Notes under the pieces: model-generated | What the model was told of the DNA's origin: nothing | Seen by the model: only the letters and a program-made list of their open reading frames with translations | The model's database searches: none | Shown here: in pieces, positions 1 through 64,000 of the stretch | Layout of the letters: each line of letters opens with the position of its first letter | Numbering within the stretch: position 1 is the stretch's first letter | Origin: Methanoculleus taiwanensis | GTDB lineage: Archaea; Halobacteriota; Methanomicrobia; Methanomicrobiales; Methanoculleaceae | DNA: 64,000 nt | Reading direction: 5' to 3' | Assembly (NCBI RefSeq): GCF_004102725.1 | Contig: NZ_LHQS01000002.1 | Location: 549,984 to 613,983, forward strand | Position numbers and translations under genes: made by a program

Positions 1-167
1 GTCACACCGTCATACGTGACGCCGCTCTCGATGTAGTCCACGCACCCGAAGGGGTTGTCTGCGAGCACGCTTCCGACGATAGCGTCGAAGGTGCTGACAT
101 CGGCGATCGGCAGGGAAAGTTCCCGGACCGCCGTCTTGGTGTTGCTCTTCTCGACAAAGTCTGCCAT
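1..167 (-). CDS. Hypothetical protein, N-terminal 55 residues only (runs off left edge)
   Basis: An open frame reads leftwards from an ATG at 165-167 and leaves the window without a stop. It begins MADFVEKSNTKTAVRELSL and has codon use like the genes to its right. I do not recognise a domain. It is divergent from the small coiled-coil gene at 284 and shares a palindromic intergenic region with it, so it probably belongs to the same virus-like module of the integrated element. A structural or assembly role is only a guess from context. Confidence 0.7.
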   Translation of the reverse strand, partial: MADFVEKSNTKTAVRELSLPIADVSTFDAIVGSVLADNPFGCVDYIESGVTYDGV

Positions 168-216
168 AGGCTGTTTGCTCCTGCCTGTCGAGTCCCGGGA
201 TGACAGACAATCATAA

Positions 217-237
217 AATATTACCTCAAGTAATATT
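217..237. promoter_or_regulatory. Perfect 8-bp inverted repeat in a divergent promoter
   Basis: The two arms AATATTAC (217-224) and GTAATATT (230-237) are exact inverted copies around CTCAA. The site lies between the divergent genes starting at 167 (minus) and 284 (plus) in an AT-rich island within G+C-rich DNA. The AT-rich arms overlap plausible TATA boxes for both directions (about 25-50 nt before each start). A dimeric repressor bound here could shut both genes together. No regulator gene for it is visible in the window. Confidence 0.55.
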
Positions 238-283
238 AATCTGCCTTGACTCCCTATACTCTCTCCAATGGAGGAATGCGACA

Positions 284-532
284 ATGTCGGAGGAGAAGAC
301 TACCCGGGAGCTCGTCTACGAGGTCAGCCGGGACGTGAAGTGGATCTGCAAGACGCTTGCGGAGATGAAGGAGCAGGCCGGCGACCACGAGAATCGCTTG
401 CGAGCGATCGAGGGCTGGCGGCAGACGAAGATCGGCGAGGAGCAGCGGCTCTCGAAGATCAGCGCCGGTGCCGGCGGGCTGGTCGGTGGGGTCGTGGCGG
501 TCATGGTGCGGGCGCTCGGCGGCGGGTGGTAG
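284..532 (+). CDS. Small coiled-coil protein with C-terminal membrane segment (XhlA/holin-like)
   Basis: 82 residues starting MSEEKTTRELVYEVSRDV; the ATG at 284 is preferred over an upstream one at 200 because GGAGG stands about 10 nt before it. Residues about 5-55 form a heptad-rich amphipathic helix (DVKWICKTLAEMKEQAGDHE), and residues about 58-80 are a glycine-rich hydrophobic segment. A short coiled coil followed by one transmembrane helix is the layout of XhlA-like proteins found near lysis genes of viruses. That family assignment rests on architecture only. The location at the start of an integrated element supports a viral origin. Confidence 0.6.
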   Translation: MSEEKTTRELVYEVSRDVKWICKTLAEMKEQAGDHENRLRAIEGWRQTKIGEEQRLSKISAGAGGLVGGVVAVMVRALGGGW

Positions 533-547
533 ACGCCGATACTCCGC

Positions 548-964
548 CTATACAATCGTCCGGAGCCACCGGCACTTCACGGTCAGATCATACGCTTTTT
601 CCCGGGGGTTCCGATACTCCGCAATGAATGTTCTGGCCTCTCCCGGCGCAAGATCCCCTATCCGATAAGAGCCCGAGCCGGTGATCAAGCCGCTCGCCGG
701 ATCGGTGAACTCGTACACCACCTCGACATTCTCGGCCGGGACGACATCCTCGTTTGTTACGGTGAAGTTCCGGGTGTATACCCGAGTGGGGAGGACGCCA
801 ATATTATCCGGACCTAGATGATAGTACTCCTCTCCCTGACCAAAGGTGATCGTCAGGTTCACCGTCTCCACGGTCAGCAGGAACCCGGACGAGATGACGA
901 GAGTTGCGGTGATCACGCATCCTGCGAGGATGAGGAGGGCGGCGCTGCGGGAGAGGCGCGTCAT
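548..964 (-). CDS. Hypothetical membrane-anchored extracellular protein
   Basis: 138 residues. An N-terminal hydrophobic segment (about 8-32, SAALLILAGCVITATLVISS) would anchor the protein, leaving an outward-facing beta-rich domain with a conserved-looking FTVTNEDVVPAENVEVVYEF stretch, typical of an immunoglobulin-like or CARDB-type fold (inference). Its ATG overlaps the stop codon of the upstream gene at 961-1215 by 4 bases (ATGA), so the two are translationally coupled. Function not recognised. Confidence 0.7.
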   Translation of the reverse strand: MTRLSRSAALLILAGCVITATLVISSGFLLTVETVNLTITFGQGEEYYHLGPDNIGVLPTRVYTRNFTVTNEDVVPAENVEVVYEFTDPASGLITGSGSYRIGDLAPGEARTFIAEYRNPREKAYDLTVKCRWLRTIV

Positions 965-1215
965 GCTGCTTCGTCAAGTGCTTTCGCTTCGCGGTGCCAC
1001 TTCAGGCACACCCATGCTGCTACAATGAACTGAACCCCGACGAACGCGGGAACGGCATAGACCATTCCATAAAATACCGGTGTCAGCACGGGGATCAGGG
1101 AGGGGTACTCCACTGCTATAGCATAAACACCATGCGCCCCGAAGAAACTCGTGAAGGCGACGACCGCCGGCCAGAAGTTCCGTATGTGGACGATTTCCTG
1201 AAGAGTTAATTCCAT
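961..1215 (-). CDS. Small membrane protein, two predicted transmembrane helices
   Basis: 84 residues starting MELTLQEIVHIRNFWPAVV; a longer frame exists upstream but is less protein-like, so the ATG at 1213-1215 is chosen. Hydrophobic stretches at about 14-34 and 43-70 suggest two membrane passes. It is the first gene of a two-gene unit with the anchored protein at 548-964. Family not recognised; the pair may be part of a viral or plasmid surface function. Confidence 0.65.
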   Translation of the reverse strand: MELTLQEIVHIRNFWPAVVAFTSFFGAHGVYAIAVEYPSLIPVLTPVFYGMVYAVPAFVGVQFIVAAWVCLKWHREAKALDEAA

Positions 1216-1369
1216 GCTCCCGAGCCTCGTTTTCAATTTTGAGGCGCTGGCATTTAACCCTGCCCCTGTACGCCCTCCCAAAACCGCTCCATTTCCGGTG
1301 CTGGTTACCGCCTGTGAGTCTCTCCGATTGATCACACGGAGGCTCAGCGCGGCGGGCTCCTCTCATCGT

Positions 1370-1405
1370 TCACTTTCACTGAGCGCGGGGCTCCCTCCTA
1401 AATAG
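1370..1405 (+). promoter_or_regulatory. cdc6 promoter: 17-bp operator or ORB-like element followed by TATA box
   Basis: The element TCACTTTCACTGAGCGC (1370-1386) stands 11 nt before a TATA-like CTAAATAG (1398-1405). The TATA box is about 25 nt from the cdc6 ATG at 1427, so the transcript is probably leaderless. The same element with one mismatch stands before the promoter of the replication operon (18963-18979, minus strand). Its dyad followed by a G-run resembles archaeal origin recognition boxes, which Orc1/Cdc6 proteins bind next to their own genes. Whether it is an origin, an autorepressor site or both cannot be told from sequence. Confidence 0.55.
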
Positions 1406-1426
1406 GGACGGCCCCACGATCCTTGT

Positions 1427-2554
1427 ATGCAGAAGCGGTTCCTTCACGCCGACCAGACGCTCTTTCGGGACGTCGACGTCTTTGAGATCGACCATGTTCC
1501 AGACCTCTTTGACTACCGCGAGAAACAGCTCGATGAACTCGCCTTTCAGATCCGACCGGCACTCCGGGGCGGCCGGTCGCTGAACGCCGTCTGCCGTGGG
1601 CTGCCCGGCACCGGGAAGACGACGAGTGTGCTCCGGATCTTCACTGAGCTCGAGCAGGCCACGAAGAAGGTGCTGCCGGTCTATGTGAACTGCCAGAACG
1701 ACCGGACGAAGTATATGGTCTACTCCCGGATCTACGCGAAGATCTTCGGCCACGCTCCGCCGCGGACCGGGCTCTCGATCCGGTCGGTGATGGACGCGAT
1801 CGGGGACGCCCTGCAGAAGCGGGAGATCAGCCTGCTGGTCTGCCTGGATGATGCGAACCTCCTGCAGTACAACAGCACACTCAATGATGTCTTGAACTCC
1901 CTGCTCCGGCTGCACCAGGACTACCCGGGGGTGCGGGCTGGAGTCTTCGCGATCGTCAGCGATATGGATCTCGACCTCGGCCGGGAGCTCGATGCCTGGG
2001 TGGTCTCGGTCTTCCGGCCGACGATGATCTACTTTCCGATCTATGATGCCGACGAGATCCGGGGCATCCTCCGCGAAAGGGTCCGCGTCGGCCTCTACCC
2101 GAATGTCGTCTCGCCGGAGATGCTCAACCGCATCGTCGAGCAGACGATGGAGACGGGCGACGTGCGGGTGGGGATCGATCTCGTGAAGCGGTCGGTCATG
2201 TATGCCGAGGCGGCCGGGCGCACGGCGGTTCTCAAGGAGGACGTCATGGCCGCTTACGAGCAGGCGAAGCACGTCCATCTCGCCTTTACCATCCGGTCGC
2301 TCTCGGCGGGCGAGCGGCGGCTGCTCCGGCGGATCGCGGAGCTCTCACGGGAGCAGACCGAGCCGCTCACCTCCGGTGCGGTCTACGCGGAGGTGAAGGG
2401 CACGCTGAAGATCGGCTATACGGCGTTCTTCAAGCGGTTGTGCAAACTCGACTCGCTGCGGCTGGTCACCCTGATCCGGGTGCAGTCAGGCGGGCGGTCG
2501 AGCGAGATCATGCTGCGGTATGAGGCGGAGAAGGTGGTGGAGGTGTGTGGGTGA
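1427..2554 (+). CDS. cdc6: Orc1/Cdc6-family replication initiator (AAA+ ATPase)
   Basis: 375 residues, the usual size of archaeal Orc1/Cdc6. The AAA+ module shows Walker A GLPGTGKTT (58-66) and Walker B LLVCLDDANLL (136-146); the second Walker B acidic residue is Asp where canonical AAA+ proteins have Glu (DD rather than DE), seen in many Cdc6 proteins. The last about 85 residues form a predicted winged-helix DNA-binding domain. Such proteins bind origin boxes, melt the origin and recruit MCM. Carried on an integrated element with its own primase-helicase, it is probably the element's initiator and not the host's main one. It converges with the DUF499 gene, with 12 bp between the stops. TATA-to-ATG distance of about 25 nt implies a leaderless mRNA. 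Confidence 0.9.
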   Translation: MQKRFLHADQTLFRDVDVFEIDHVPDLFDYREKQLDELAFQIRPALRGGRSLNAVCRGLPGTGKTTSVLRIFTELEQATKKVLPVYVNCQNDRTKYMVYSRIYAKIFGHAPPRTGLSIRSVMDAIGDALQKREISLLVCLDDANLLQYNSTLNDVLNSLLRLHQDYPGVRAGVFAIVSDMDLDLGRELDAWVVSVFRPTMIYFPIYDADEIRGILRERVRVGLYPNVVSPEMLNRIVEQTMETGDVRVGIDLVKRSVMYAEAAGRTAVLKEDVMAAYEQAKHVHLAFTIRSLSAGERRLLRRIAELSREQTEPLTSGAVYAEVKGTLKIGYTAFFKRLCKLDSLRLVTLIRVQSGGRSSEIMLRYEAEKVVEVCG

Positions 2555-2566
2555 AACCTGCCTCTC

Positions 2567-5380
2567 TTACTCTCCTTCAAATTCTGCGGGATCTATTCTG
2601 AGGACATTGCAGTTTTCCCGTATTGCCCGTTGCAGGTTTTCGTCAAATCCTTTATCGTCCTTCGCTTCGATCTCGATTTTGATTGTGACGCTCGCACTCG
2701 GCCGCGAGGTAAACTGCGTGATCACTTCGTCCACGATCTGGCTGAACGCTATCTTCGCTGTGATCGGATCGATCTCTACGCACCCGTAAAACCGATTCTT
2801 TACCCGGGATACGGGCGGCAGTGGGGGAGGTGGTAGGGGAGGTGTTCCACCGCCTCTCTCATTATCACCATCGGGAATCGGTGGCTTGACTGGCTCAGGC
2901 GGCTCGGGCGGCTTGATGCTCTCCTCATAGACCGCCGCGGCGGAGGGCTCGATCAGGAGGAGGGCATCGTCGACGACGATCGATCTTCTGCCTTTCCCGA
3001 AGGTGAAGCCGATGTACTTCTCCCCATCTTTTCCCGCCGCGAGGCCGAAGTAATCTTTTGTATCCGTCCCTGTCTCGATTGTCCGCTTCAGGACGTCCTT
3101 GTTCAGAAGGCGGGGAAGGTAGAGGTAACGGCAGGTGTTCTCCCAGAATTCGCCGGCCTTCATCTCCGTGTCGGCGTCGTTCCAGAACCACCTCTTGAGC
3201 AGGCTGGAGAGGTGAATGGGCGCCCACTCGGTGATCAGAGCCTCGTTATCCTTCAGGACTCGCTCGATCTCCTCGACCGGCCTTTCGGCACCGGGATTGA
3301 TAGAGTAAGGCTCCAACTCAATGTCGGATGAGGTCTTACCGCCCGTGATCTCCTGCACCGGCACGAGCAGCCAGCGGTAGGTTTCCCGGATCCCCCTTGT
3401 CACCGTCCGGCGAGCCATCTCAAGGTTGCTCTCCGCGCTCTTCGCCATCAGGTTGTCGAGCACGATCCGGTTCTCCCGGTAGTCGGAGACGATCGAGGCC
3501 CATGCCAGCATCGAGCGGATGTGGTCGGTGAGCAGGCGCACGTTATCGGCGTCGGCGGCGAGGAAGACGAGGCGATTCTGCCGGTGCCGCGGCTGGTCGC
3601 CCCGCTTTCTGAGGTACTCGGTGGCGCAGGTCTTCGCCATCTGAACATCGCTCTTCCCGTAGTAAGCGTGGGGGGGGAGAGCGATCAGCCGGAGGGCCGA
3701 ATCGTCGGGGATGTCACCACTGTTGGTGAAGATGTGTACACCGTCGAAGACCCCCTTTGCGATGGCCTTCTTCACCCCCTCCTGCATGGCCGGGATGATC
3801 TCTTCCTTTTCGTCGAAGCGTTTCTTCCGCTCCTCCATCTCGCGCCGGAGATTGGGGCGGATGTCGAACCAGTAACGGCCTTCTGCGCTGTTCAGGTAGT
3901 AGAGGCGGTCGGAAAGCCGGCGGAGGGCGTCCCGGAAGGCGCTCGTCTGCTGTCCGGGCTGGACGCTGCCGAGGAGGACCCGCTCCTCCTCGATCCCCTG
4001 CACCATGCGGTTCGGCGTCCCCGGGGCGCTGCCGAGGAAGACCGTCCTCGCCACCCGGCGGCAGGCCTGCAGGCTTCCGAACCGGGTGTCGCGGCTCTCG
4101 ATCGCGGTCGTCTCCGCACGGTCGCCGTCGATGTCGCGCTCGAGCACCGGATCCCAGCCCTGTGGGAGGTAGTAGATCATTTCGTTGCGGGTGCTGCCGT
4201 CGTAGAGAGGCAGACTGCCGGGCATGATCAGGAGATCGTTGTTGCCGTCCTTCCAGAGGCGGTGGATCACCTTCGCCATCAGTTTCAGGACGCCGCGGGT
4301 GCGCTGGAAGTTATCGAGGGACGACCAGTCATCATAGAGCCGGTCGAAGACCTCGGGGTGGATCGGGTAGGCATTGACGAGCCGCTGATAGTAGCGGCTC
4401 TCCTGCGTCTCCCGCGGGAACTCAGGTCCCGAGTCGATGTAGAGATCAGCGAACGAACGGCAGACCGCCTCTGCGGCGGCGGTGTCCGTGATCCCGGAGA
4501 AGAGCCGTCGCCTGACGATCTCGAAAGCCTCCTCGGCGGCGACCGGTTTCCAGAGCGCCTGCACGCGGCCGAAGTAGTGCTCAAGGGTGCGGAGTGTGGC
4601 GACACCCTGCCGGCTCCCGGCCTCCTGATCCGATTCGGGGAGGGAGGCGAGCAGAACGGCGTTCGGCACTGCCTTCACCGCCTCGGTGAGGGCCTGCATG
4701 AAGGATATGTTGGTGTCGTAAGTCCCGCCGGCGAGCTTCGTCTTCTCGTCGAACTGCCTGATGTAGGCGACGAGTTCGTCCATCAGAATGACACAGGGGG
4801 CGTATCTGGCGAGGAGGCGGGCGAGCGTTTCCTTGCCCGGGGAGGTGCCGGACTCGTCGGCATCCCGGATCTGCTCGTAGGCCTCTTCGCCGCCGAGCTG
4901 CCAGGCGAGGTCGCCCCACATGGTGTTCACTTTAATGCTTCCCCGCTCGTCCGGCATGTTCGGGGAGAGTTTGGTGCCGTCGATAACGACGACCCGTGCC
5001 TTTGGGAGGTCGATGACGCCGGCGGCGTCGAGGATCGGGGGGACACCCTGCAGGTCAGCCGCTGGCACAGTGCCGCGGGCGAGGTGGTAGACGGCGAGCA
5101 TGGTGTGCGTCTTGCCACCGCCGAAGGCCGTCTGGAGCTGGATGACCGGGTCGCCGCCAGTGCCGGTGATCCGTTTCACTACCGAATCGAGGAGAAGGCG
5201 TATCCCCTCGGTGATGTAGGTGCGCCTGAAGAAGAGCACTGGGTCGCCGTACTCGGGGCTTGCGGTGCCGGTGTGGACGCGGGAGAGGTCGGCCGCAAAC
5301 TCCGCCTGCTGGAAGGTCCCCTTCAGGACATCTTCGTGGGGTGCGGCGATCTCCCGCCAGGGTCTGAGTGTCATGGTCAT
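2567..5380 (-). CDS. DUF499 (COG1483) AAA+ ATPase of defence operon
   Basis: 937 residues. The P-loop is AFGGGKTH (85-92) and Walker B is [12 protein letters not shown] (about 196-207). This is the DUF499 signature, related to the PglY ATPase of BREX/Pgl. A proline-rich linker (about 830-865, with [10 protein letters not shown]) separates the ATPase body from a C-terminal domain. Family members are found in defence islands next to DUF1156 methylases. It is the last gene of the leftward operon; its ATG overlaps the TGA of the DUF262 gene (ATGA), so the two products are made in coupled amounts and probably act in one complex. Role inferred: ATP-driven control of restriction or modification on invading DNA. 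Confidence 0.88.
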
Positions 5381-7059
5381 TCTGATTTATACCCCTGAAT
5401 CATGTATCCGAATTTCTCAAGGATGAGCTTCTCTCTCTCCTCGATAAATTTCTCATAATTGTCAAGTTTCCAGAGTTCGGGTTTCCTCGGGATCAGGTGC
5501 ATGTCAAGGTAGGCATCATCCTTGTCAGCAAACCATTCGTTCGGAGGTATGTCCCGTTTTCCCGAAAATCCGTTCTCATCCGCGGTGAGGAGCATGAGAT
5601 TGGCAAGCTGGTCGCGATCTTCCTGGTAATATCTGAGAAGATTCCGTTTCCCGTTTTCCGGATTGACTTTCTTTACTGTTCTGAGGAGAGACTGCGGGAA
5701 GATATGATCAACCTGGGGGAGGTTGTCCTCATACGCTGGCGTGTAGTTGAAATGCCTATACCAGAGGTTGAAGATGAGGTGGATATTTTTTGATCCGTAG
5801 TACTGCCCGAAAATGGTGTTCTCCGTCAGTTCCAGGCTGCGTCCGTCTTCGCGGATGATGCCGAAGATCTCATTCACATCAAACTCTCCAGTGGAGCTGA
5901 TAGCCTTCGCACAACGGTCGATTAGATTGTCGGGCGTTCCGCTAAACGCTCCGCTGAGGAGTGTCCGGAGGAGGTATTCGTCGAGGTTCCGTACCGTACC
6001 CCATTTTTCGGGGAAGTGGTAGCGGAAGTATATGAGGGGGATGAGGACGAGATAAGACGGCATTGCCTTGTCCGTCCGTATGAAGGTCTTGCCGTAGAGG
6101 TAATCCCTCACGTCGCGGATGGCTGAAGAGATGCCCTCCCATTTGTCAATGAGTTCCTGCCTGGTACCTTCATCACGGAACTTTTTGACTTCGTATGATG
6201 CCCCTTTGTTGAGGAGTGTCAGGCAGGTTTTCAGGACAAAGTCACGGGTAAAGTCATAGCCGACGCGGTTGAGATCGTCGAGCAGTTCTTCCATCTGCTC
6301 ATCCGCAGCCTCCCACGATGATGTCAGGAGAGAGAAGAGCAGATCGGATTTGCCGAGGCGTGTTCCTCCCGAGTTGGCGCGGATGAAGATCTCGACGACA
6401 TCATCTTCCCTGTAGGCGTCCGCGTTATCAACGCTATCGAGCTCCTGGTAGACCACCAGTTCTTCGTTGATGAACTGTTTTGCGATGCGGGCCACATTGT
6501 CTTCGATGCGCTCCTCTTCTGCTTCGGTCAGATCTCGCCCGGCATTTTTGATAGTTGATTTGGCGATCCTGCTTGAGAGTTCATTGCTGAAGACCAGATC
6601 CTTGAATTTGATCCAGGGGAATACAGCCTTTTCGGCATCTAAAAACTGGAATTTATAGCGGATGTCCTCCGGTGCAACGAGATCGCCACTGAGTACATCA
6701 AAATACATCTCACGCTTCTCATAGCTTCCCCGGAGACCGATGAAGAGGCTTTGCAGTCTCTGCTGGCCGTCGAGGACGAGAAGTTTGGTTTTGTCATCTT
6801 CGGGAACGTAAAAGTCGGTGAGACGGAGGGTGCTTCTGTAGTTGTCGATGAATTTCCGGCGGCGGATGCGGGACTTGGTGCGCCATACGAGGAGGGTGCT
6901 GATAGGGTACTCCCGCATGATGGAGTCGAAGAGGCGCTCTATCTGGTCTTCTCTCCAGACGAACGGCCGCTGAATGTTCGGCAGCCAGAAGCCTCCGTCT
7001 CTCTCCTCATTATTGAGGTAACTGACCATCTTTCGGATGGTCTCTTTTTGGTTTTTCAT
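5377..7059 (-). CDS. DUF262-DUF1524 fused nuclease (GmrSD-like)
   Basis: 560 residues. The N-terminal DUF262 (ParB/Srx-like) domain shows IQRPFVW (29-35) and the diagnostic DGQQR (97-101), an NTP-binding motif shared with DndB-like and GmrS proteins. The C-terminus carries a DUF1524 HNH-type nuclease with VDHIFPQS (His452 region) and a downstream Asn in QLANLML (about 484). GmrSD type IV enzymes use these two parts to cut modified DNA. Here the protein lies between a DNA methylase and an ATPase, spaced 6 bp from the methylase and overlapping the ATPase start by 4 bases. It may be the operon's effector nuclease, aimed either at unmodified DNA or at phage-modified DNA. Confidence 0.87.
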
Positions 7060-7065
7060 ACGTCA

Positions 7066-9960
7066 TCAGCCCCCGTAGGAGGAAAGTGTCTTTTGCGGTG
7101 TTTTCTCGATCACGACGGCCGTCTGTGCCTCGACGGCTCCCCATGAGGCGATCAGTTCGTTGTACGGGCGGGCGTCTTCGGCCCAGCCTTTCCGCTCGCA
7201 GAGGGTGTAGAGCCGGTACGCGAGCTGCCGGATCGCCGATGCCCGGCCGGGCATGCGGGCGAGGAGGGCGGCTGCCTCGGGTTCCCCGCCGCCGCACTGG
7301 TGGACGCGGATTAGGTGGTGGAGCGCCTCCCAAACCGGTGTCCGGCTGTCGGTCTCCGGCGACCAGTCTTTCGGGTACGCCGACCACTTCATGAGCCGCA
7401 CCTTTCCAGCGCCGGCCTCGACGACGCCTGCCTCCCGAACGCCGTCGACGGTGGTGCCCCGGGCGCGGGCGAGGACATCGGCTTCGCCGAACTTCCCCTC
7501 TTTCCAGCCGTTCTCCTCGAACCAGCCGAGACAGAAGCGGGTGTCAGCGTCGAGGTCGCCGCTATCGTCCGAGAAGTAGGTATCCAGTTCGCGGTTGATG
7601 AGCACGAGGGCGTCGTGCACCGGCATCCGGGAGCCGTCCGCCTCAAGGACAGCGGAGTACTGTGAGAAGACTCCCATCCCCGGGCCTATCGCCGCCTGTG
7701 CAAGATCGACGGGGGCGATCGAGGAGGCGGTCATCTCGTCGAGTGCCTCGGGGAGTGCCCGCTTTAGCTCGCGGAGGAACTCTTTGCGAGAGACGGCAGG
7801 AGTGTCGGGGTCGCGCCTGCGGCAGACGAGGACGACCGAGGAGGCAAGGGCATTAGTATCCATACCTACAGGTCTATTACCTAACTCAGTACGCATTGGC
7901 CATGTACCAGTGACGGCGAATCCCGCCTTTATTACTGCTTCAAGGAAAGATTCCCAGCCATTGGAGGCAGTATCACCCCCCTTCGTTTCCGACTGTTTGA
8001 AAGCATAGTAGATTGTCACCGGGAAAGCGGGGTGTGCTTGCTCGGCAAGACGGCGCATCGCTTCAGTCATCCCTTGCATGAAGAATAATTCGGCCTTCTC
8101 CTTTGAGCCGTGGCGATAGGGTGTCGCCACCAGTTCTTCGGCCTTTGGGACAGCCATCGTGGCAAAGAGCGAGGGGAGGACCGGTTTTAAAGAGTGGCGA
8201 AGCCAGACATAGAAGAAGTCGGAAAGGTCTGAGTAGCCGATGTTGTCGTAGTAGGGAGGATCGGTTGAGACGACATTGTTTTTGGATATTATTTGATTCG
8301 AGGCATCAGATTGAAGGCAAAAACCATGATCATTGCAAGGGAGGCGATCGATCACCTTTGACAATGTGTTTAAGCTGACGCCATAATCTCCTGCAGCATT
8401 AGCAAATATGTTTGGCTCAGCAAAATCCCAAACCATGGGAATAGCTTGTCGACCAAAAAGGTTCCGGACTTGAGTTTTTGACACTTCCCACCGGCAAAGA
8501 GCATTACAGATATCGCTGAGACGGCTCAATCCCAATCCAAGATACACCGCCACCGCATCCGCATACGCCGCCGCCCCGTCGCCGCCAGCCTCCAGCCTCC
8601 GGTCGTCGTCAGGCATGCCGGCGGCGAGGGCGTCGTTATGCACCCACTCCCGAGCCTCGCTCACAAGGTCGGAGATGGTAGTGAGGGCGACGAGCTGGCG
8701 GGGAGTGAAATAGTCTCCGAAGGTGTGGAAGCCGTAACGTCGCCCCTGTGCATTGCTTGCGAATGTCCCTCTGCATGGTGTCTCTGGTTTCCATGATGTT
8801 ACTGCTGATACGGCGACTTTCTCCATATCAGCGAAGGGAGAGAGACAGACTCGACCTCTTCTCCCTTCTGCGACGATAGCTATCAACCGGGCTCCCATTC
8901 TCCCAGCATTTGCTTCATCGTCGATGTAGGAATAACTCATTGGGGTATTAGACAAGAGACATCTAAAGCTTCCTCTGGATAATTTAGTCCCTGTTTTAAC
9001 CTGATCGGGATTTTTTGGCCTTCCCACCTTTACAGAAAACCGATAGGTGTTTCCTTCAATTACTGGCTCAATATAGACTTCCTTCCCTTGTTTGGTTGAT
9101 AGCCAGAATGTTGAGACGAGCGGCACCTCAATATCTCGATATGCTGGGTTTGGGCTTCGTACCGTCCTTGCCCAGAGCCAGGCGATCACCGTCAACTCCT
9201 CGCCGACATACTCCTTCAGATCTGGTCGCTCCTCTGCCATCTCCGCTGTTATCCGGACCTCCGGGTAGAGGTGGCCGATCCGTTTCTCGGCCTCGTCGCG
9301 CATCCACTGGCCGTAATACCGGACATCCTCGGCGAGCCCAGCAGCACCCTTCCACTCGGTACCGACCCGCTTCTGCTTTCGGCTCTCCGGGTTCACCGGT
9401 GGCCGTCCGGCAAACTTCGGCGGGATCTCGATCATCGCTTTGTTGATCAGCACCGCCACCGGATTCAGGTCGGATGCCCAGGCCTCAAGGCCGAGCCGCT
9501 GCGCCTCGAGGGGAATCGCCCCGCCGCCAGTGAACGGGTCATGAAACGCGGGCAACTTGTCGGGGTTGAAGAGTTCCTTCGCCTGCGGATGGTTTCTGTT
9601 CAGGGTGCAGGTTTCCCGCCAGCTCTTCAGGATCTCCGCCCTCGCCTCTGCAAGCACCGCCTCGTTCGTGGTGTTCTCCCAGAGGACGAGCTTCTTCATG
9701 ATCTCGAAGAGGCGCTTCCTCTCAGCTTCGGCCTTTTCCTTATTCACACCCCGGCCAAGCTCCCGCTCATAGCCGGGATCGTTGACGAGCTGTGCAAACA
9801 GCACCGCACGGGCGGCTGCCAGTGGTCGCCGTGCCCACCAGAGATGGAGAGTAGAGGGGTGACCGTGGCGGATTGACTTCTCCCGCACCGAGGCGACATT
9901 AATCTCGTCCAGTGGCAGCGCGACCTCAATCAGTTTCTTCGGTATTTTGACAGTATCCAT
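7066..9960 (-). CDS. DUF1156 (COG1743) adenine-specific DNA methylase
   Basis: 964 residues. The N-terminus matches the DUF1156 signature ([33 protein letters not shown]). AdoMet-binding motif I is DPFTGGG (141-147) and catalytic motif IV is DPPY (567-570, followed by [18 protein letters not shown]), typical of N6-adenine methylases. DUF1156 also occurs in PglXI of BREX type 3. The long insert between the two motifs (about 170-560) is expected to hold target recognition. Base composition within the gene is strongly mosaic: 37% G+C at 8281-8340 against 73% at 8581-8640 (counted). It is second in the operon, 13 bp after the helicase. Expected role: self-marking, or activation of the defence complex. 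Confidence 0.9.
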
Positions 9961-9973
9961 AGCAGTCCCTGCA

Positions 9974-13489
<3,516 letters not shown>

Positions 13490-14008
13490 GGGCTGATACG
13501 TCTCCGTTCTGCGATCTTCTGCACATCCAATAGGGAGAGGGGCGGAAACATCGCCCATTTCCGGTGAATGGTAAATTATGGACGTTCACTATCCGTCTGC
13601 AGGGCGGATCTCTGTCTCCTGAAGTTCCCTTTGTTTGCGGGACAGGATTATCGTTTCGGTTTCTTCAGAGCCCTGAGAATCTAAATGGTATCTATTCCAG
13701 TGATCAATATGGAGAATGGAGAGAACAGGCGAGCGTTACCCATCTTTCCTACAGTAGAGCACATTTTTTACGGGTGTTTAGGAGAGATGTACCCGCAATT
13801 ATCAGAATTAGTATTCCTTGCCCGCTCGGCATCTTCACTAGAATGGATGGTAATCTCAACGCCACCCATCCTTCAATGACCGATTACCCAAAGTCCCTTA
13901 AATGCCCGGAATAAAGCCATTAACCAATTCAATAATCTCCAAATATAATCTCAGCCACAATTGCCAAGTAAAAGAAATTATAACCGATGTCAACCAACCA
14001 AATTGAGA
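13490..14008. other. Intergenic, about 520 bp, no supportable gene
   Basis: This stretch separates the leftward defence operon from the rightward NERD gene and must hold both promoters. It becomes progressively AT-richer to the right. A plus-strand frame at 13564-13914 and short minus-strand frames around 13780-13884 exist, but none has convincing codon use or a recognisable domain, and the minus-strand one is interrupted by stops, so a decayed gene is possible. Nothing else is seen. Confidence 0.6.
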
Positions 14009-14893
14009 ATGGCACGTTTATATCGAAGTAATAGAGATTTTCTCAATAAAAAAATTGAATCCGAAAAGCAACAGCGAATCGAAGAAAACAAGCTGATTCA
14101 AAAAGAATATGATGATAGGGTAAAAGCTGCTGGTATCAAGCAAGTAGAGAATTTAAGGGCAAAACAGGATAATATTGCACTACATTGCGTAGCTTCGTTT
14201 ATTGCCATACTTTTCTTGCAAGCCGTCACAATTCCGATTGTGAGTCATTTTGGAAGTATAATACTCGTTCTTTATATCTGTATTTTAATACTGTCAGTTT
14301 TCGGTCTTAAAACGCCTGAAATTGAAGTTGAACCTCCGAAGTTCAAAGAAGGTAGCTCTGCAGCGGAGAAAGGTAAAGAGGGCGAAGAAACAGTTTTAGA
14401 ATACTTATCGCGGTTACCCGAGGAGTATATAGTTATCGATGATATTGTAATTGAAAAATATCAGGGGAATATTGACCATGTAGTTATAGGTCCGACTGGC
14501 ATTTTTGTCATAGAGACTAAAAACTGGTCATATCGAAAGATTCGGCAAAGATCTGGCGTATGGTATAGCGTAAATAACCATGTGGAAAATAAAATTCCAT
14601 ATAAAACAGACCCAGTAACACAAGTTCTTGGAAACGCCATCCGACTACGTGAGGAACTACAACGAAAACTATCGACTGCTGAATGGATAGAGGCAATCGT
14701 CGTCTTTACAAACCCGCTTATGGAATTCCAAACGTCGCAGTCACGTAATGTCAGTATTCTAAAACCATATGAGTTAAACGAAGAAATCTTACGGAACAAA
14801 AAAACAGTTGGTCAAGAGACTATTCAGAAAGTATCAGAATATCTTATTAAGAATTACACCAGTGAGACAACTCACGAATTTACAATGACATAA
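14009..14893 (+). CDS. NERD-domain nuclease-related membrane protein
   Basis: 294 residues from the ATG at 14009 (MARLYRSNRDFLNKK). A charged N-terminal helix is followed by two membrane segments (about 59-78 and 82-100) and a cytosolic NERD domain: GKEGEETVLEYLS (122-134), NIDHVVIGPTG (154-164) and FVIETKN (166-172), giving the D...ExK nuclease-like triad D156, E169 and K171. NERD domains are distant relatives of restriction and Holliday-junction nucleases and occur on plasmids and in defence islands. Coding G+C is very low (19 of 60 bases at 14401-14460), unlike the about 60% operon beside it, which points to a separate and recent transfer. Function inferred: accessory DNA-processing or defence nuclease at the membrane. 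Confidence 0.85.
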   Translation: MARLYRSNRDFLNKKIESEKQQRIEENKLIQKEYDDRVKAAGIKQVENLRAKQDNIALHCVASFIAILFLQAVTIPIVSHFGSIILVLYICILILSVFGLKTPEIEVEPPKFKEGSSAAEKGKEGEETVLEYLSRLPEEYIVIDDIVIEKYQGNIDHVVIGPTGIFVIETKNWSYRKIRQRSGVWYSVNNHVENKIPYKTDPVTQVLGNAIRLREELQRKLSTAEWIEAIVVFTNPLMEFQTSQSRNVSILKPYELNEEILRNKKTVGQETIQKVSEYLIKNYTSETTHEFTMT

Positions 14894-14936
14894 ACAAACC
14901 GCTTAAAAGTATCGAAACTCTATCCATACCCAATGC

Positions 14937-15215
14937 TCACCCGAGATCGGGGGCGGATGAGTTTTGTCTCATATCCTCCCTTCTTTTCCGTCGTGTGCTC
15001 ACAAATCCCGATGTTGCCGCTAACCAGTAAAACCCGAAGAGGCTCATCGTATACACGTTTCCCTGAAGCGATGCGTACACTATCCACAGCAGATTTCCTA
15101 CAATCCAACATCCGAATCCCGCTGCTCGGGTACCTGACGACTTCCCCGTCACCAGCACCGCCCCGGCCATCCCGAGCACTACCGCCGGTCCCTGCAGGGG
15201 ATCGACGGAGATCAC
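14937..15215 (-). CDS. Small membrane protein coupled to the primase-helicase gene
   Basis: 92 residues with a GTG start at 15213-15215, chosen because it overlaps the TGA of the upstream primase gene as GTGA, the same coupling used at the start of the primase itself. Three hydrophobic stretches (about 12-24, 30-50 and 52-72, including WIVGNLLWIVYASLQ) predict a small integral membrane protein with a basic tail (STRRKRRED). The repeated glycine-rich segments recall small transporter-like families, but I do not recognise the family. It is the last gene of the element's replication operon. Confidence 0.6.
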   Translation of the reverse strand: MISVDPLQGPAVVLGMAGAVLVTGKSSGTRAAGFGCWIVGNLLWIVYASLQGNVYTMSLFGFYWLAATSGFVSTRRKRREDMRQNSSAPDLG

Positions 15216-18103
15216 CGCACCCCCTCCCTCGCGTTCCCCTCCCGCACGAGCCGTGCGTAACACCCCTGGCAGATACTTGCCCGTGCCTCGCGTGAGTGGT
15301 AGGCCGCCCTCCCCGTATCGCAGATTGTGCACCGCCCGAGGTCAACGGACACCCGCTTGAACGTCCGGTGGTCGAGCAGCCCGGGCAGCGGCCGGACGCC
15401 GGTTGCAACAGGGTTGTACATAGGGTTGCAAAGGGGGTTGCAAACATGGTTGCAAACATTTTCGGTCTGCAAACTCTTCGTTACGCCGGGCGTTACAGCA
15501 TTTCCTGATGAATTGCCATTTTCGATATTTTCGTTTGCAACCATTCCGGAAACACACGGTTCGCTCCGATCGGGCACGCGATCAGGCTGCTCTTCCGGTG
15601 GAGTCAGACAGGGTGAACTGTGTGATCCGGAAATTGTTGCAAACGACCCTGGATCGCCGCGATCAATTTCTTTTGAAACACCTCGATTTCCAGAATTATC
15701 GCCAGACTGCCCTGAACCCTCACCCTCGATCTCTTTGCAACCACTATTGCAACCCCCTTTGCAACCCTGTTTGCAACCGGTGTTACAACTCCCGTCCGGA
15801 GGCGGCGGGGAGTCCCCCTCCCCGGGGTCCGCATCCTCATCCTCCAGCCAGACCGCGAGCTGCGCCGCCCACTCCCGGTAGCACTCGAGGTCGAACTGGA
15901 AGTGGAGCTCGTGCCGGCGGACAGTCGTCCCGGTGCTCTCGTCGATCACCGTCGCATCCACCACCCCGAGCGCCGGACACTTCTCGAGGAGGCCGCAGTA
16001 GACCGTGCCCTTCGCGGTATAGCCCTGCAGGATCCGCCGGACTTGGTGGTACGACAGTCCGGTCACCTGCTGCAGCATCCGGACGGTGAACGTCTCCCAG
16101 CCCATCCGGGCGATCGTCTGGAGCGCCGCCGCTTCGTTCCGGGTCATCTTCGAGTCCTGCCCGCCGCCCTCCCGGTTGATCGCGCCGTAGAGCCGGGCAG
16201 CCGCGTCGAAGTCCTGCCGAGTCGCCTCGATCTGGAGGACGACACCGATCTCCTTTGGGGAACGCTGCAGAAACCGGAGCGCCGCGTGGCACTTGATCAG
16301 GTCGAAGAGCATCGCGGGATTGCGGCGGTTCGCCGGGTTCGAGAACTGGATCTGCCGGGCGAAGGGGATCCGAACAAAGATCCGGTGCTGCTTCACGATC
16401 GACCAGAGCGCCCGGGCAACGAGCACATCCGGATCGGTTGTGTCGGTCGGCTCGCCCGCCTCGGATCGCTTGAGGTGCTCGAGCACCGCTCGGTCTTGCT
16501 CGGCCGAGTCGTCGATCCAGACCGTCAGCATCCGGTTCATCACCTGATCGTCGCCCGGGTTCTCGACCTTCGCGAGCCACCAGACGCACCGCTCGGGGAT
16601 GCTGCAAACCCGGAGCTGCCGGTCGGCCGTGACCGTGCGGTGCTCGATCGGCTCGTGGAAAGACGACGTGGCCGACTTCAAAACCTCCTGCAGATCGTCC
16701 GAGAGCGTGGTGTCGTCGAAGAGGATCACCGTCCCGGGCCGGAGGTCGTCGTGGTAGTAGAGCGCTTTGTTCGAGACGGTGCCGGTCATCTTGTAGGCGT
16801 CCGGGATGAGGTTGAGCATCGTCGAGCAGGCGTGGCTCTTCCCCTTGCCGGAGTTGCCCGAGATCGCGACGTGCAGGCCTTTCGTGTTCGCCACCGACTG
16901 CGAGGCGACCGACATCGCCAGGCACTCCGCCACGATCCGGTCGCCGACGTGGCTCTTGTTGAAGGTCGCGAGCAGGAATGCGAGCGGGTCGCCGCTCTTC
17001 AGGATGGCGAGCGCCTTCTCCCGGTGCTCGTCCTGCTGCGGTGCCGGTTTTGGAGAGGGTGCGGGAGTCTCCTCCTGCTCCTTCTTCTCCTGCTTCTGCA
17101 CCCGCTTCTCCCTCGGCCGGCAGCGGTCGCGGAGCTCCGGCCACCGCTGCTGCCCGCCGCCGCAGCTCTGGTGGTGGCAGCCGGCGAAGATCGCGCCGCT
17201 CGGGAATTGGATGGCAAACGCGCCGTCCCTGTGGGCGGAGGAGAACGGGCAGTCCTCGAGGGTGTAGAGGGTGCCGCCCTGGTAGGGCCGCGTCGACCGG
17301 ACGGCGATCTTGTGGTCGAGGAGCCAGGCCGCAAGGTCGATCGCGGCACCGGTGCCGTTCGCCCGCTTCGGTGCCGGCTCTTCTTTGGGGAGCAGCCCGG
17401 CGAGGTGCGTGAGCCTCTCCACCGGAACCACAGCAATCTCGTCGGGAACCGCGAGCAACTTCGCCCTTCGGTGCGGCCGCTCCGCCGTGTTGTCGCCCTT
17501 CCGCGAGACGGTGCCGTAGAGCTTCCAGATCCGGGCGGCGTTGTGATTCGCGGTATCGACGGTGACCTGTTCGTTTGAGAAGAGGGCGTCAAGGGTCGCG
17601 AGGCAGCCCTTCACGAGCCCGGTCGCTGCGTCGTCGTTCCCAAGGTCGACCCGGTAGAGGAGGTGGGCGCCGTTGCCGGAGTCGGCCGCAACCGGCGCCG
17701 GGAAGCCCTGCTCGCTGAGCCAGGCGGCGATCTTCTCGGCGGTGGCGAGCGCGAGGTCGTGCTCCTCGTCGGTCGATGACACTCCGCTCGGCCGCACCGG
17801 GTCGATATCGACCGGCAGCCAGCGGCGCCGGAGGATGTCGGCGTCGGCGGTCGTCGCGTCCTTCTTGGAAAGCCGCAGCTTGATCCGGTTCGCCCGCCGG
17901 GAGAGGAGCGCCGGGTTGACGGGGTTGAGGGTGACGTAGATCCCGCCGACCGTCGGATCGGCGTCGAGCACTTCCACCCGTGCGGCAAGCTCGGTGCGGT
18001 CGTCGAAGTAGCCGGAGTGAACGGCGTTCTCGGCGAGCGCCCGCACCTCCACGACACCCTCCGGAGCAATGACCTGCACGGCCTCAAGAATACCGTCGCT
18101 CAC
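15212..18103 (-). CDS. Primase-polymerase/helicase replication protein with C-terminal Cys-Asn repeats
   Basis: 963 residues, GTG start at 18103 overlapping the upstream TGA. The N-terminus has the archaeo-eukaryotic primase pattern: VDIDP with D99 and D101, SGNGAHLLY (142-150) with the motif II His, and RIWKLYGTVSRKGD (191-204). A Cys/His segment (C285 to C314, with FAGCHHQSCGGG) may bind zinc. An ATPase follows, with Walker A GNSGKGKSH (415-423) and VILFDDTTL as Walker B, as in DUF3987-like helicases, then a winged helix. The last about 190 residues contain two arrays of four-residue repeats (SCNTGCKQGCKGGCNSGCKE and VCNHVCNPLCNPMYN) and end in a CxxC-type zinc ribbon (CTICDTGR, ICQGCYARL). 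Expected to prime and unwind the element's DNA. Confidence 0.85.
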   Translation of the reverse strand: MSDGILEAVQVIAPEGVVEVRALAENAVHSGYFDDRTELAARVEVLDADPTVGGIYVTLNPVNPALLSRRANRIKLRLSKKDATTADADILRRRWLPVDIDPVRPSGVSSTDEEHDLALATAEKIAAWLSEQGFPAPVAADSGNGAHLLYRVDLGNDDAATGLVKGCLATLDALFSNEQVTVDTANHNAARIWKLYGTVSRKGDNTAERPHRRAKLLAVPDEIAVVPVERLTHLAGLLPKEEPAPKRANGTGAAIDLAAWLLDHKIAVRSTRPYQGGTLYTLEDCPFSSAHRDGAFAIQFPSGAIFAGCHHQSCGGGQQRWPELRDRCRPREKRVQKQEKKEQEETPAPSPKPAPQQDEHREKALAILKSGDPLAFLLATFNKSHVGDRIVAECLAMSVASQSVANTKGLHVAISGNSGKGKSHACSTMLNLIPDAYKMTGTVSNKALYYHDDLRPGTVILFDDTTLSDDLQEVLKSATSSFHEPIEHRTVTADRQLRVCSIPERCVWWLAKVENPGDDQVMNRMLTVWIDDSAEQDRAVLEHLKRSEAGEPTDTTDPDVLVARALWSIVKQHRIFVRIPFARQIQFSNPANRRNPAMLFDLIKCHAALRFLQRSPKEIGVVLQIEATRQDFDAAARLYGAINREGGGQDSKMTRNEAAALQTIARMGWETFTVRMLQQVTGLSYHQVRRILQGYTAKGTVYCGLLEKCPALGVVDATVIDESTGTTVRRHELHFQFDLECYREWAAQLAVWLEDEDADPGEGDSPPPPDGSCNTGCKQGCKGGCNSGCKEIEGEGSGQSGDNSGNRGVSKEIDRGDPGSFATISGSHSSPCLTPPEEQPDRVPDRSEPCVSGMVANENIENGNSSGNAVTPGVTKSLQTENVCNHVCNPLCNPMYNPVATGVRPLPGLLDHRTFKRVSVDLGRCTICDTGRAAYHSREARASICQGCYARLVREGNAREGVR
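15403..15788. repeat. Twelve-bp-periodic TTGCAA palindrome arrays inside the primase gene
   Basis: Ten copies of the self-complementary hexamer TTGCAA start at 15403, 15426, 15438, 15450, 15535, 15637, 15735, 15747, 15759 and 15771. Two groups are spaced exactly 12 bp (15426-15450 and 15735-15771), and a degenerate TTACAA at 15783 extends the second group. Each copy encodes Cys-Asn or Cys-Lys on the minus strand. The spacing, close to one helical turn, is what iterons show; equally, the array may exist only because the protein has a repeated peptide. Confidence 0.75.
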
Positions 18104-18441
18104 CCCGTCACCCCCTGGATGAGGGGGAAGAGCGGGGCGCTGACCGCTTCGCCGCGGGCGACCCGCTGGAAGCTGACGAGCGGGATGATGAACGACCCGA
18201 CGCGGGTGTGGAGCATCACGGCCTTGCCGGTACCGTTGACCGTCGCGTGGCCTTCGATGGCGACCTCGCTGATCAGGTAGTTGCCGCCCCGGGTCTTCGT
18301 GCAGTCCTGGGTGATCGGCACCACCCGGCTGTAGAAGAGCAGATTCTTCACGTCCTCCTGCTCGATCCGGTAGCGTTCGGCCTCCACATGAATGTGGAGC
18401 ACGCCGCCGGCACCCTGGGAGAGCGTCCCCGGCTCATTCAT
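18100..18441 (-). CDS. Hypothetical protein of replication operon
   Basis: 113 residues starting MNEPGTLSQGAGGVLHIHVE. Predicted mostly beta with a central YRIEQEDVKNLLFYSRVVPI segment; no signal or membrane helix and no recognised motif. Its TGA overlaps the GTG start of the primase-helicase (GTGA), and its start overlaps the end of the next upstream gene by 8 bp, so it is made as part of the replication operon. A single-strand-binding or regulatory role for the primase is possible but not shown by the sequence. Confidence 0.72.
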   Translation of the reverse strand: MNEPGTLSQGAGGVLHIHVEAERYRIEQEDVKNLLFYSRVVPITQDCTKTRGGNYLISEVAIEGHATVNGTGKAVMLHTRVGSFIIPLVSFQRVARGEAVSAPLFPLIQGVTG

Positions 18442-18709
18442 TGCAGTCCACCTCCTGGAGGGTGATCGTGATCACGAAGAAATTGTGACCGTTCAGCTTC
18501 GCCCGGATTTCGAGGATCGATCTTCCATGGCGGCGGACCGCCGCCGAGATCGTCTGCGGGATCAGGTAGAGCGGCACCGGGTCGAGGGTGCGGATCGCCG
18601 TCGATCTTATCCCCTCCGATGCCGAAGAGTTCCTGGCAGTCCCGCATGAGTCGATGTTGTCGCACGCTTCATTCCGTGGGCTGCCGTCTATCCTGTCTGT
18701 GCTTTGCAT
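18434..18709 (-). CDS. Hypothetical small protein of replication operon
   Basis: 91 residues from the ATG at 18709 (MQSTDRIDGSPRNEACDN), with GAGGG about 8 nt before it. The second half (PQTISAAVRRHGRSILEIRA, then KLNGHNFFVITITL) looks like a compact beta-rich domain and resembles small proteins that pair with the 113-residue neighbour; no family is recognised. The longer frame reaching 19264 is not credible because it runs back through the promoter. It overlaps the genes on both sides. Confidence 0.68.
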   Translation of the reverse strand: MQSTDRIDGSPRNEACDNIDSCGTARNSSASEGIRSTAIRTLDPVPLYLIPQTISAAVRRHGRSILEIRAKLNGHNFFVITITLQEVDCNE

Positions 18710-18831
18710 TTCGTTCCCTCGCTGTGGGGTGTTATCAGTCTGGCTTTGCCGTCGGCGATCCACTTCTCCCAGACGAGTTTTGCTATCGGGTCCGGGATGT
18801 GGTCGAGCACTTCCTGGGAAATCTCTCTCAT
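18688..18831 (-). CDS. 47-residue protein, first gene of replication operon
   Basis: A short frame MREISQEVLDHIPDPIAKLV ends at TAG 18688-18690 inside the start of the next gene. GGAG lies about 8 nt before the ATG. The helical, charged sequence with DPIAKLVWEKWIADGKARL has normal codon use. Overlap with the downstream ribosome binding site suggests translational coupling. It could be a small DNA-binding or regulatory peptide; nothing in the sequence proves it. Confidence 0.55.
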   Translation of the reverse strand: MREISQEVLDHIPDPIAKLVWEKWIADGKARLITPHSEGTKCKAQTG

Positions 18832-18945
18832 GGTCTGCTCCTGTGCGGCGGATCACGATGATCGGTGCTGAAGAGGACGGGGATGTCGGGTTTTGGTCTT
18901 TAGGCCTCGAACAGATTCCCGCACACAAAAAAGGTGGACGAGAGG

Positions 18946-18979
18946 GGTTATAAGCGGGAACTGCGTTCAGTGAAAGTGA
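18946..18979 (-). promoter_or_regulatory. Replication-operon promoter with copy 2 of the 17-bp element
   Basis: Read on the minus strand, TCACTTTCACTGAACGC (18979-18963) is followed after 7 nt by the TATA box GCTTATAACC (18955-18946). The element differs by one base from the copy before cdc6 and has the same orientation relative to its TATA box. Expected transcription start is near 18922, leaving about 90 nt of leader before the 47-residue gene. The shared site implies common control, possibly by the element's own Cdc6. Confidence 0.6.
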
Positions 18980-19152
18980 GGTACATTTTATGCTAATGGT
19001 ATGCGATGCTTGAGGCCAAACAATTGGTAGGTCCCTCCCGCATCTCAATGTTATGATGGATGTTTCTGGATTTGCACATTCAGGCAGCCAGCATTTCCCC
19101 CATGTATTTCCGTGGCCAATTTTCTGTAGAAGAACAGCTCGAATCAAGAAAG

Positions 19153-19161
19153 GTATATATA
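19153..19161 (+). promoter_or_regulatory. TATA box of the TPR gene
   Basis: GTATATATA lies about 40 nt before the ATG at 19200, which places transcription start near 19180-19185. A G-rich ribosome binding site (GGGGGGAG, 19189-19196) stands directly before the start codon. Confidence 0.6.
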
Positions 19162-19199
19162 GAGGCTCACCTATCCCCCGCCCACTCTGGGGGGAGTTT

Positions 19200-22100
19200 A
19201 TGTCAGCTTTGGATCTCGCCTCGAATAAAAGGGGGGTAAGGGACACTATCCGGAGAAAACTCACCGATGCTCTTGCTCTTCTTTCTCATCCCCAATTTGC
19301 ACGATACTGGATCAGCCACGCTTTCTGGTACATAAATTTCCAGATAAGTAGACGCATAGGACAGATCGGGTCGCGCCTCTGGCAAGGGCTTAACAAGCCC
19401 ATTACGTGGTTGTTAGCAATTACGGTGCTTGTTGTTCTTGCTGAATTTGTATACTGTTCCCTGGATCCGGGTAGTCCAATACGGATTACGGTGAACGCTA
19501 CAACACTGAAAACAAGCCTGGATAGCATATTCTCCCTAAACGAGCTTGGGAAAATTATCCTGGTTTACTTTATCCTTGGGATACTTGTTGGGTTCACGCG
19601 TCTGTTATCTAAAAACAGAATTTACGTGAGAAATTTTGTCGATCATACTGAAACCGCTCCAATGAACGGATATCTCAACAATCTGCTCCTTGCGGAGTTT
19701 GATCGTATCGAAAGCCTTTATCAAAATATCACCGAACGGCAAACCGTTATTTCTGGGAGAAGGCGACCTGTTAGTTCATTTGATGTCTTCTCACGTTCTG
19801 CTGGTAGCGGGTTGACCCCTCCACAAATAAGATCGGAAGATTTTGTCGATGCCTTGAAAGAACCCCTGAGTGAAAGTTCAACGGTTAAATTAGGCCTGCT
19901 GGAAATCCCGCTAAATCTGCTCTTGCGCATGTTTAGTCAACTGATCTTCAGGAATTTCATCACGGGAACTCTTGATATGGATGGAGAAAAACTCCTCCTT
20001 GTTGTACAGCTGAGTGAACGTGGACGCACATGGATAATAAAAGTAGAGGAACCGGATACGCTAGATGAATCCGATGAAGACAATACTTCCCAGCGCAATC
20101 GGATGATCAAAGAACTGGCGTGCAGAATTTTTACGATCCTGACGCCTTCCGGATCGCTAAAATGGGAGGCAACAGAGGCATTCAATGCGGGACTTGAGGA
20201 ATATCAAAGAGCAGTACAATCGCCGACGGAGTATATGATCCGACTCAAAAAAGCCGAACATGCGTTCCTCAAGGCAACCGCTGAAGATCCTGAGTTTGCC
20301 TTGGCCCACTATAACTTAGGTACTATATATACTCAAGAAGGGAAGGTTGACGCGGCAGAGATCGCATTTGGCTGGGCACTCCACCACAATCCGCGCCTCG
20401 CCGGTGCCTGTTACGCTATGGCTTACAACCATTTTAAGAGAGCAAAATTAAATCACAGTGTGAAGGAAGAGGATGGCGAAAAAAAGCAAAATCCAGATGC
20501 GCTGCTTGAGTCAGCTGTCCGGTACTGTCAGCAAGCAATTTTCCTTCAGCGCTGTTACCCTGAAGTTTACGATCTCATGGGATTTGCCAAGCGCCTTCTT
20601 GGAGAACATGAAGAGGCGATAAGAAACAGGGAGATTGCCGTTAAGCAATCGTGGAATAAATTATGCGAAAAGGAACGTAAGGGGCATGACACATCGGAAA
20701 AGGGACCTGACCTTTACAGACATTCTCGAACAAATGCCTGTCACTGTATGAGAAATCTTGCAGCGACGTACTTATATGCGATGTTATATGCGATGGATCA
20801 GCTCGATGTTGGTGCGAAGCACCGGCATTATGCGGCCTTCCTGTTGGCAGATCAGCTCTTTCATCAAGTGATTGCTCTGGATAGATATGACTCTAGCCCC
20901 CTATTGCAGCGGGGACTGATCTACTATCGGCGAGGAGAAGAACGAGAACTTCTCAACATTGAACTAGCGCGACTGCATGAAGAGATCCAGAAGGTGGGAA
21001 AAAGTTTGGAAATTCCAAACAGCCCATACAAAAATGAATGGGCGGATTATGAAAAGAGGAGGGTAGACTATGAGGAAAAGCGCAAGAAACTACATGAGAT
21101 TGAGGCAGGGGTTAAACGAAAGCTAGTCAAAATGGAGGAGAAAAAGAATGAGCAGAACCACTTGTCTGAAGAAGTCTATGCGCAGAGAAGAGGATTCGAT
21201 ACTGTCAAAGCGGTTCTCGGGAATAAAAAGGAAAATTACTTTAGTTCCAGAAGTAAACTCGGCGAAATACGCCAAGAATGTAAAACATGCGCAGATAGTT
21301 ACAAAGATGCAAAAAACGAATTGCCTGCCGTGCATCGCGATCTAGATGGAATTAATGAGAGATATTGTTCTTCATACTCCAGCTTGCTCCCTATTTTCCA
21401 CCAAGAGTTGGCTCCTACTCCCACTTGGGAACACCTTGCGGAGAGTAGTCTGCAATATCATGAAGTCTGGCAACGTTACGAAAGATTGAGGCGCCATTCT
21501 GATAGTGAAATGTGGTATGGGCTCGCCTGTCAATCGTTTGAGGCAGCACTGCAGATGGAACAGGAAAACCAGGGATACTGGGCAAGTCTTGCAGCAGTTA
21601 GAGCATCGTTGAAACAGAATGACGCGGCGAACGCCGCCTGTGAAAAAGCGACAAGCTGCATTTCTAGTGCATCGAACACTTGTATCGAGGTGGTATTAAG
21701 GGCTTATGAGATGGTGGAAAACAAACAAATGCGTGATCGGCTGAAAGATAGGCGAGAATGGCTCCAGTATTTACCTGAAAGGTTGAAGGAGATCTGCCCT
21801 GCTCTCGACCGGCGTGAGATTGTGGTACTAGGATCTAAGATGCCTAAAGATTGGTGGAAAATAGAATTTAGGATGCCTAAAGATGAGTGGGAACGGGGTA
21901 TGGCCTTTAAAAAATGCGCAGAACGGTGCATGAATGAGGGGAAACACGCGAGTGCAGCACGTTTATTTAGCAGAGCAATAGGCGCATTTGAAAAGAATTA
22001 CCCCGGAGAAATACGAGAACTGAAACTTCATGCAAGCCATGCCCAGGCCCTTATCGCCATGAACAAACATAGGGATGCCCACGAAACTCTGAGAAAAGCG

Positions 22101-23099
22101 TTTGATCTCGACCGGACCTGTCCGTGCGCCTGCCAGACCCTTGGTGATCTGCATTTCTCGATGAGCGACCTCGATGGTGCCATACGCGAGTGGAACAAAG
22201 CGGCGTACTGCGACCCGTCCGATCCCGATACTCCAAAGAGAATGGGTATTGCATACTTGAGAATGGTAGAGCAATCTCCGAAATGTGATCGGGAGGCACT
22301 GCTTCGTAAAGCAGAAGTGGCTTTCAGTCAGTCTATTGCTCTCTCCGAGGGGAGACTCGATTCCGAAGAGAAAAATCTTAATGCCGAAGATAACCTTGGC
22401 AAAAAAGCACGTGCAGCATACTGGTTGGGAAGAACCAAACTACTGTTGAACGATCCTCCGAATGCTATTGTCCATCTGAATGTTGCGAGGAGTCTAAATT
22501 ACTCTCCTTCGCTTATCTCTTACTACCTCGGAAAGGCATACCTGATGCAGAATGATTGCATAATGGCTCACACCTGTTTTGACCAGGTGATCTGGGATCT
22601 GGAATCAAATGGCAAGGGCGATGTACCCTTACAAATGCAGTATGATGACAGGCTCTTCGAAACAATCTCTGGCTATGAGCTGTTGATCAACACCTATCTG
22701 CAGAAGGCAGGTGCATCTCTCGATCACTACATTTGTCAGGATGAAGCGCTCGGCCTCATTAACAAGGGGATGAAGTGCATCAACAAGATTGACGACGATG
22801 TTAAGAAATTACAGTTGAATGCCGCTCTGCTCAATCACAAAGGTCGAATTTACGTCCGACAAGGAGAAATCTATGATGGCGTAAAGGATCTTGAAGATGC
22901 CGTTTCGCTATATCCCAATGCCAATTTTTTCATCCACCTTGCCCAAGCATATGAAAAACAGCGAGAAGGAACAACGTCTCTGGCAAGAAGACGACAAATC
23001 GCTGAAGGTATCAGAACCTGCTGTAATCACGCAAAAGCACTTGATCCTGACAATGAGCATGAAAAGGAGATCGAAGACTTTCTCCGACGATCTACATAG
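19200..23099 (+). CDS. Giant membrane-anchored TPR-repeat protein (element cargo)
   Basis: 1299 residues from the ATG at 19200, chosen over a longer frame because of the TATA box and ribosome binding site just upstream. Two membrane segments (67-86 PITWLLAITVLVVLAEFVYC and 118-136) are followed by a soluble domain with DGEKLLLVVQL (about 262-272), then TPR helices (for example FALAHYNLGTIYTQEGKVDAA near 365 and QTLGDLHFSMSDLDGAIREW near 980), split by a long charged coiled coil (about 600-710). More TPRs fill the C-terminus. No nucleotide-binding or nuclease motif is seen. G+C is clearly lower than in the host genes. It lies between the replication operon and the integrase, a usual site for cargo. 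Role unknown; a sensor or scaffold in defence is one possibility. Confidence 0.82.
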   Translation: MSALDLASNKRGVRDTIRRKLTDALALLSHPQFARYWISHAFWYINFQISRRIGQIGSRLWQGLNKPITWLLAITVLVVLAEFVYCSLDPGSPIRITVNATTLKTSLDSIFSLNELGKIILVYFILGILVGFTRLLSKNRIYVRNFVDHTETAPMNGYLNNLLLAEFDRIESLYQNITERQTVISGRRRPVSSFDVFSRSAGSGLTPPQIRSEDFVDALKEPLSESSTVKLGLLEIPLNLLLRMFSQLIFRNFITGTLDMDGEKLLLVVQLSERGRTWIIKVEEPDTLDESDEDNTSQRNRMIKELACRIFTILTPSGSLKWEATEAFNAGLEEYQRAVQSPTEYMIRLKKAEHAFLKATAEDPEFALAHYNLGTIYTQEGKVDAAEIAFGWALHHNPRLAGACYAMAYNHFKRAKLNHSVKEEDGEKKQNPDALLESAVRYCQQAIFLQRCYPEVYDLMGFAKRLLGEHEEAIRNREIAVKQSWNKLCEKERKGHDTSEKGPDLYRHSRTNACHCMRNLAATYLYAMLYAMDQLDVGAKHRHYAAFLLADQLFHQVIALDRYDSSPLLQRGLIYYRRGEERELLNIELARLHEEIQKVGKSLEIPNSPYKNEWADYEKRRVDYEEKRKKLHEIEAGVKRKLVKMEEKKNEQNHLSEEVYAQRRGFDTVKAVLGNKKENYFSSRSKLGEIRQECKTCADSYKDAKNELPAVHRDLDGINERYCSSYSSLLPIFHQELAPTPTWEHLAESSLQYHEVWQRYERLRRHSDSEMWYGLACQSFEAALQMEQENQGYWASLAAVRASLKQNDAANAACEKATSCISSASNTCIEVVLRAYEMVENKQMRDRLKDRREWLQYLPERLKEICPALDRREIVVLGSKMPKDWWKIEFRMPKDEWERGMAFKKCAERCMNEGKHASAARLFSRAIGAFEKNYPGEIRELKLHASHAQALIAMNKHRDAHETLRKAFDLDRTCPCACQTLGDLHFSMSDLDGAIREWNKAAYCDPSDPDTPKRMGIAYLRMVEQSPKCDREALLRKAEVAFSQSIALSEGRLDSEEKNLNAEDNLGKKARAAYWLGRTKLLLNDPPNAIVHLNVARSLNYSPSLISYYLGKAYLMQNDCIMAHTCFDQVIWDLESNGKGDVPLQMQYDDRLFETISGYELLINTYLQKAGASLDHYICQDEALGLINKGMKCINKIDDDVKKLQLNAALLNHKGRIYVRQGEIYDGVKDLEDAVSLYPNANFFIHLAQAYEKQREGTTSLARRRQIAEGIRTCCNHAKALDPDNEHEKEIEDFLRRST

Positions 23100-23271
23100 C
23101 GTAGTAATGATATCACATTGTATATAGCGGCGTGAATTGCCGGCCGATTCAGATGCCCTATCCAATGCTTATCGAGATCGTCGCGCCCTCTAAACGAAAA
23201 TACCACACGAGAGAGATCGCGAAATTATCGAGATTGAGACCTTCAAAATTAATTGGATTGGATAATTGGAG

Positions 23272-24411
23272 TCACCGTGCTAACCCCAAATCCTTCCGAA
23301 TCTGCAGGAGCATCTGCAGATACTCCTCACTCTTTTTCGCCTCCTCCGTCGACTCATCAACCTTCCTCGCCGCCTCCTCGACGAGTGCCATTGAGCACGC
23401 CGCACAGTAGAGGGCGTCGTGGGCGTTCAGGTGCTTGCACCGCGGGCACTGCCGAGGCTCGAGAGCAGTATCCGCAGGGTCCGGGGTGTCGTCGATGAAC
23501 CCGGCGTTCTCCAGCAGCTTCCGCTCGACGTCTGCACCCGAGAGGTGGACGTAGACCTCCGGCATCGCGCTGTTCCTCTCCCATCCGGCCACGAGCCGGA
23601 GCTCCATCTCCGAGAGTCCCCGCTTCTTGCCGTTGCTCTTTGTCAGGTCGGTGAGCCGGGCGTGCCGGATCGCGTGTGGATGGATCGGTTTTGTCATGCC
23701 GAGTTTATGGGCGATGTACTTGAGTTTGTTCCCCACGGTCTGGGCACTCAGCCGCCGCTGCTCAGGTCCGTAGCGCCGGGTGGTTACGAAGAGCGGAGCG
23801 TTCTTGTCCGTGCGGAGCGGGTGGGTGTTGATCCAGGTTTGTATGTCCGGGACTGAGCTGATCAGCCGGAGCCGCCGCATCCCGGTCTTGCCGGTCACGA
23901 TCACGACGGCACCGTAGCGATCGAATTGGACGTGACCAATGTTCAGGCTGAGAAGTTCGCCTATCCGGGCGCCGGAATCCCACATGAGCATAATCAGCGC
24001 CCGATCGCGAGGCCTGTCGCAGACATCGACAAGCCGGTTGATATCGTCGCGGGTGATCAGCTGATCTACCGGAAGGTGTCGCCGCGGCTTTTTGATCTTA
24101 ATGTTCTGGAAGAGCCCGATCTCTTTCTCCGGCACGAGCCAGCGGAAGAAGAGTTTCAGTTCGAGAATGTCACCCTGGACGGTGAAGGGGCTGCATTCGT
24201 TTCGTCGCGTAATGATGTAGTCTTCCAGCTGCTCTTGGGCGACATCCTTCGCATCACTGAAGTTGGTGTACTGGAGGAATGGATAGATGCGCCAGAGCTT
24301 TGTTCTGATGGTTTTCTCTCTAAGCTGCTTGAGGCGGAGCCATCGAATGTAGCCCTCAAGGTGCCTGCGGTTGACGGGGTCGAGCAATTTCATCTTGTCG
24401 AGATCATCCAT
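23272..24411 (-). CDS. int: Tyrosine recombinase (integrase) with zinc ribbon
   Basis: 379 residues from the ATG at 24411; a longer frame would start inside the tRNA fragment. An N-terminal SAM-like core-binding domain (about 12-100) is followed by the catalytic domain with R149 (GARIGELL), K175 (GKTGM), H246-x-x-R249 (HAIRH), W277 (GW) and nucleophile Y287 (VYVHLS). A zinc ribbon (CPRCKHLNAHDALYCAAC, about 318-335) and a short coiled coil end the protein, as in many archaeal element integrases. It would catalyse site-specific insertion and excision at the tRNA-Leu gene whose 3' part lies 60 bp from its start. Full motif set, so probably active. Confidence 0.93.
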   Translation of the reverse strand: MDDLDKMKLLDPVNRRHLEGYIRWLRLKQLREKTIRTKLWRIYPFLQYTNFSDAKDVAQEQLEDYIITRRNECSPFTVQGDILELKLFFRWLVPEKEIGLFQNIKIKKPRRHLPVDQLITRDDINRLVDVCDRPRDRALIMLMWDSGARIGELLSLNIGHVQFDRYGAVVIVTGKTGMRRLRLISSVPDIQTWINTHPLRTDKNAPLFVTTRRYGPEQRRLSAQTVGNKLKYIAHKLGMTKPIHPHAIRHARLTDLTKSNGKKRGLSEMELRLVAGWERNSAMPEVYVHLSGADVERKLLENAGFIDDTPDPADTALEPRQCPRCKHLNAHDALYCAACSMALVEEAARKVDESTEEAKKSEEYLQMLLQIRKDLGLAR

Positions 24412-24470
24412 TGTTCTATCACTCCCCTGACGCTGGCATAAGGGTATACAGCGCCAAGTGAATGTGATAG

Positions 24471-24522
24471 ACTTAAGATCCATTCCCGCAGGGGTCCGAG
24501 GGTTCGAATCCCTCCCCTCGCA
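24471..24522 (+). other. Attachment site (attR): 3' half of tRNA-Leu(TAA)
   Basis: The sequence fits a class II leucine tRNA from the anticodon loop onward: loop CTTAAGA (anticodon TAA), 3' anticodon stem TCCAT, variable arm CCC-GCA-GGG, T arm GAGGG-TTCGAAT-CCCTC (24498-24514), 3' acceptor strand CCCTCGC and discriminator A (24522). The 5' side does not pair: the bases before the loop are GATAGA instead of ATGGA. So this is not a full tRNA gene but the duplicated 3' end left by integration, the right end of the element. The complete tRNA should lie at the other end, left of this window. Confidence 0.9.
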
Positions 24523-24617
24523 TATTTGGGTTATAGCTAGCTAAAATATTTGACACTCTGCAATTCTGCTATTTCTGTCTTGTAACCTTGCGGCGCGCTT
24601 CAACAAAGAAGAACCGA

Positions 24618-25640
24618 ATATCTGCTGTTAATGTTGCGAGATATCTGCACTGTAGAAAACCTCCACGATGAGAAATTGTAAGAATCTGTGGAGGTTACAG
24701 ACAATCATTTTTCCGGCGATTTCTTTTGTCTGGATGAGAAATTTTCTTGCTCTGAGATCCCCGGAGAATTTTCTTTTCAAGACAGAGAATTTGTTTTCAA
24801 CGAGTTGTCGTCGAGGGTAGATGATGTCATTGAACCGAGTGGCCATTTCCTGTCGGTACGTCCCACCAACGAAGTCAGCATTCCAGGATCGGAGAGGGAT
24901 AACCGAATTGGCATGAAGGATTTCCCGGATCAGCCGGTGAATGGCTTCAGAGTCGTATCCCCGATCCATGACATAACAATCGGATTTCCGGAGATTGTGG
25001 CATTGCCTGAGTAGTTTCTCTGCATGCCGGGTATCATGAACCCGGCTTTTCGAGGCAACGAATCCGGTAATAACCTGTTGTTCGGTATCAACCGAGATTG
25101 ACGTTTTGAGGAAATGTTTTCGGATTTTACCGGTTCGCTCAGAAAAATAATGACTGCAGTATCCGCTGGTAAACCCGGATGAGTCGATTGCGGTTATGGG
25201 AAGTGTATCGTCAGTGGAGTAGAACAGGTTCACGGTTTTCTTGAATGTCAGCCGAAGGTACAGAGATTTTATCCGGCAGAGGAATTTCTGGAGTGTGGTG
25301 AAATGCGGTACGATTGAGTGGTTCAGGATATCCCGAACTTGTTCCATGTCACCAACATCTTCAATAAACTCCCGGTAGTGCTGGTTCCTGAAGTCTTTGA
25401 AAAGAACGAGGACAAGAAGCTGATACTGGGTGTAAGTCTTCTTCGAATACTTGCAGGAATAGGGCTTGAGGTGAGTCGACTTTATGACCTACATTGCGGC
25501 TTGGATAAACCTGATATTCCGGCTCGCCGATCTTTTAATTGTCTCCTTTCTATTTGACCACACATCAAATGAAGGAGACACTGTACCTTAGATCTTTCGG
25601 TCGTCGGTCTACCCCTTTTAGTTTCGGATTTCAACAGAGC
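24618..25640 (-). mobile_element. IS5-like insertion sequence (transposase interrupted)
   Basis: About 1.02 kb. The right end, read inward, is GCTCTGTTGAAATCCG (25640-25625), a terminal repeat type common in IS5-family elements. The left end is less certain: CTGCTGTTAATG near 24621 is only partly similar, and no target duplication is evident. The element lies directly outside the tRNA attachment site, so it is chromosomal rather than part of the integrated element. Confidence 0.6.
24628..25563 (-). pseudogene. IS5-family DDE transposase, in-frame amber stop near N-terminus
   Basis: The intact part from ATG 25347 gives 239 residues with DDE landmarks (AIDSSGFTS, VMDRGYDSE, and R...K/E region VENKFSVLKRKF). 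Homology-like sequence continues upstream without a start codon: SCKYSKKTYTQYQLLVLVLF and before it FIQAAM, but a TAG at 25489-25491 sits between them where related transposases have Arg or Lys. Reading on to a possible GTG at 25561-25563 would give the full protein. So the gene is broken by one nonsense codon; the shorter ATG product lacks about 50 N-terminal residues and is probably inactive. Confidence 0.75.
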
Positions 25641-25722
25641 ACTTTTTTTTAAATTGCCGGTAATTTCGGGAAGTAAAATTGATACCCCATCCCGCCAAGT
25701 GTTGATGGCGTAGTGATGCCAA

Positions 25723-26352
25723 ATGCCGACACTCTATCTCTATATCCTTGATACGCTTTCCGACTGGGAAACCGGCCATGCCCTTGGCGAACTCCATTCC
25801 GGGAGGTACCTCAAAGACCCGTCGCTGAAGTACGATGTCGTCCTGTGCGGAAAATCCCTGGACACGATAACGACGATGGGCGGACTGAAGTTGACACCGG
25901 GTATCACCATTGAGAATATCAGGGCCAAAAAAGGAGATCTCCTGCTCCTGCCCGGCGCAGACACCTGGCTTGATCCCGCCCATGCGTCGATTATCAATAT
26001 GGTAGACACGCTCCTTGAGCAGGAGATGGTTGTTGCAGCAATCTGTGGGGCTACCCTCGGCCTGGCCAATGCCGGGCTGCTTGACAACCGGCCCCACACC
26101 AGCAATGATCCCGAAGCGCTCAAAATGTTCTGCCCCGGATACAAAGGAGAGCAATTTTACCGGACAGAGCCTACAGTGACAGACGGGAACCTTATCACGG
26201 CAAGCGGGCTTGCACCGGTTGAATTTGCCTGCAGCATATTCAGGAAACTGGATGCCATGAATCCCGCAACCCTCGACGCATGGTACGGGCTCTTTACGTT
26301 AAGGAAACCGGAATTTTTCTATGCCCTCATGGCATCCCTGCCTTCTCAATAA
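25723..26352 (+). CDS. DJ-1/PfpI family protein
   Basis: 209 residues. The flavodoxin-like fold of the DJ-1/PfpI family is supported by the nucleophile elbow VAAICGATLGLANAGLL (Cys about 107), GDLLLLPGADTWL, and ITASGLAPVEFA. Members include glyoxalases, chaperone-like and amidase-like enzymes; the exact reaction cannot be told. No signal peptide. It lies alone between the end of the IS element and a MITE-like repeat whose outer ends match that IS, so it may have been carried or rearranged by them. A T8 run at 25643-25650 precedes it. Confidence 0.85.
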   Translation: MPTLYLYILDTLSDWETGHALGELHSGRYLKDPSLKYDVVLCGKSLDTITTMGGLKLTPGITIENIRAKKGDLLLLPGADTWLDPAHASIINMVDTLLEQEMVVAAICGATLGLANAGLLDNRPHTSNDPEALKMFCPGYKGEQFYRTEPTVTDGNLITASGLAPVEFACSIFRKLDAMNPATLDAWYGLFTLRKPEFFYALMASLPSQ

Positions 26353-26369
26353 CAAAAAAGGAAACTCTG

Positions 26370-26544
26370 GCTCTGTTGATAACCTGATCGGATGGGCATT
26401 GGATGGTGATGGAGCCACGGGTGCCCGGGGTCTGTCGACCCCCGCCCCGTGGAGAATGACGGTATTCGGGCATCTCAAAAGATCGAAACCGTAGTCACCC
26501 TCGCAATTCCCCTGAGCGCGTTGGGGGAAGGATTTCAACAGAGC
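26370..26544. mobile_element. MITE-like element, 175 bp, 16-bp inverted ends
   Basis: Ends are GCTCTGTTGATAACCT (26370-26385) and, inverted, GCTCTGTTGAAATCCT (26544-26529), matching at 14 of 16 positions. The right end also matches the end of the neighbouring IS (25625-25640), so the IS family could mobilise it. No coding potential is seen inside. The interior holds a strong imperfect hairpin: CCACGGG (26415-26421) with CCCGTGG (26446-26452), and GGGGT (26427-26431) with ACCCC (26438-26442). Confidence 0.65.
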
Positions 26545-26637
26545 AGGAATAGGTATTGTGCTACACTCAGTGTCCCAGAAACTGAAACCGCGGAACTGTT
26601 ATCGTAGCAGCGTAATATCCTGCGATGAGATCATTTG

Positions 26638-27048
26638 TTATAGACAAGTGAAAAAGTTGACACTCACCTCCGGGGATGATCCAACGGTGGGGTGTGTCCC
26701 CTTTTGAGGTGGGGGAGATGTTCCCCGGATGGGGGGCTGTTCCAGCCTGGTATACGCGCTGTCCGGTGCGATACCTCCACTGCTGGAACGGGTAACGGTA
26801 GCGAGTGCCCGACCTCCAGCCGCGAGCCTTTCCGTCGGTGCTTCGGCGACGATCACGCCGGCCGGCATCTGGTCGATCACGGCCCGCAGCATGGCACGCT
26901 CGGTTTCAGCCTGATGGAGGAACTGCCCGGCGTTCAGGGGCCGCTCCTCGAACGCCTCGATCCGGTCAGGGAGGCTCTCGACGAGGTGGCGATCGGCAGG
27001 GTTCGCCCGGCTCAGCCTCTGGGGGGCTGCCTGCAGGTGCTCGCCGGA
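26638..27048 (-). pseudogene. Remnant of a PAS-type sensor protein
   Basis: An open frame between stops at 27049-27051 and 26638 has no good start but reads like the front of a methanogen PAS sensor: HLVESLPDRIEAFEERPLNA, then AMLRAVIDQMPAGVIVAEAP. After about 80 residues the sequence loses similarity toward the MITE side (TSPPPQKGTHPTVGSSPEVS). It lies downstream of the intact kinase at 27127. It is best explained as a decayed, truncated paralogue whose rest was removed or overwritten. Confidence 0.6.
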
Positions 27049-27126
27049 CTATGCATTGGTATACCCCGTGCATCTCTCGATCTTCATCACGGTCATGCAT
27101 ACCCTTTCTGCTCCGGGCGGCACCCT

Positions 27127-29370
27127 TCATGCAGTGCCGTGATCCGCCTGCCGGAGGGTGAACCGGAACGCCGCCCCCTGCTCCGGGTGGCCTGCCACCC
27201 GATCCTCAATCCAGACCCTTCCACCGTAGCGCTCGACGAGGGTTCGGACGATGAAGAGCCCGAGTCCCTGGCCGCTCCCCCGGCCCATGCCCCGTTCAAA
27301 CCGGGTGAAGAGTTTTCCTTTCACCTCGTCAGGTACGCCCGGGCCGGTATCCTCGACCGAGACCAGCACCTCGCCGTCCCGCTCCAGGGCTCGGATGGTG
27401 ACCCGGACATCCGCTCCGCCGAACTTGACGGCGTTCCCGATCAGGTTTGTAAAGATCACCGGCAGGAGGGCATCCGCCAGCACCTCGACATGAGGGTCTT
27501 CGTACTGAATCGATGCCCCGGGGAAGTTCCTCATCTCATCCCTGATGACCGTATCCAGGCTCACCGGCACCAGGTCGCCGGTCTCCTGGCGGGCACGCCG
27601 GATGGTGGCGACGTTCGTGAGGATCTCGCTGCTTCGCTCGACGCTGTCGTGCAACTTCTCTGCATAGGCCGTCAGGTCTTCGTCTACCAGTTCGACCAGA
27701 AGGTCGGCGTACATGCTCGAGACGGTGTTCGCGTTCCGGATGTCGTGGGTTATGATGTCGAGGTACAGGTTCGCCTCGTCGCGTGCGGCCTCCACCTCCC
27801 TGCTCGTCCGGACGAGGTCGTCGGTGCGGCGCCGGAGTGCCTCTTCGACGCGTTTCCGGTCGGTGATGTCCGTAAAGAATGCAATGAAGTGACCATGTTG
27901 TGGAGAAAAGACCGCTATCTCAAACCATTTCGAAAGAGAGGGGATGGGATAGTGAAATGTCGTCGATTCCCCCGTCAACGCTACCTTCCCATAGCGTTGC
28001 GTAATCTCGACCACTTCTTCGGGGACAAGGATCTCCGTCACCCGCTTGTTCAGAACAGTCTCTCGTTTCAACCCGGTTAGATCTTCAAATGCCTGATTAA
28101 TCTCCAGGTATACAAAATCGACAGGATTACCGTGCTCGTCCGTGATGATCCTGCAGAGAGCGTAGCCGACAAGCGGATTATTAAAGAACTGCTGGTACCG
28201 CTCAGCATGTTCTTTGAGTGCTTTTTCTGCCCGCCTGCGCTCGGTAATATCCGTGAACATGGCAAAAGAACCGGCAAAGTTGCCGTTTTTGTCCCTCTTC
28301 GGGGTTGCCGATACCAGTACCCACCGGGCGGTGCCGTCCCTGTGTTTTAAGCGGCACTCATACTTGCCGCGAAGCCCTTCCCGCCTCTGTGCCTGGAGGG
28401 CGGTATGGAGTTCCTCGATATCCTCCTCAAAGAGATACTCCTGCACGGGCCTCCCGACCATCTCGTCGACACGGTAGCCGAGCATGGCTGCCATCGTGGG
28501 ATTGACCCGCAGGGTGATATGCTGACTATCCTGCTCCCAGATTCCTTCGCTGGCAGTCTCGACAATCGTGCGGTAACTCTCTTCGCTCTCCCGCAGTGCC
28601 TCTTCCATCTGCTTGCGCTCCGTGACGTCCCGGGCGATGCCTTCGATGGCGATGAGCATCCCGTTCTCGTTGTAGATGGGAACGTTCTGCTGTTCCGTCC
28701 AGATAACCGTTCCGTCTTTCCTGAGCCACCGGAGGGTGAGCGGCCTATCCTGCGGGATCTCTCCCGTGGCAATCGCATCCAGAAGCAGCAGATCGTCGGG
28801 GTGCACCATTTTGATGCCGAGATCGGGATCCGCATAGTGTTCTTCAGGGGTGTAGCCGGTGATCGCCGTTGCCGCCGGGCTGACATACGAGAACCGGCGT
28901 TCCGGGATGAGGTCGATGCGATAGACGATGTCGCGGGCGTTTCTCAGCAGGAGATTCAGTTTTTCCGTGTCCGACTGGCACCGTTCTTCGCCCCGCACCC
29001 TGCCGGCGTTCCCGGACGGTGTATCCGGAGCTCCGGCGTTCCTGTTCCCGGCGTCCGGAAGGGGCTCCCTATCGCCCGGGGAGCGGATGGTGTATGCGAG
29101 GATGGGGATGTCGGGCTGCGTGGGGAACGATGCCGCGATCTCTTCTGCGGACGTTTTGTCCGTAATATATGGCAGGTACCGGTGCACGAAACGGTCTGCA
29201 CCGCTGCCGTGGAGGATGCTTCGATAGGTTCCGGGAAGGCGTTCGAGCGGGCGGTTGATCCCGGAAAGACGGTTATCGCAGTCGATCGGGAGTATTCCCT
29301 CGTTGGGTGCATCAAGAGAGATCGACGCTGGCAGCGGTTCGGGTGTGGAGTGGTGAGGCGGCGGGCTCAT
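27127..29370 (-). CDS. Multi-PAS sensor histidine kinase
   Basis: 747 residues, cytosolic (no membrane segment). After a variable N-terminus come three PAS domains (about 140-260, 265-385, 390-505; each followed by DxTERK/DITDRK linkers), then a dimerisation domain with ITHDIRNAN (phospho-His about 539) and a HATPase domain with the N-box FTNLIGNAVKFG, G1 EDTGPGVP and G2 GSGQGLGLFIV. All catalytic motifs are intact, so it should autophosphorylate. No response regulator gene is adjacent; archaeal kinases of this type often act on stand-alone regulators. GGAG stands about 11 nt before the ATG. Confidence 0.92.
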   Translation of the reverse strand: MSPPPHHSTPEPLPASISLDAPNEGILPIDCDNRLSGINRPLERLPGTYRSILHGSGADRFVHRYLPYITDKTSAEEIAASFPTQPDIPILAYTIRSPGDREPLPDAGNRNAGAPDTPSGNAGRVRGEERCQSDTEKLNLLLRNARDIVYRIDLIPERRFSYVSPAATAITGYTPEEHYADPDLGIKMVHPDDLLLLDAIATGEIPQDRPLTLRWLRKDGTVIWTEQQNVPIYNENGMLIAIEGIARDVTERKQMEEALRESEESYRTIVETASEGIWEQDSQHITLRVNPTMAAMLGYRVDEMVGRPVQEYLFEEDIEELHTALQAQRREGLRGKYECRLKHRDGTARWVLVSATPKRDKNGNFAGSFAMFTDITERRRAEKALKEHAERYQQFFNNPLVGYALCRIITDEHGNPVDFVYLEINQAFEDLTGLKRETVLNKRVTEILVPEEVVEITQRYGKVALTGESTTFHYPIPSLSKWFEIAVFSPQHGHFIAFFTDITDRKRVEEALRRRTDDLVRTSREVEAARDEANLYLDIITHDIRNANTVSSMYADLLVELVDEDLTAYAEKLHDSVERSSEILTNVATIRRARQETGDLVPVSLDTVIRDEMRNFPGASIQYEDPHVEVLADALLPVIFTNLIGNAVKFGGADVRVTIRALERDGEVLVSVEDTGPGVPDEVKGKLFTRFERGMGRGSGQGLGLFIVRTLVERYGGRVWIEDRVAGHPEQGAAFRFTLRQADHGTA

Positions 29371-29504
29371 CAGATGGTAACTCCTGTGGAAGGACGATAG
29401 TCGTTTGGATCCGGGGAACTATTGTACCGTGAAAGATCATCTGTGCATGGATGAATAAGGTTTTGTATGGGTGGTGTATCTCCGCCGCCGTCCGCGGGCA
29501 GGTG

Positions 29505-32147
29505 TCATATCATCTCATTGCGCCGCAGGAACTCCCGGATTTTCCGCGACTCGATCCACCCCTGGTCGAGCTGTTTGATATAACCGTTGATCCGTTCGAC
29601 CTCCGCCGTGATCTTTCCGGTGAGCGGGTCATCGACGAGGCTTGAGACGCCGAGGATCACCTGCAGGGGCTGGCGAACATGGTCGCCGAGGATGGCGAAC
29701 TGCTCCATGTTCTGCTCAATCCGGTTGATCGCCCGCACCCGGTCGGTGATATCCTGAACCAGTGCCAGGTATCCGTGCGGAGCATTCCCGCCGGAGTGGT
29801 CGGTTCTGGTGATGAGGACATCGAGGTGCCGGACGCCTGATTTTTGCGTTCGGTAGAGGTTCTGCCCTTTGACCTTTTCAAAGTCGAACTCGGCAGTGTA
29901 GTGCACCGTCTCACCACGCTCGAGCCGGACGCGTTCGGCCTCCGGAAGATTCGGGTCGGCAAAGAGGTTGAAGCCCACAATCTTATCCCTGTCGAGAATG
30001 CCGAACATCCGAAGGCCTGCCGGGTTGATGTCGACCAGCTTGCCGTCGGCGTCGTAGGACTCGATGGCTATCGGTGACTCCGTAAAGATACTCCTGAAAC
30101 GCTCTTCGCTCTCCCGCAAAGCATCTTCAACCCTTCTGCGGTCGGTGACGTCATGGACGATGGAGTGAAGGAACCTCTTCCCATGGATGACGACAATCCC
30201 GCTGTAGACGTCAACGTCCCGGATCTCACCGTCTGCCAGACGGTGCCTGAAGGCAAAATGGCGCTTTTCCCCGGTTCTGGCCTTCTGCATCTCCGCATAC
30301 GCCGCGTCCTTATCGAGCGTATTGATCTCGGTAATCGTCATCTCGGTCAGGACGTCGTGCGGATAGCCGTAATAAACGCTTGCAGCCGGATTTGCATCCA
30401 CGATATCGCCCGTCTCCGGATCGAGGATCAGCATAACCGCGTGGCTTGTCGTGAAGATGCTCCGGTAGCGCTCCTCGCTCTCTGCCAGGGCCTGTTCTGC
30501 CAGGATGCGGTCTGTAATATCGGTGATGTAGCCCTCTATCGCAACGACCCTGCTCTCTGTATCGAAGATGCCGCGTCCCTGTTCCCAGACCCATCTTTCC
30601 CCGCGGTCTGCGGTGATTATCCGGTAGATGACCTGGAAGGGCATGTGCGTCGAGAGACCCGCCTGCACCTCCTCCCAGACCATCTCCCGATCGTCAGGGT
30701 GGATGAGGTCGCCGTAGGCCACCCGCCTGTTCTCGATGATCTCGCCGGGGGCATAGCCGGTAAGGTCGAGCGCGCCTTCGCTTAAGAATTCCATTGTCCA
30801 GTCGGGATCGTTCCGGCAGCGGTATGCCATGCCCTGAAGGTTCGAGAGCAGGGTGGCGAGCCGCTGTTCGCTCCGCTCGAGCGCTTCTCTCGCCCGCTGC
30901 CGGTCGGTGACGTCCCGGGCGATCCCCTCGATCGCTACCAGGTTCCCGGCAGGATCATAGACGGGTGTGTTCAGGAGCTCAATCCAGATGATCGTCCCGC
31001 CTTTTTTCACCAGGCGGAGCATGAGCGGCTGCTCGATAGGGGTCTCGCCGCGGCAGACTGCATCGAGTCGCGATCGGTCACCCGGGTGGACCATCGCATA
31101 GCCAAGACCCGGGTCGGCAAGCATCTCTTCCGGCGTGTATCCGGTGAGGGGGGTCGCCGACGGACTGACGTAGGAGAACCTGTGGGTCGGCACGAGCTCG
31201 ATCCGGTAGATGAGATCTCTGGCGCTGCGGAGAAGGAGCTCCAGCTGTTCCTTGCTCTTCCGGAGCTCTTCTTCCGCGCATTTCTGTTCGGTGACGTCGT
31301 GCAGGTGCTCTATGATAAACTCGACCTCGCCGCTCTCGCTTAAGACCGGGGTGCTCCGGCATTCCAGGTACATCCCGAGTTCGGGGAACCACCGCTCGAT
31401 CATCGCCGGTTCCCGCGTCCGCACGGCGGTTTCGGTGGCGCAGATGGTGCAGGGCGACTCGCGGCCGATGATCTGGTAGCACTTCTTTCCCCGCACCTCT
31501 TCGGGCGTCATGCCGAGCATCTCATAGCAGGCTCTGTTATACCGGATGAGGGTATGGTCGGGCGTCATGATTCCGACGATATCGCCGAGGGCGTCGAACA
31601 TCCCTTCGAGGAGGGTCTTTGCCTGCACCTCTTCGGTGACATCCTGGATGATGACGACCGCACCGGAACGGACACCATTTTTAGTTACCGGGAAGGCCGA
31701 TACCAGAGCATGGACGGTCTCTCCTGACCGCCCGGTGAGATCAAGCCGGCATCCCTCCACGATCTCGCCCCGGAGTGCCCGTCCTGCGGGGGAGTCATGC
31801 TGCCCGACCGGTCGGCCGTCCGGGTGCCGCAGATTCAGGAGGCGGAGAACCTCGCCGATCTCACGTCCGCCGAGATCGGAACCTGCCATCGCCTCCGTGC
31901 CCGCATTGATCCGTACTGCCCTGCCGCCTCCATCGAAAACGATCACCCCGCACGCTGTCCCGACCAGAACGGCGTCGGCGATAGCTGCCCGTTCTTTGCT
32001 CTCGCGGTTCTGCTGTATGAGGTCATCAAACGCCGCAGCAAGGCGGGAGGAAACCTCGGGGCCGATAGCCTTTCGTACCGTCGCGAGGAGCCCCTCAAGA
32101 TCATCTTCGGCAGGAGTATCCGGGGAGTGCAGCTGAGATCTCCGCAT
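29505..32147 (-). CDS. Six-PAS sensor protein ending in an orphan His-containing module
   Basis: 880 residues, no membrane segment. About six PAS domains follow one another (starting near 55, 185, 300, 435, 565 and 690); the second contains a Cys-rich motif (CYQIIGRESPCTICATE) that might bind metal or cofactor. The C-terminal about 60 residues (ILGDHVRQPLQVILG...LDQGWIESRKIREFLRRNE) look like a histidine-kinase dimerisation helix pair with His about 823, but no ATPase domain follows. The same ending occurs in the PocR protein at 46925-48121. It may act as a phosphoacceptor or dimeriser served by another kinase, such as the neighbour at 27127. Confidence 0.88.
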   Translation of the reverse strand: MRRSQLHSPDTPAEDDLEGLLATVRKAIGPEVSSRLAAAFDDLIQQNRESKERAAIADAVLVGTACGVIVFDGGGRAVRINAGTEAMAGSDLGGREIGEVLRLLNLRHPDGRPVGQHDSPAGRALRGEIVEGCRLDLTGRSGETVHALVSAFPVTKNGVRSGAVVIIQDVTEEVQAKTLLEGMFDALGDIVGIMTPDHTLIRYNRACYEMLGMTPEEVRGKKCYQIIGRESPCTICATETAVRTREPAMIERWFPELGMYLECRSTPVLSESGEVEFIIEHLHDVTEQKCAEEELRKSKEQLELLLRSARDLIYRIELVPTHRFSYVSPSATPLTGYTPEEMLADPGLGYAMVHPGDRSRLDAVCRGETPIEQPLMLRLVKKGGTIIWIELLNTPVYDPAGNLVAIEGIARDVTDRQRAREALERSEQRLATLLSNLQGMAYRCRNDPDWTMEFLSEGALDLTGYAPGEIIENRRVAYGDLIHPDDREMVWEEVQAGLSTHMPFQVIYRIITADRGERWVWEQGRGIFDTESRVVAIEGYITDITDRILAEQALAESEERYRSIFTTSHAVMLILDPETGDIVDANPAASVYYGYPHDVLTEMTITEINTLDKDAAYAEMQKARTGEKRHFAFRHRLADGEIRDVDVYSGIVVIHGKRFLHSIVHDVTDRRRVEDALRESEERFRSIFTESPIAIESYDADGKLVDINPAGLRMFGILDRDKIVGFNLFADPNLPEAERVRLERGETVHYTAEFDFEKVKGQNLYRTQKSGVRHLDVLITRTDHSGGNAPHGYLALVQDITDRVRAINRIEQNMEQFAILGDHVRQPLQVILGVSSLVDDPLTGKITAEVERINGYIKQLDQGWIESRKIREFLRRNEMI

Positions 32148-32454
32148 AATGGGTATGTCGCATACGTCGACCCGGAGTAATACTTTTTCCCTACCGACAT
32201 GGGATCAGTCTCATCAGGAGGAACCGGGGTTCCGATTCACCCGCTTTAACGTGAATGGAATGCCGCCCCTCCTGCTCCGGATAGCCCTGCACCCGGTCGT
32301 CGACTCGAGACTTCCCTGCCGGAGGAACTCGACCGTGGTGCGGATGGTGTCGTTCCGGTAGTGTTCCTGATCGTACTGGTTCTCCCCGGCAGAGGGAGAT
32401 CTGCGAGGATATCATTATGTCCATTGGAGTGGTTTAGGGCGCCCGGCGATCTGT
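32148..32454. other. Intergenic, about 300 bp, possible gene remnant
   Basis: On the minus strand a stretch of about 35 codons near 32300-32405 reads ENQYDQEHYRNDTIRTTVEF then LRQGSLES, which looks protein-like but has a stop before it and no start. It may be the tail of a lost gene. A TATA-like AT-rich patch is not obvious. Otherwise nothing is seen. Confidence 0.4.
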
Positions 32455-32859
32455 ATGATTGGAGAAATGGTTGGTGAAATGACTGGCAAAGTGGTCGGGC
32501 AGCGCCTTACCCGCCATTATGGGGGAGAACTGAAGATCGAACGGACCATGGAGTCAAAAGGCAGGATCCTCGGCACTGAAGTGACCTTACTTGCCACGTT
32601 CTGGTCAAAGGAGAGGCCTCAGGGAGGCATGTTCTCGAAAGGCAACGGGATCATGATGACCCAAACCGGCGAGAAGGCCGTCCTGCATGGGTCAGGAATC
32701 CGTGTACCCGGAAAAGAGCCCGGATGGAGCATGCGTGGCGTCCGGTATCTGCAGACGTCTTCACCTGCCCTGAGCCGGCTCAACGATGTAGCGCTGGTCT
32801 TTGAGATCGAGATTGATCCTGACGGAACCGTCCAGGACAGAATGTGGGAGTGGAAGTAA
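32455..32859 (+). CDS. Conserved-looking hypothetical protein
   Basis: 134 residues starting MIGEMVGEMTGKVVGQRLTR. Predicted beta-rich, with ESKGRILGTEVTLLATFWSK, GNGIMMTQTGEKAVLHGSG and a closing FEIEIDPDGT. This resembles single-domain archaeal proteins that form a small beta-barrel, but I cannot name the family. No signal or membrane segment. It is alone, divergent from the PAS gene at left and convergent with the permease at right. Confidence 0.75.
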   Translation: MIGEMVGEMTGKVVGQRLTRHYGGELKIERTMESKGRILGTEVTLLATFWSKERPQGGMFSKGNGIMMTQTGEKAVLHGSGIRVPGKEPGWSMRGVRYLQTSSPALSRLNDVALVFEIEIDPDGTVQDRMWEWK

Positions 32860-32991
32860 ACTCCTCTTCAGGCAGCATTGAATACCGAAGAGCTTTCGTC
32901 CGCGACACCTGGCGCTCCGGGACAAACCTGTTGGAGATAAGGAAATTGCAGTATCTCCGCGTGGGCAACGCCTGATGGACGGGCACCATTC

Positions 32992-34080
32992 TCACCCGAC
33001 CGGTGGTGTGTCGGCCTCCCTGCTCTCTGCCGGGATCTTCCGTTCTTCCGTAAAGAGGTGGTCGACACCGAGGATCGTGTTCACCCACACCCAGTCGTCG
33101 CTGAACCCGGCGATCATCAGGACGATAAGCGTGAGCGGAACGGCAAAGATCATCCCGGCGACCCCGAGAGTCCATCCCCAGAAGATGACCGAGAGGATGA
33201 CCACGAGGGCGGGGATCTCAAAGCGCCGCGATGCGAAGTGTGCGAAGATCGGATTCTCAACGAGGGCATTCAGGAGAACGACGGCCGCAACGACCGCGAC
33301 CGCGCCCCAGAGCCCGAACTGCAGCCAGGCGAAGAATATCGCCGGGAGTGCGGCGACGATCAGGCCGATGTAAGGGATGTATGCGAGCAGGAACGTCAGC
33401 ACTCCCCAGAGGACAGCTGCGTGCACCCCCATCACCCAGAGGAACGCGCCGAAGAGGAAGCCGTGGACGAGGTTCGCCTCGGTCCTGACGATGACGAACT
33501 CGATCATGAACCTGCTCATGTGGGAGAACGCCGCGACGCTCTCGGATCTGTTTCCGGTCACCTTCCGTATGCGGTCAGGCACCTTCGGCGCCTCAAGGAG
33601 CATGAAGATTGTCGTCACCGCTATGAAGAAGAGGTAGAGGAGAAGATCTGCAACGCTCATAGCCGAGGAGGAGAGAATTCCGGCAAACCGCTGCAGGTCG
33701 ATCGAGGACGGAGAGAACGGGACCGTACTGATCCCGAACCGTTCGAGAAGGATGAGGAGCTCGGAGAGCCGTGTGGTCAACTCCTGCTGGTAGAGGGGGA
33801 GATCGGAGACGAGTCGTTCGAACGAGAAGAAGATGAGGTAGCAGATCAGCATGACTGCAATGCAGGCGGCGACGGTGACCGCTCCGACGGCGGCGATCTC
33901 CGGCAGCCCCTTCGAGCGGAGCGCTTTCGTCGCAGGATAGGTGAGCATGGCGAGGATCAGCGCGACAACGACGATGGTAACGAGGTATGAGATCGCCTGG
34001 ATGCCGATGATAAGGAATACCACTGCCGCAAGCAGGAATATGATACTGAAAGACCGGGGAAGAGCGGGAGCGCCTGCCAT
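32992..34080 (-). CDS. AI-2E family (PerM/YdiK-like) membrane transporter
   Basis: 362 residues from the ATG at 34080 (MAGAPALPRSFSIIF); upstream extension is not hydrophobic and overlaps the neighbouring promoter. Hydrophobic profile of about 8 membrane helices with the family pattern: paired N-terminal helices, a soluble segment (about 95-150, LVSDLPLYQQELTTRLSELL), and the C-terminal block LTFLLAYIPYIGLIVAALPA followed by NPIFAHFASRRFEIPALVVI. Known members export signalling molecules or work as Na+/H+ antiporters; the substrate here is unknown. Divergent from the C69 peptidase, with about 190 bp between them. Confidence 0.87.
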   Translation of the reverse strand: MAGAPALPRSFSIIFLLAAVVFLIIGIQAISYLVTIVVVALILAMLTYPATKALRSKGLPEIAAVGAVTVAACIAVMLICYLIFFSFERLVSDLPLYQQELTTRLSELLILLERFGISTVPFSPSSIDLQRFAGILSSSAMSVADLLLYLFFIAVTTIFMLLEAPKVPDRIRKVTGNRSESVAAFSHMSRFMIEFVIVRTEANLVHGFLFGAFLWVMGVHAAVLWGVLTFLLAYIPYIGLIVAALPAIFFAWLQFGLWGAVAVVAAVVLLNALVENPIFAHFASRRFEIPALVVILSVIFWGWTLGVAGMIFAVPLTLIVLMIAGFSDDWVWVNTILGVDHLFTEERKIPAESREADTPPVG

Positions 34081-34272
34081 TCTGGATTGCACCGGTAACG
34101 TGTTTTCCGGTAACCGTATTTTAATGCCGCGAATTGTACCTGCGGAGATGCTGTTTCTGGCAAGCCCGGATGGGCTTAGGAGCCATTTGATGAGGCAATT
34201 TTTCCGGATCCCGGCGGAAAGGCGGGGCTGGGATTCGCTACCTTTTTTAATTACCGTCGGCATCTTTCCTGT

Positions 34273-36093
34273 ATGTGCAGCCATAACGGCAGAAACGGTT
34301 TTTTAAGCAGTAGTCTATGCCTCTTCGTCGCCCTCATGCTCCTGTCGGCGAATGCAGCGGCATGCACGACCTTTGCGATAACGCCCGGTGCATCCGAGGA
34401 CGGATCGATGTACGTCGGGCATACGAACGACGGCGTCGGAAAAGACTGGCGAGAAATCGACGATATAAGCCTGCTCTACGTCCCCGCGGCCGATCATGCG
34501 CCCGGAACGAAAAGGCCTGTGCTGTACGACCCAAACAGCGGTTCGGATGCGGCAGGGGGGAAGAGAGGCGGAAATTCAAGCCTGATTCTCGGGTATATCG
34601 ATCAGGTGCCGCACACCTATGCGTATTACACCGGATCCTACGGCATGATGAACGAGCACCAGCTCCTCTCCGGCGAGTGCACCGACTATGCAAAGGTCGA
34701 GCTTGGCCCCGAGCCCGGGAAACGGATCTTCTACTCTTCGGAACTCTCCGATGTGGCGCTTGAACGGTGCACGAAAGCACGGGAGGCGGTCGAACTGGTC
34801 GGCAGCCTGATCGAGACCTACGGCTACTACGGTACCGGCGAGACGCTCATCTTCGCCGACCCGGAAGAGGCGTGGGTCATCGAGATCTGCTCGAGCCTCG
34901 ATGAGGAGGACGGTGGCGGCCTCTGGGTTGCGGAGAAGATCCCCGACGGTGAAGTCTTCGTTGCGGCGAACGAGTTCAGGATCCGCGAGGTCGTTCCCGG
35001 AAACCCCGATCAGCTCCACTCGAGCGACCTCTTCAGCAAGCTCGAAGCGGCAGGCCCGTGGTCTCCCGCGGCCGGCACCCTCGACTGGCTCGAGGCGGTC
35101 AGCTATGGTGAGTATTCACATCCCTACTACTCGCTGATGCGCATCTGGCGTATCCAGGATACGCTCGCGCCGTCGCTCAACCTGAGCCCGTACGTCGAGA
35201 ATTCCTACACAAAGGCGTATCCGTTCAGCATAACCCCGGATGAAAAAGTCAACCTTACCGGGGCATTTTCGCTCTTCCGTGACCACTATGAGGGAACCGA
35301 TTTCGACCTCTCCAGAGGTGCTGCCGCAGGGCCGTTCGGGAACCCGTACCGCTACCTCGGGCCTGACGATGCCCATACGGACTTCCAGAACGCGTCGTAC
35401 GAGCAAGTCCGCGGCGGGGCAAACCCGCGGCCGATATCGGCAGTCTTCTGCAGCTACAGTTACGTCGCGGAGGCACGCTCCTCTCTCCCCGACCCGGTCG
35501 GAGGCGTCCTCTGGTTCGGTCCGGCGGTCGCGTACGAGACGGTCTACGTGCCGATGTACGCGGGCGCTACCGGTGTATCCGCCGCATACACGGTCGGCGA
35601 CCGGTTGACATATGATCCCGGCAGCGCGTACTGGACGTTCGCCCTCGTAACGAACTGGGCCATGCTCCGTTACGATGCAATGATCGATACCATCGTCGCA
35701 GAGCAGCGCGAACTCGAAGCGGAGTCGACTGCACTCGTGCAGGATACCGACCGGCAGGCGGCCCTGCTCATCGAGGCCGGCGACGCCGAAGGGGCGGTGC
35801 GTCTCCTCACGAACGTCACCGTCTCCCGGGGCGATGCGATCGTTGACGCGTGGCACGATCTCACCGGCAGGCTGATCGTCACCTACGCAAACGGCCTTGT
35901 TACCGACCCGGTGACGGAGGCGGTCGATGAACCCGGGTATCCGGCATGGTGGCTCGATGAGACCGGGTACCAGTACGGGCCGCGGGTCTACGAACTCGAC
36001 GAACTCCGGGCTACCGGCGGGCTGAACTATACGGAGAGCACCGTCTGGGTTCCGAAGAACGCAACGTTCAGAGAGATCCAGGAATATATCTGA
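34273..36093 (+). CDS. Secreted C69-family dipeptidase
   Basis: 606 residues. A signal peptide (about 1-30, SLCLFVALMLLSANAAA) is followed directly by CTTF, so cleavage would expose Cys31 as the N-terminal nucleophile, as in peptidase family C69 (dipeptidase A, U34). Other family features are GHTNDGVGKDWRE and GSYGMMNEHQLLSGE. The protein is likely outside the membrane, cutting dipeptides or activating itself. A T-rich TATA-like stretch at 34243-34253 lies about 25 nt before the ATG, suggesting a leaderless transcript. A T7 run follows the stop. A secreted peptidase is a little unusual for an autotrophic methanogen and may serve peptide scavenging or wall turnover. Confidence 0.88.
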   Translation: MCSHNGRNGFLSSSLCLFVALMLLSANAAACTTFAITPGASEDGSMYVGHTNDGVGKDWREIDDISLLYVPAADHAPGTKRPVLYDPNSGSDAAGGKRGGNSSLILGYIDQVPHTYAYYTGSYGMMNEHQLLSGECTDYAKVELGPEPGKRIFYSSELSDVALERCTKAREAVELVGSLIETYGYYGTGETLIFADPEEAWVIEICSSLDEEDGGGLWVAEKIPDGEVFVAANEFRIREVVPGNPDQLHSSDLFSKLEAAGPWSPAAGTLDWLEAVSYGEYSHPYYSLMRIWRIQDTLAPSLNLSPYVENSYTKAYPFSITPDEKVNLTGAFSLFRDHYEGTDFDLSRGAAAGPFGNPYRYLGPDDAHTDFQNASYEQVRGGANPRPISAVFCSYSYVAEARSSLPDPVGGVLWFGPAVAYETVYVPMYAGATGVSAAYTVGDRLTYDPGSAYWTFALVTNWAMLRYDAMIDTIVAEQRELEAESTALVQDTDRQAALLIEAGDAEGAVRLLTNVTVSRGDAIVDAWHDLTGRLIVTYANGLVTDPVTEAVDEPGYPAWWLDETGYQYGPRVYELDELRATGGLNYTESTVWVPKNATFREIQEYI

Positions 36094-36100
36094 CCCTCCC

Positions 36101-36107
36101 TTTTTTT
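36101..36107 (+). terminator. T-run terminator after the C69 peptidase gene
   Basis: Seven T residues begin 8 nt after the stop codon of the dipeptidase gene. Runs of T on the non-template strand are sufficient for transcription termination in archaea. Confidence 0.5.
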
Positions 36108-36206
36108 CTGGATCTCCGGGTAGCCGATTTTTCGGCCGTTTCTGCCGTGATGGGGCGCCCGCACCCGGTGGAAACGCTAAAATGCCATTCTGAATCATGT
36201 ATCTGT

Positions 36207-37091
36207 ATGGATTACCAGGCGGTCAGGCGGCGGATCTATGGGATACTCGAGCCTGCACGTGAGGGTGATCGGCCGGTCAGGCGGCGGATCTATGAGATAC
36301 TTGAGCCCGCACGCGAGGGTGACCGGGCAAGTTACGCCTTCGATCTCTTCATCACGCTCGTGATTGTGCTGAACATCGCGACCATGATCCTCCTCTCCGT
36401 CCGGGGGGTGCGTGAGTATCCGGCGGTTGCCATCGTGCTCTGCCTGCTTGCGGGTCTGACGCTGATCATCTTCATCGTTGAGTATATCCTCAGGCTCTGG
36501 TCGTGCGTCGAAGACCCCCTCTACCATACGCCCGTCGCGGGGAGGCTCCGGTGGGCACGGACACCCTACGCGTTAATCGATCTCGTCGTCATTCTCCCCT
36601 ATTTCCTGCTCTTCTTCTTCGGGTTCAATCTCACAGGGCTTGTCATCCTGCGTGTCTTCCGGCTCTTCAAGATTGTCCGTTACTCAGACTCCGTATCCCT
36701 CATCATCCGGGTGGTCAGAGCCGAGAGGGACACCCTGGCGACGACCTACGTGGTTCTCTTCATCGTCCTGATCGCCGCCGCGACCCTGATGTACCAGGTC
36801 GAGTACCCCGCCCAGCCCGAGGCCTTCTCCGATATTCCGGCGGCGATGTGGTGGGGGATCATCACGCTCACCACCACCGGCTACGGCGACATGGTCCCGA
36901 TAACACCGGCGGGCAAACTGCTCGGCTCCGTCATTGCCCTGATCGGGATAGGTATCTTCGCTCTCCCTGCCGGTATTCTCGCCTCCGGCTTTTCAAAGGT
37001 GCTTGCCCGGGAGACGGGTGACGAGGTCTATCTCTGCCCGCACTGCAGGCAGGAAGTGAAACAGAGCGAGCTCTGGAGAAAGGGCGAATAA
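36207..37091 (+). CDS. Voltage-gated potassium channel with duplicated N-terminus
   Basis: 294 residues from the ATG at 36207. Six membrane helices: S1 about 44-64, S2 73-98, S3 120-139, S4 143-158 with charges R149, R152, K155 and R158, S5 178-197, pore with selectivity filter TTTGYGD (222-228), S6 236-262. A short cytosolic tail has CPHC (277-280), possibly half of a metal site. The N-terminus holds a tandem copy of 18 residues (VRRRIYGILEPAREGDR and VRRRIYEILEPAREGDR; 5-22 and 23-40). It would carry voltage-gated K+ flux in a homotetramer. Confidence 0.92.
   Translation: MDYQAVRRRIYGILEPAREGDRPVRRRIYEILEPAREGDRASYAFDLFITLVIVLNIATMILLSVRGVREYPAVAIVLCLLAGLTLIIFIVEYILRLWSCVEDPLYHTPVAGRLRWARTPYALIDLVVILPYFLLFFFGFNLTGLVILRVFRLFKIVRYSDSVSLIIRVVRAERDTLATTYVVLFIVLIAAATLMYQVEYPAQPEAFSDIPAAMWWGIITLTTTGYGDMVPITPAGKLLGSVIALIGIGIFALPAGILASGFSKVLARETGDEVYLCPHCRQEVKQSELWRKGE
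36219..36326 (+). repeat. 54-bp in-frame tandem duplication in channel gene
   Basis: Two adjacent 54-bp units (36219-36272 and 36273-36326) differ at only a few positions, several synonymous, so the duplication is older than the last changes but still recent. It adds one 18-residue cytosolic segment before S1. Confidence 0.85.
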
Positions 37092-37140
37092 AAGGTTGTT
37101 ATCCGGAAATCCTCTTTGCCGAAAAGAGAAACGGGGTCTA

Positions 37141-38634
37141 TCAGACCCCGACGACCGCAGTCTCGAGGGTCTCCTCGTCGAGGTTGTCGGCGTGCACCTC
37201 GTCCCTGCTCAGGAAGGCGAGGGCGACGACGGCCAGAGATATGATGAAGACGGCGACGAAGACCAGATCGAACCCGGTGGCAAGGACGTCTATTCTTATG
37301 TTCGCCGGGGAGGATTCGGTAACATGCCGGTGCGTCCCGACCGTCAGCATCGCCTGGATGAAGATCATGCTGATGAAGGAGATGCCGAGGGTCATCGGGC
37401 CGTAACGCTCCACGTTGATGAGGCTTGAGACCATGCCGTGCTTATCCCGGGAGGCCATGCTCATCGCCATATTCGTGCCGGGCGAGACCAGGAGGCCGAC
37501 ACCGAATCCGACCACGGCGAGTGTGCCGACGATGTAGAGCATCGAGCTATCTGCCGAGAAGAACTGGAACATCAGGTATCCGGCGGAAACGGCGATTGCA
37601 CCGGTGATGCAGAGTTTCCGGTTCCCGATGCTGTTGATCAGCATGCCGGCGAGGAGGCCGCTCACCATCATGGCGACCGAGAGGGCGGTAAGAACGAACC
37701 CGGAGGTCGATGGATCAAGACCCTTCACCAGTTCGAGGAAGAACGGGAGGAGGTAGTTGACGCCGCCGAAGAGGAAGTAGGAGAGGATGAGCATGAGGTT
37801 GACGTACAGGAAGTTCCTGTTCGCGAAGAGCCGGAAATCGAGCAGCGGGTCGCTCATCTTCAGTTCGTGGAGGACGAGGTACCCGAGCGTGATAACCGCG
37901 GCCGCGAGCGCCGCCATGATCGTCGGGTCGGTCCAGCCGAGCGTCGATCCCTCGCTGACCGCGTAGATCAGCGACCCGAGCCCGATAAAGACCAGAAGGG
38001 CGCCGAGCCGGTCGAAGGGGGAGGGTGTGGCCTGTGCTGCCGGGCTTGCCGGTATTGCATACGAGCCGATCAGGATGGCGGCGATGCCCACCGGGACGTT
38101 GATGTAAAAGATCCAGTTCCAGGAGAGGTACTGCGTCAGGACGCCGCCGAGGATCGGGCCTGCCGCGGTTCCGAGCGCCGCAAACATGGTCACCATCCCC
38201 ATTGCCTTTCCTTTCATCTTCATCGGGAAGAACGCAGCAACCAGCGCCGGGGCGATGGCGCCGATCATCGCTCCGCCGATCGCCTGGACGACTCTTGAAG
38301 CGATCAGCGTATCGAATGAATTGAAGAACTCCGGGAAAAAGCCGCAGAAGAACGAACCTGCCGTGAAAACCCCGAACCCGGCGAGGAATATGATCTTAAA
38401 ACCGATTCTGTCCGCCATCTTGCCGAAGATGAGAACGCAGCCGGTCAGCACGAGCAGGTATGCCGTAGCGACCCAGGCGACCGTCGTCGAGGGGAGATTG
38501 AAGATCTCCGATATCGTCGGGAGGGCGATGTTCACGATCGTCCCGTCGAGCGCCGTCATGAACGTTGCCAGGGAGATCGAGATCAGGATCAGCGTATAGT
38601 GCCGCTGAGTGAGATCGCCGTTCGATGGATGCAT
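37141..38634 (-). CDS. MFS multidrug exporter, DHA2 (EmrB/QacA) family
   Basis: 497 residues with about 14 hydrophobic helices, the DHA2 layout. Family motifs: LDGTIVNIALPTI in helix 1 (motif D1), GKMADRIGFK (motif A) after helix 2, RVVQAIGGAMIG (motif B) and GPILGGVLTQYLSWNWIFYINVP (motif C), all intact. It would exchange protons for hydrophobic compounds across the cell membrane. It stands alone; a symmetrical TATA-like CATATATACC lies at 38773-38783 in the region before its start. A regulator gene is not adjacent. Confidence 0.92.
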   Translation of the reverse strand: MHPSNGDLTQRHYTLILISISLATFMTALDGTIVNIALPTISEIFNLPSTTVAWVATAYLLVLTGCVLIFGKMADRIGFKIIFLAGFGVFTAGSFFCGFFPEFFNSFDTLIASRVVQAIGGAMIGAIAPALVAAFFPMKMKGKAMGMVTMFAALGTAAGPILGGVLTQYLSWNWIFYINVPVGIAAILIGSYAIPASPAAQATPSPFDRLGALLVFIGLGSLIYAVSEGSTLGWTDPTIMAALAAAVITLGYLVLHELKMSDPLLDFRLFANRNFLYVNLMLILSYFLFGGVNYLLPFFLELVKGLDPSTSGFVLTALSVAMMVSGLLAGMLINSIGNRKLCITGAIAVSAGYLMFQFFSADSSMLYIVGTLAVVGFGVGLLVSPGTNMAMSMASRDKHGMVSSLINVERYGPMTLGISFISMIFIQAMLTVGTHRHVTESSPANIRIDVLATGFDLVFVAVFIISLAVVALAFLSRDEVHADNLDEETLETAVVGV

Positions 38635-38958
38635 ACATACATCTGCCCGCAGGTCAGGTTAAGATTTTTGAAACGGGTATGTAAAGCAGCCTCTTTCTCC
38701 ATGAAATCAGTGCAGATCTCCCCGATATGTTATGCTGGCTGAAAGGGGCGGGAATATGGATTAAACAATGGATGGCGACATATATACCCGGCGGCCTGCT
38801 CTCATCGGTTCCGTGTCCACGAAAAGAAACGCGCTTCGGGGCGAGGAGGGAAGTGCCACTGCCGGGGCGATGGCCCGGTGGAGACACTTCCGGGTGGCAT
38901 GCTCCGGAAAGGCTCCGGGTCAGGTATGCCGGAGACCGGATGGCTGCCGGTAACCTGT
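38635..38958. other. Intergenic, about 320 bp, no gene seen
   Basis: The region lies between the starts and ends of two leftward genes. It has the TATA-like CATATATACC at 38773-38783, which could serve either strand. Frames through it on both strands lack coding character. Confidence 0.55.
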
Positions 38959-39390
38959 TCAGCGTGCCGGCGGGGCTGCCCGCGCTTCCGCTTCACGCCG
39001 TTCTCTCTCTGGACGTGCAGCAAACTGGGTCACGGCGAGGATGTTCCCCTCGGTGTCCTTAAACCATGCTATTTTCTCCTGGCCGCTGGTCGCGATGCTT
39101 CCTTCGGTCTTTAGCCCCGGCATGTCATACTCCTCAAATGTAATCCCCTTCTGCTTCATCCCGGCAACTTCAGTCTTGATGTCGTCGACGATGAAGGTAG
39201 CCGCCGTGTTGTCGGCTTTCGTCGGCGCTCGCTGGTAGAGGTAAAGCATCGTCCCTCCTCCGCAGTCGTAGATTGCTTCGCCTTCCTGCTCTTCACGGAG
39301 CTTGAGGCCGAGTTTCTCCTCGTAGAACTTTCGTGCCCGGCTCATATCGGCAACGGGGAGCGTGGGCATTACCATTGCATCGGTTAACAT
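38959..39390 (-). CDS. VOC-fold (glyoxalase/bleomycin-resistance-like) protein
   Basis: 143 residues. Single VOC domain: MPTLPVADMSRARKFYEEKL at the front (beta-alpha module 1), AATFIVDDIKTEVAGMKQKG in the middle and AWFKDTEGNILAVTQF at the end, with Glu in module 2 replaced by sequence around DTEGN. GGAGGT precedes the ATG at 39390 at good distance. VOC enzymes bind a divalent metal and act on small electrophiles; the substrate is not evident. The C-terminal tail after the domain (RPERERREAEARAAPPAR) is charged and low-complexity. It is divergent from the dienelactone hydrolase. Confidence 0.85.
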   Translation of the reverse strand: MLTDAMVMPTLPVADMSRARKFYEEKLGLKLREEQEGEAIYDCGGGTMLYLYQRAPTKADNTAATFIVDDIKTEVAGMKQKGITFEEYDMPGLKTEGSIATSGQEKIAWFKDTEGNILAVTQFAARPERERREAEARAAPPAR

Positions 39391-39598
39391 CTGTCATACC
39401 TCCGGGTGCCGGGCACCGTGTGGTGCCGGGCGGCTCAGGGTAGCCGGTGGTGTATATGTACCTTCCTGCTGAGAGAGGCGGGGCAGGATCTATCGAGTAT
39501 CCCAAAAGATCGCCCTGCTGTGAGGATGCCCTCCGCCCGGGCACAAATACTATATGCGGTGTGCCCGGATGGTGTGCACCCAGACGGGGGGAGTCTGC

Positions 39599-40360
39599 AT
39601 GAGAGGGAGTATCATATTGTTTGCATCGGTGGCCGTCCTGCTCATCTTCGCCGGGTGTGTCACCCCGAGCGAAGGGAGTAACGGCGGGACGGCGAACGGG
39701 ACGACGGTGGAGATCGAGAGCGGCGGTCAGACGTATCCGGCCTACATTGCGGCGCCGGGAGAGAACGGGACGTACCCGGCGGTGGTGTTGATCCACTCCT
39801 TCAACGGGCTTGAACCCGGCTACCGGGATATGGTCGACCGCTTTGCCGGGGAGGGCTTCGTCGTCGTCGCTCCCGAGTGGCAGACATATGAACAATCGCC
39901 GGAGGACAACGTGACGGAGGCGCTTATCCGGGATACGGTCGCCTACCTCGGAACCCGCCCCGACGTCAACGCGAGCAGCCTCGGCCTGACCGGGTTCTGC
40001 GCAGGCGGACGCTACACAATGCTCTTCCTACCCCAAATTGAAGAGTTCGACGCGGGTGTTGCCTGGTACGGGTTCCCCTACTCCGGCGGGCAGGCGAACG
40101 GAACGCCCCCGGCGGACCTGATCGGCGACCTTGCCGATCCGATGCTGATCATCCACGGCACGGCGGATCAGGCAAGCCCGGTGGCCGAGATCTACCGGTA
40201 TGCGACCGATCTCGATGCGGCCGGGAAGTACTTCGAGCTCAAGGTCTACCAGGGCGAGCCGCACGGGTTCATGGTAGAGGACGGCGAGCTCTCGACGAGT
40301 TTCGTCGCCGAGGACGCCTACGGGGAGATGGTGACGTTCTTTAACCGGACGCTCGGGTGA
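39599..40360 (+). CDS. Dienelactone-hydrolase family lipoprotein
   Basis: 253 residues from the ATG at 39599, with GGGGGGAG shortly before it and TATA box TACTATATG near 39548. The N-terminus is a lipoprotein signal with lipobox FAGC (Cys about 20), so the protein sits on the outer face of the membrane. The alpha/beta-hydrolase core has VLIHSFNGLEPGYRD, nucleophile elbow TGFCAGGRY with Cys as in dienelactone hydrolases, Asp in IIHGTADQASP and His in EPHGFM. It would hydrolyse esters or lactones; the natural substrate is unknown. It converges with the DUF169 gene over a short T-rich spacer (40377-40382). Confidence 0.88.
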   Translation: MRGSIILFASVAVLLIFAGCVTPSEGSNGGTANGTTVEIESGGQTYPAYIAAPGENGTYPAVVLIHSFNGLEPGYRDMVDRFAGEGFVVVAPEWQTYEQSPEDNVTEALIRDTVAYLGTRPDVNASSLGLTGFCAGGRYTMLFLPQIEEFDAGVAWYGFPYSGGQANGTPPADLIGDLADPMLIIHGTADQASPVAEIYRYATDLDAAGKYFELKVYQGEPHGFMVEDGELSTSFVAEDAYGEMVTFFNRTLG

Positions 40361-40400
40361 TTCACCGGACTATCACTTTTTTGGATCCTATCTGCGTGCT

Positions 40401-41180
40401 TCAAGCGCTTTTATGCGTATGGAGCGCATCACTCCGGGCGATCTTCTTCTTCACCTTCTCCCAGGCACCCGTGTTCAGGAAACTCTCCTCCATGAACCCT
40501 ATCACTTTTTCAAACTTCTTCATGGGGAAGGCCATCGTCAGGACGTCCAGCGGGACGCACGGCCGCGCCGAGGGGTCGAACAGCCCGAGCACGGCTTTTG
40601 GTTTCTCGTTCTGCTGCTCGAGCCATGGGTAGGTGAAGATCGAACTGCATCCGGCACCGAACGGGCAGATCACACCGTTTGGGTCTGCCCAATCGAAGTT
40701 CGCGAGCGTGAAGAGGCCGGAGAGCACTTCGGGTCGTGCGAAGAAGACGACGGCGTCCGGGTTATCCGTATCCGTCAGGGTGTCCCAGCGTTTGAAAACG
40801 ATACTCTTTCCCGTCGTGGGTACCCGGACGGTTCCCCGGTCGAGCTCGTCCACGATCTCCGGCGTCTGCTTGTAGCGTTCTCCCTCGACAACGCCGGGCT
40901 TTCCGTACGAGAGGAAGTAGCGGAAATCGGGAAACCTTTCGGCATCGTAGCCGAGGTAGAACCTTCCCCCGCGGCACCCCAGCGAGTCCTCATCGAAAGC
41001 GAGGCTCGTTCCTCTTCGTACCTTTGCGAGATCGCAGACGAAGCACCTCCAGCCCGTCGGGGCAGGAGCTCTCTCAAGTCCTTCGGTAGCGCCCCCTACC
41101 TCGAACGTGATCGGAAGCTCCGCTCCTGGAAAGTACTTCTCCCAGAGGTGTACGAAGGTATCGCGCAGTGCTGCATCCAT
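40401..41180 (-). CDS. DUF169 family protein
   Basis: 259 residues from the ATG at 41180; upstream extension is not protein-like. DUF169 features seen are a Cys-containing front (GWRCFVCDLAKVRRG), SLGCRGGRFYLGY, and GVICPFGAGCSSIFTYP, with several Cys that could hold a metal or iron-sulfur cluster. The family is common in methanogens and other anaerobes, and its biochemical role is not known to me. Cytosolic. It is divergent from the cupin gene at 41354. Confidence 0.85.
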   Translation of the reverse strand: MDAALRDTFVHLWEKYFPGAELPITFEVGGATEGLERAPAPTGWRCFVCDLAKVRRGTSLAFDEDSLGCRGGRFYLGYDAERFPDFRYFLSYGKPGVVEGERYKQTPEIVDELDRGTVRVPTTGKSIVFKRWDTLTDTDNPDAVVFFARPEVLSGLFTLANFDWADPNGVICPFGAGCSSIFTYPWLEQQNEKPKAVLGLFDPSARPCVPLDVLTMAFPMKKFEKVIGFMEESFLNTGAWEKVKKKIARSDALHTHKSA

Positions 41181-41353
41181 AGAACCCTTTTCTGGAACAA
41201 CAGTGAATAAGCTTCTGATCGCCGCGCGGACGGTGCGGCACTCAGTGGAAGCTATTCTCCTGCATCTCACCCCAAAGGTAAAATACCGGGGTGTTCCAGA
41301 TCGGATCGTTGGCAGTCTGTCACAAGCAACTCCGATCACCGGGAGGCCGTATC

Positions 41354-41755
41354 ATGAAGAAAGGATTTGTCGCTGAGATCGAGAAAGAGACTGTAGAGAA
41401 TACCGACTTCCGCAGAGTCCTCTACACCGGGAAGTACAGCCAGCTCGTGCTGATGAACCTCAAGCCCGGCGAGGAGATCGGCGAAGAGGTGCACGACGAC
41501 GTCGATCAGTTCTTCCGGTTCGAGGAAGGTGAAGGAAAAGTCGTGATCGACGGCGTAGAGCATGCCGTAAAGGACGGCAGCGCCGTGATTGTGCCGAGCG
41601 GTGCGAACCACAACGTGGTGAACACTTCGAGGACGGCAGACCTCAAGCTCTACACGATCTACTCGCCGCCCGAGCATCAGGACAAGGTCGTGCGGAAGAC
41701 CCGCGAGGAGGCGATGGCCAGGGAGGAGCACTTCGACGGAAAGACGACGGAGTGA
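41354..41755 (+). CDS. Small cupin protein
   Basis: 133 residues from the ATG at 41354. One cupin barrel: GEEIGEEVHDDVDQFFRFEEG gives the first metal motif (H and E residues) and VPSGANHNVVNTS the second His. Such single-domain cupins bind a metal and a small ligand or act as isomerases or dioxygenases. No signal peptide; the tail is charged (KVVRKTREEAMAREEHFDG). Alone on its strand, about 140 bp before the ABC gene. Confidence 0.85.
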   Translation: MKKGFVAEIEKETVENTDFRRVLYTGKYSQLVLMNLKPGEEIGEEVHDDVDQFFRFEEGEGKVVIDGVEHAVKDGSAVIVPSGANHNVVNTSRTADLKLYTIYSPPEHQDKVVRKTREEAMAREEHFDGKTTE

Positions 41756-41896
41756 CGCTTACCGGCGCCACTTCTATCCCTTCGTTTTTCACGGGTGCCG
41801 GTCGCGTTCAGCGGTGCACCAGAACCTTCAAGTCTCCGCTCGGCAGCTCATGTACAGAACGGCGATAGCCATGCCCTTCCGGCGGAGCAAACGGCG

Positions 41897-42694
41897 ATGA
41901 CAGATACTACCCCACCCCTGCTTGAGTTTAAGAATATCACCGTCGTCAGAGACGGAAGGACGCTCCTCGACTCGCTCTCGCTCACGGTCGGTGCCGGGGA
42001 ACATATTGCCCTGCTCGGGCCGAACGGTGCGGGCAAGTCGTCGTTCATCCGGCTGATCACCCGCGAATACTACCCCTCCTTCCAAGGGGAGCACGGAGCG
42101 TTCAGAATCTGGGGGCGTGACCGGTGGCACGTCTTCGATCTCCGCTCTCATCTCGGCGTCGTCTCAAACGACCTCCAGCATACCTTTACCCGTGACATGT
42201 CGGGTCGGGAAGTCGTCCTCTCTGGTTTCTTCTCGAGCGTTGGGCTCTTCACCCATAAAGTAACCGGCGAGATGGAGCGAAAGGCGGACGAGATCCTCGC
42301 ATTCCTCGAGATCGAGCATCTCGGGGATCGGCCGATGACGGAGTTATCCTCCGGCGAGGCACGGAGGCTCCTGATCGGGCGTGCGCTCGTCCACGACCCG
42401 GCCGCCCTCGTCCTCGACGAACCGACAAACAGCCTCGATCTGCACGCGCTTCATACTTTCCGGAGAACCATCCGGAAGATTGCCCGGTCGGGAACCGGGA
42501 TCATCCTCGTGACCCATAACCTCCACGATATCATCCCGGAGATCTCCCGGGTCGTCCTCATGAAGGACGGCCGCTTCTGGAAAGACGGGCAGAAAGCAGA
42601 GATGCTGACCGATGCGAATATCGGCGGACTTTTTTCGGTGCCGGTGCACGTGAAGGAGGAAGAGGATGGTTACTACTATGCGACGGGATACTGA
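41897..42694 (+). CDS. ABC-type ATP-binding protein (ModF/ZnuC-like size)
   Basis: 265 residues from the ATG at 41897. Walker A GPNGAGKS (about 38-45), Q-loop near SNDLQHTF, signature LSSGEARRL, Walker B LVLDEPTNSLD and switch His in VTHNLHD. The signature with SSGE and the bigger middle region resemble the ABC ATPases grouped with the molybdenum-related ModF proteins. No permease or binding protein gene is adjacent, so it may be a non-transport ATPase or serve a distant permease. Confidence 0.88.
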   Translation: MTDTTPPLLEFKNITVVRDGRTLLDSLSLTVGAGEHIALLGPNGAGKSSFIRLITREYYPSFQGEHGAFRIWGRDRWHVFDLRSHLGVVSNDLQHTFTRDMSGREVVLSGFFSSVGLFTHKVTGEMERKADEILAFLEIEHLGDRPMTELSSGEARRLLIGRALVHDPAALVLDEPTNSLDLHALHTFRRTIRKIARSGTGIILVTHNLHDIIPEISRVVLMKDGRFWKDGQKAEMLTDANIGGLFSVPVHVKEEEDGYYYATGY

Positions 42695-42770
42695 AGGAGA
42701 GGGTGCTTTTCGAGCTGCCGGATGGATCTGGAACTCTCCGGTACGGCACACTACTGCCTGAGTATCTCCT

Positions 42771-43388
42771 TTACGCAAAGACGGCGACGAGGTAATAGAG
42801 GCCGAATCCGATGAGACCCGCTCCGCATGCCCCGAGTATCCACCGGTATGCCTGTTCGCCGAGGATGAACCTGCCGCGATGGATACTCGCCGATACGAGT
42901 GTCAGCCACCCGAGGTCTGCCGCCCAGTGGCCGATAACGAACGCCCCCGCTACCACGATCCCTCCTTCGTAGGCGGCGAGCAGGAGTGCGCTCCCGACGG
43001 TGAGCCACCAGATCCAGAAGTACGGGTTCGAGAGACTGGTCACCACCCCGGCAACGACGGGATGGGTGACGGCCTCTGTCCCGGCGGTGGCAATGCCCGT
43101 CGTGTGCCTGCTCTCCCGCACCGTCAAAAGGCCGAAGGCGACGAGCGCCGCCCCGCCGACCCCGGCGATGATCCCGGTATACGACCCGATCACCGCACCG
43201 ACGCCGGCGACGACGAAGAAAACCATCATAACCTCGACTGCGACGTGCCCGGCCGTCACGCGCGGCCCGGCGCTCCACCCGGTGCGGAGGGAGGCGTTGA
43301 TCGTCGCGATGAGGGTCGGCCCCGGGGCGAGCGCACCGGTCAGGCCGATGAGAAACCCGAGAATGAGGGCGTCCGGTATCGTATACAT
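42771..43388 (-). CDS. LysE-family amino-acid exporter
   Basis: 205 residues from the ATG at 43388. Six hydrophobic helices, with the family front GFLIGLTGALAPGPTLIATI (the APGP motif) and SNPYFWIWW in the middle. LysE-type proteins export amino acids or small metabolites by proton exchange. The gene is divergent from the broken methyltransferase at 43484. Confidence 0.88.
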   Translation of the reverse strand: MYTIPDALILGFLIGLTGALAPGPTLIATINASLRTGWSAGPRVTAGHVAVEVMMVFFVVAGVGAVIGSYTGIIAGVGGAALVAFGLLTVRESRHTTGIATAGTEAVTHPVVAGVVTSLSNPYFWIWWLTVGSALLLAAYEGGIVVAGAFVIGHWAADLGWLTLVSASIHRGRFILGEQAYRWILGACGAGLIGFGLYYLVAVFA

Positions 43389-43483
43389 GGCAGTCAGCAA
43401 CCGAGAGGTACCCTGTGCTCAGAGCAGGTATAGCCTTTCCGCCGCGAATGAGTTTATCGAGCCGTATAGCGCAGCAGTAGAGC

Positions 43484-44219
43484 ATGGACTATTCATTCCT
43501 CTTCAAGATGTTTGCCTCCCTTCCCCGCCAGGGGCCGGGCAGCAACGCCTGCACGAGAAAGGCCTTCTCCGTGCTGACCGCTCTCCCGGCGAGGGCGGAG
43601 ATCGCCGATATCGGGTGCGGCGTGGGTATGCAGACGGTAGAGCTTGCCCGGATCTGCCCGGAATGCCGTATCACGGCCTTGGACATCTACCAGCCGTACC
43701 TCGACGCCCTCCGGCAAAGTGCAGAGGACGCGGGGGTGAGTGAACGGATAACGACCGTCCGTGCATCGATGCACGATCTCCCGTTCCCGGATGCATCCTT
43801 CGACGCCGCTGGGCCGGGGGTTGATCTTCGTCATCGGGTATGCCGAAGGGCTCGCGGCCTGGAAGCGCCTGCTCCGGCCGGGAGGATTCCTCTGCCTCAC
43901 AGAGTCGGCCTGATTCACCGACACGCCCTCGGATGAGGCCAGGGCCTTCTTCCAGGAGGTGTACCCCGCGATAACGACCGCCGCTGCTGCGGCAGCCGGT
44001 TACGAGGTCGTCGACTCGTTCCGCCTCCCTGCATCGGCCTGGTGGGACGACTACTACGCGCCCTTCTGTGAGAAGCTTACGGATATCCGGGCATCTGCGC
44101 CCGGCAACCCCGATGCCGGGGCTGTGGTCGCCAACTTCGAGCATGAGATCGCGGTCTACCGGGAGCATGCGGACGAATACGGGTACGTCTTCCTCATCCT
44201 CCGCAGGCGGGAAGTTTGA
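43484..44219 (+). pseudogene. SAM-dependent methyltransferase, frameshifted and interrupted
   Basis: The first part (MDYSFLFKMFASLPRQGPGS) contains the AdoMet motif ADIGCGVGMQTVELA and ITALDIYQPYL. After FPDASFDA near 43805 the frame is lost; another frame resumes LIFVIGYAEGLAAWKRLLRP, then meets TGA at 43911-43913 where a Trp is expected (SA-stop-FTDTPSDEARAFF), and runs on to the end at 44219 (YYAPFCEKLTDIRA). One region of indels plus one nonsense codon means the gene is inactive, unless the changes are assembly errors. Substrate of the original enzyme unknown. Confidence 0.8.
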
Positions 44220-44279
44220 GCTGCCGATACTTTTAAGGTGGAAACGGCAGAGCAGAACTCAAAAAGGAGAGATGTACGT

Positions 44280-44699
44280 ATGGCGCAGAGACTGATGGAC
44301 TACTTCAACAAACAACCGAGGATCGGCACGCTCAGCACCGCGAGCCGCGACGGGAAGGTCGACGCGGCCGTCTTCGGTTCACCGCATATGGTCGACGAGA
44401 AGACCATCATGATGGGGTTTGGGGATAACCGCTCGCTTGCGAACCTGCAGGAGAACCCGAATGCCGTCTACCTGATCATGGAGCCGGGAGAGTCGATCAT
44501 GGACTGGAAGGGTGTCCGGGTCTACCTGAAGATGACGGCGTCCGACACGTCGGGAGCTATGCTGCAGAACCTCAAGCAGCAGATCGCCGAAGTGGCGGGC
44601 GAGCAGGCGGCGGAGATGATTCATGCGGCGGCATCGTTCGAGATCACCGAGGTGCGGCCGCTCATCGATATAGGACAGGGCTGGGAAGCGTCGATCTGA
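44280..44699 (+). CDS. Pyridoxamine 5'-phosphate oxidase-like flavin protein
   Basis: 139 residues from the ATG at 44280, with AAAGGAGAG upstream. A split-barrel flavin-binding fold is supported by IGTLSTASRDGKVDAAVFGS, IMMGFGDNRSLANLQENPNA and a final FEITEVRPL. Small methanogen members of this family bind FMN or F420 and reduce small molecules; the substrate is unknown. Cytosolic, single gene. Confidence 0.87.
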   Translation: MAQRLMDYFNKQPRIGTLSTASRDGKVDAAVFGSPHMVDEKTIMMGFGDNRSLANLQENPNAVYLIMEPGESIMDWKGVRVYLKMTASDTSGAMLQNLKQQIAEVAGEQAAEMIHAAASFEITEVRPLIDIGQGWEASI

Positions 44700-44759
44700 T
44701 CCACTTTTGAGAAGTGTGGGATGGTCTTCGGCGGGGGCGCAGGAGAGTCTGCTCCCCCT

Positions 44760-45029
44760 TCACCCGCCCCGGTACTCCTCGAGCAGCGCATCGGCGTACG
44801 CATCCGTCTTCTTCGTCGGGATGTAATTAAAGACTCTGGCGCGCCTCAGCAGTTCCTCGCGGAGAGCGTCGTCGCTCTTCAGGTCTAACTTCCGCACACC
44901 GGCGACGATCTCGTCGAGCTGGTTGATCCCCGTCTCCCTGCCGTCGACGAGGATTGCCCTGATCTTGATTGCATCGGGTTTGATCCCGCCGCAGACGGTG
45001 CAGTACTCACCTTCTTTCTCATTCGTCAT
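44760..45029 (-). CDS. Hypothetical protein with N-terminal CxxC
   Basis: 89 residues starting MTNEKEGEYCTVCGGIKPDA. One CxxC pair (C10, C13) is followed by AILVDGRETGINQLDEIVAG and a helical second half (SDDALREELLRRARVFNYIP). It looks like a small metal- or nucleic-acid-related protein; the family is not recognised. It lies 6 bp after the cupin gene at 45036 and is probably co-transcribed with it. Confidence 0.75.
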   Translation of the reverse strand: MTNEKEGEYCTVCGGIKPDAIKIRAILVDGRETGINQLDEIVAGVRKLDLKSDDALREELLRRARVFNYIPTKKTDAYADALLEEYRGG

Positions 45030-45035
45030 GCTTCT

Positions 45036-45371
45036 TCACTCCCGGATCATGACGAGCGACATCTTAAACCGGGTGATTGCGGAGAGTGCGTGGGGGACGT
45101 TTGCCGGGAAGATGATCGTCTCACCCTCCTGCATAAGGTGCGTCTCGCCCGCCACCCAGACCTCGCACTCCCCGTCGAGGATCGTCACCACCGCGTCGTA
45201 TGGCGCCGTATGTTCGCTGAGCCCCTCGTCCTCGTCGAAGGAGAAGAGCGTGATGCTCCCCGACGGTTTGTTGACGATCATCCTGCTCGCTACTGTTCCG
45301 TCCTGGTAGGCGATGAGGTCGCCGAGCCTGATGACTTTTCCCCGGATCTCACTGCGCGTCTCTTCCGACAT
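45036..45371 (-). CDS. Cupin protein, first gene of a two-gene unit
   Basis: 111 residues. Cupin motif 1 is degenerate (EHTAPYDAVVTILDGECEVW with a single His) and motif 2 is IIFPANVPHALSAITRF with His. This pattern fits small DUF-type cupins that bind a metal or sense ligands. The downstream CxxC protein gene starts 6 bp later, so the pair may share a role. Confidence 0.83.
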   Translation of the reverse strand: MSEETRSEIRGKVIRLGDLIAYQDGTVASRMIVNKPSGSITLFSFDEDEGLSEHTAPYDAVVTILDGECEVWVAGETHLMQEGETIIFPANVPHALSAITRFKMSLVMIRE

Positions 45372-45731
45372 ACTGATCTCCTCTCTTCTCTGTTTTTATA
45401 TCTCTTTTTGCTCCGTATCCCTGAAAAAGCCCTGTTACCGGGAAGGGGGGCGATGAGCATCCTTCGCCTGGAATGATCTTGCCCCCATCGGCCGCGGGGC
45501 TCTCGACCAGGCAGTCCTCACGGTTCCCGCTCTGTTCCCCGCCTATTCCGATCTCCGAAGGGGATATGGAGCCTGAATCGGCTGTCATCTGGTGGAACCA
45601 TCCGGCGAGTACTTTTTATGGCAGTTGTCCTCATCCCGGGTCGGGAGGCGTTCTCCGGAATGCACCCGATCCGGGCAGATGGGTGGGTGTTTTTACGCCC
45701 TCGCATCCGGAGATAGACCCGGGGAGGAAGA
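45372..45731. other. Intergenic, about 360 bp, promoters only
   Basis: The region separates the leftward cupin unit from the rightward gene at 45732 and so holds both promoters. T-rich patches at 45408-45416 and 45610-45615 are candidate TATA regions. No gene, repeat or hairpin is convincing. Confidence 0.5.
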
Positions 45732-46904
45732 ATGGTACAGGATACGGCCACCGGTTTTGTCCGGGAGATTATGCTGGAATATGCCGCTCTGACCGGGCTT
45801 GACCCCACGGGAGCCCGGCCGCGGCGCTACCTCTGGACGGATGCGTTTGCGGTCTGCAACTACCTCGACCTTTTCCGCCGCACAGACGACGAGACCTTCC
45901 GTGACCTCGCCCTGCGGCTTGTCGGCGAGGTGCATCGCACCCTCGGCAGGCACCGGGGCGACGACCCCAGAGTCGGCTGGATCAGCGGCCTCGCCGCTGA
46001 GGAGGGCGAGCAGCATCCGACGATCGGGGGGCTTCGGATCGGGAAGGATCTAAATGAACGCGCGATCGGCGAACCGTTCGATGAACGGCTGGAATGGGAT
46101 AGGGACGGGCAGTACTACCATTACCTGACGAAGTGGATGCACGTCTTAAGCCGCGTGGCTTCGGTCACCGGCGACTTCACCTATCTTCGCTGGGCGACGG
46201 AACTTGCCCGGACAGCCCACGCCGCGTTCACCTACGTCCCCCCCTCGGGCGGCGGAAAGAGGATGTACTGGAAGATGAGCATCGACCTCTCCCGCCCGCT
46301 CGTCCCCTCCATGGGGCAGCACGACCCGCTCGACGGGTTCGTCACCTACAGCGAGCTGCAGGCGGCGAGGAACCGGTTCGGGGCATCGGTTGGGATCGAT
46401 CTGTCACCCGAGATCGCCGATATGGCCGGAATCTGCCGGGGAACACGGTTCGTCACCGACGATCCGCTCGGCATCGGCGGTCTCCTCTCCGACGCCTCAC
46501 GGATCGCCCGGCTGACGATCGAGGGAGGGGTCTTTGGCACCGGACTTCTGGAATCGGTCCTGGATGCAGCACGGGTCGGTCTTGCATCCTTCGCGGCGAG
46601 GGGCAGCACCGGGTATCCCGCCGAATACCGTCTGGCCTTCCGCGAGCTCGGGCTTGCTATCGGGCTTGCAGGTGTTCCGGAGATCCGGGAAGGGCTCGAG
46701 GCGCACCCGGGCGTCTTCGGCCGTGCCCCCTCCCTGCTGCGGCGGGTGCAGGGCCTCGCGGAGTATCTGCCGCTTGGAGAGGCGATAGTTGGGTTCTGGC
46801 TGGATGAGCAGAACCGGAAAGCCGCCACCTGGCTGGATCACCGGGAGATCAACATGGTGATGCTCGCGACAAGCCTTGCTCCCGGGGAGTTTCTGAAGGT
46901 GTAG
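45732..46904 (+). CDS. Hypothetical protein, alpha-barrel-like
   Basis: 390 residues, no signal or membrane segment. Repeated helix pairs (RYLWTDAFAVCNYLDLFRRT, YYHYLTKWMHVLSRVASVTG, WATELARTAHAAF) with many aromatic residues suggest an alpha/alpha toroid of the six-hairpin kind used by glycosidases and lyases. I do not recognise a family or catalytic pair. AGGAAG precedes the ATG. It ends 20 bp from the convergent PocR gene. Confidence 0.78.
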   Translation: MVQDTATGFVREIMLEYAALTGLDPTGARPRRYLWTDAFAVCNYLDLFRRTDDETFRDLALRLVGEVHRTLGRHRGDDPRVGWISGLAAEEGEQHPTIGGLRIGKDLNERAIGEPFDERLEWDRDGQYYHYLTKWMHVLSRVASVTGDFTYLRWATELARTAHAAFTYVPPSGGGKRMYWKMSIDLSRPLVPSMGQHDPLDGFVTYSELQAARNRFGASVGIDLSPEIADMAGICRGTRFVTDDPLGIGGLLSDASRIARLTIEGGVFGTGLLESVLDAARVGLASFAARGSTGYPAEYRLAFRELGLAIGLAGVPEIREGLEAHPGVFGRAPSLLRRVQGLAEYLPLGEAIVGFWLDEQNRKAATWLDHREINMVMLATSLAPGEFLKV

Positions 46905-46924
46905 GTGCAGGCACCCCTCCGATC

Positions 46925-48121
46925 TTACAGCATCTCATGCCGCTGGAGGAACGTCCGGATCTTCCGTGACTCGATCCAGCCCTGGTCGAGTTCTCTGATA
47001 TAGTCGTTTATCCGCTCGACCTGATTGCTGATCGTCTTCGTGGCCTTCGCATCGTCGGTGAGATCCGCCATGCCCTGGATCACCTGGAGCGGCTGGCGGA
47101 CATGATCGGCGAGGACGGCAATCTGCTCGATGTTTCGCTCGATCTGCTGGAACGCCCGCATTCTGATGGCTTCTGCCTGTTTTCTCTCGGTGATATCGCG
47201 AACGATACAGAGAACCTCCCGGTCGCTCAGCGCCAGCAGGCGTGCCTCAAACTGCCCGATGCCCGACGGTACTGCAAGTTCATACTCCAGGCACTGGAGC
47301 TCCTCGGTCTCGATCGCTCTTCCTATCGCCTGCAGGATGGTGTCCACCTGGTCCGGGGTAAACCCGGCATCCCGAATATTTTTCCCTATGATCTCACCCG
47401 GGGGCAGCGCGAGCAGGCGTATATCAGGCACCTGGAAGTCCCGGTACTCTCCGTCACGGGAAAGGACGAACATCAGGTCGGGGATAGCGCCGAGGAGTAC
47501 GGCGCTGCGGTGCTCTGTCTCCCGGATCTTCTCCTCCGTCCACTTTCGCTCTTCCACTTCGGCCTGCAGCTGTTCGTTAGCCGTTTGCAATGCCGCATTG
47601 GCGTCCCGGACGCGTTTCGTGGTGAGCGCCATTTCGTTGAAGAGATGCGTCAGGTGAGAGAAAAAGTCCATCATCTTCAGTACACGGTCTTCGGAGATGA
47701 CCGGCACGCGTCCGAGCGCCTCAAGGTAGGCATCCGCATCAAATCCGAACTCTTCGGCCTGCCTGATAAAAAAGTCCCGATCTGGTGGCGCAAACAGGAA
47801 CTGTCCAATTAAAAAGTCTCCGATGTGTTCGCCCTGAATGGTGATGGGTACGGAGATCGTCACAAGGCCGTTCTTGCATCGATAGGCTGTATACCGCTCT
47901 CCGGTGGCAACGTGCCCGCTCCGTACGGTGTCGCTCTTCAGGCACCGTGCCGCCGTTACAGGGTGAGCCCGGTGAAATCGGATGCAGATATCCTGCCACC
48001 CGGCGGCAATCAGAACCGCACCTTCCCGATCGAGGAGAGTGGTGGGAACGCCCGTCAGCGCGGTGCAGCTCTTGCAGAGGGCTTCGAGTTCGCCGATGTC
48101 CATCAGATCGGATATATTCAT
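46925..48121 (-). CDS. PocR-PAS sensor protein with orphan His-containing module
   Basis: 398 residues from the ATG at 48121 (MNISDLMDIGELEALCKSCT); the longer frame upstream is Arg/Pro-rich and not credible. Residues about 10-165 form a PocR ligand-binding domain with CxxC-type cysteines (CKSC, RC, RCKNGL). A coiled coil (about 170-215) leads into one PAS domain (about 220-325). The last 60 residues (VLADHVRQPLQVIQG...IRELDQGWIESRKIRTFLQR) match the end of the 880-residue PAS protein at 29505, with His about 341, and again no ATPase domain follows. PocR domains are thought to bind small hydrocarbon derivatives. Confidence 0.86.
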   Translation of the reverse strand: MNISDLMDIGELEALCKSCTALTGVPTTLLDREGAVLIAAGWQDICIRFHRAHPVTAARCLKSDTVRSGHVATGERYTAYRCKNGLVTISVPITIQGEHIGDFLIGQFLFAPPDRDFFIRQAEEFGFDADAYLEALGRVPVISEDRVLKMMDFFSHLTHLFNEMALTTKRVRDANAALQTANEQLQAEVEERKWTEEKIRETEHRSAVLLGAIPDLMFVLSRDGEYRDFQVPDIRLLALPPGEIIGKNIRDAGFTPDQVDTILQAIGRAIETEELQCLEYELAVPSGIGQFEARLLALSDREVLCIVRDITERKQAEAIRMRAFQQIERNIEQIAVLADHVRQPLQVIQGMADLTDDAKATKTISNQVERINDYIRELDQGWIESRKIRTFLQRHEML

Positions 48122-48825
48122 GGCACCGTCCTCTCCGTCTCGCGGCACAGAAACTCGTTCAGACCCTCTCTCCTCACCTGAAAACCCCGTAGCGATCTCT
48201 TCCTCCAGGTTCGGTTCGTCTTCGCCGGATCTCGCCCTGACCCGGGGGTTATGGCTGCATACACATCTCATGCTTCTTGAATCTTTCTTCTGATCCCGGA
48301 TCCGGCTCGGAACTGCACATCCCGGATCGGCGCTTCCTGCCAGCGGCAGATGCCGTGAAGGCGATCGGGGATAGTGCTGTTCCGAATTCCTGATCCCGGG
48401 GAGGACATCCCGTGTCCCGGCCGACTCTTCCGAGCGGTGGGGCACGGGTTTTGCAGTATGGTCTCGTGGATCCAATTTATAATTCGGTAATTATATTTCA
48501 GCGAAAATATATTTTTCTGCCGGTAAATGCCCGGGTTCGGGTTCTGATCTTCTCTGTATCGATGGCGTCCGAAGGTCGGTTCACGGCAGGGTATCCGGCC
48601 TTTTCATATACACGATCCGGGACGACCCCGCCACAGGGAGAGTGCCGCTTCCGCCCGATCTTCTCTCCTGCGGGAGTGGCGTGGCGGCAGAGGGGTGATC
48701 ACGCCGGAGGATTCCTGACGGCAGATCGCTATGGGTTCAGTCCCGGAGATCTCCGGCGAGGGCGGCCGGCAAAGGTTCCTGCAAAACCGGGCCGGCTGTC
48801 GATACCAAAAGGGAGGAGGAGACCG
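48122..48825. other. Intergenic, about 700 bp, with AT-rich palindromic patch
   Basis: No supportable gene on either strand. At 48470-48516 an AT-rich island interrupts G+C-rich DNA and contains the perfect 12-bp palindrome AAAATATATTTT (48504-48515). It is over 350 bp from the PocR start. The rest has Arg/Pro-rich frames typical of noncoding high-G+C DNA. An unrecognised RNA gene or decayed gene could be hidden here. Confidence 0.5.
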
Positions 48826-49689
48826 TCATTCCCAGAGGGCGGTCTTCTCCGCTGTCCATGCCGGGTCGACGAAACTTAAGGCCGTCGTCACCGATGTTCC
48901 GGTATTCCGGGACTCTTTCATCTGATCCGGTGGAATGTATGCAGCGCTTCCGGCGGGAACCCGTACCGCCTCCCCGTCGGGCGTGGTTATCTCCAGCTCG
49001 CCGCTGATCACGTAGATGAGATCGGACGAGCCGTTCAGCCGGTCGTACCCGAGATATCCGCCCGGGAGGAGTTCGGCGTAGGCGAGACTGTAGCCGATCG
49101 GGATATCACGCATCAGGATCGGATTCATGAGCGTATACACTACCGCGCCTGACCCCGAATCCCACTCAATCCCGTCCCGGGGATCGGAGACGACGATCGG
49201 GACTCCGTCCGTCGCCGTATCGAGTGCGGCAAGCGCGTCACCCGATACCTCGACAGCGTCGGTAAAGGGCGGCTGAATAACGGTGATGTAATGAAGTTCG
49301 GTATCACCGGCAGCGGCTATCGACTGGAGTACGCCTTCCGGCAGGAGCACGGTCGCCCCCTCTCCGGCTCTCACCGTCTCGTTGTCGCAGCGAATCTCGG
49401 CCTCGCCGCTGAGCAGGTAGACCAGTTCCACGCTCCCGATCAGCCGGTGCGGGGACGTTGCATTGCCCGGCTGGATGACGACATGGCCAAGGCTGTAGTT
49501 CACCGGAATCTCTGGGGTTTCCTGGCCGATAAGCCCCATGTACGTAGCCTGCCCGCCGAATATGGAGATCTCGTCCGCCGGGGTGACCAGTTCGAGACGC
49601 TCATTCGCAGCAGGCGGATTCGGTGAGAGGCATCCGGCGGAGAGGAGCGTGCAGGTGATGAGGAGGAGAGCAATCCTGTACATGACCAT
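48826..49689 (-). CDS. Double-cupin lipoprotein
   Basis: 287 residues from the ATG at 49689 (MVMYRIALLLITC); another ATG two codons on (49683) is equally possible. Lipoprotein signal with lipobox SAGC puts it outside the membrane. Two cupin domains follow: GNATSPHRLIGSVELVYLLSG with VLLPEGVLQSIAA, and PGGYLGYDRLNGSSDLIYVISG with VPAGSAAYIPPDQ. Metal ligands are incomplete, so it may bind a ligand without metal chemistry. Role unknown; perhaps sugar or cofactor binding at the surface. Confidence 0.82.
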   Translation of the reverse strand: MVMYRIALLLITCTLLSAGCLSPNPPAANERLELVTPADEISIFGGQATYMGLIGQETPEIPVNYSLGHVVIQPGNATSPHRLIGSVELVYLLSGEAEIRCDNETVRAGEGATVLLPEGVLQSIAAAGDTELHYITVIQPPFTDAVEVSGDALAALDTATDGVPIVVSDPRDGIEWDSGSGAVVYTLMNPILMRDIPIGYSLAYAELLPGGYLGYDRLNGSSDLIYVISGELEITTPDGEAVRVPAGSAAYIPPDQMKESRNTGTSVTTALSFVDPAWTAEKTALWE

Positions 49690-49900
49690 GTATTCTGCAA
49701 CAGATGGCATAAACCCGATTGTCTGCCGTTTCTGATCGCCATTCCGGGATTAGGGAGCGGAACGGTGATAATGAAACTACCGCTCTGGCTACGGGCAGCG
49801 TGTTTCTCCTGCGGCCGGTGGCGCTCCGTTCACCCGCGGCACGAGCAGTGGCGGTTCAATCAGGAACGTATACATTTCGTCCGTGCGAAAGAGTACCATA

Positions 49901-52006
49901 ATGAACCCGGGCGGCGAGAAGCGCTTCTGCATCGGACTTTCGGTCGGGACCAAGATTTTTCTCGCCTTTTTAGGCCTCTCCACAGCCGCTCTCCTTCTTG
50001 CCGGTATCCTCGCGTTTGTGCAGACAGACGACGTAAGCCGGTATGCGCTCCAGCAGAGCACCGCCCTCGGAGACCGGGCGGCCGACAGCACGGCAGCGCT
50101 CGAAGAGAGCGCTGAAGAGTCGCTTCTCATGCTCGCCGCCGACCAGGCCGCTATCAGCAACATCCTCTTTGAACAGGTGAGCGGCGAGGTCGATATCATG
50201 GCGGCGTATGCCGGGGAGATCATGCACGATCCGGCACGGGTGGTGGGACGGCAGCATCCGGCGTCACTGCTCTTTCTGGCGCCCGGGACGGAGGGTTCCG
50301 TCACCGTGGACGAGCAGACTGCGGTCGGCATGATGGAAGGGATCTTCAGGCCTATCGCCGACGCCGACAGTCATCTCTCGAGCGTTTACCTCGGAACCGA
50401 CTCGGGGATAGCCCTGGTATACCCGCAGACGACCGATCGCAACGCCTCGTTCGATCCCCGCCTCCGGAACTGGTTCGTGCAGGCGCGCACTACCGGGGAG
50501 ACGAGCTGGTCGGAGCCCTACGTCGACTTTCTCGGGCATGGCCTGACGGTGGCCTGCTCAAAACCGGTTGCCGATACTGGAAGCGGATGGGTATGGGTCG
50601 TCGGTGCGGACGTCACGATCGAGACGATCAACCGGAATATCATCGGCACCCAGGTGGGCGACCGGGGATACGCCATACTGATCGACCGGCACGGAAATGT
50701 CGTCAGCAGGCCGGATCTCACTGCGGGTGATCTGCGGTGGGACGAATCGTTCGTCACCGAGAACCTCTTTGCGAGCAGCAACACGGGTCTTGTCTCGGTG
50801 GCGGCGAAGATGACCGCCGGAGAGACGGGTGTCACCCGGGTCATGTTTGCGGACGGCGAGCGGTTCGTCGCCTATGCTCCGGTGGAGAGCGTGAACTGGA
50901 GCGTCGGGGTGGTGATGCCGGTCGACGAGATCACCGCACCGATCACGGCGACCCGGGAGCGTATCCTGCAGGCGTCGGAGGATACCGCGGCTCATATCAG
51001 CGACCAGGAGCAGCTCATGCAGACCGTCTTCGCCGGCCTGTTCCTCATCCTCCTTCTGGCAGTCGCGGCTCTCACCCTCATCGTCGCCCGGTATTTCACC
51101 CGGCCTCTTCTGGAACTGCAGAAGGGCTCCGAGGCCGTCGGGCGGGGCGACCTCGGATACCGGGTTGATGTAGCGACCGGAGACGAGTTTGAGAATCTCG
51201 CCCGGTCGTTCAACAGGATGACCGCCGATCTCTCCAGCCACATCGAGGAGCTCCGGCGGACTACGGCGGAGAACGAACGGATGGTAAAGGAACTCGAGAT
51301 AGCAGAGGAGATCCAGCAGAGCATCCTCCCGGAGTCGGCGCCGGCGCTTCCGGGAATTGAACTGGCGGGATGCAGCATGCCTGCTCTCGAGGTCGGCGGG
51401 GACTTCTACGATTATATCCCCTTCGGTGATGCCCGGTTGGGTCTTGCGATAGCCGACGTCTCCGGCAAAGGCGTTCCGGCCGCCCTCTTCATGGCGCTCT
51501 CCCGTACCCTCATCCGGGCAAGTGCGCTCCGAAACCCCGATCCGGCCGGGGCGATCCTCGAAGTGAACCGCTTCATCACTCTGGACTCAAAGACCAGCAT
51601 GTTCGTCACGCTCTTCTATGCAGTCCTCGATGCCCGGGAGAGGAGTTTCACCTACGTGAATGCCGGCCATAATCCCCCGCTCCTCTTCAGACCCGGAGCC
51701 GGCGAGGCTCTCCATCTCAGTGGCAGAGGAATCGCACTCGGTATCCTCGACGAGATCGAGCTCGAGGTCGTCCGCATCGAACTCGAACCCGGGGATCTGC
51801 TGCTCCTCTACACCGACGGCGTGACGGAGGCGGCGAACGAGAAGGATGAGGAGTACGGCATCGAGAGGCTCGAGGCCTTCGTCTCGGCATTGCCGGCGCT
51901 CCCGGCAGAGGGGATTATCGATGCGATCGTGAAGGACGTGGCCGGGTTCGCCGGAACCGCCCCCCAATTCGACGACATCACGTTGATGGTGCTGAAAGTA
52001 GCATGA
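49901..52006 (+). CDS. dCACHE-HAMP-SpoIIE sensor phosphatase
   Basis: 701 residues from the ATG at 49901. A first membrane segment (about 14-38) leads to a large outer sensory region (about 40-365) of dCACHE type (VVSRPDLTAGDLRWDESFVT; VESVNWSVGVVMPVDE). The second membrane segment is about 375-400, then HAMP (RPLLELQKGSEAVGRGDLGY), a coiled coil, and a PP2C-type SpoIIE phosphatase with VGGDFYDYIPFGDARLGL, GKGVPAALFMALSR, NAGHNPPLLF and FDDITLMVL, all metal-binding Asp present. In bacteria such enzymes dephosphorylate anti-anti-sigma proteins; here no STAS or kinase partner is nearby, and archaea lack sigma factors, so the target is open. Confidence 0.9.
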   Translation: MNPGGEKRFCIGLSVGTKIFLAFLGLSTAALLLAGILAFVQTDDVSRYALQQSTALGDRAADSTAALEESAEESLLMLAADQAAISNILFEQVSGEVDIMAAYAGEIMHDPARVVGRQHPASLLFLAPGTEGSVTVDEQTAVGMMEGIFRPIADADSHLSSVYLGTDSGIALVYPQTTDRNASFDPRLRNWFVQARTTGETSWSEPYVDFLGHGLTVACSKPVADTGSGWVWVVGADVTIETINRNIIGTQVGDRGYAILIDRHGNVVSRPDLTAGDLRWDESFVTENLFASSNTGLVSVAAKMTAGETGVTRVMFADGERFVAYAPVESVNWSVGVVMPVDEITAPITATRERILQASEDTAAHISDQEQLMQTVFAGLFLILLLAVAALTLIVARYFTRPLLELQKGSEAVGRGDLGYRVDVATGDEFENLARSFNRMTADLSSHIEELRRTTAENERMVKELEIAEEIQQSILPESAPALPGIELAGCSMPALEVGGDFYDYIPFGDARLGLAIADVSGKGVPAALFMALSRTLIRASALRNPDPAGAILEVNRFITLDSKTSMFVTLFYAVLDARERSFTYVNAGHNPPLLFRPGAGEALHLSGRGIALGILDEIELEVVRIELEPGDLLLLYTDGVTEAANEKDEEYGIERLEAFVSALPALPAEGIIDAIVKDVAGFAGTAPQFDDITLMVLKVA

Positions 52007-52039
52007 CCGGCGGTACACCCGCCGATAGGTTTAGGATGC

Positions 52040-54073
52040 ATGGTGGGCATCCTTCCTGCCATGGCCGGGGCAAAGTATGAGAAGCAGCTTCGTGAAGCGA
52101 GCAGGCAGGAGCCGCCGAAGACGCACCGGCACGGCGACCACGCTCATGCGCTCGCGGATTTCCGGAGACGTTTTGTCGTCTCCGTCATCCTGACCGTCCC
52201 GATCCTCCTCCTCTCGCAGACCATCCAGGGTTTCTTCGCCTTTTCGCCCGTCTTCCCCGGCTCGGTCGTCGTGCTCTTCGCGCTCTCGACCGCGGTCTAC
52301 ATCTACGGCGGCTGGCCGTTCCTTACCGGGATCGTCCGCGAGCTCCGGAGCCGGTCGCCCGGGATGATGACGCTGATCGCCGTCGCGATCACGGTTGCCT
52401 ATCTCTACAGCGCCGCGGTCGTCTTCGGGCTGGTCGGCGGCGAGGGTTTCTTCTGGGAACTGGCGACGCTGATCGATATCATGCTCCTCGGACACTGGAT
52501 AGAGATGCGTTCGGTGCTCGGGGCGTCGCGTGCACTCGAGGAGCTCGTCCGGATCATGCCTTCGGAGGCGCATCGCGTCACCGACGCCGGTATCGAGGAT
52601 GTCCCGGTCGATAGGCTCGCTCCCGGCGACGCGGTGCTGATAAAACCCGGCGAGAAAGTCCCGGTCGACGGAGTGGTCACCGGAGGTGCGACCAGCATGA
52701 GCGAGGCGATGCTGACGGGCGAGTCACGGCCGGTCGCAAAAAAAGAGGGTGACCGGGTTATCGGCGGAGCGATCAACGGCGAGGGGTCCGTCACCGTCGA
52801 GGTGGAGAAGACCGGTAAAGAGACCTACCTTGCCCAGGTCGTCGAGCTCGTCAGGCAGGCGCAGGAGAGCAAGTCCCGGGCACAGGATCTCGCCGACCGT
52901 GCCGCGTTTGTCCTGGTGGTGATCGCGCTCTCGGTCGGTGCGATCACCTTCATCGCCTGGCTTGCGGCAGGGGAGGCGCTCGGTTTTGCCGTCGAGCGGT
53001 CGGCGACGGTGATGGTGATCACCTGTCCCCACGCCCTCGGGCTTGCCGTCCCGCTGGTGGTAGCGGTCTCGACGGCGCTCGCCGCCTCGGCAGGCCTCCT
53101 GATCCGCGACCGGAACGCATTCGAGCGTGCCCGGAACGTGGAAGCGGTTGTCTTCGATAAAACCGGCACCCTGACGGAAGGGCGGTTCGGGGTGACGGAT
53201 GTCGTCCCGTTCGATGCTTCCGGTGAGGACGAACTCCTCCGCCTCGCCGCCTCGGTAGAATCTCCTTCCGAGCATCCGATCGCGCTCGGGATGGTGCAAA
53301 GTGCGGCCGGGCGCGGCCTCGCTCTCCATACTGTCCGGGATTTCCGTGCAATCCCTGGGAAAGGGGTCGAGGGGGAGATCTCCGGGCGGAAGGTCGCCGT
53401 AGTCGGTCCCGGCTTTCTGCAGGAGCAGGGCATCGCCGCCCGGGACGAACGGGTGGCTGCCGCCGAGAGCCAGGGCAAAACCGTTGTCTTCCTCCTGGTC
53501 GGGGATAAACCTGCAGGAGCGCTCGCACTCGCCGATATCATCAGGCTGGAGTCGCGGGAGGCGGTCGGACGGCTCAAAGCGCTGGATATCCGGTGCATGA
53601 TGCTGACCGGCGACAACCGGCACGTGGCGGCGTGGGTGGCAGCGGAGATCGGTCTTGACGAGTATTTTGCCGGCGTTCTCCCGCATGAGAAGGCGGAGAA
53701 GATCCGTGAGGTGCAGCAGCGTTATCGGGTGGCGATGGTCGGCGACGGGATCAACGATGCCCCGGCTCTGGTACAGGCGGACGTCGGGGTCGCCATCGGG
53801 GCGGGCACCGACGTCGCCGTGGAGAGCGCCGATATCGTGCTCGTCAGGAGCGACCCGCGGGACGTGGCCGCTATCGTCGGTCTCTCGAAGAAGACCTACG
53901 CGAAGATGCTCCAGAATCTGCTCTGGGCGACCGGGTATAACGCATTTGCCATCCCCCTCGCCGCGGGAGTCCTCTTCGGCTACGGGATCGTGTTGACCCC
54001 TGCGGCCGGTGCGATACTCATGAGCGCCAGTACCGTCATCGTCGCGATCAATGCCCGGCTTCTGCGGATGTAG
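52040..54073 (+). CDS. copB: Heavy-metal P1B-type ATPase, CopB-like
   Basis: 677 residues; a second ATG at 52061 (MAGAKYEKQL) is a possible start. It has a His-rich N-terminus (THRHGDHAH, 28-36) instead of a CxxC metal-binding domain, transmembrane helix 6 motif CPH (329-331), actuator TGES (226-229), phosphorylation DKTGT (373-377), HP dipeptide in SEHPIAL and hinge GDGINDAPAL. CPH plus His-rich N-terminus is typical of P1B-3 (CopB) ATPases, which export Cu(II), Cu(I) or Ag(I). The small thioredoxin-like gene 75 bp downstream may belong to the same unit. Confidence 0.9.
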   Translation: MVGILPAMAGAKYEKQLREASRQEPPKTHRHGDHAHALADFRRRFVVSVILTVPILLLSQTIQGFFAFSPVFPGSVVVLFALSTAVYIYGGWPFLTGIVRELRSRSPGMMTLIAVAITVAYLYSAAVVFGLVGGEGFFWELATLIDIMLLGHWIEMRSVLGASRALEELVRIMPSEAHRVTDAGIEDVPVDRLAPGDAVLIKPGEKVPVDGVVTGGATSMSEAMLTGESRPVAKKEGDRVIGGAINGEGSVTVEVEKTGKETYLAQVVELVRQAQESKSRAQDLADRAAFVLVVIALSVGAITFIAWLAAGEALGFAVERSATVMVITCPHALGLAVPLVVAVSTALAASAGLLIRDRNAFERARNVEAVVFDKTGTLTEGRFGVTDVVPFDASGEDELLRLAASVESPSEHPIALGMVQSAAGRGLALHTVRDFRAIPGKGVEGEISGRKVAVVGPGFLQEQGIAARDERVAAAESQGKTVVFLLVGDKPAGALALADIIRLESREAVGRLKALDIRCMMLTGDNRHVAAWVAAEIGLDEYFAGVLPHEKAEKIREVQQRYRVAMVGDGINDAPALVQADVGVAIGAGTDVAVESADIVLVRSDPRDVAAIVGLSKKTYAKMLQNLLWATGYNAFAIPLAAGVLFGYGIVLTPAAGAILMSASTVIVAINARLLRM

Positions 54074-54148
54074 GCGGTCTTGCCGGGAAGCGTGCATGCG
54101 GGGAAACATTTTTCCCTGCTCTCCGGGTAACCGGAGGTGGTGATTCCC

Positions 54149-54439
54149 ATGAAGGTAGAACTGTTCCACGTCAAAGGGTGTGCCCGGTGCTTTCAGGCTG
54201 CGGGGGCGCTTCAAAGCGCCCTCGTGGATATGGGGCTTTCGTATGACGAGACGGTAGAAGAAAAGCACGTCAGGGAAGGTTCTTCTGCACTCGACGATCT
54301 CGTGCGGATGAACCTCGTCGCAGTTCCGGTCATCAGGGCGGGAGACCGGGTGCTCGTGCAGGACGATGCGATGCGGGTCGGGGCTATCCGGCCGTTTCTG
54401 CAGCAGGCAGGATTGACGGGCCCGCCGCTCAGCCGGTGA
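54149..54439 (+). CDS. Thioredoxin/glutaredoxin-like protein with CARC motif
   Basis: 96 residues from the ATG at 54149, preceded by GGAGGTG; a GTG at 54137 would add four residues but lacks a ribosome binding site. It starts MKVELFHVKGCARCFQAAGA, placing CxxC (C11, C14) after the first beta strand as in glutaredoxins. The cis-proline is present in NLVAVPVIRAGDRVL. It may reduce protein disulfides or deliver metal for the upstream ATPase, which is inferred from order only. Confidence 0.83.
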   Translation: MKVELFHVKGCARCFQAAGALQSALVDMGLSYDETVEEKHVREGSSALDDLVRMNLVAVPVIRAGDRVLVQDDAMRVGAIRPFLQQAGLTGPPLSR

Positions 54440-54469
54440 GCCGGGAGGGGCTCTCCCTTCCGGCCTACC

Positions 54470-55762
54470 TCACTTCGGTTTGTAGTGCCCCCACTTCTCA
54501 AGCGCTTTTGACAGTTCCGGAGCGCTTTTCGCCTTCTCTTCGAGGCTTTCGCCGTCTTGCCAGGCCTCGATCGCCTGCATGGTCGCTGTTGCGCCTGCCC
54601 GCGTCCCCTCCGGGTGGCCGTGGATCCCCCCGCTTACGAGCAGCACGAGGTCGGCACCGTAGATGTCAAGGACATCCGGCACGAGTCCCGGATGGAGCCC
54701 TCCTGAGGAGACCGGGAATGCGCTCTTGATCGCTCCCCAGTCCTGTTCGAGCGCCGTGTGGTGCACCGGGCTCGTCCGCTGCTCCCGGAGCATATCCGCA
54801 AGGAGGGTCGCCTCCGCCTTCGTCCCGACGAGCTTGCCGACGGCGGTCCCGGTATGGATCTGGCTCACCCCGACAAGCCGCATGATCTTCGCCAGGAACT
54901 GCATCGATATCCCGTGCTTCGGGTTCCGGTCGAAGGCTGCATGCATCGCCCGGTGCGCGTGAATGGCAAGTCCGAGGTCGGAGCAGTAGTCGCGCAGGGT
55001 CGCGACGGCAGCCGTTCCTGTCACCACGACATCGATCATGGCGTAGTTCCACCCGAACTCCGCGAGCAGATCCGCCCGCTTCTTCATCGTCTCGGTATCC
55101 GCGGTGATATTGATGAACGCGGACTTCGCTTCACCGGTTGCCTGTTCGGCCTGGTCGCGCTTCTCTGCGAGGAGCCGCACCCGGTCGTCGAACCGGTTGA
55201 ACGGCATCGAGGTTAAGTTCTCATCGTCTTTCACGAAATCGAATCCGCCCATCCAGGTCTCAAACCCGATCTCGGCATGCTCCGCTGCGGTGAAGCCGAC
55301 CTTCGGTTTCGGGACGGCACCCGTGAGCGGCCGGTCGTAGACGCCCATCATATCCCGTATGCCGTCCATCCCGAAATGCGGCCCTTTAAAGTGCCGGAGG
55401 TATTCGGAAGGAAGTGCGGCATCGATCAGCCGCAGGTTTGCGAGTGCCTTCATGCCGAAGATGTTCCCTGCAATGCCGCTCAGGAGCTGCACCACATTCC
55501 CCTCCTCCCAGAGGTCGAGGGGGTAGGCAATCTTGACGTAGTTGCCCTCTATCGAAAAAGCCGTGGCCTGCAGCGCTTTCATCCGCGGCGGAAGGGTAAA
55601 GAGCGTCGTCCAGGTGCCCGTCGAGCTCTCCGAGGCAATCCTTCCGACCGCCTCCTCTCTGCTGATGCCTTCCGCAGGTTCGAAGGAGAACAGAGCCACA
55701 AGTTCGTCCGGGGCGGGCGTATAATCGAGATCTACAAACTCTTCGTACCAGTCAATTGCCAT
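54470..55762 (-). CDS. rbcL: Form III ribulose-bisphosphate carboxylase large chain
   Basis: 430 residues from the ATG at 55762 (MAIDWYEEFVDLDYTPA). Active site residues are in place: catalytic Lys in GAVPKPKVG (K152), carbamylated Lys and metal acids in GFDFVKDDEN (K178, D180, E181), HAHRAMHAAF with His, loop 6 HTGTAVGKLVG and SGGLHPG. Form III enzymes of methanogens fix CO2 on ribulose bisphosphate made from AMP or in a reductive hexulose phosphate route. No AMP phosphorylase, isomerase or phosphoribulokinase gene is nearby. No small subunit. A T-rich promoter patch lies at 55797-55803 (minus strand). Confidence 0.95.
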   Translation of the reverse strand: MAIDWYEEFVDLDYTPAPDELVALFSFEPAEGISREEAVGRIASESSTGTWTTLFTLPPRMKALQATAFSIEGNYVKIAYPLDLWEEGNVVQLLSGIAGNIFGMKALANLRLIDAALPSEYLRHFKGPHFGMDGIRDMMGVYDRPLTGAVPKPKVGFTAAEHAEIGFETWMGGFDFVKDDENLTSMPFNRFDDRVRLLAEKRDQAEQATGEAKSAFINITADTETMKKRADLLAEFGWNYAMIDVVVTGTAAVATLRDYCSDLGLAIHAHRAMHAAFDRNPKHGISMQFLAKIMRLVGVSQIHTGTAVGKLVGTKAEATLLADMLREQRTSPVHHTALEQDWGAIKSAFPVSSGGLHPGLVPDVLDIYGADLVLLVSGGIHGHPEGTRAGATATMQAIEAWQDGESLEEKAKSAPELSKALEKWGHYKPK

Positions 55763-56023
55763 CTCAACACCTGCATGCAAAAATGAGCGCAAAGGTAAAA
55801 AAACCTCACATCAGGGCTTTCGATAGGCACCATCCGGGGCGGGGCGGTTGGCGGTCGCTCAACCCCCCGGGTGACCGCAGGGCAGAACCTGCCCCTCACG
55901 ATCCCGGCCTTCAACCGCGATGAGGGCGGGTCGTCGGTATCGGTGCCGCAACCGCCGGAGATAGTCGCGACGGACATGCGATAGGTTTATCCTCCGGTAT
56001 GGATATCACCCGCGCCGGCGAGC

Positions 56024-56338
56024 ATGATGGAGAAGTTTGAAGAGATAATGCGGAACATGCAGCGGATCTCGCCGGAGGAGCGGGAAAAGATTCTCGAGGA
56101 GGAGGGCAGAAAGTGCATCTGCGGAGAGTGTCCGGTCTACAACGCGTGTGCGAAGAACGCTCACGAGGGGTTCTTCTGTGCCTGGGGAAAGAGTTTCGTC
56201 TGCATAACGTCGGAGGAGGAGGAGAAGTGCATCTGCCCGGACTGCCCGGTGATGGCCGACTGGGGGATGAAGCATATCTATCACTGCACGCGCGGCGAAG
56301 AGCGGGCACAGTGGTTCGATCAGCAGATCAGGAAGTGA
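56024..56338 (+). CDS. DUF2769 Cys-rich protein
   Basis: 104 residues with ten Cys in two similar blocks: CICGECPVYNACAKNAHEGF with FCAWGKS, and CICPDCPVMADWGMKHIYHC. The paired CxxC groups suggest zinc or iron-sulfur binding. This is the DUF2769 pattern frequent in methanogens, with unknown function. The first about 30 residues form a charged helix. Standing alone between the RuBisCO gene and the Hsp20 gene. Confidence 0.87.
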   Translation: MMEKFEEIMRNMQRISPEEREKILEEEGRKCICGECPVYNACAKNAHEGFFCAWGKSFVCITSEEEEKCICPDCPVMADWGMKHIYHCTRGEERAQWFDQQIRK

Positions 56339-56534
56339 GGTCTCTTTCGATCTGCAGGGCGCCCTCTCAAGGCCGGTTGCGGGCCGTGCCGGGTCTGCCG
56401 GAATGAAGCGGAGGGCGGCCGCAGCCATCCGTTTCCAGCAGCCGAACTGTGATCGAAGCACGCTCACGGCATACCGATCATCTCTTCTCTTGCAGATGGT
56501 ACGGTCTCCCTCGCGCCGGGTATCACGCCCTCAT

Positions 56535-57251
56535 TCACGTGAGTTTCTTCTTCGCCTCTTCGTACTCCTGTTCTTTCTGCTTTCGAAGTTCTGCAGCCCG
56601 CCTGGCTTCTTCCGGGCTCCCCTTCTCTCCGAGGTCAACCTGCTCCGCCTGCTGTTCCACCTTCTCAGAACTCATGTAGCCGGATGACTCCATCTTCTCC
56701 TGCGCCTCTCTGCGGAGTTCTTCCGTGTGCCGCCTCTGTTCCTCGGCAGCGGACCCGCCGGAAGGTTCGCCCGCCGTCAGCTGCTCTCCACCTCCTTCAC
56801 CTACCAGGATCTCTCTCCCGCGTGCCTCCGGCGTCTTCTTCAGGCGCACCTCGAGCACCCCGTTTCTGAAGGTGGCCTCCGAACCCTGGTCGGTGACCTC
56901 TACCGGGAGGGCTATCGTCCGGGAGAGTGAACCGAACCGCCGCTCCCGCAGGTAGTATCCTGCCTCCTCCTGCTCGGTTGCCTCTTCATGCCGGGCCGAG
57001 ATCTGCAGCATCTTCGGCTCAAGAAGCCGGAGCGAGATATCCTGCCGCTCAACGCCGGGGAGATCGGCAACGACCAGAACCTCGTCGTCGTGCTCCCTGA
57101 TATCGACGACCATCTCGGAACCGGTGACCATGGGTAACTGCTGCTGTGCCTCCCGAAGGCCAGCAGCCATTTCATTGAACTGCCTCTGCATCTCGGCCAG
57201 CATCTCATCAAAGCCGCCCCGTAACCCGCGTGGTGATCTTCCAAATGCCAT
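56535..57251 (-). CDS. hsp20: Small heat-shock protein (Hsp20) with long charged C-terminal tail
   Basis: 238 residues from the ATG at 57251 (MAFGRSPRGLRGGFDEM), far longer than the about 150 of usual Hsp20. The alpha-crystallin domain covers about 45-145 (VVDIREHDDEVLVVADLPGV to FRNGVLEVRLKK). The rest (about 150-238) is a Glu/Lys/Arg/Gln-rich region with repeated heptads (AEEQRRHTEELRREAQEKME), likely a coiled coil. It would hold unfolded proteins soluble. A TATA-like TTAATATGA (about 57315-57323, minus strand) gives a leader of about 40 nt. Confidence 0.88.
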   Translation of the reverse strand: MAFGRSPRGLRGGFDEMLAEMQRQFNEMAAGLREAQQQLPMVTGSEMVVDIREHDDEVLVVADLPGVERQDISLRLLEPKMLQISARHEEATEQEEAGYYLRERRFGSLSRTIALPVEVTDQGSEATFRNGVLEVRLKKTPEARGREILVGEGGGEQLTAGEPSGGSAAEEQRRHTEELRREAQEKMESSGYMSSEKVEQQAEQVDLGEKGSPEEARRAAELRKQKEQEYEEAKKKLT

Positions 57252-57393
57252 AGTATACACCTTCGTAGCTGTCATTGCAGCAGATGCTACAGGGTTTCCA
57301 GTGCGGTCACTATCATATTAATGTTCCCGTATCCGGCCTAACCCCCTCAAAACCGTTCCCGTCTCCGATGCGGGGCGGATGCGGCGGGTGAAC

Positions 57394-57401
57394 AAAAAAA
57401 A
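57394..57401 (-). terminator. T-run terminator of the MATE-MarR operon
   Basis: Eight A on the plus strand read as a T8 run on the minus strand, about 25 nt after the MarR stop codon. Confidence 0.5.
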
Positions 57402-57426
57402 GACGCCCGTAGTGTCGGGAGCCCCC

Positions 57427-57882
57427 TCACTCGGGGAGAAAAGTAGCGTTCTCCATCATACGTTCGAGCAGAGCCATGAGCAGACGCCGCTCCTCGCCGG
57501 AGAACCCGGTGAGCATCATCATGCTCCATGCTGCAGCGATCTCCCTCATCTCCGGCTCGAGTGCCCGTCCCTTCTCGGTGAGGAAGAGCCGGTACGACCG
57601 CCGGTCTCCTTCGTCCCGTACACGCCGGACGTAGCCCGCCTGCTCGAGCCTGGTGACCGCACGGGTGATGGTAGCCTTGTCGAACCGGCGATCCCGTGCA
57701 AGCGTCTCCTGGTTGATGCCGTCGCGGCAGTACAGGGTCATCAGGAATGGAAACTGGCCGCTCCCGATGCCGTAGGGTATAAGCTGCTTTGCCAGGTGTA
57801 TCTGGGTGGAGCGGTAGAGGTAAGAGACGAGCCCGCCGAGCGCTTCCGGGGGGATCAACGGTTCTTTGCCGTCATCTGCCAC
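57427..57882 (-). CDS. MarR-family transcription regulator
   Basis: 151 residues. Winged helix with recognition region RRFDKATITRAVTRLEQAGY and wing VRRVRDEGDRRSYRLFLTEKG, flanked by dimerisation helices. Its start overlaps the end of the MATE exporter gene by 11 bp, so it is the second gene of that operon. MarR proteins usually repress an adjacent exporter and let go when a substrate binds, so autoregulation of the pair is likely. Confidence 0.9.
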   Translation of the reverse strand: MADDGKEPLIPPEALGGLVSYLYRSTQIHLAKQLIPYGIGSGQFPFLMTLYCRDGINQETLARDRRFDKATITRAVTRLEQAGYVRRVRDEGDRRSYRLFLTEKGRALEPEMREIAAAWSMMMLTGFSGEERRLLMALLERMMENATFLPE

Positions 57883-59320
57883 TGCTTGCTCCTCCGGGCG
57901 ACGCAGTCCCGGCCACCGGTTCTGCCTGTCCGGTGATCAGGCCCAGTGTATACCGCCGTGCCCAGAGGTAGCCGGTCACTGCTCCGAGCATGTTCCCTGC
58001 GGCGATCCCCCACCAGATCCCGGAGAGTCCGAGCCCGAGGTAGACGGCCAGTACCCAGACGAAGGCGATCGTCAGGACGACCGTCCGCAGGATCGTCACC
58101 AGGAGCGAGTTCATCCCTCGCCCCGTACCCTGGAAGAGCGAGGAGGAGAACATGCCGAAACCGACCATCGGGTAGAAGAGGCACATGACCTGCAGGAAGG
58201 TGGTGAGGTCGGGAGCGAGGTGCGCCGACCCTTCTGCTGTCGTGAAGACCGCGGCGATCCAGGGGGCGAGCACATAGGTCGCTACGGCGAGCACCCCGCC
58301 GATCAGGAATCCGAGCCGGACGGAGTAGAGGTGTGCGCTCTCCATCTGGTCGAACGTCCGTGCACCGTAGGTCGCCCCCGTGACGGCGACGACCGCCATC
58401 GCGATCGCGATCAGCGGGGTGACGGCTATCATGATCACCCGCCACCCGACCGAGTAGACCGCGACGCCGTCGGTGCTGGCGACGAGGACGATGATCCCGT
58501 TCAGGACGAGCGTCGACAGCGCCATTGTCATCTGTTCGACGGAGGCGGGGATGCCGACCCGCAGGATATCCGCAACGATCGATCCTTTCGGGGAAAATCC
58601 GCTCCAGCGGAACGAGACGTAGGTATCCCGCTTGATGAAGAGCCAGTAGCCGAGCAGCCCGACCGAGGCGAGAACCGAAAGGACGGTCGCCCACGCAGCC
58701 CCCGCGATACCCATGTCGAGGGTGTATATCAGGATCGGGTCGAGGACGATGTTGCCGACCGCCCCGAGCGCCATGGCGTACATCGGCCGCTTCGCATCAC
58801 CCTCTCCCCGCAGGATTGCGTAGGCGACGTTCGTGAACAGGATGGCCGCCGTTCCGAGAAAGAGGATCCTGCCGTATTCGGCGGCCATCCCGGCGGCGCT
58901 GCCCGCTCCGAGCAGGATAAAGAGGTGTCCGGCCAGCAGGTAGAACGGCACCGTGACGACGACGGCGAGCACCGCCAGCATGATCATGGTGTGCACGGCG
59001 ACGTTGTCGGCTCCGGCTTTGTTTCGGGCGCCGATCATGCGGGATATTGCGGCGCCGCCGCCGACACCGAGCCCGTTCGCGAGGCCGATGATGATGAAGA
59101 AGAGGGGGAACGTGAATCCGACCGCGGCAAGGGCGTCGGATCCGAGTCCTGCGACCCAGAATGCATCGACGAGGTTGTATGCCGTCAGCAGGGTCATGGC
59201 GACCATCATCGGCAGGGAGAGCTTGATGATCGCCTTCTTCGGATCGGAGAGGAGCGTCCGTGTGCCTTCGGTTCCGTGTTCGGTGGGTGATGGGTGCTGT
59301 GATGAACTCTGATCCGTCAT
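57872..59320 (-). CDS. MATE-family multidrug efflux protein
   Basis: 482 residues with 12 hydrophobic helices in two similar halves. Front: KAIIKLSLPMMVAMTLLTAY then NLVDAFWVAGLGSDALAAVG, the usual MATE start; second half has LSTLVLNGIIVLVASTDGVA. It would expel cationic drugs or metabolites in exchange for Na+ or H+. The MarR gene overlaps its 3' end. Confidence 0.92.
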   Translation of the reverse strand: MTDQSSSQHPSPTEHGTEGTRTLLSDPKKAIIKLSLPMMVAMTLLTAYNLVDAFWVAGLGSDALAAVGFTFPLFFIIIGLANGLGVGGGAAISRMIGARNKAGADNVAVHTMIMLAVLAVVVTVPFYLLAGHLFILLGAGSAAGMAAEYGRILFLGTAAILFTNVAYAILRGEGDAKRPMYAMALGAVGNIVLDPILIYTLDMGIAGAAWATVLSVLASVGLLGYWLFIKRDTYVSFRWSGFSPKGSIVADILRVGIPASVEQMTMALSTLVLNGIIVLVASTDGVAVYSVGWRVIMIAVTPLIAIAMAVVAVTGATYGARTFDQMESAHLYSVRLGFLIGGVLAVATYVLAPWIAAVFTTAEGSAHLAPDLTTFLQVMCLFYPMVGFGMFSSSLFQGTGRGMNSLLVTILRTVVLTIAFVWVLAVYLGLGLSGIWWGIAAGNMLGAVTGYLWARRYTLGLITGQAEPVAGTASPGGASSGR

Positions 59321-59521
59321 ATTTCGAAACCTTCGGTGCTGGATACCTTCTATAGGAATGCGTCGCGGGGGTATTTAGTTGCTATGTCAACTATGTGGCG
59401 GGGCACCGGACTCCGGTGCGGCGTTGAAGCTGCCGGGGCGATGCCTACCTCACATGGCGCGCACCCTCCGGAACGGCAACACGTTTATACGAGCGTCCCG
59501 CATCTCGTATTCGGGACAACT

Positions 59522-59776
59522 ATGCTGTATACTCGGGAGATTATCAAAAAACTCTGGGATGCACAGGGATACGGAAACCTTGCCGTCTGGCAGGACGGGA
59601 CGACCCGCGTGATCGCACCGGGCGAGGATGCCGGGCAGCCTCTCGTTGTCCTAAAACCGATGCCGCTCGTCGGGGAGTTCTCGCTTCTGGACTTCGCCCT
59701 CCACGATGCCGGGTTGCTCGAGAAGGTCGAGGCGGCTGTTCGCGAGGCAGGCGGTGAGATCGAGCGGGAAGAGTGA
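59522..59776 (+). CDS. Hypothetical small protein
   Basis: 84 residues from the ATG at 59522 (MLYTREIIKKLWDAQGYGNL). A TTTATA box at 59483-59488 lies about 35 nt upstream, so the leader is very short. The sequence has beta strands with GTTRVIAPGEDAGQPLVVLK and ends in an acidic helix. No family recognised; cytosolic. Confidence 0.72.
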   Translation: MLYTREIIKKLWDAQGYGNLAVWQDGTTRVIAPGEDAGQPLVVLKPMPLVGEFSLLDFALHDAGLLEKVEAAVREAGGEIEREE

Positions 59777-59796
59777 GCGCCCGCATTCCGGGGCGG

Positions 59797-60081
59797 TCAG
59801 AAGAGCGAGACGGCGATAACGGCAAGCCCTGCAGCGTGGGCGAGCACGAAGACCGGCACCAGCCGGAACTTCATCTTCTGCGTTTTGTGCCGCAGCCTCC
59901 TCATCGCAGCATAGGCTCCGAAGGGTCCGAGGAGTGCAAGAAGCAGCAGCGTGCTCTCTTTCGTCCTCCATGCCCCGTGCTCCGCCGCCCGTTTGTCGTG
60001 CGCATAGCAGAAGAATGCACCTACGTTTACGAGAACGTAGAGTGCCGGAAGTACGATAGCGATATCGATAATAGGTATCAT
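59797..60081 (-). CDS. DUF1294 small membrane protein
   Basis: 94 residues with three hydrophobic segments and the DUF1294 pattern NVGAFFCYAHDKRAAEHGAWRT then LLALLGPFGAYAAMRRLRHKT. The function of the family is not known to me; in some bacteria it is fused to cold-shock domains. It converges with the gene at 59522 and lies 38 bp before the end of the DUF2121 gene. Confidence 0.85.
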   Translation of the reverse strand: MIPIIDIAIVLPALYVLVNVGAFFCYAHDKRAAEHGAWRTKESTLLLLALLGPFGAYAAMRRLRHKTQKMKFRLVPVFVLAHAAGLAVIAVSLF

Positions 60082-60119
60082 CCCTGCGGGTACCTATCAG
60101 GTATGGGTATCCCGGCTTT

Positions 60120-60725
60120 TTACTCTGCTGAATTGGATCGCTCTTCGCCGCGGCGGGCATCCTCGTCGAGCAAAGGGCGGAGATCCCTGCTTGCGGGCGT
60201 CTGCACCAGAACGTACCGCTCGCTCACCGATGCGGTCGTCCGCGCCGCCGTCTCCATGGCAAGGACGATCGTCCGCACCGCGTCCCGGGGCGTCCCGCCC
60301 TTCCAGGTGTCGCGGATGCAGCGGTTCGTGACCTGTTTCGCTATCGCGTTCCCGAGCACGATGAAGGTGCTCCCCGTGCCCTGCGAGACGACGGTCATGC
60401 AGCCGTCTTCGAAGTCGGCGATGGCGTACCGGCCGGCCGAGGCGTAGAGTCTCCGGCTCCTGACCACTCCCTTCTCGGTCTCCCCGACCTCACCCACGAG
60501 AATACCGCTTCGCTCCGCGACCTTGTTCTTCGTATCCCTGACATATACGCCGATTCCGATCTCTTGCGCCCGCCGCGCGAGTGCTTCGTCGGTGACGATA
60601 CGGCCGTCGTAGAGTTCGGCCTCAAGCCGGTCACGGCAGGAGTCGTCCCCGGAGAAGAGGATCTCCCGCATGTCCCCAGCCATAACCGCGCCGCGTGCTC
60701 CGATAAATGCAATCACCAGGCTCAT
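60120..60725 (-). CDS. DUF2121 protein (methanogen, proteasome-like fold)
   Basis: 201 residues starting MSLVIAFIGARGAVMAGDMR, the typical front of DUF2121. The pattern of internal beta strands and GDMRE suggests an Ntn-hydrolase-like fold related to proteasome beta subunits; activity is not known. Family members are confined mainly to methanogens, supporting the assignment of the organism. Cytosolic; about 40 bp upstream of DUF1294, so possibly co-transcribed. Confidence 0.85.
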   Translation of the reverse strand: MSLVIAFIGARGAVMAGDMREILFSGDDSCRDRLEAELYDGRIVTDEALARRAQEIGIGVYVRDTKNKVAERSGILVGEVGETEKGVVRSRRLYASAGRYAIADFEDGCMTVVSQGTGSTFIVLGNAIAKQVTNRCIRDTWKGGTPRDAVRTIVLAMETAARTTASVSERYVLVQTPASRDLRPLLDEDARRGEERSNSAE

Positions 60726-60950
60726 TCCGGCATCGTTCTCTCAGCTGACTGAAGAGAGTCTGGGCTCCGGTACCATGAACATATCCCCGGCGACTCCGGG
60801 CAGGCAGATCCTTTCTTATACCCTCATACCGATACCCGCCGCCGGGAGTGCTATGGCAACGGGGAGAATTCTACAGTTCCCTTCGCCCGGTGCTGCACGG
60901 CAGTTTGCCGTCGACGCCGGGGCGGGCCGGGTGGCGGGTGGCGGTCTCCC

Positions 60951-61775
60951 CTACTGGGATGTGAGGTGTACCGTGACCCGGTACATCCCGGTCCCAACGA
61001 TTCCCGCCCAGATCGGCAGCATTGCAACGAACGCCGTCTCACCGCCGATAACGGCCGAGAGAAACGCCCAGGAGAGCACGAGAACCTGCGCCGACTGCAC
61101 CCTGATCGGAGAGAGCCGTTTCTGCGTCCGATCGCCTGTCGTGGTGACACTCTGTGATCTGCCGATCACCGCGAGATAGAGGAGCGACCCGAGGAGGAGT
61201 GCTCCGCCTGCTGCCGGGACGATAGGATCGACGGTTATGCCCGGCCCGCTGGCGGCAAAAAAGCCGGTTTCGAGCAACGCCAGAAGGGCGAACCCGGGCT
61301 GCAGGCGGTTCGGCCGGGAGAGGAGTCCGTCGAGGAGGAGTGCGGCGGCCATGGCCGCCCCCGCAAGCAGGTAGCCCTGCATGAGAGGCCATGCGGCGAT
61401 AAGAAGCAGAACCACCGAATCGAGCACCTGCGTCGGGAGACCGGACGTCCGGTTCACCGTCCGCAGGAGAAGAACCGCGAAGAGTGCCGTGACCGGATCG
61501 GGAAGCGGGAAGAGAAGGAGCGCTCCTGCCATCAGTCCGGCCGAGACGAACGCAGCATACTCCTCGTCGGGATCGAGTTCCCGTCCGAGCGCCCAGGCCA
61601 GAAAGAAGGAAGCCGCTCCTGAAACGGCGGCGATGATGCTTCCCGGTATCGCCGCACCGGAAAGAAGGGTGACGATGACGCCTCCCGCCAGCACGGCAAG
61701 CGTCAGGAGTAGTATCGCCCGGTTTGTCGGGTAGTCGGGATCGATGGAGCGAGCGAGGGTGAACCGCGGCGGCAT
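60951..61775 (-). CDS. Hypothetical polytopic membrane protein
   Basis: 274 residues with about 8 hydrophobic helices (for example AILLLTLAVLAGGVIVTLLS and VVLLLIAAWPLMQGYLLAGA), an acidic loop RELDPDEEYAAF and a basic loop GRSQSVTTTGDRTQKRLSPI. No family recognised. It follows the PIN gene on the same strand after 54 bp and may be in the same transcript. Confidence 0.78.
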   Translation of the reverse strand: MPPRFTLARSIDPDYPTNRAILLLTLAVLAGGVIVTLLSGAAIPGSIIAAVSGAASFFLAWALGRELDPDEEYAAFVSAGLMAGALLLFPLPDPVTALFAVLLLRTVNRTSGLPTQVLDSVVLLLIAAWPLMQGYLLAGAAMAAALLLDGLLSRPNRLQPGFALLALLETGFFAASGPGITVDPIVPAAGGALLLGSLLYLAVIGRSQSVTTTGDRTQKRLSPIRVQSAQVLVLSWAFLSAVIGGETAFVAMLPIWAGIVGTGMYRVTVHLTSQ

Positions 61776-61829
61776 GGGATCGGTGAACTCCTCTCTTCCG
61801 GGAGCATGAATCTTCCGGCAGGAGCGGGA

Positions 61830-62537
61830 TCAGCCTGTGGACTCGAATCGTTCCCCTTCGAGCCGCAAAAGCGCCTCTGAAGGTTCTTTTCCGACCTGTT
61901 CCAACGCAAAGGAGATGTTTCCGTCGATGGTGAGGGCATGCCCCGTAACTCTCCCGTACTCGGTGGTCAGGAAGGTGATGTGATTCCGGTAGGTTGCGTC
62001 ACGGGTAATAAATATCAGGTCGTCCGCCGTATGGCCGAGGATCATCTCCCATATCAGCTCGTCGCCGATGGTATCCTTCTTCTCACTCTTCGGCGGATTT
62101 CCGAGGAGTTTCCGGCGGTGTGCACGCTCGACATGCTCTTCCGTCCTCCTGATGATCGTCACTCCGGGATCGTCGACGAGCCGGGAGAAGGCGGCATAGA
62201 TTGGGTCTCCGGACGGATTGGCGATCATTCCCTCGATATCCGAGACGAGCGACTGGAGCGCAGAATCATACTCTTCGCCGATCCGGAGGAGCCGGGCGAA
62301 ATCGGGCTGCTCGCGGACGACGAACGGTGGGTTCAGCTCCCCGATCTCCGTCTTCCGTATCTGGCGGGAGTGGACATCCAGGATCCTGTCCCGGTTCCTA
62401 AGGTACTCGTCGAAGACCAGATCGGGAAAGATGAGGTGAGGTTTGAGCGTCTCGATATCGCCGAAGATCTGCCCCGTATCCTCGTCCGACCAGTAGAGGC
62501 CGAGGAAGAGATTCGTATCGATAAAGACTTTCGTCAT
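61830..62537 (-). CDS. PIN-domain (DUF4935-like) ribonuclease
   Basis: 235 residues. The PIN front VFIDTNLFLGLYWSDED supplies the first Asp, IFPDLVFDEYL the next acidic residue, and ADDLIFITRDATY the late Asp pair, so the acidic metal site looks complete. The spacing and length fit DUF4935-type PIN proteins. It would cut RNA. Together with the PemK-like gene 65 bp upstream it makes two RNase-type toxins in a row, with no clear antitoxin. Confidence 0.85.
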   Translation of the reverse strand: MTKVFIDTNLFLGLYWSDEDTGQIFGDIETLKPHLIFPDLVFDEYLRNRDRILDVHSRQIRKTEIGELNPPFVVREQPDFARLLRIGEEYDSALQSLVSDIEGMIANPSGDPIYAAFSRLVDDPGVTIIRRTEEHVERAHRRKLLGNPPKSEKKDTIGDELIWEMILGHTADDLIFITRDATYRNHITFLTTEYGRVTGHALTIDGNISFALEQVGKEPSEALLRLEGERFESTG

Positions 62538-62602
62538 CGGTGATCCAACAGCATCCTGACACGATAAGCGTTTCCCGGATGCGGGAACCCGTGCCCGTCC
62601 GC

Positions 62603-62941
62603 CTATCGCCGGCCGGAGTGCCTGACGAGCGATGCTACCGCTGCAGAGACCTCGTCCGTGACCTTCCCTTTCTTTGCGATGACGGCGTTTCTCCGGATGA
62701 CGATACGGTGCGCCGTTAAGATGTAACTCTCCTCGAACATATCAAGGCCGCCCCGGGCGAAGTCGTCGAGCGAGAGCGGGACAGAGGAGCCGTCGGGGGA
62801 TGCTCTGCTCGAGATCGGGCAGACGACGAGAGAACCGTCGCTCGATGCCGTGATAACGACTGCAGGCCGGGTTTTTTTGGTCTCCGCTCCACCGAGACGG
62901 AGACTTGCTAGAATGACATCTCCGGGGGAGAACTGTCCCAT
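62603..62941 (-). CDS. PemK/MazF-like endoribonuclease
   Basis: 112 residues from the ATG at 62941. The family pattern is clear: GDVILASLRLGGAETKKTRP then AVVITASSDGSLVVCPISSR, and SYILTAHRIVIRR. The conserved Arg and Ser/Thr of the MazF active site are present in KTRPAVV and CPISSR. The longer frame reaching 63724 is the antisense of the nitroreductase. No small antitoxin gene overlaps its start, which is unusual for a toxin of this family. Confidence 0.83.
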   Translation of the reverse strand: MGQFSPGDVILASLRLGGAETKKTRPAVVITASSDGSLVVCPISSRASPDGSSVPLSLDDFARGGLDMFEESYILTAHRIVIRRNAVIAKKGKVTDEVSAAVASLVRHSGRR

Positions 62942-63049
62942 CACGATATGAGTGGACGCCTGGAGAAATAAGAGAATTGATCTTCTTCCGGGAGCCTTGG
63001 TTGCTGAACGCATATATAGGATGAGCGCGAGGTTCCCGCCGATTGACCT

Positions 63050-63646
63050 ATGGCTGCTATAACTGGTGAAGGAGATGCGGGTATCGTCTTTCGGACGATA
63101 GGCGAGCGGCGCAGTATCAGGGAGTACGACGAGCGGGAAGTCCCGGAGGAACTGATCCGCCGGATCATCGGTGCCGGCGTCCAGGCGCCGACGGGCCTCG
63201 GCGTTCAGCCCTGGAGGTTTACCGTTGTCAGGGATACGAAACTGATGCGGGAGGTCTCGGACTACTGCAAGGCGGCGATGATCGCGAACTTCGGGGAAAC
63301 GACCGATGAGAATGTACAGCGTTTCCTCTCGTTCCTGCGGCAGAAGGAGTTCAATATCTTCTATAACGCACCGGTACTGATCCTCGTCCTCGGTGCTGTC
63401 GAGGATGAGATGAGCACCCTTGACTGCACGCTCTGTGCGGAGAATATGTTGCTCGCCGCCTGGTCGCTCGGTATCGGGAGCTGCTGGATCGGGTCGGCGG
63501 GCGTCGTCCAGGAGAACCCGGCTCTCCTGGAGCGACTGGCGGTGCCTGACGGGTATGCCGTTGTGGCGCCGCTGATCTTCGGGTATCCGGCGGATGTTCC
63601 GGCAAAGCCTGAGCGGCGGGAGCCGGATATCACCTGGGTCGGGTAG
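63050..63646 (+). CDS. Nitroreductase-family flavoprotein
   Basis: 198 residues. Front ERRSIREYDEREVPEELIRR is the FMN-binding signature, followed by GVQAPTGLGVQPWRFTVVRD and later LGIGSCWIGSAGVV. It would use FMN and a reduced nicotinamide or F420 to reduce nitro, quinone or similar compounds. TATA box CATATATAGG at 63011-63020 places transcription start about 10 nt before the ATG, so the message is almost leaderless. Divergent from the PemK gene. Confidence 0.92.
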   Translation: MAAITGEGDAGIVFRTIGERRSIREYDEREVPEELIRRIIGAGVQAPTGLGVQPWRFTVVRDTKLMREVSDYCKAAMIANFGETTDENVQRFLSFLRQKEFNIFYNAPVLILVLGAVEDEMSTLDCTLCAENMLLAAWSLGIGSCWIGSAGVVQENPALLERLAVPDGYAVVAPLIFGYPADVPAKPERREPDITWVG

Positions 63647-63785
63647 ACCGGTTGCAGTCCGGGAGATCCCGTTCCGGGTGTTTCCTCTTCTTTTTCCGGT
63701 TTTCATCCTGCAGATCTTCCCCAAAAGAGGCCTCGTTGCATCGGGGGAAAAACACTATATGGCGCCTCTGCGGTAGGTAGCGTTC

Positions 63786-64000
63786 ATGAGACCGATTGCC
63801 GTTCTCGTTATCGCACTCCTGGTGGCGGGCATAGCCGTGCTGGCCGCCGGCTGTACGACCCCCGGCGGAGATAACGCCACCACGCCGACCGAAACCGCTC
63901 CGATGACCGCCACCCCGACGGAGACGGAAACCCCCGCCACGACTGCAACCCCGACCACTGGGGAGAATGGTACCGTGACGACGACCCCGACGGAGAGTGC
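63786..64000 (+). CDS. Thr/Pro-rich lipoprotein, N-terminal part (runs off right edge)
   Basis: The ATG at 63786 starts a lipoprotein signal (PIAVLVIALLVAGIAVLAAG then Cys; lipobox LAAGC). After the Cys comes a low-complexity linker of TPTET and TATPT units that leaves the window at 64000. Such linkers hold the following domain away from the membrane in methanogen surface lipoproteins. TATA-like CACTATATGG lies at about 63752-63761. The functional domain is outside the window. Confidence 0.85.
   Translation, partial: MRPIAVLVIALLVAGIAVLAAGCTTPGGDNATTPTETAPMTATPTETETPATTATPTTGENGTVTTTPTES

What the first reader, a model, noticed from the sequence alone, without database searches (positions are those of the whole stretch)
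24471..24522. tRNA-Leu(TAA) half marks the right end of a >24.5-kb integrated element
The sequence is a perfect tRNA-Leu 3' half from the anticodon loop (CTTAAGA) to the discriminator base, but the 5' side is unrelated. A complete tyrosine recombinase gene starts 60 bp away on the element side. Everything from 1 to 24522 therefore is probably one integrated element carrying its own initiator, primase and defence cargo. The cross-over inside the anticodon loop fits the known target preference of tyrosine recombinases.
Basis: partly seen in the sequence, partly recalled or inferred. Interest (0 to 1): 0.75.

Follow-up and report, generated by a model that had tools for sequence, protein, structure and literature searches.

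The report
Mobile element bringing its own tRNA
A 44.8-kb mobile element in a methane-producing archaeon has cut the host's only tRNA-Leu(UAA) gene into two halves and, instead of mending it as such elements normally do, carries a complete replacement copy of that tRNA gene, a strategy known from a few bacterial viruses but, in the literature I could search, not from archaea.

Summary
The tRNA-Leu(TAA) 3' half at 24470-24522 is real and is the right junction of an integrated element. The element is about 44.8 kb and starts 20.3 kb left of the window. It is a second, different gene inside the element. The true partner of the half is a 5' half of the same host gene, 102 bp upstream of that complete copy. 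The two halves share only a 9-bp core (GACTTAAGA, the anticodon loop), fit each other base for base, and join into a normal tRNA. The complete copy differs from the joined host gene at 12% of positions.

The same layout (5' half, short arm, complete tRNA of the same anticodon, cargo, integrase, 3' half) has both ends on one contig in 16 elements from two classes of methanogens. Circular tailed-virus genomes carry the short core plus a complete tRNA-Leu beside a related integrase. This works like "tRNA-dependent lysogeny" of actinobacteriophages (2024). The archaeal review I read says the tRNA is always rebuilt. In two genomes only the element's tRNA remains, the integrase and the 3' half being gone. 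Function in vivo is inferred, not shown.

The parts
24470..24522 (+). 3' half of the broken host tRNA-Leu(TAA); right junction (attR). Its 5' half is at G000:C2:529595-529635, 44.8 kb to the left, outside the window
24470..24478 (+). 9-bp core GACTTAAGA shared by both junctions (anticodon loop CTTAAGA plus two bases)
24412..24469 (+). element-side arm (CAGCGCCAAGTGAATGTGATA next to the core), conserved in G020, G025, G011, G036, G097
23272..24411 (-). tyrosine recombinase (379 aa) with C-terminal CPRC..CAAC zinc-ribbon-like tail; relatives sit beside tRNA-Leu halves of anticodons TAA, TAG, CAA, CAG and GAG
1..24469 (.). right 24.5 kb of the 44.8-kb element; the left 20.3 kb, including the 5' half, left arm and complete tRNA-Leu(TAA) at C2:529738-529822, lies outside the window
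15212..18103 (-). 963-aa core protein shared with relatives' elements (56-74% identity in G020, G024, G025, G119); Walker A GNSGKGKS and primase-like motifs, no informative family hit, so primase/helicase is inference
18100..18441 (-). 113-aa core protein conserved in the same elements
18434..18850 (-). conserved part (about 137 aa) of the third core protein; the upstream part of the mechanical ORF is not conserved
2567..13558 (-). defence cargo: HmaC, GmrSD-like (HEC-05), HmaB, HmaA
24523..24642 (+). host flank right of the half, about 90% identical to the 3' flank of the element-borne tRNA; native right-hand side

Best explanation
An integrative element entered the anticodon loop of the host's tRNA-Leu(TAA) gene by tyrosine recombination across a 9-bp shared core. 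This leaves the host gene as two dead halves 44.8 kb apart. The element does not carry the matching 3' half that would rebuild the gene. It carries a complete tRNA-Leu of the same anticodon with its own promoter region, just inside its left end, which takes over reading of UUA codons. Shown by sequence: both halves, the short core, the complete copy, the same layout in 16 both-ended elements, the empty site in relatives, and circular virus genomes with core plus complete tRNA. Inferred: that the copy is transcribed and essential after integration, and that the integrase is active.
For: (1) A 5' half, GCGAGGGTAGCCAAGCCCGGCCAAAGGCGGTGGACTTAAGA, lies 102 bp upstream of the complete gene in G000 and likewise in G017, G020, G025 and G033. 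(2) Joined at the core, the G000 halves fold as tRNA-Leu(TAA). Over 16 two-ended elements (13 Methanomicrobiales, 3 Methanosarcinia), 15 joined pairs fold as tRNA-Leu with the same anticodon as the element's own copy; the exception, G025, has lost one base. (3) Own halves pair 5/5 in the anticodon stem in 15 of 16, whereas halves taken from different elements do so in 14%. (4) Empty sites: G011 has the intact gene, and G020's joined halves are 100% identical to it, while G020's internal copy is 85%; G020's right flank continues G011's. In the same-genus G001 the left flank, an intact tRNA-Leu(TAA) and the window's right flank are contiguous and collinear. (5) Internal TAA copies of different families are nearly identical (G000 v. 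G102 99%) although their hosts' halves differ, so the copy travels with the element. (6) Circular tailed virus vir524 (BK063669.1) and IMG/VR contig L241 carry core AGGTTCAGGGCC and a complete tRNA-Leu(CAG) between integrase and cargo, without a displaced half. (7) G000 has exactly two TAA-type 3' halves, the internal copy and the displaced one.
Against: No expression, excision or essentiality data. The G000 assembly has 12 contigs, though both ends lie on one contig. UUA codons are rare here (16 of 10150 codons sampled), so how strongly the tRNA is needed is unknown. One related virus contig (L240) has an attP with a plain 3' half, so the family is not uniform.
Confidence: 0.92

Rival explanations
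1. Ordinary tRNA-targeted island: attP carries a 3' half, integration rebuilds the tRNA at the left end and displaces the native 3' half to the right end.
For: An intact tRNA-Leu(TAA) and a displaced 3' half flank the element, with integrase beside the half.
Against: It does not explain the extra 5' half upstream of the intact gene. The intact gene's anticodon, D and variable stems belong to one coherent gene, different from both halves. The circular virus form has no 3' half.
Confidence: 0.03
2. Nested or tandem insertions: an older element rebuilt the tRNA, a second one inserted beside it, giving the 5' half by chance rearrangement.
For: Composite loci exist (G159: left end CAG-type, right end GAG-type), and this site is a hot spot in the family.
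Against: The same order and short spacing recur in 16 two-ended elements for four anticodons, and in circular virus genomes.
Confidence: 0.03
3. A split tRNA gene whose halves are transcribed apart and joined by trans-splicing, as in Nanoarchaeum.
For: Both halves are intact and fully complementary in G000; mobile elements have been proposed as a cause of tRNA splitting in archaea (PMC3293823).
Against: A complete tRNA of the same anticodon is present. The halves are flanked by recombinase arms common to the whole family. In G025 the 3' half has lost a base.
Confidence: 0.02

Closest known systems
tRNA-dependent lysogeny of actinobacteriophages (Fionnbharth, Gaia and others; Guerrero-Bustamante and Hatfull 2024, PMC10865867)
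   Same: [quoted passage not shown] sister elements with ordinary rebuilding attP
   Different: Archaea (the paper does not mention them); one integrase family working across all five tRNA-Leu anticodons; the G000 element shows defence cargo and a replication-like protein but no structural virus genes among those scanned; eroded loci where the element tRNA is the host's only copy; requirement of the tRNA not tested here
Ordinary archaeal tRNA-gene integration, pNOB8/pT26-2 type II integrases (Badel et al. 2019, 2021; PMC6972569, PMC8371274)
   Same: Integrase gene left intact beside the att site, target in tRNA genes, anticodon-loop cross-over, switching between tRNA targets
   Different: Those papers state that the tRNA gene is rebuilt or not disrupted in all cases; here it is disrupted and replaced
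Caldiarchaeum tRNA-Thr disruption (Sugahara et al. 2012, PMC3293823)
   Same: A 5' tRNA fragment upstream of a complete tRNA of the same anticodon, with a recombinase gene between
   Different: There explained by an intron-bearing attP and rearrangement, with no 3' half pairing and no proposal of a carried replacement gene

Membership tests
tRNA-dependent integration (tRNA-dependent lysogeny) | tyrosine-family integrase acting at an attB inside a host tRNA gene | tested here: met
   (family and site by sequence; activity not assayed)
[quoted passage not shown]
   core 9 bp in G000, 9-15 bp in the others
tRNA-dependent integration (tRNA-dependent lysogeny) | no functional tRNA rebuilt at attL or attR | tested here: met
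   neither junction is called as a tRNA by ARAGORN; the joined halves are
[quoted passage not shown]
tRNA-dependent integration (tRNA-dependent lysogeny) | element tRNA is required for survival after integration | not testable with these tools
   supported only indirectly: no other intact TAA gene in G000, and retention in G017 and G045
tRNA-dependent integration (tRNA-dependent lysogeny) | carried by a temperate phage | tested here: inconclusive
   met for vir524 (terminase and head genes); no structural gene among the G000 element proteins scanned, but not every ORF was scanned
Ordinary tRNA island (Islander-type) | attP holds a tRNA fragment that rebuilds the target gene | tested here: not met
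SSV-type (suicidal) integrase | integrase gene split by integration | tested here: not met
   gene is uninterrupted beside the junction
Hma defence system (cargo) | HmaA helicase, HmaB methylase, HmaC ATPase together | tested here: met
   PADLOC scores 2049, 1605 and 1458 bits

The most novel reading that the evidence does not exclude
In methanogens, mobile elements repeatedly and permanently take over essential tRNA-Leu genes: the element breaks the host copy, supplies its own, and when the rest of the element decays the host is left with the foreign tRNA as its only copy. This would be a route of tRNA gene replacement, with an addiction-like effect, operating across two archaeal classes.
Probability: 0.6. 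Interest if true: 0.8.

Novelty: new variant of a known kind. Interest (0 to 1): 0.72.

Why it matters
The archaeal review I read states that an intact tRNA gene is rebuilt after integration, and island-finding software relies on that rule. Here is an integrase family in Methanomicrobiales and Methanosarcinia that breaks it. It shows that tRNA-dependent integration occurs in both prokaryotic domains, gives a reason why archaeal viruses and elements carry tRNA genes, frees the element from needing a long match to the host tRNA, and offers a route for horizontal replacement of essential tRNA genes. Related viruses with either a complete tRNA (vir524, L241) or a plain 3' half (L240) differ by what could be one deletion between two anticodon loops, so the origin of the two modes can be tested.

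Tried and rejected
I first took the intact gene at C2:529738 as an ordinary rebuilt gene with a 178-bp direct repeat. It did not fit, because the intact gene and the half belong to different sequence types in G000, G020 and G025, and aligning the upstream DNA then revealed the 5' half. The 120-bp similarity past the tRNA was tested as an insertion-sequence end and rejected: it occurs only at these two places in the genome. Apparent TAA halves in G017 and G022 were complete tRNA-Leu(CAA) genes. G159 was left out of the counts because its two ends have different anticodons. The 963-aa core protein found no relative in Pfam, NCBIfam or PDB sequences, only one weak uncharacterised PHROG (E 7e-6), and its model was too poor to search (pLDDT 37). 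A single-protein scan of viral contigs found nothing; the alignment found three close relatives.

Full report
OBSERVATION. The window is G000:C2:549984-613983 of a 2.75-Mb archaeal genome. A tRNA-Leu(TAA) 3' half stands at 24470-24522 and a complete tyrosine recombinase starts 58 bp away on the other strand. No complete tRNA is in the window. The only intact tRNA-Leu(TAA) of the genome is at C2:529738-529822, on the same strand, 44.6 kb to the left.

WHY THE USUAL MODEL FAILS. Under the usual model the intact gene consists of the host's 5' half and the element's 3' half, and the displaced half is the host's own 3' half. Comparing relatives showed two sequence types of tRNA-Leu(TAA): one with D-stem GGT/ACC and variable arm CTC/GAG, the other with GCC/GGC and CCC/GGG. 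The intact genes of G000, G020 and G025 are wholly of the first type, while their displaced halves are of the second type. Aligning the DNA upstream of the intact genes then showed a second tRNA start in G000, G017, G020, G025 and G033: a 5' half of the second type, ending in the anticodon loop, followed by a conserved arm (ATTAATACTAAAAAAGGTTACT) and, 102 bp further on in G000, the complete gene (survey, listing).

THE HOST GENE. Joining the two G000 halves at the shared GACTTAAGA gives an 85-nt gene that ARAGORN calls tRNA-Leu(TAA) with all stems paired; neither half alone is called. The joined gene is 95% identical to the intact gene of the same-genus genome G001, and by inspection the four differences form two compensatory pairs. 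G020 is the cleanest case: its joined halves are 100% identical to the intact gene of G011, its internal copy is only 85%, and its right flank continues that of G011. In G001 the left flank (DUF2070, aminotransferase), an intact tRNA-Leu(TAA), and then the same genes as window 26.9-42.7 kb follow each other without the element: the empty site. The element therefore runs from C2:529627 to 574452, 44.8 kb; the window holds its right 24.5 kb.

GENERALITY. The same order (5' half, arm, complete tRNA of the same anticodon, cargo, integrase on the opposite strand, 3' half) has both ends on one contig in 13 Methanomicrobiales loci: G000, G020, G025, G119, G118 (TAA); G011 (TAG); G044, G104, G161, G001, G169 (CAG); G042, G138 (CAA). 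It also occurs in three Methanosarcinia loci for TAG: Methanolobus vulcani B1d, Methanolobus bombayensis, Methanococcoides alaskense. A further set of loci shows the left end only. Fifteen of the 16 joined pairs fold as a tRNA-Leu with the internal copy's anticodon, and 15 of 16 pair 5/5 in the anticodon stem; halves taken from different elements do so in 14%. The odd one, G025, has lost one base in its 3' half, as expected if the broken gene is no longer needed. Integrases of the family sit beside 3' halves of all five tRNA-Leu anticodons.

THE COPY TRAVELS WITH THE ELEMENT. Internal TAA copies from different host families are nearly identical (G000 v. G102 99%, v. G118 96%), whereas the hosts' own 5' halves differ by 8-12%. 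In G000 about 50 bp of promoter region (93%) and 120 bp of 3' flank (92%) of the internal copy also resemble the host locus, so the element seems to have picked up a whole tRNA locus from a close relative of the host.

THE CIRCULAR FORM. The circular tailed-virus record vir524 (BK063669.1, host Methanomicrobiales) has a related integrase (46%), then the core AGGTTCAGGGCC between inverted GCCATG...CATGGC arms, then a complete tRNA-Leu(CAG), with no displaced half. IMG/VR contig L242 is the same virus (99.97%), and L241 is a second one of this type. A third relative, L240, has instead core plus a plain 3' half running into the same neighbouring virus gene, that is, an ordinary attP; it could arise from the other by one deletion between the core and the anticodon loop of the complete tRNA.

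SCARS. G017 (99% complete) and G045 (one contig, 98%) each have the 5' half and the element copy but no 3' half of the TAA type and no closely related integrase. Here the foreign tRNA appears to be the only tRNA-Leu(UAA). This is the basis of the takeover reading; it is an inference from two genomes.

MECHANISM. Shown: the geometry, the short core in the anticodon loop, the broken host gene, the carried copy. Follows from the known chemistry of tyrosine recombinases: exchange within the 7-bp loop; R, K, H, R, W and Y are conserved. Inferred: that the internal copy is transcribed and carries the decoding of UUA, rare but used in long ORFs (16 of 10150 codons), and that excision would restore the host gene.

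COMPARISON. Guerrero-Bustamante and Hatfull (2024, PMC10865867) described exactly this logic in actinobacteriophages and called it tRNA-dependent lysogeny; they mention Lactobacillus prophage Lj965 as a further candidate and do not mention archaea. [quoted passage not shown] No paper found in ten searches describes this in archaea, but only open-licence papers were searchable. I therefore call it a new variant of a known kind.

CARGO. The right part carries an Hma defence system with a GmrSD-like gene inside it and a 1348-aa TPR protein. The left part carries ArdC-like antirestriction, NERD-helicase, HNH, GIY-YIG and HEAT-repeat genes. Three proteins (963, 113 and about 137 aa) recur in related elements and are the likely replication module; the primase/helicase reading of the large one rests on motifs only. 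No structural virus gene was seen among the proteins scanned, so whether the G000 element is a virus remnant, plasmid or satellite is open.

Noticed in passing
window 2567-13558: Complete Hma defence system (HmaA, HmaB, HmaC) with a GmrSD-like (HEC-05) gene between HmaB and HmaC.
   Followed up: partly
window 24628-25347: DDE_Tnp_1 transposase gene just right of the junction, in the host flank; no second copy found in the genome.
   Followed up: partly
window 19053-23099: 1348-aa TPR-repeat protein of lower GC (46%) inside the element.
   Followed up: no
L240, upstream of the integrase (core about 60 bp from its start), versus L241 and L242: Closely related viruses differ in attP: L240 has an ordinary tRNA-Leu(CAG) 3' half, L241 and L242 a short core plus complete tRNA.
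   Followed up: yes
L107 (G017) and L165 (G045): Eroded loci: 5' half plus element tRNA, no 3' half and no close integrase; the element tRNA seems to be the host's only tRNA-Leu(UAA).
   Followed up: partly
L162:10082-10199 (G108): Internal tRNA-Leu copy with an insertion of about 33 nt in the anticodon loop, possibly an archaeal tRNA intron; it would also destroy the integrase target.
   Followed up: no
G159:C1:1319828-1333657 (L174, L175): Composite locus: left end of a Leu(CAG) element, right end of a Leu(GAG) one.
   Followed up: partly
window 23272-24411: Integrase family ends in a four-cysteine zinc-ribbon-like tail (CPRC..CxxC), invariant across the family alignment.
   Followed up: no
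L195 and L233: Contigs of this archaeal integrase filed under Oscillospiraceae and Atribacteria bins, probably misbinned.
   Followed up: no
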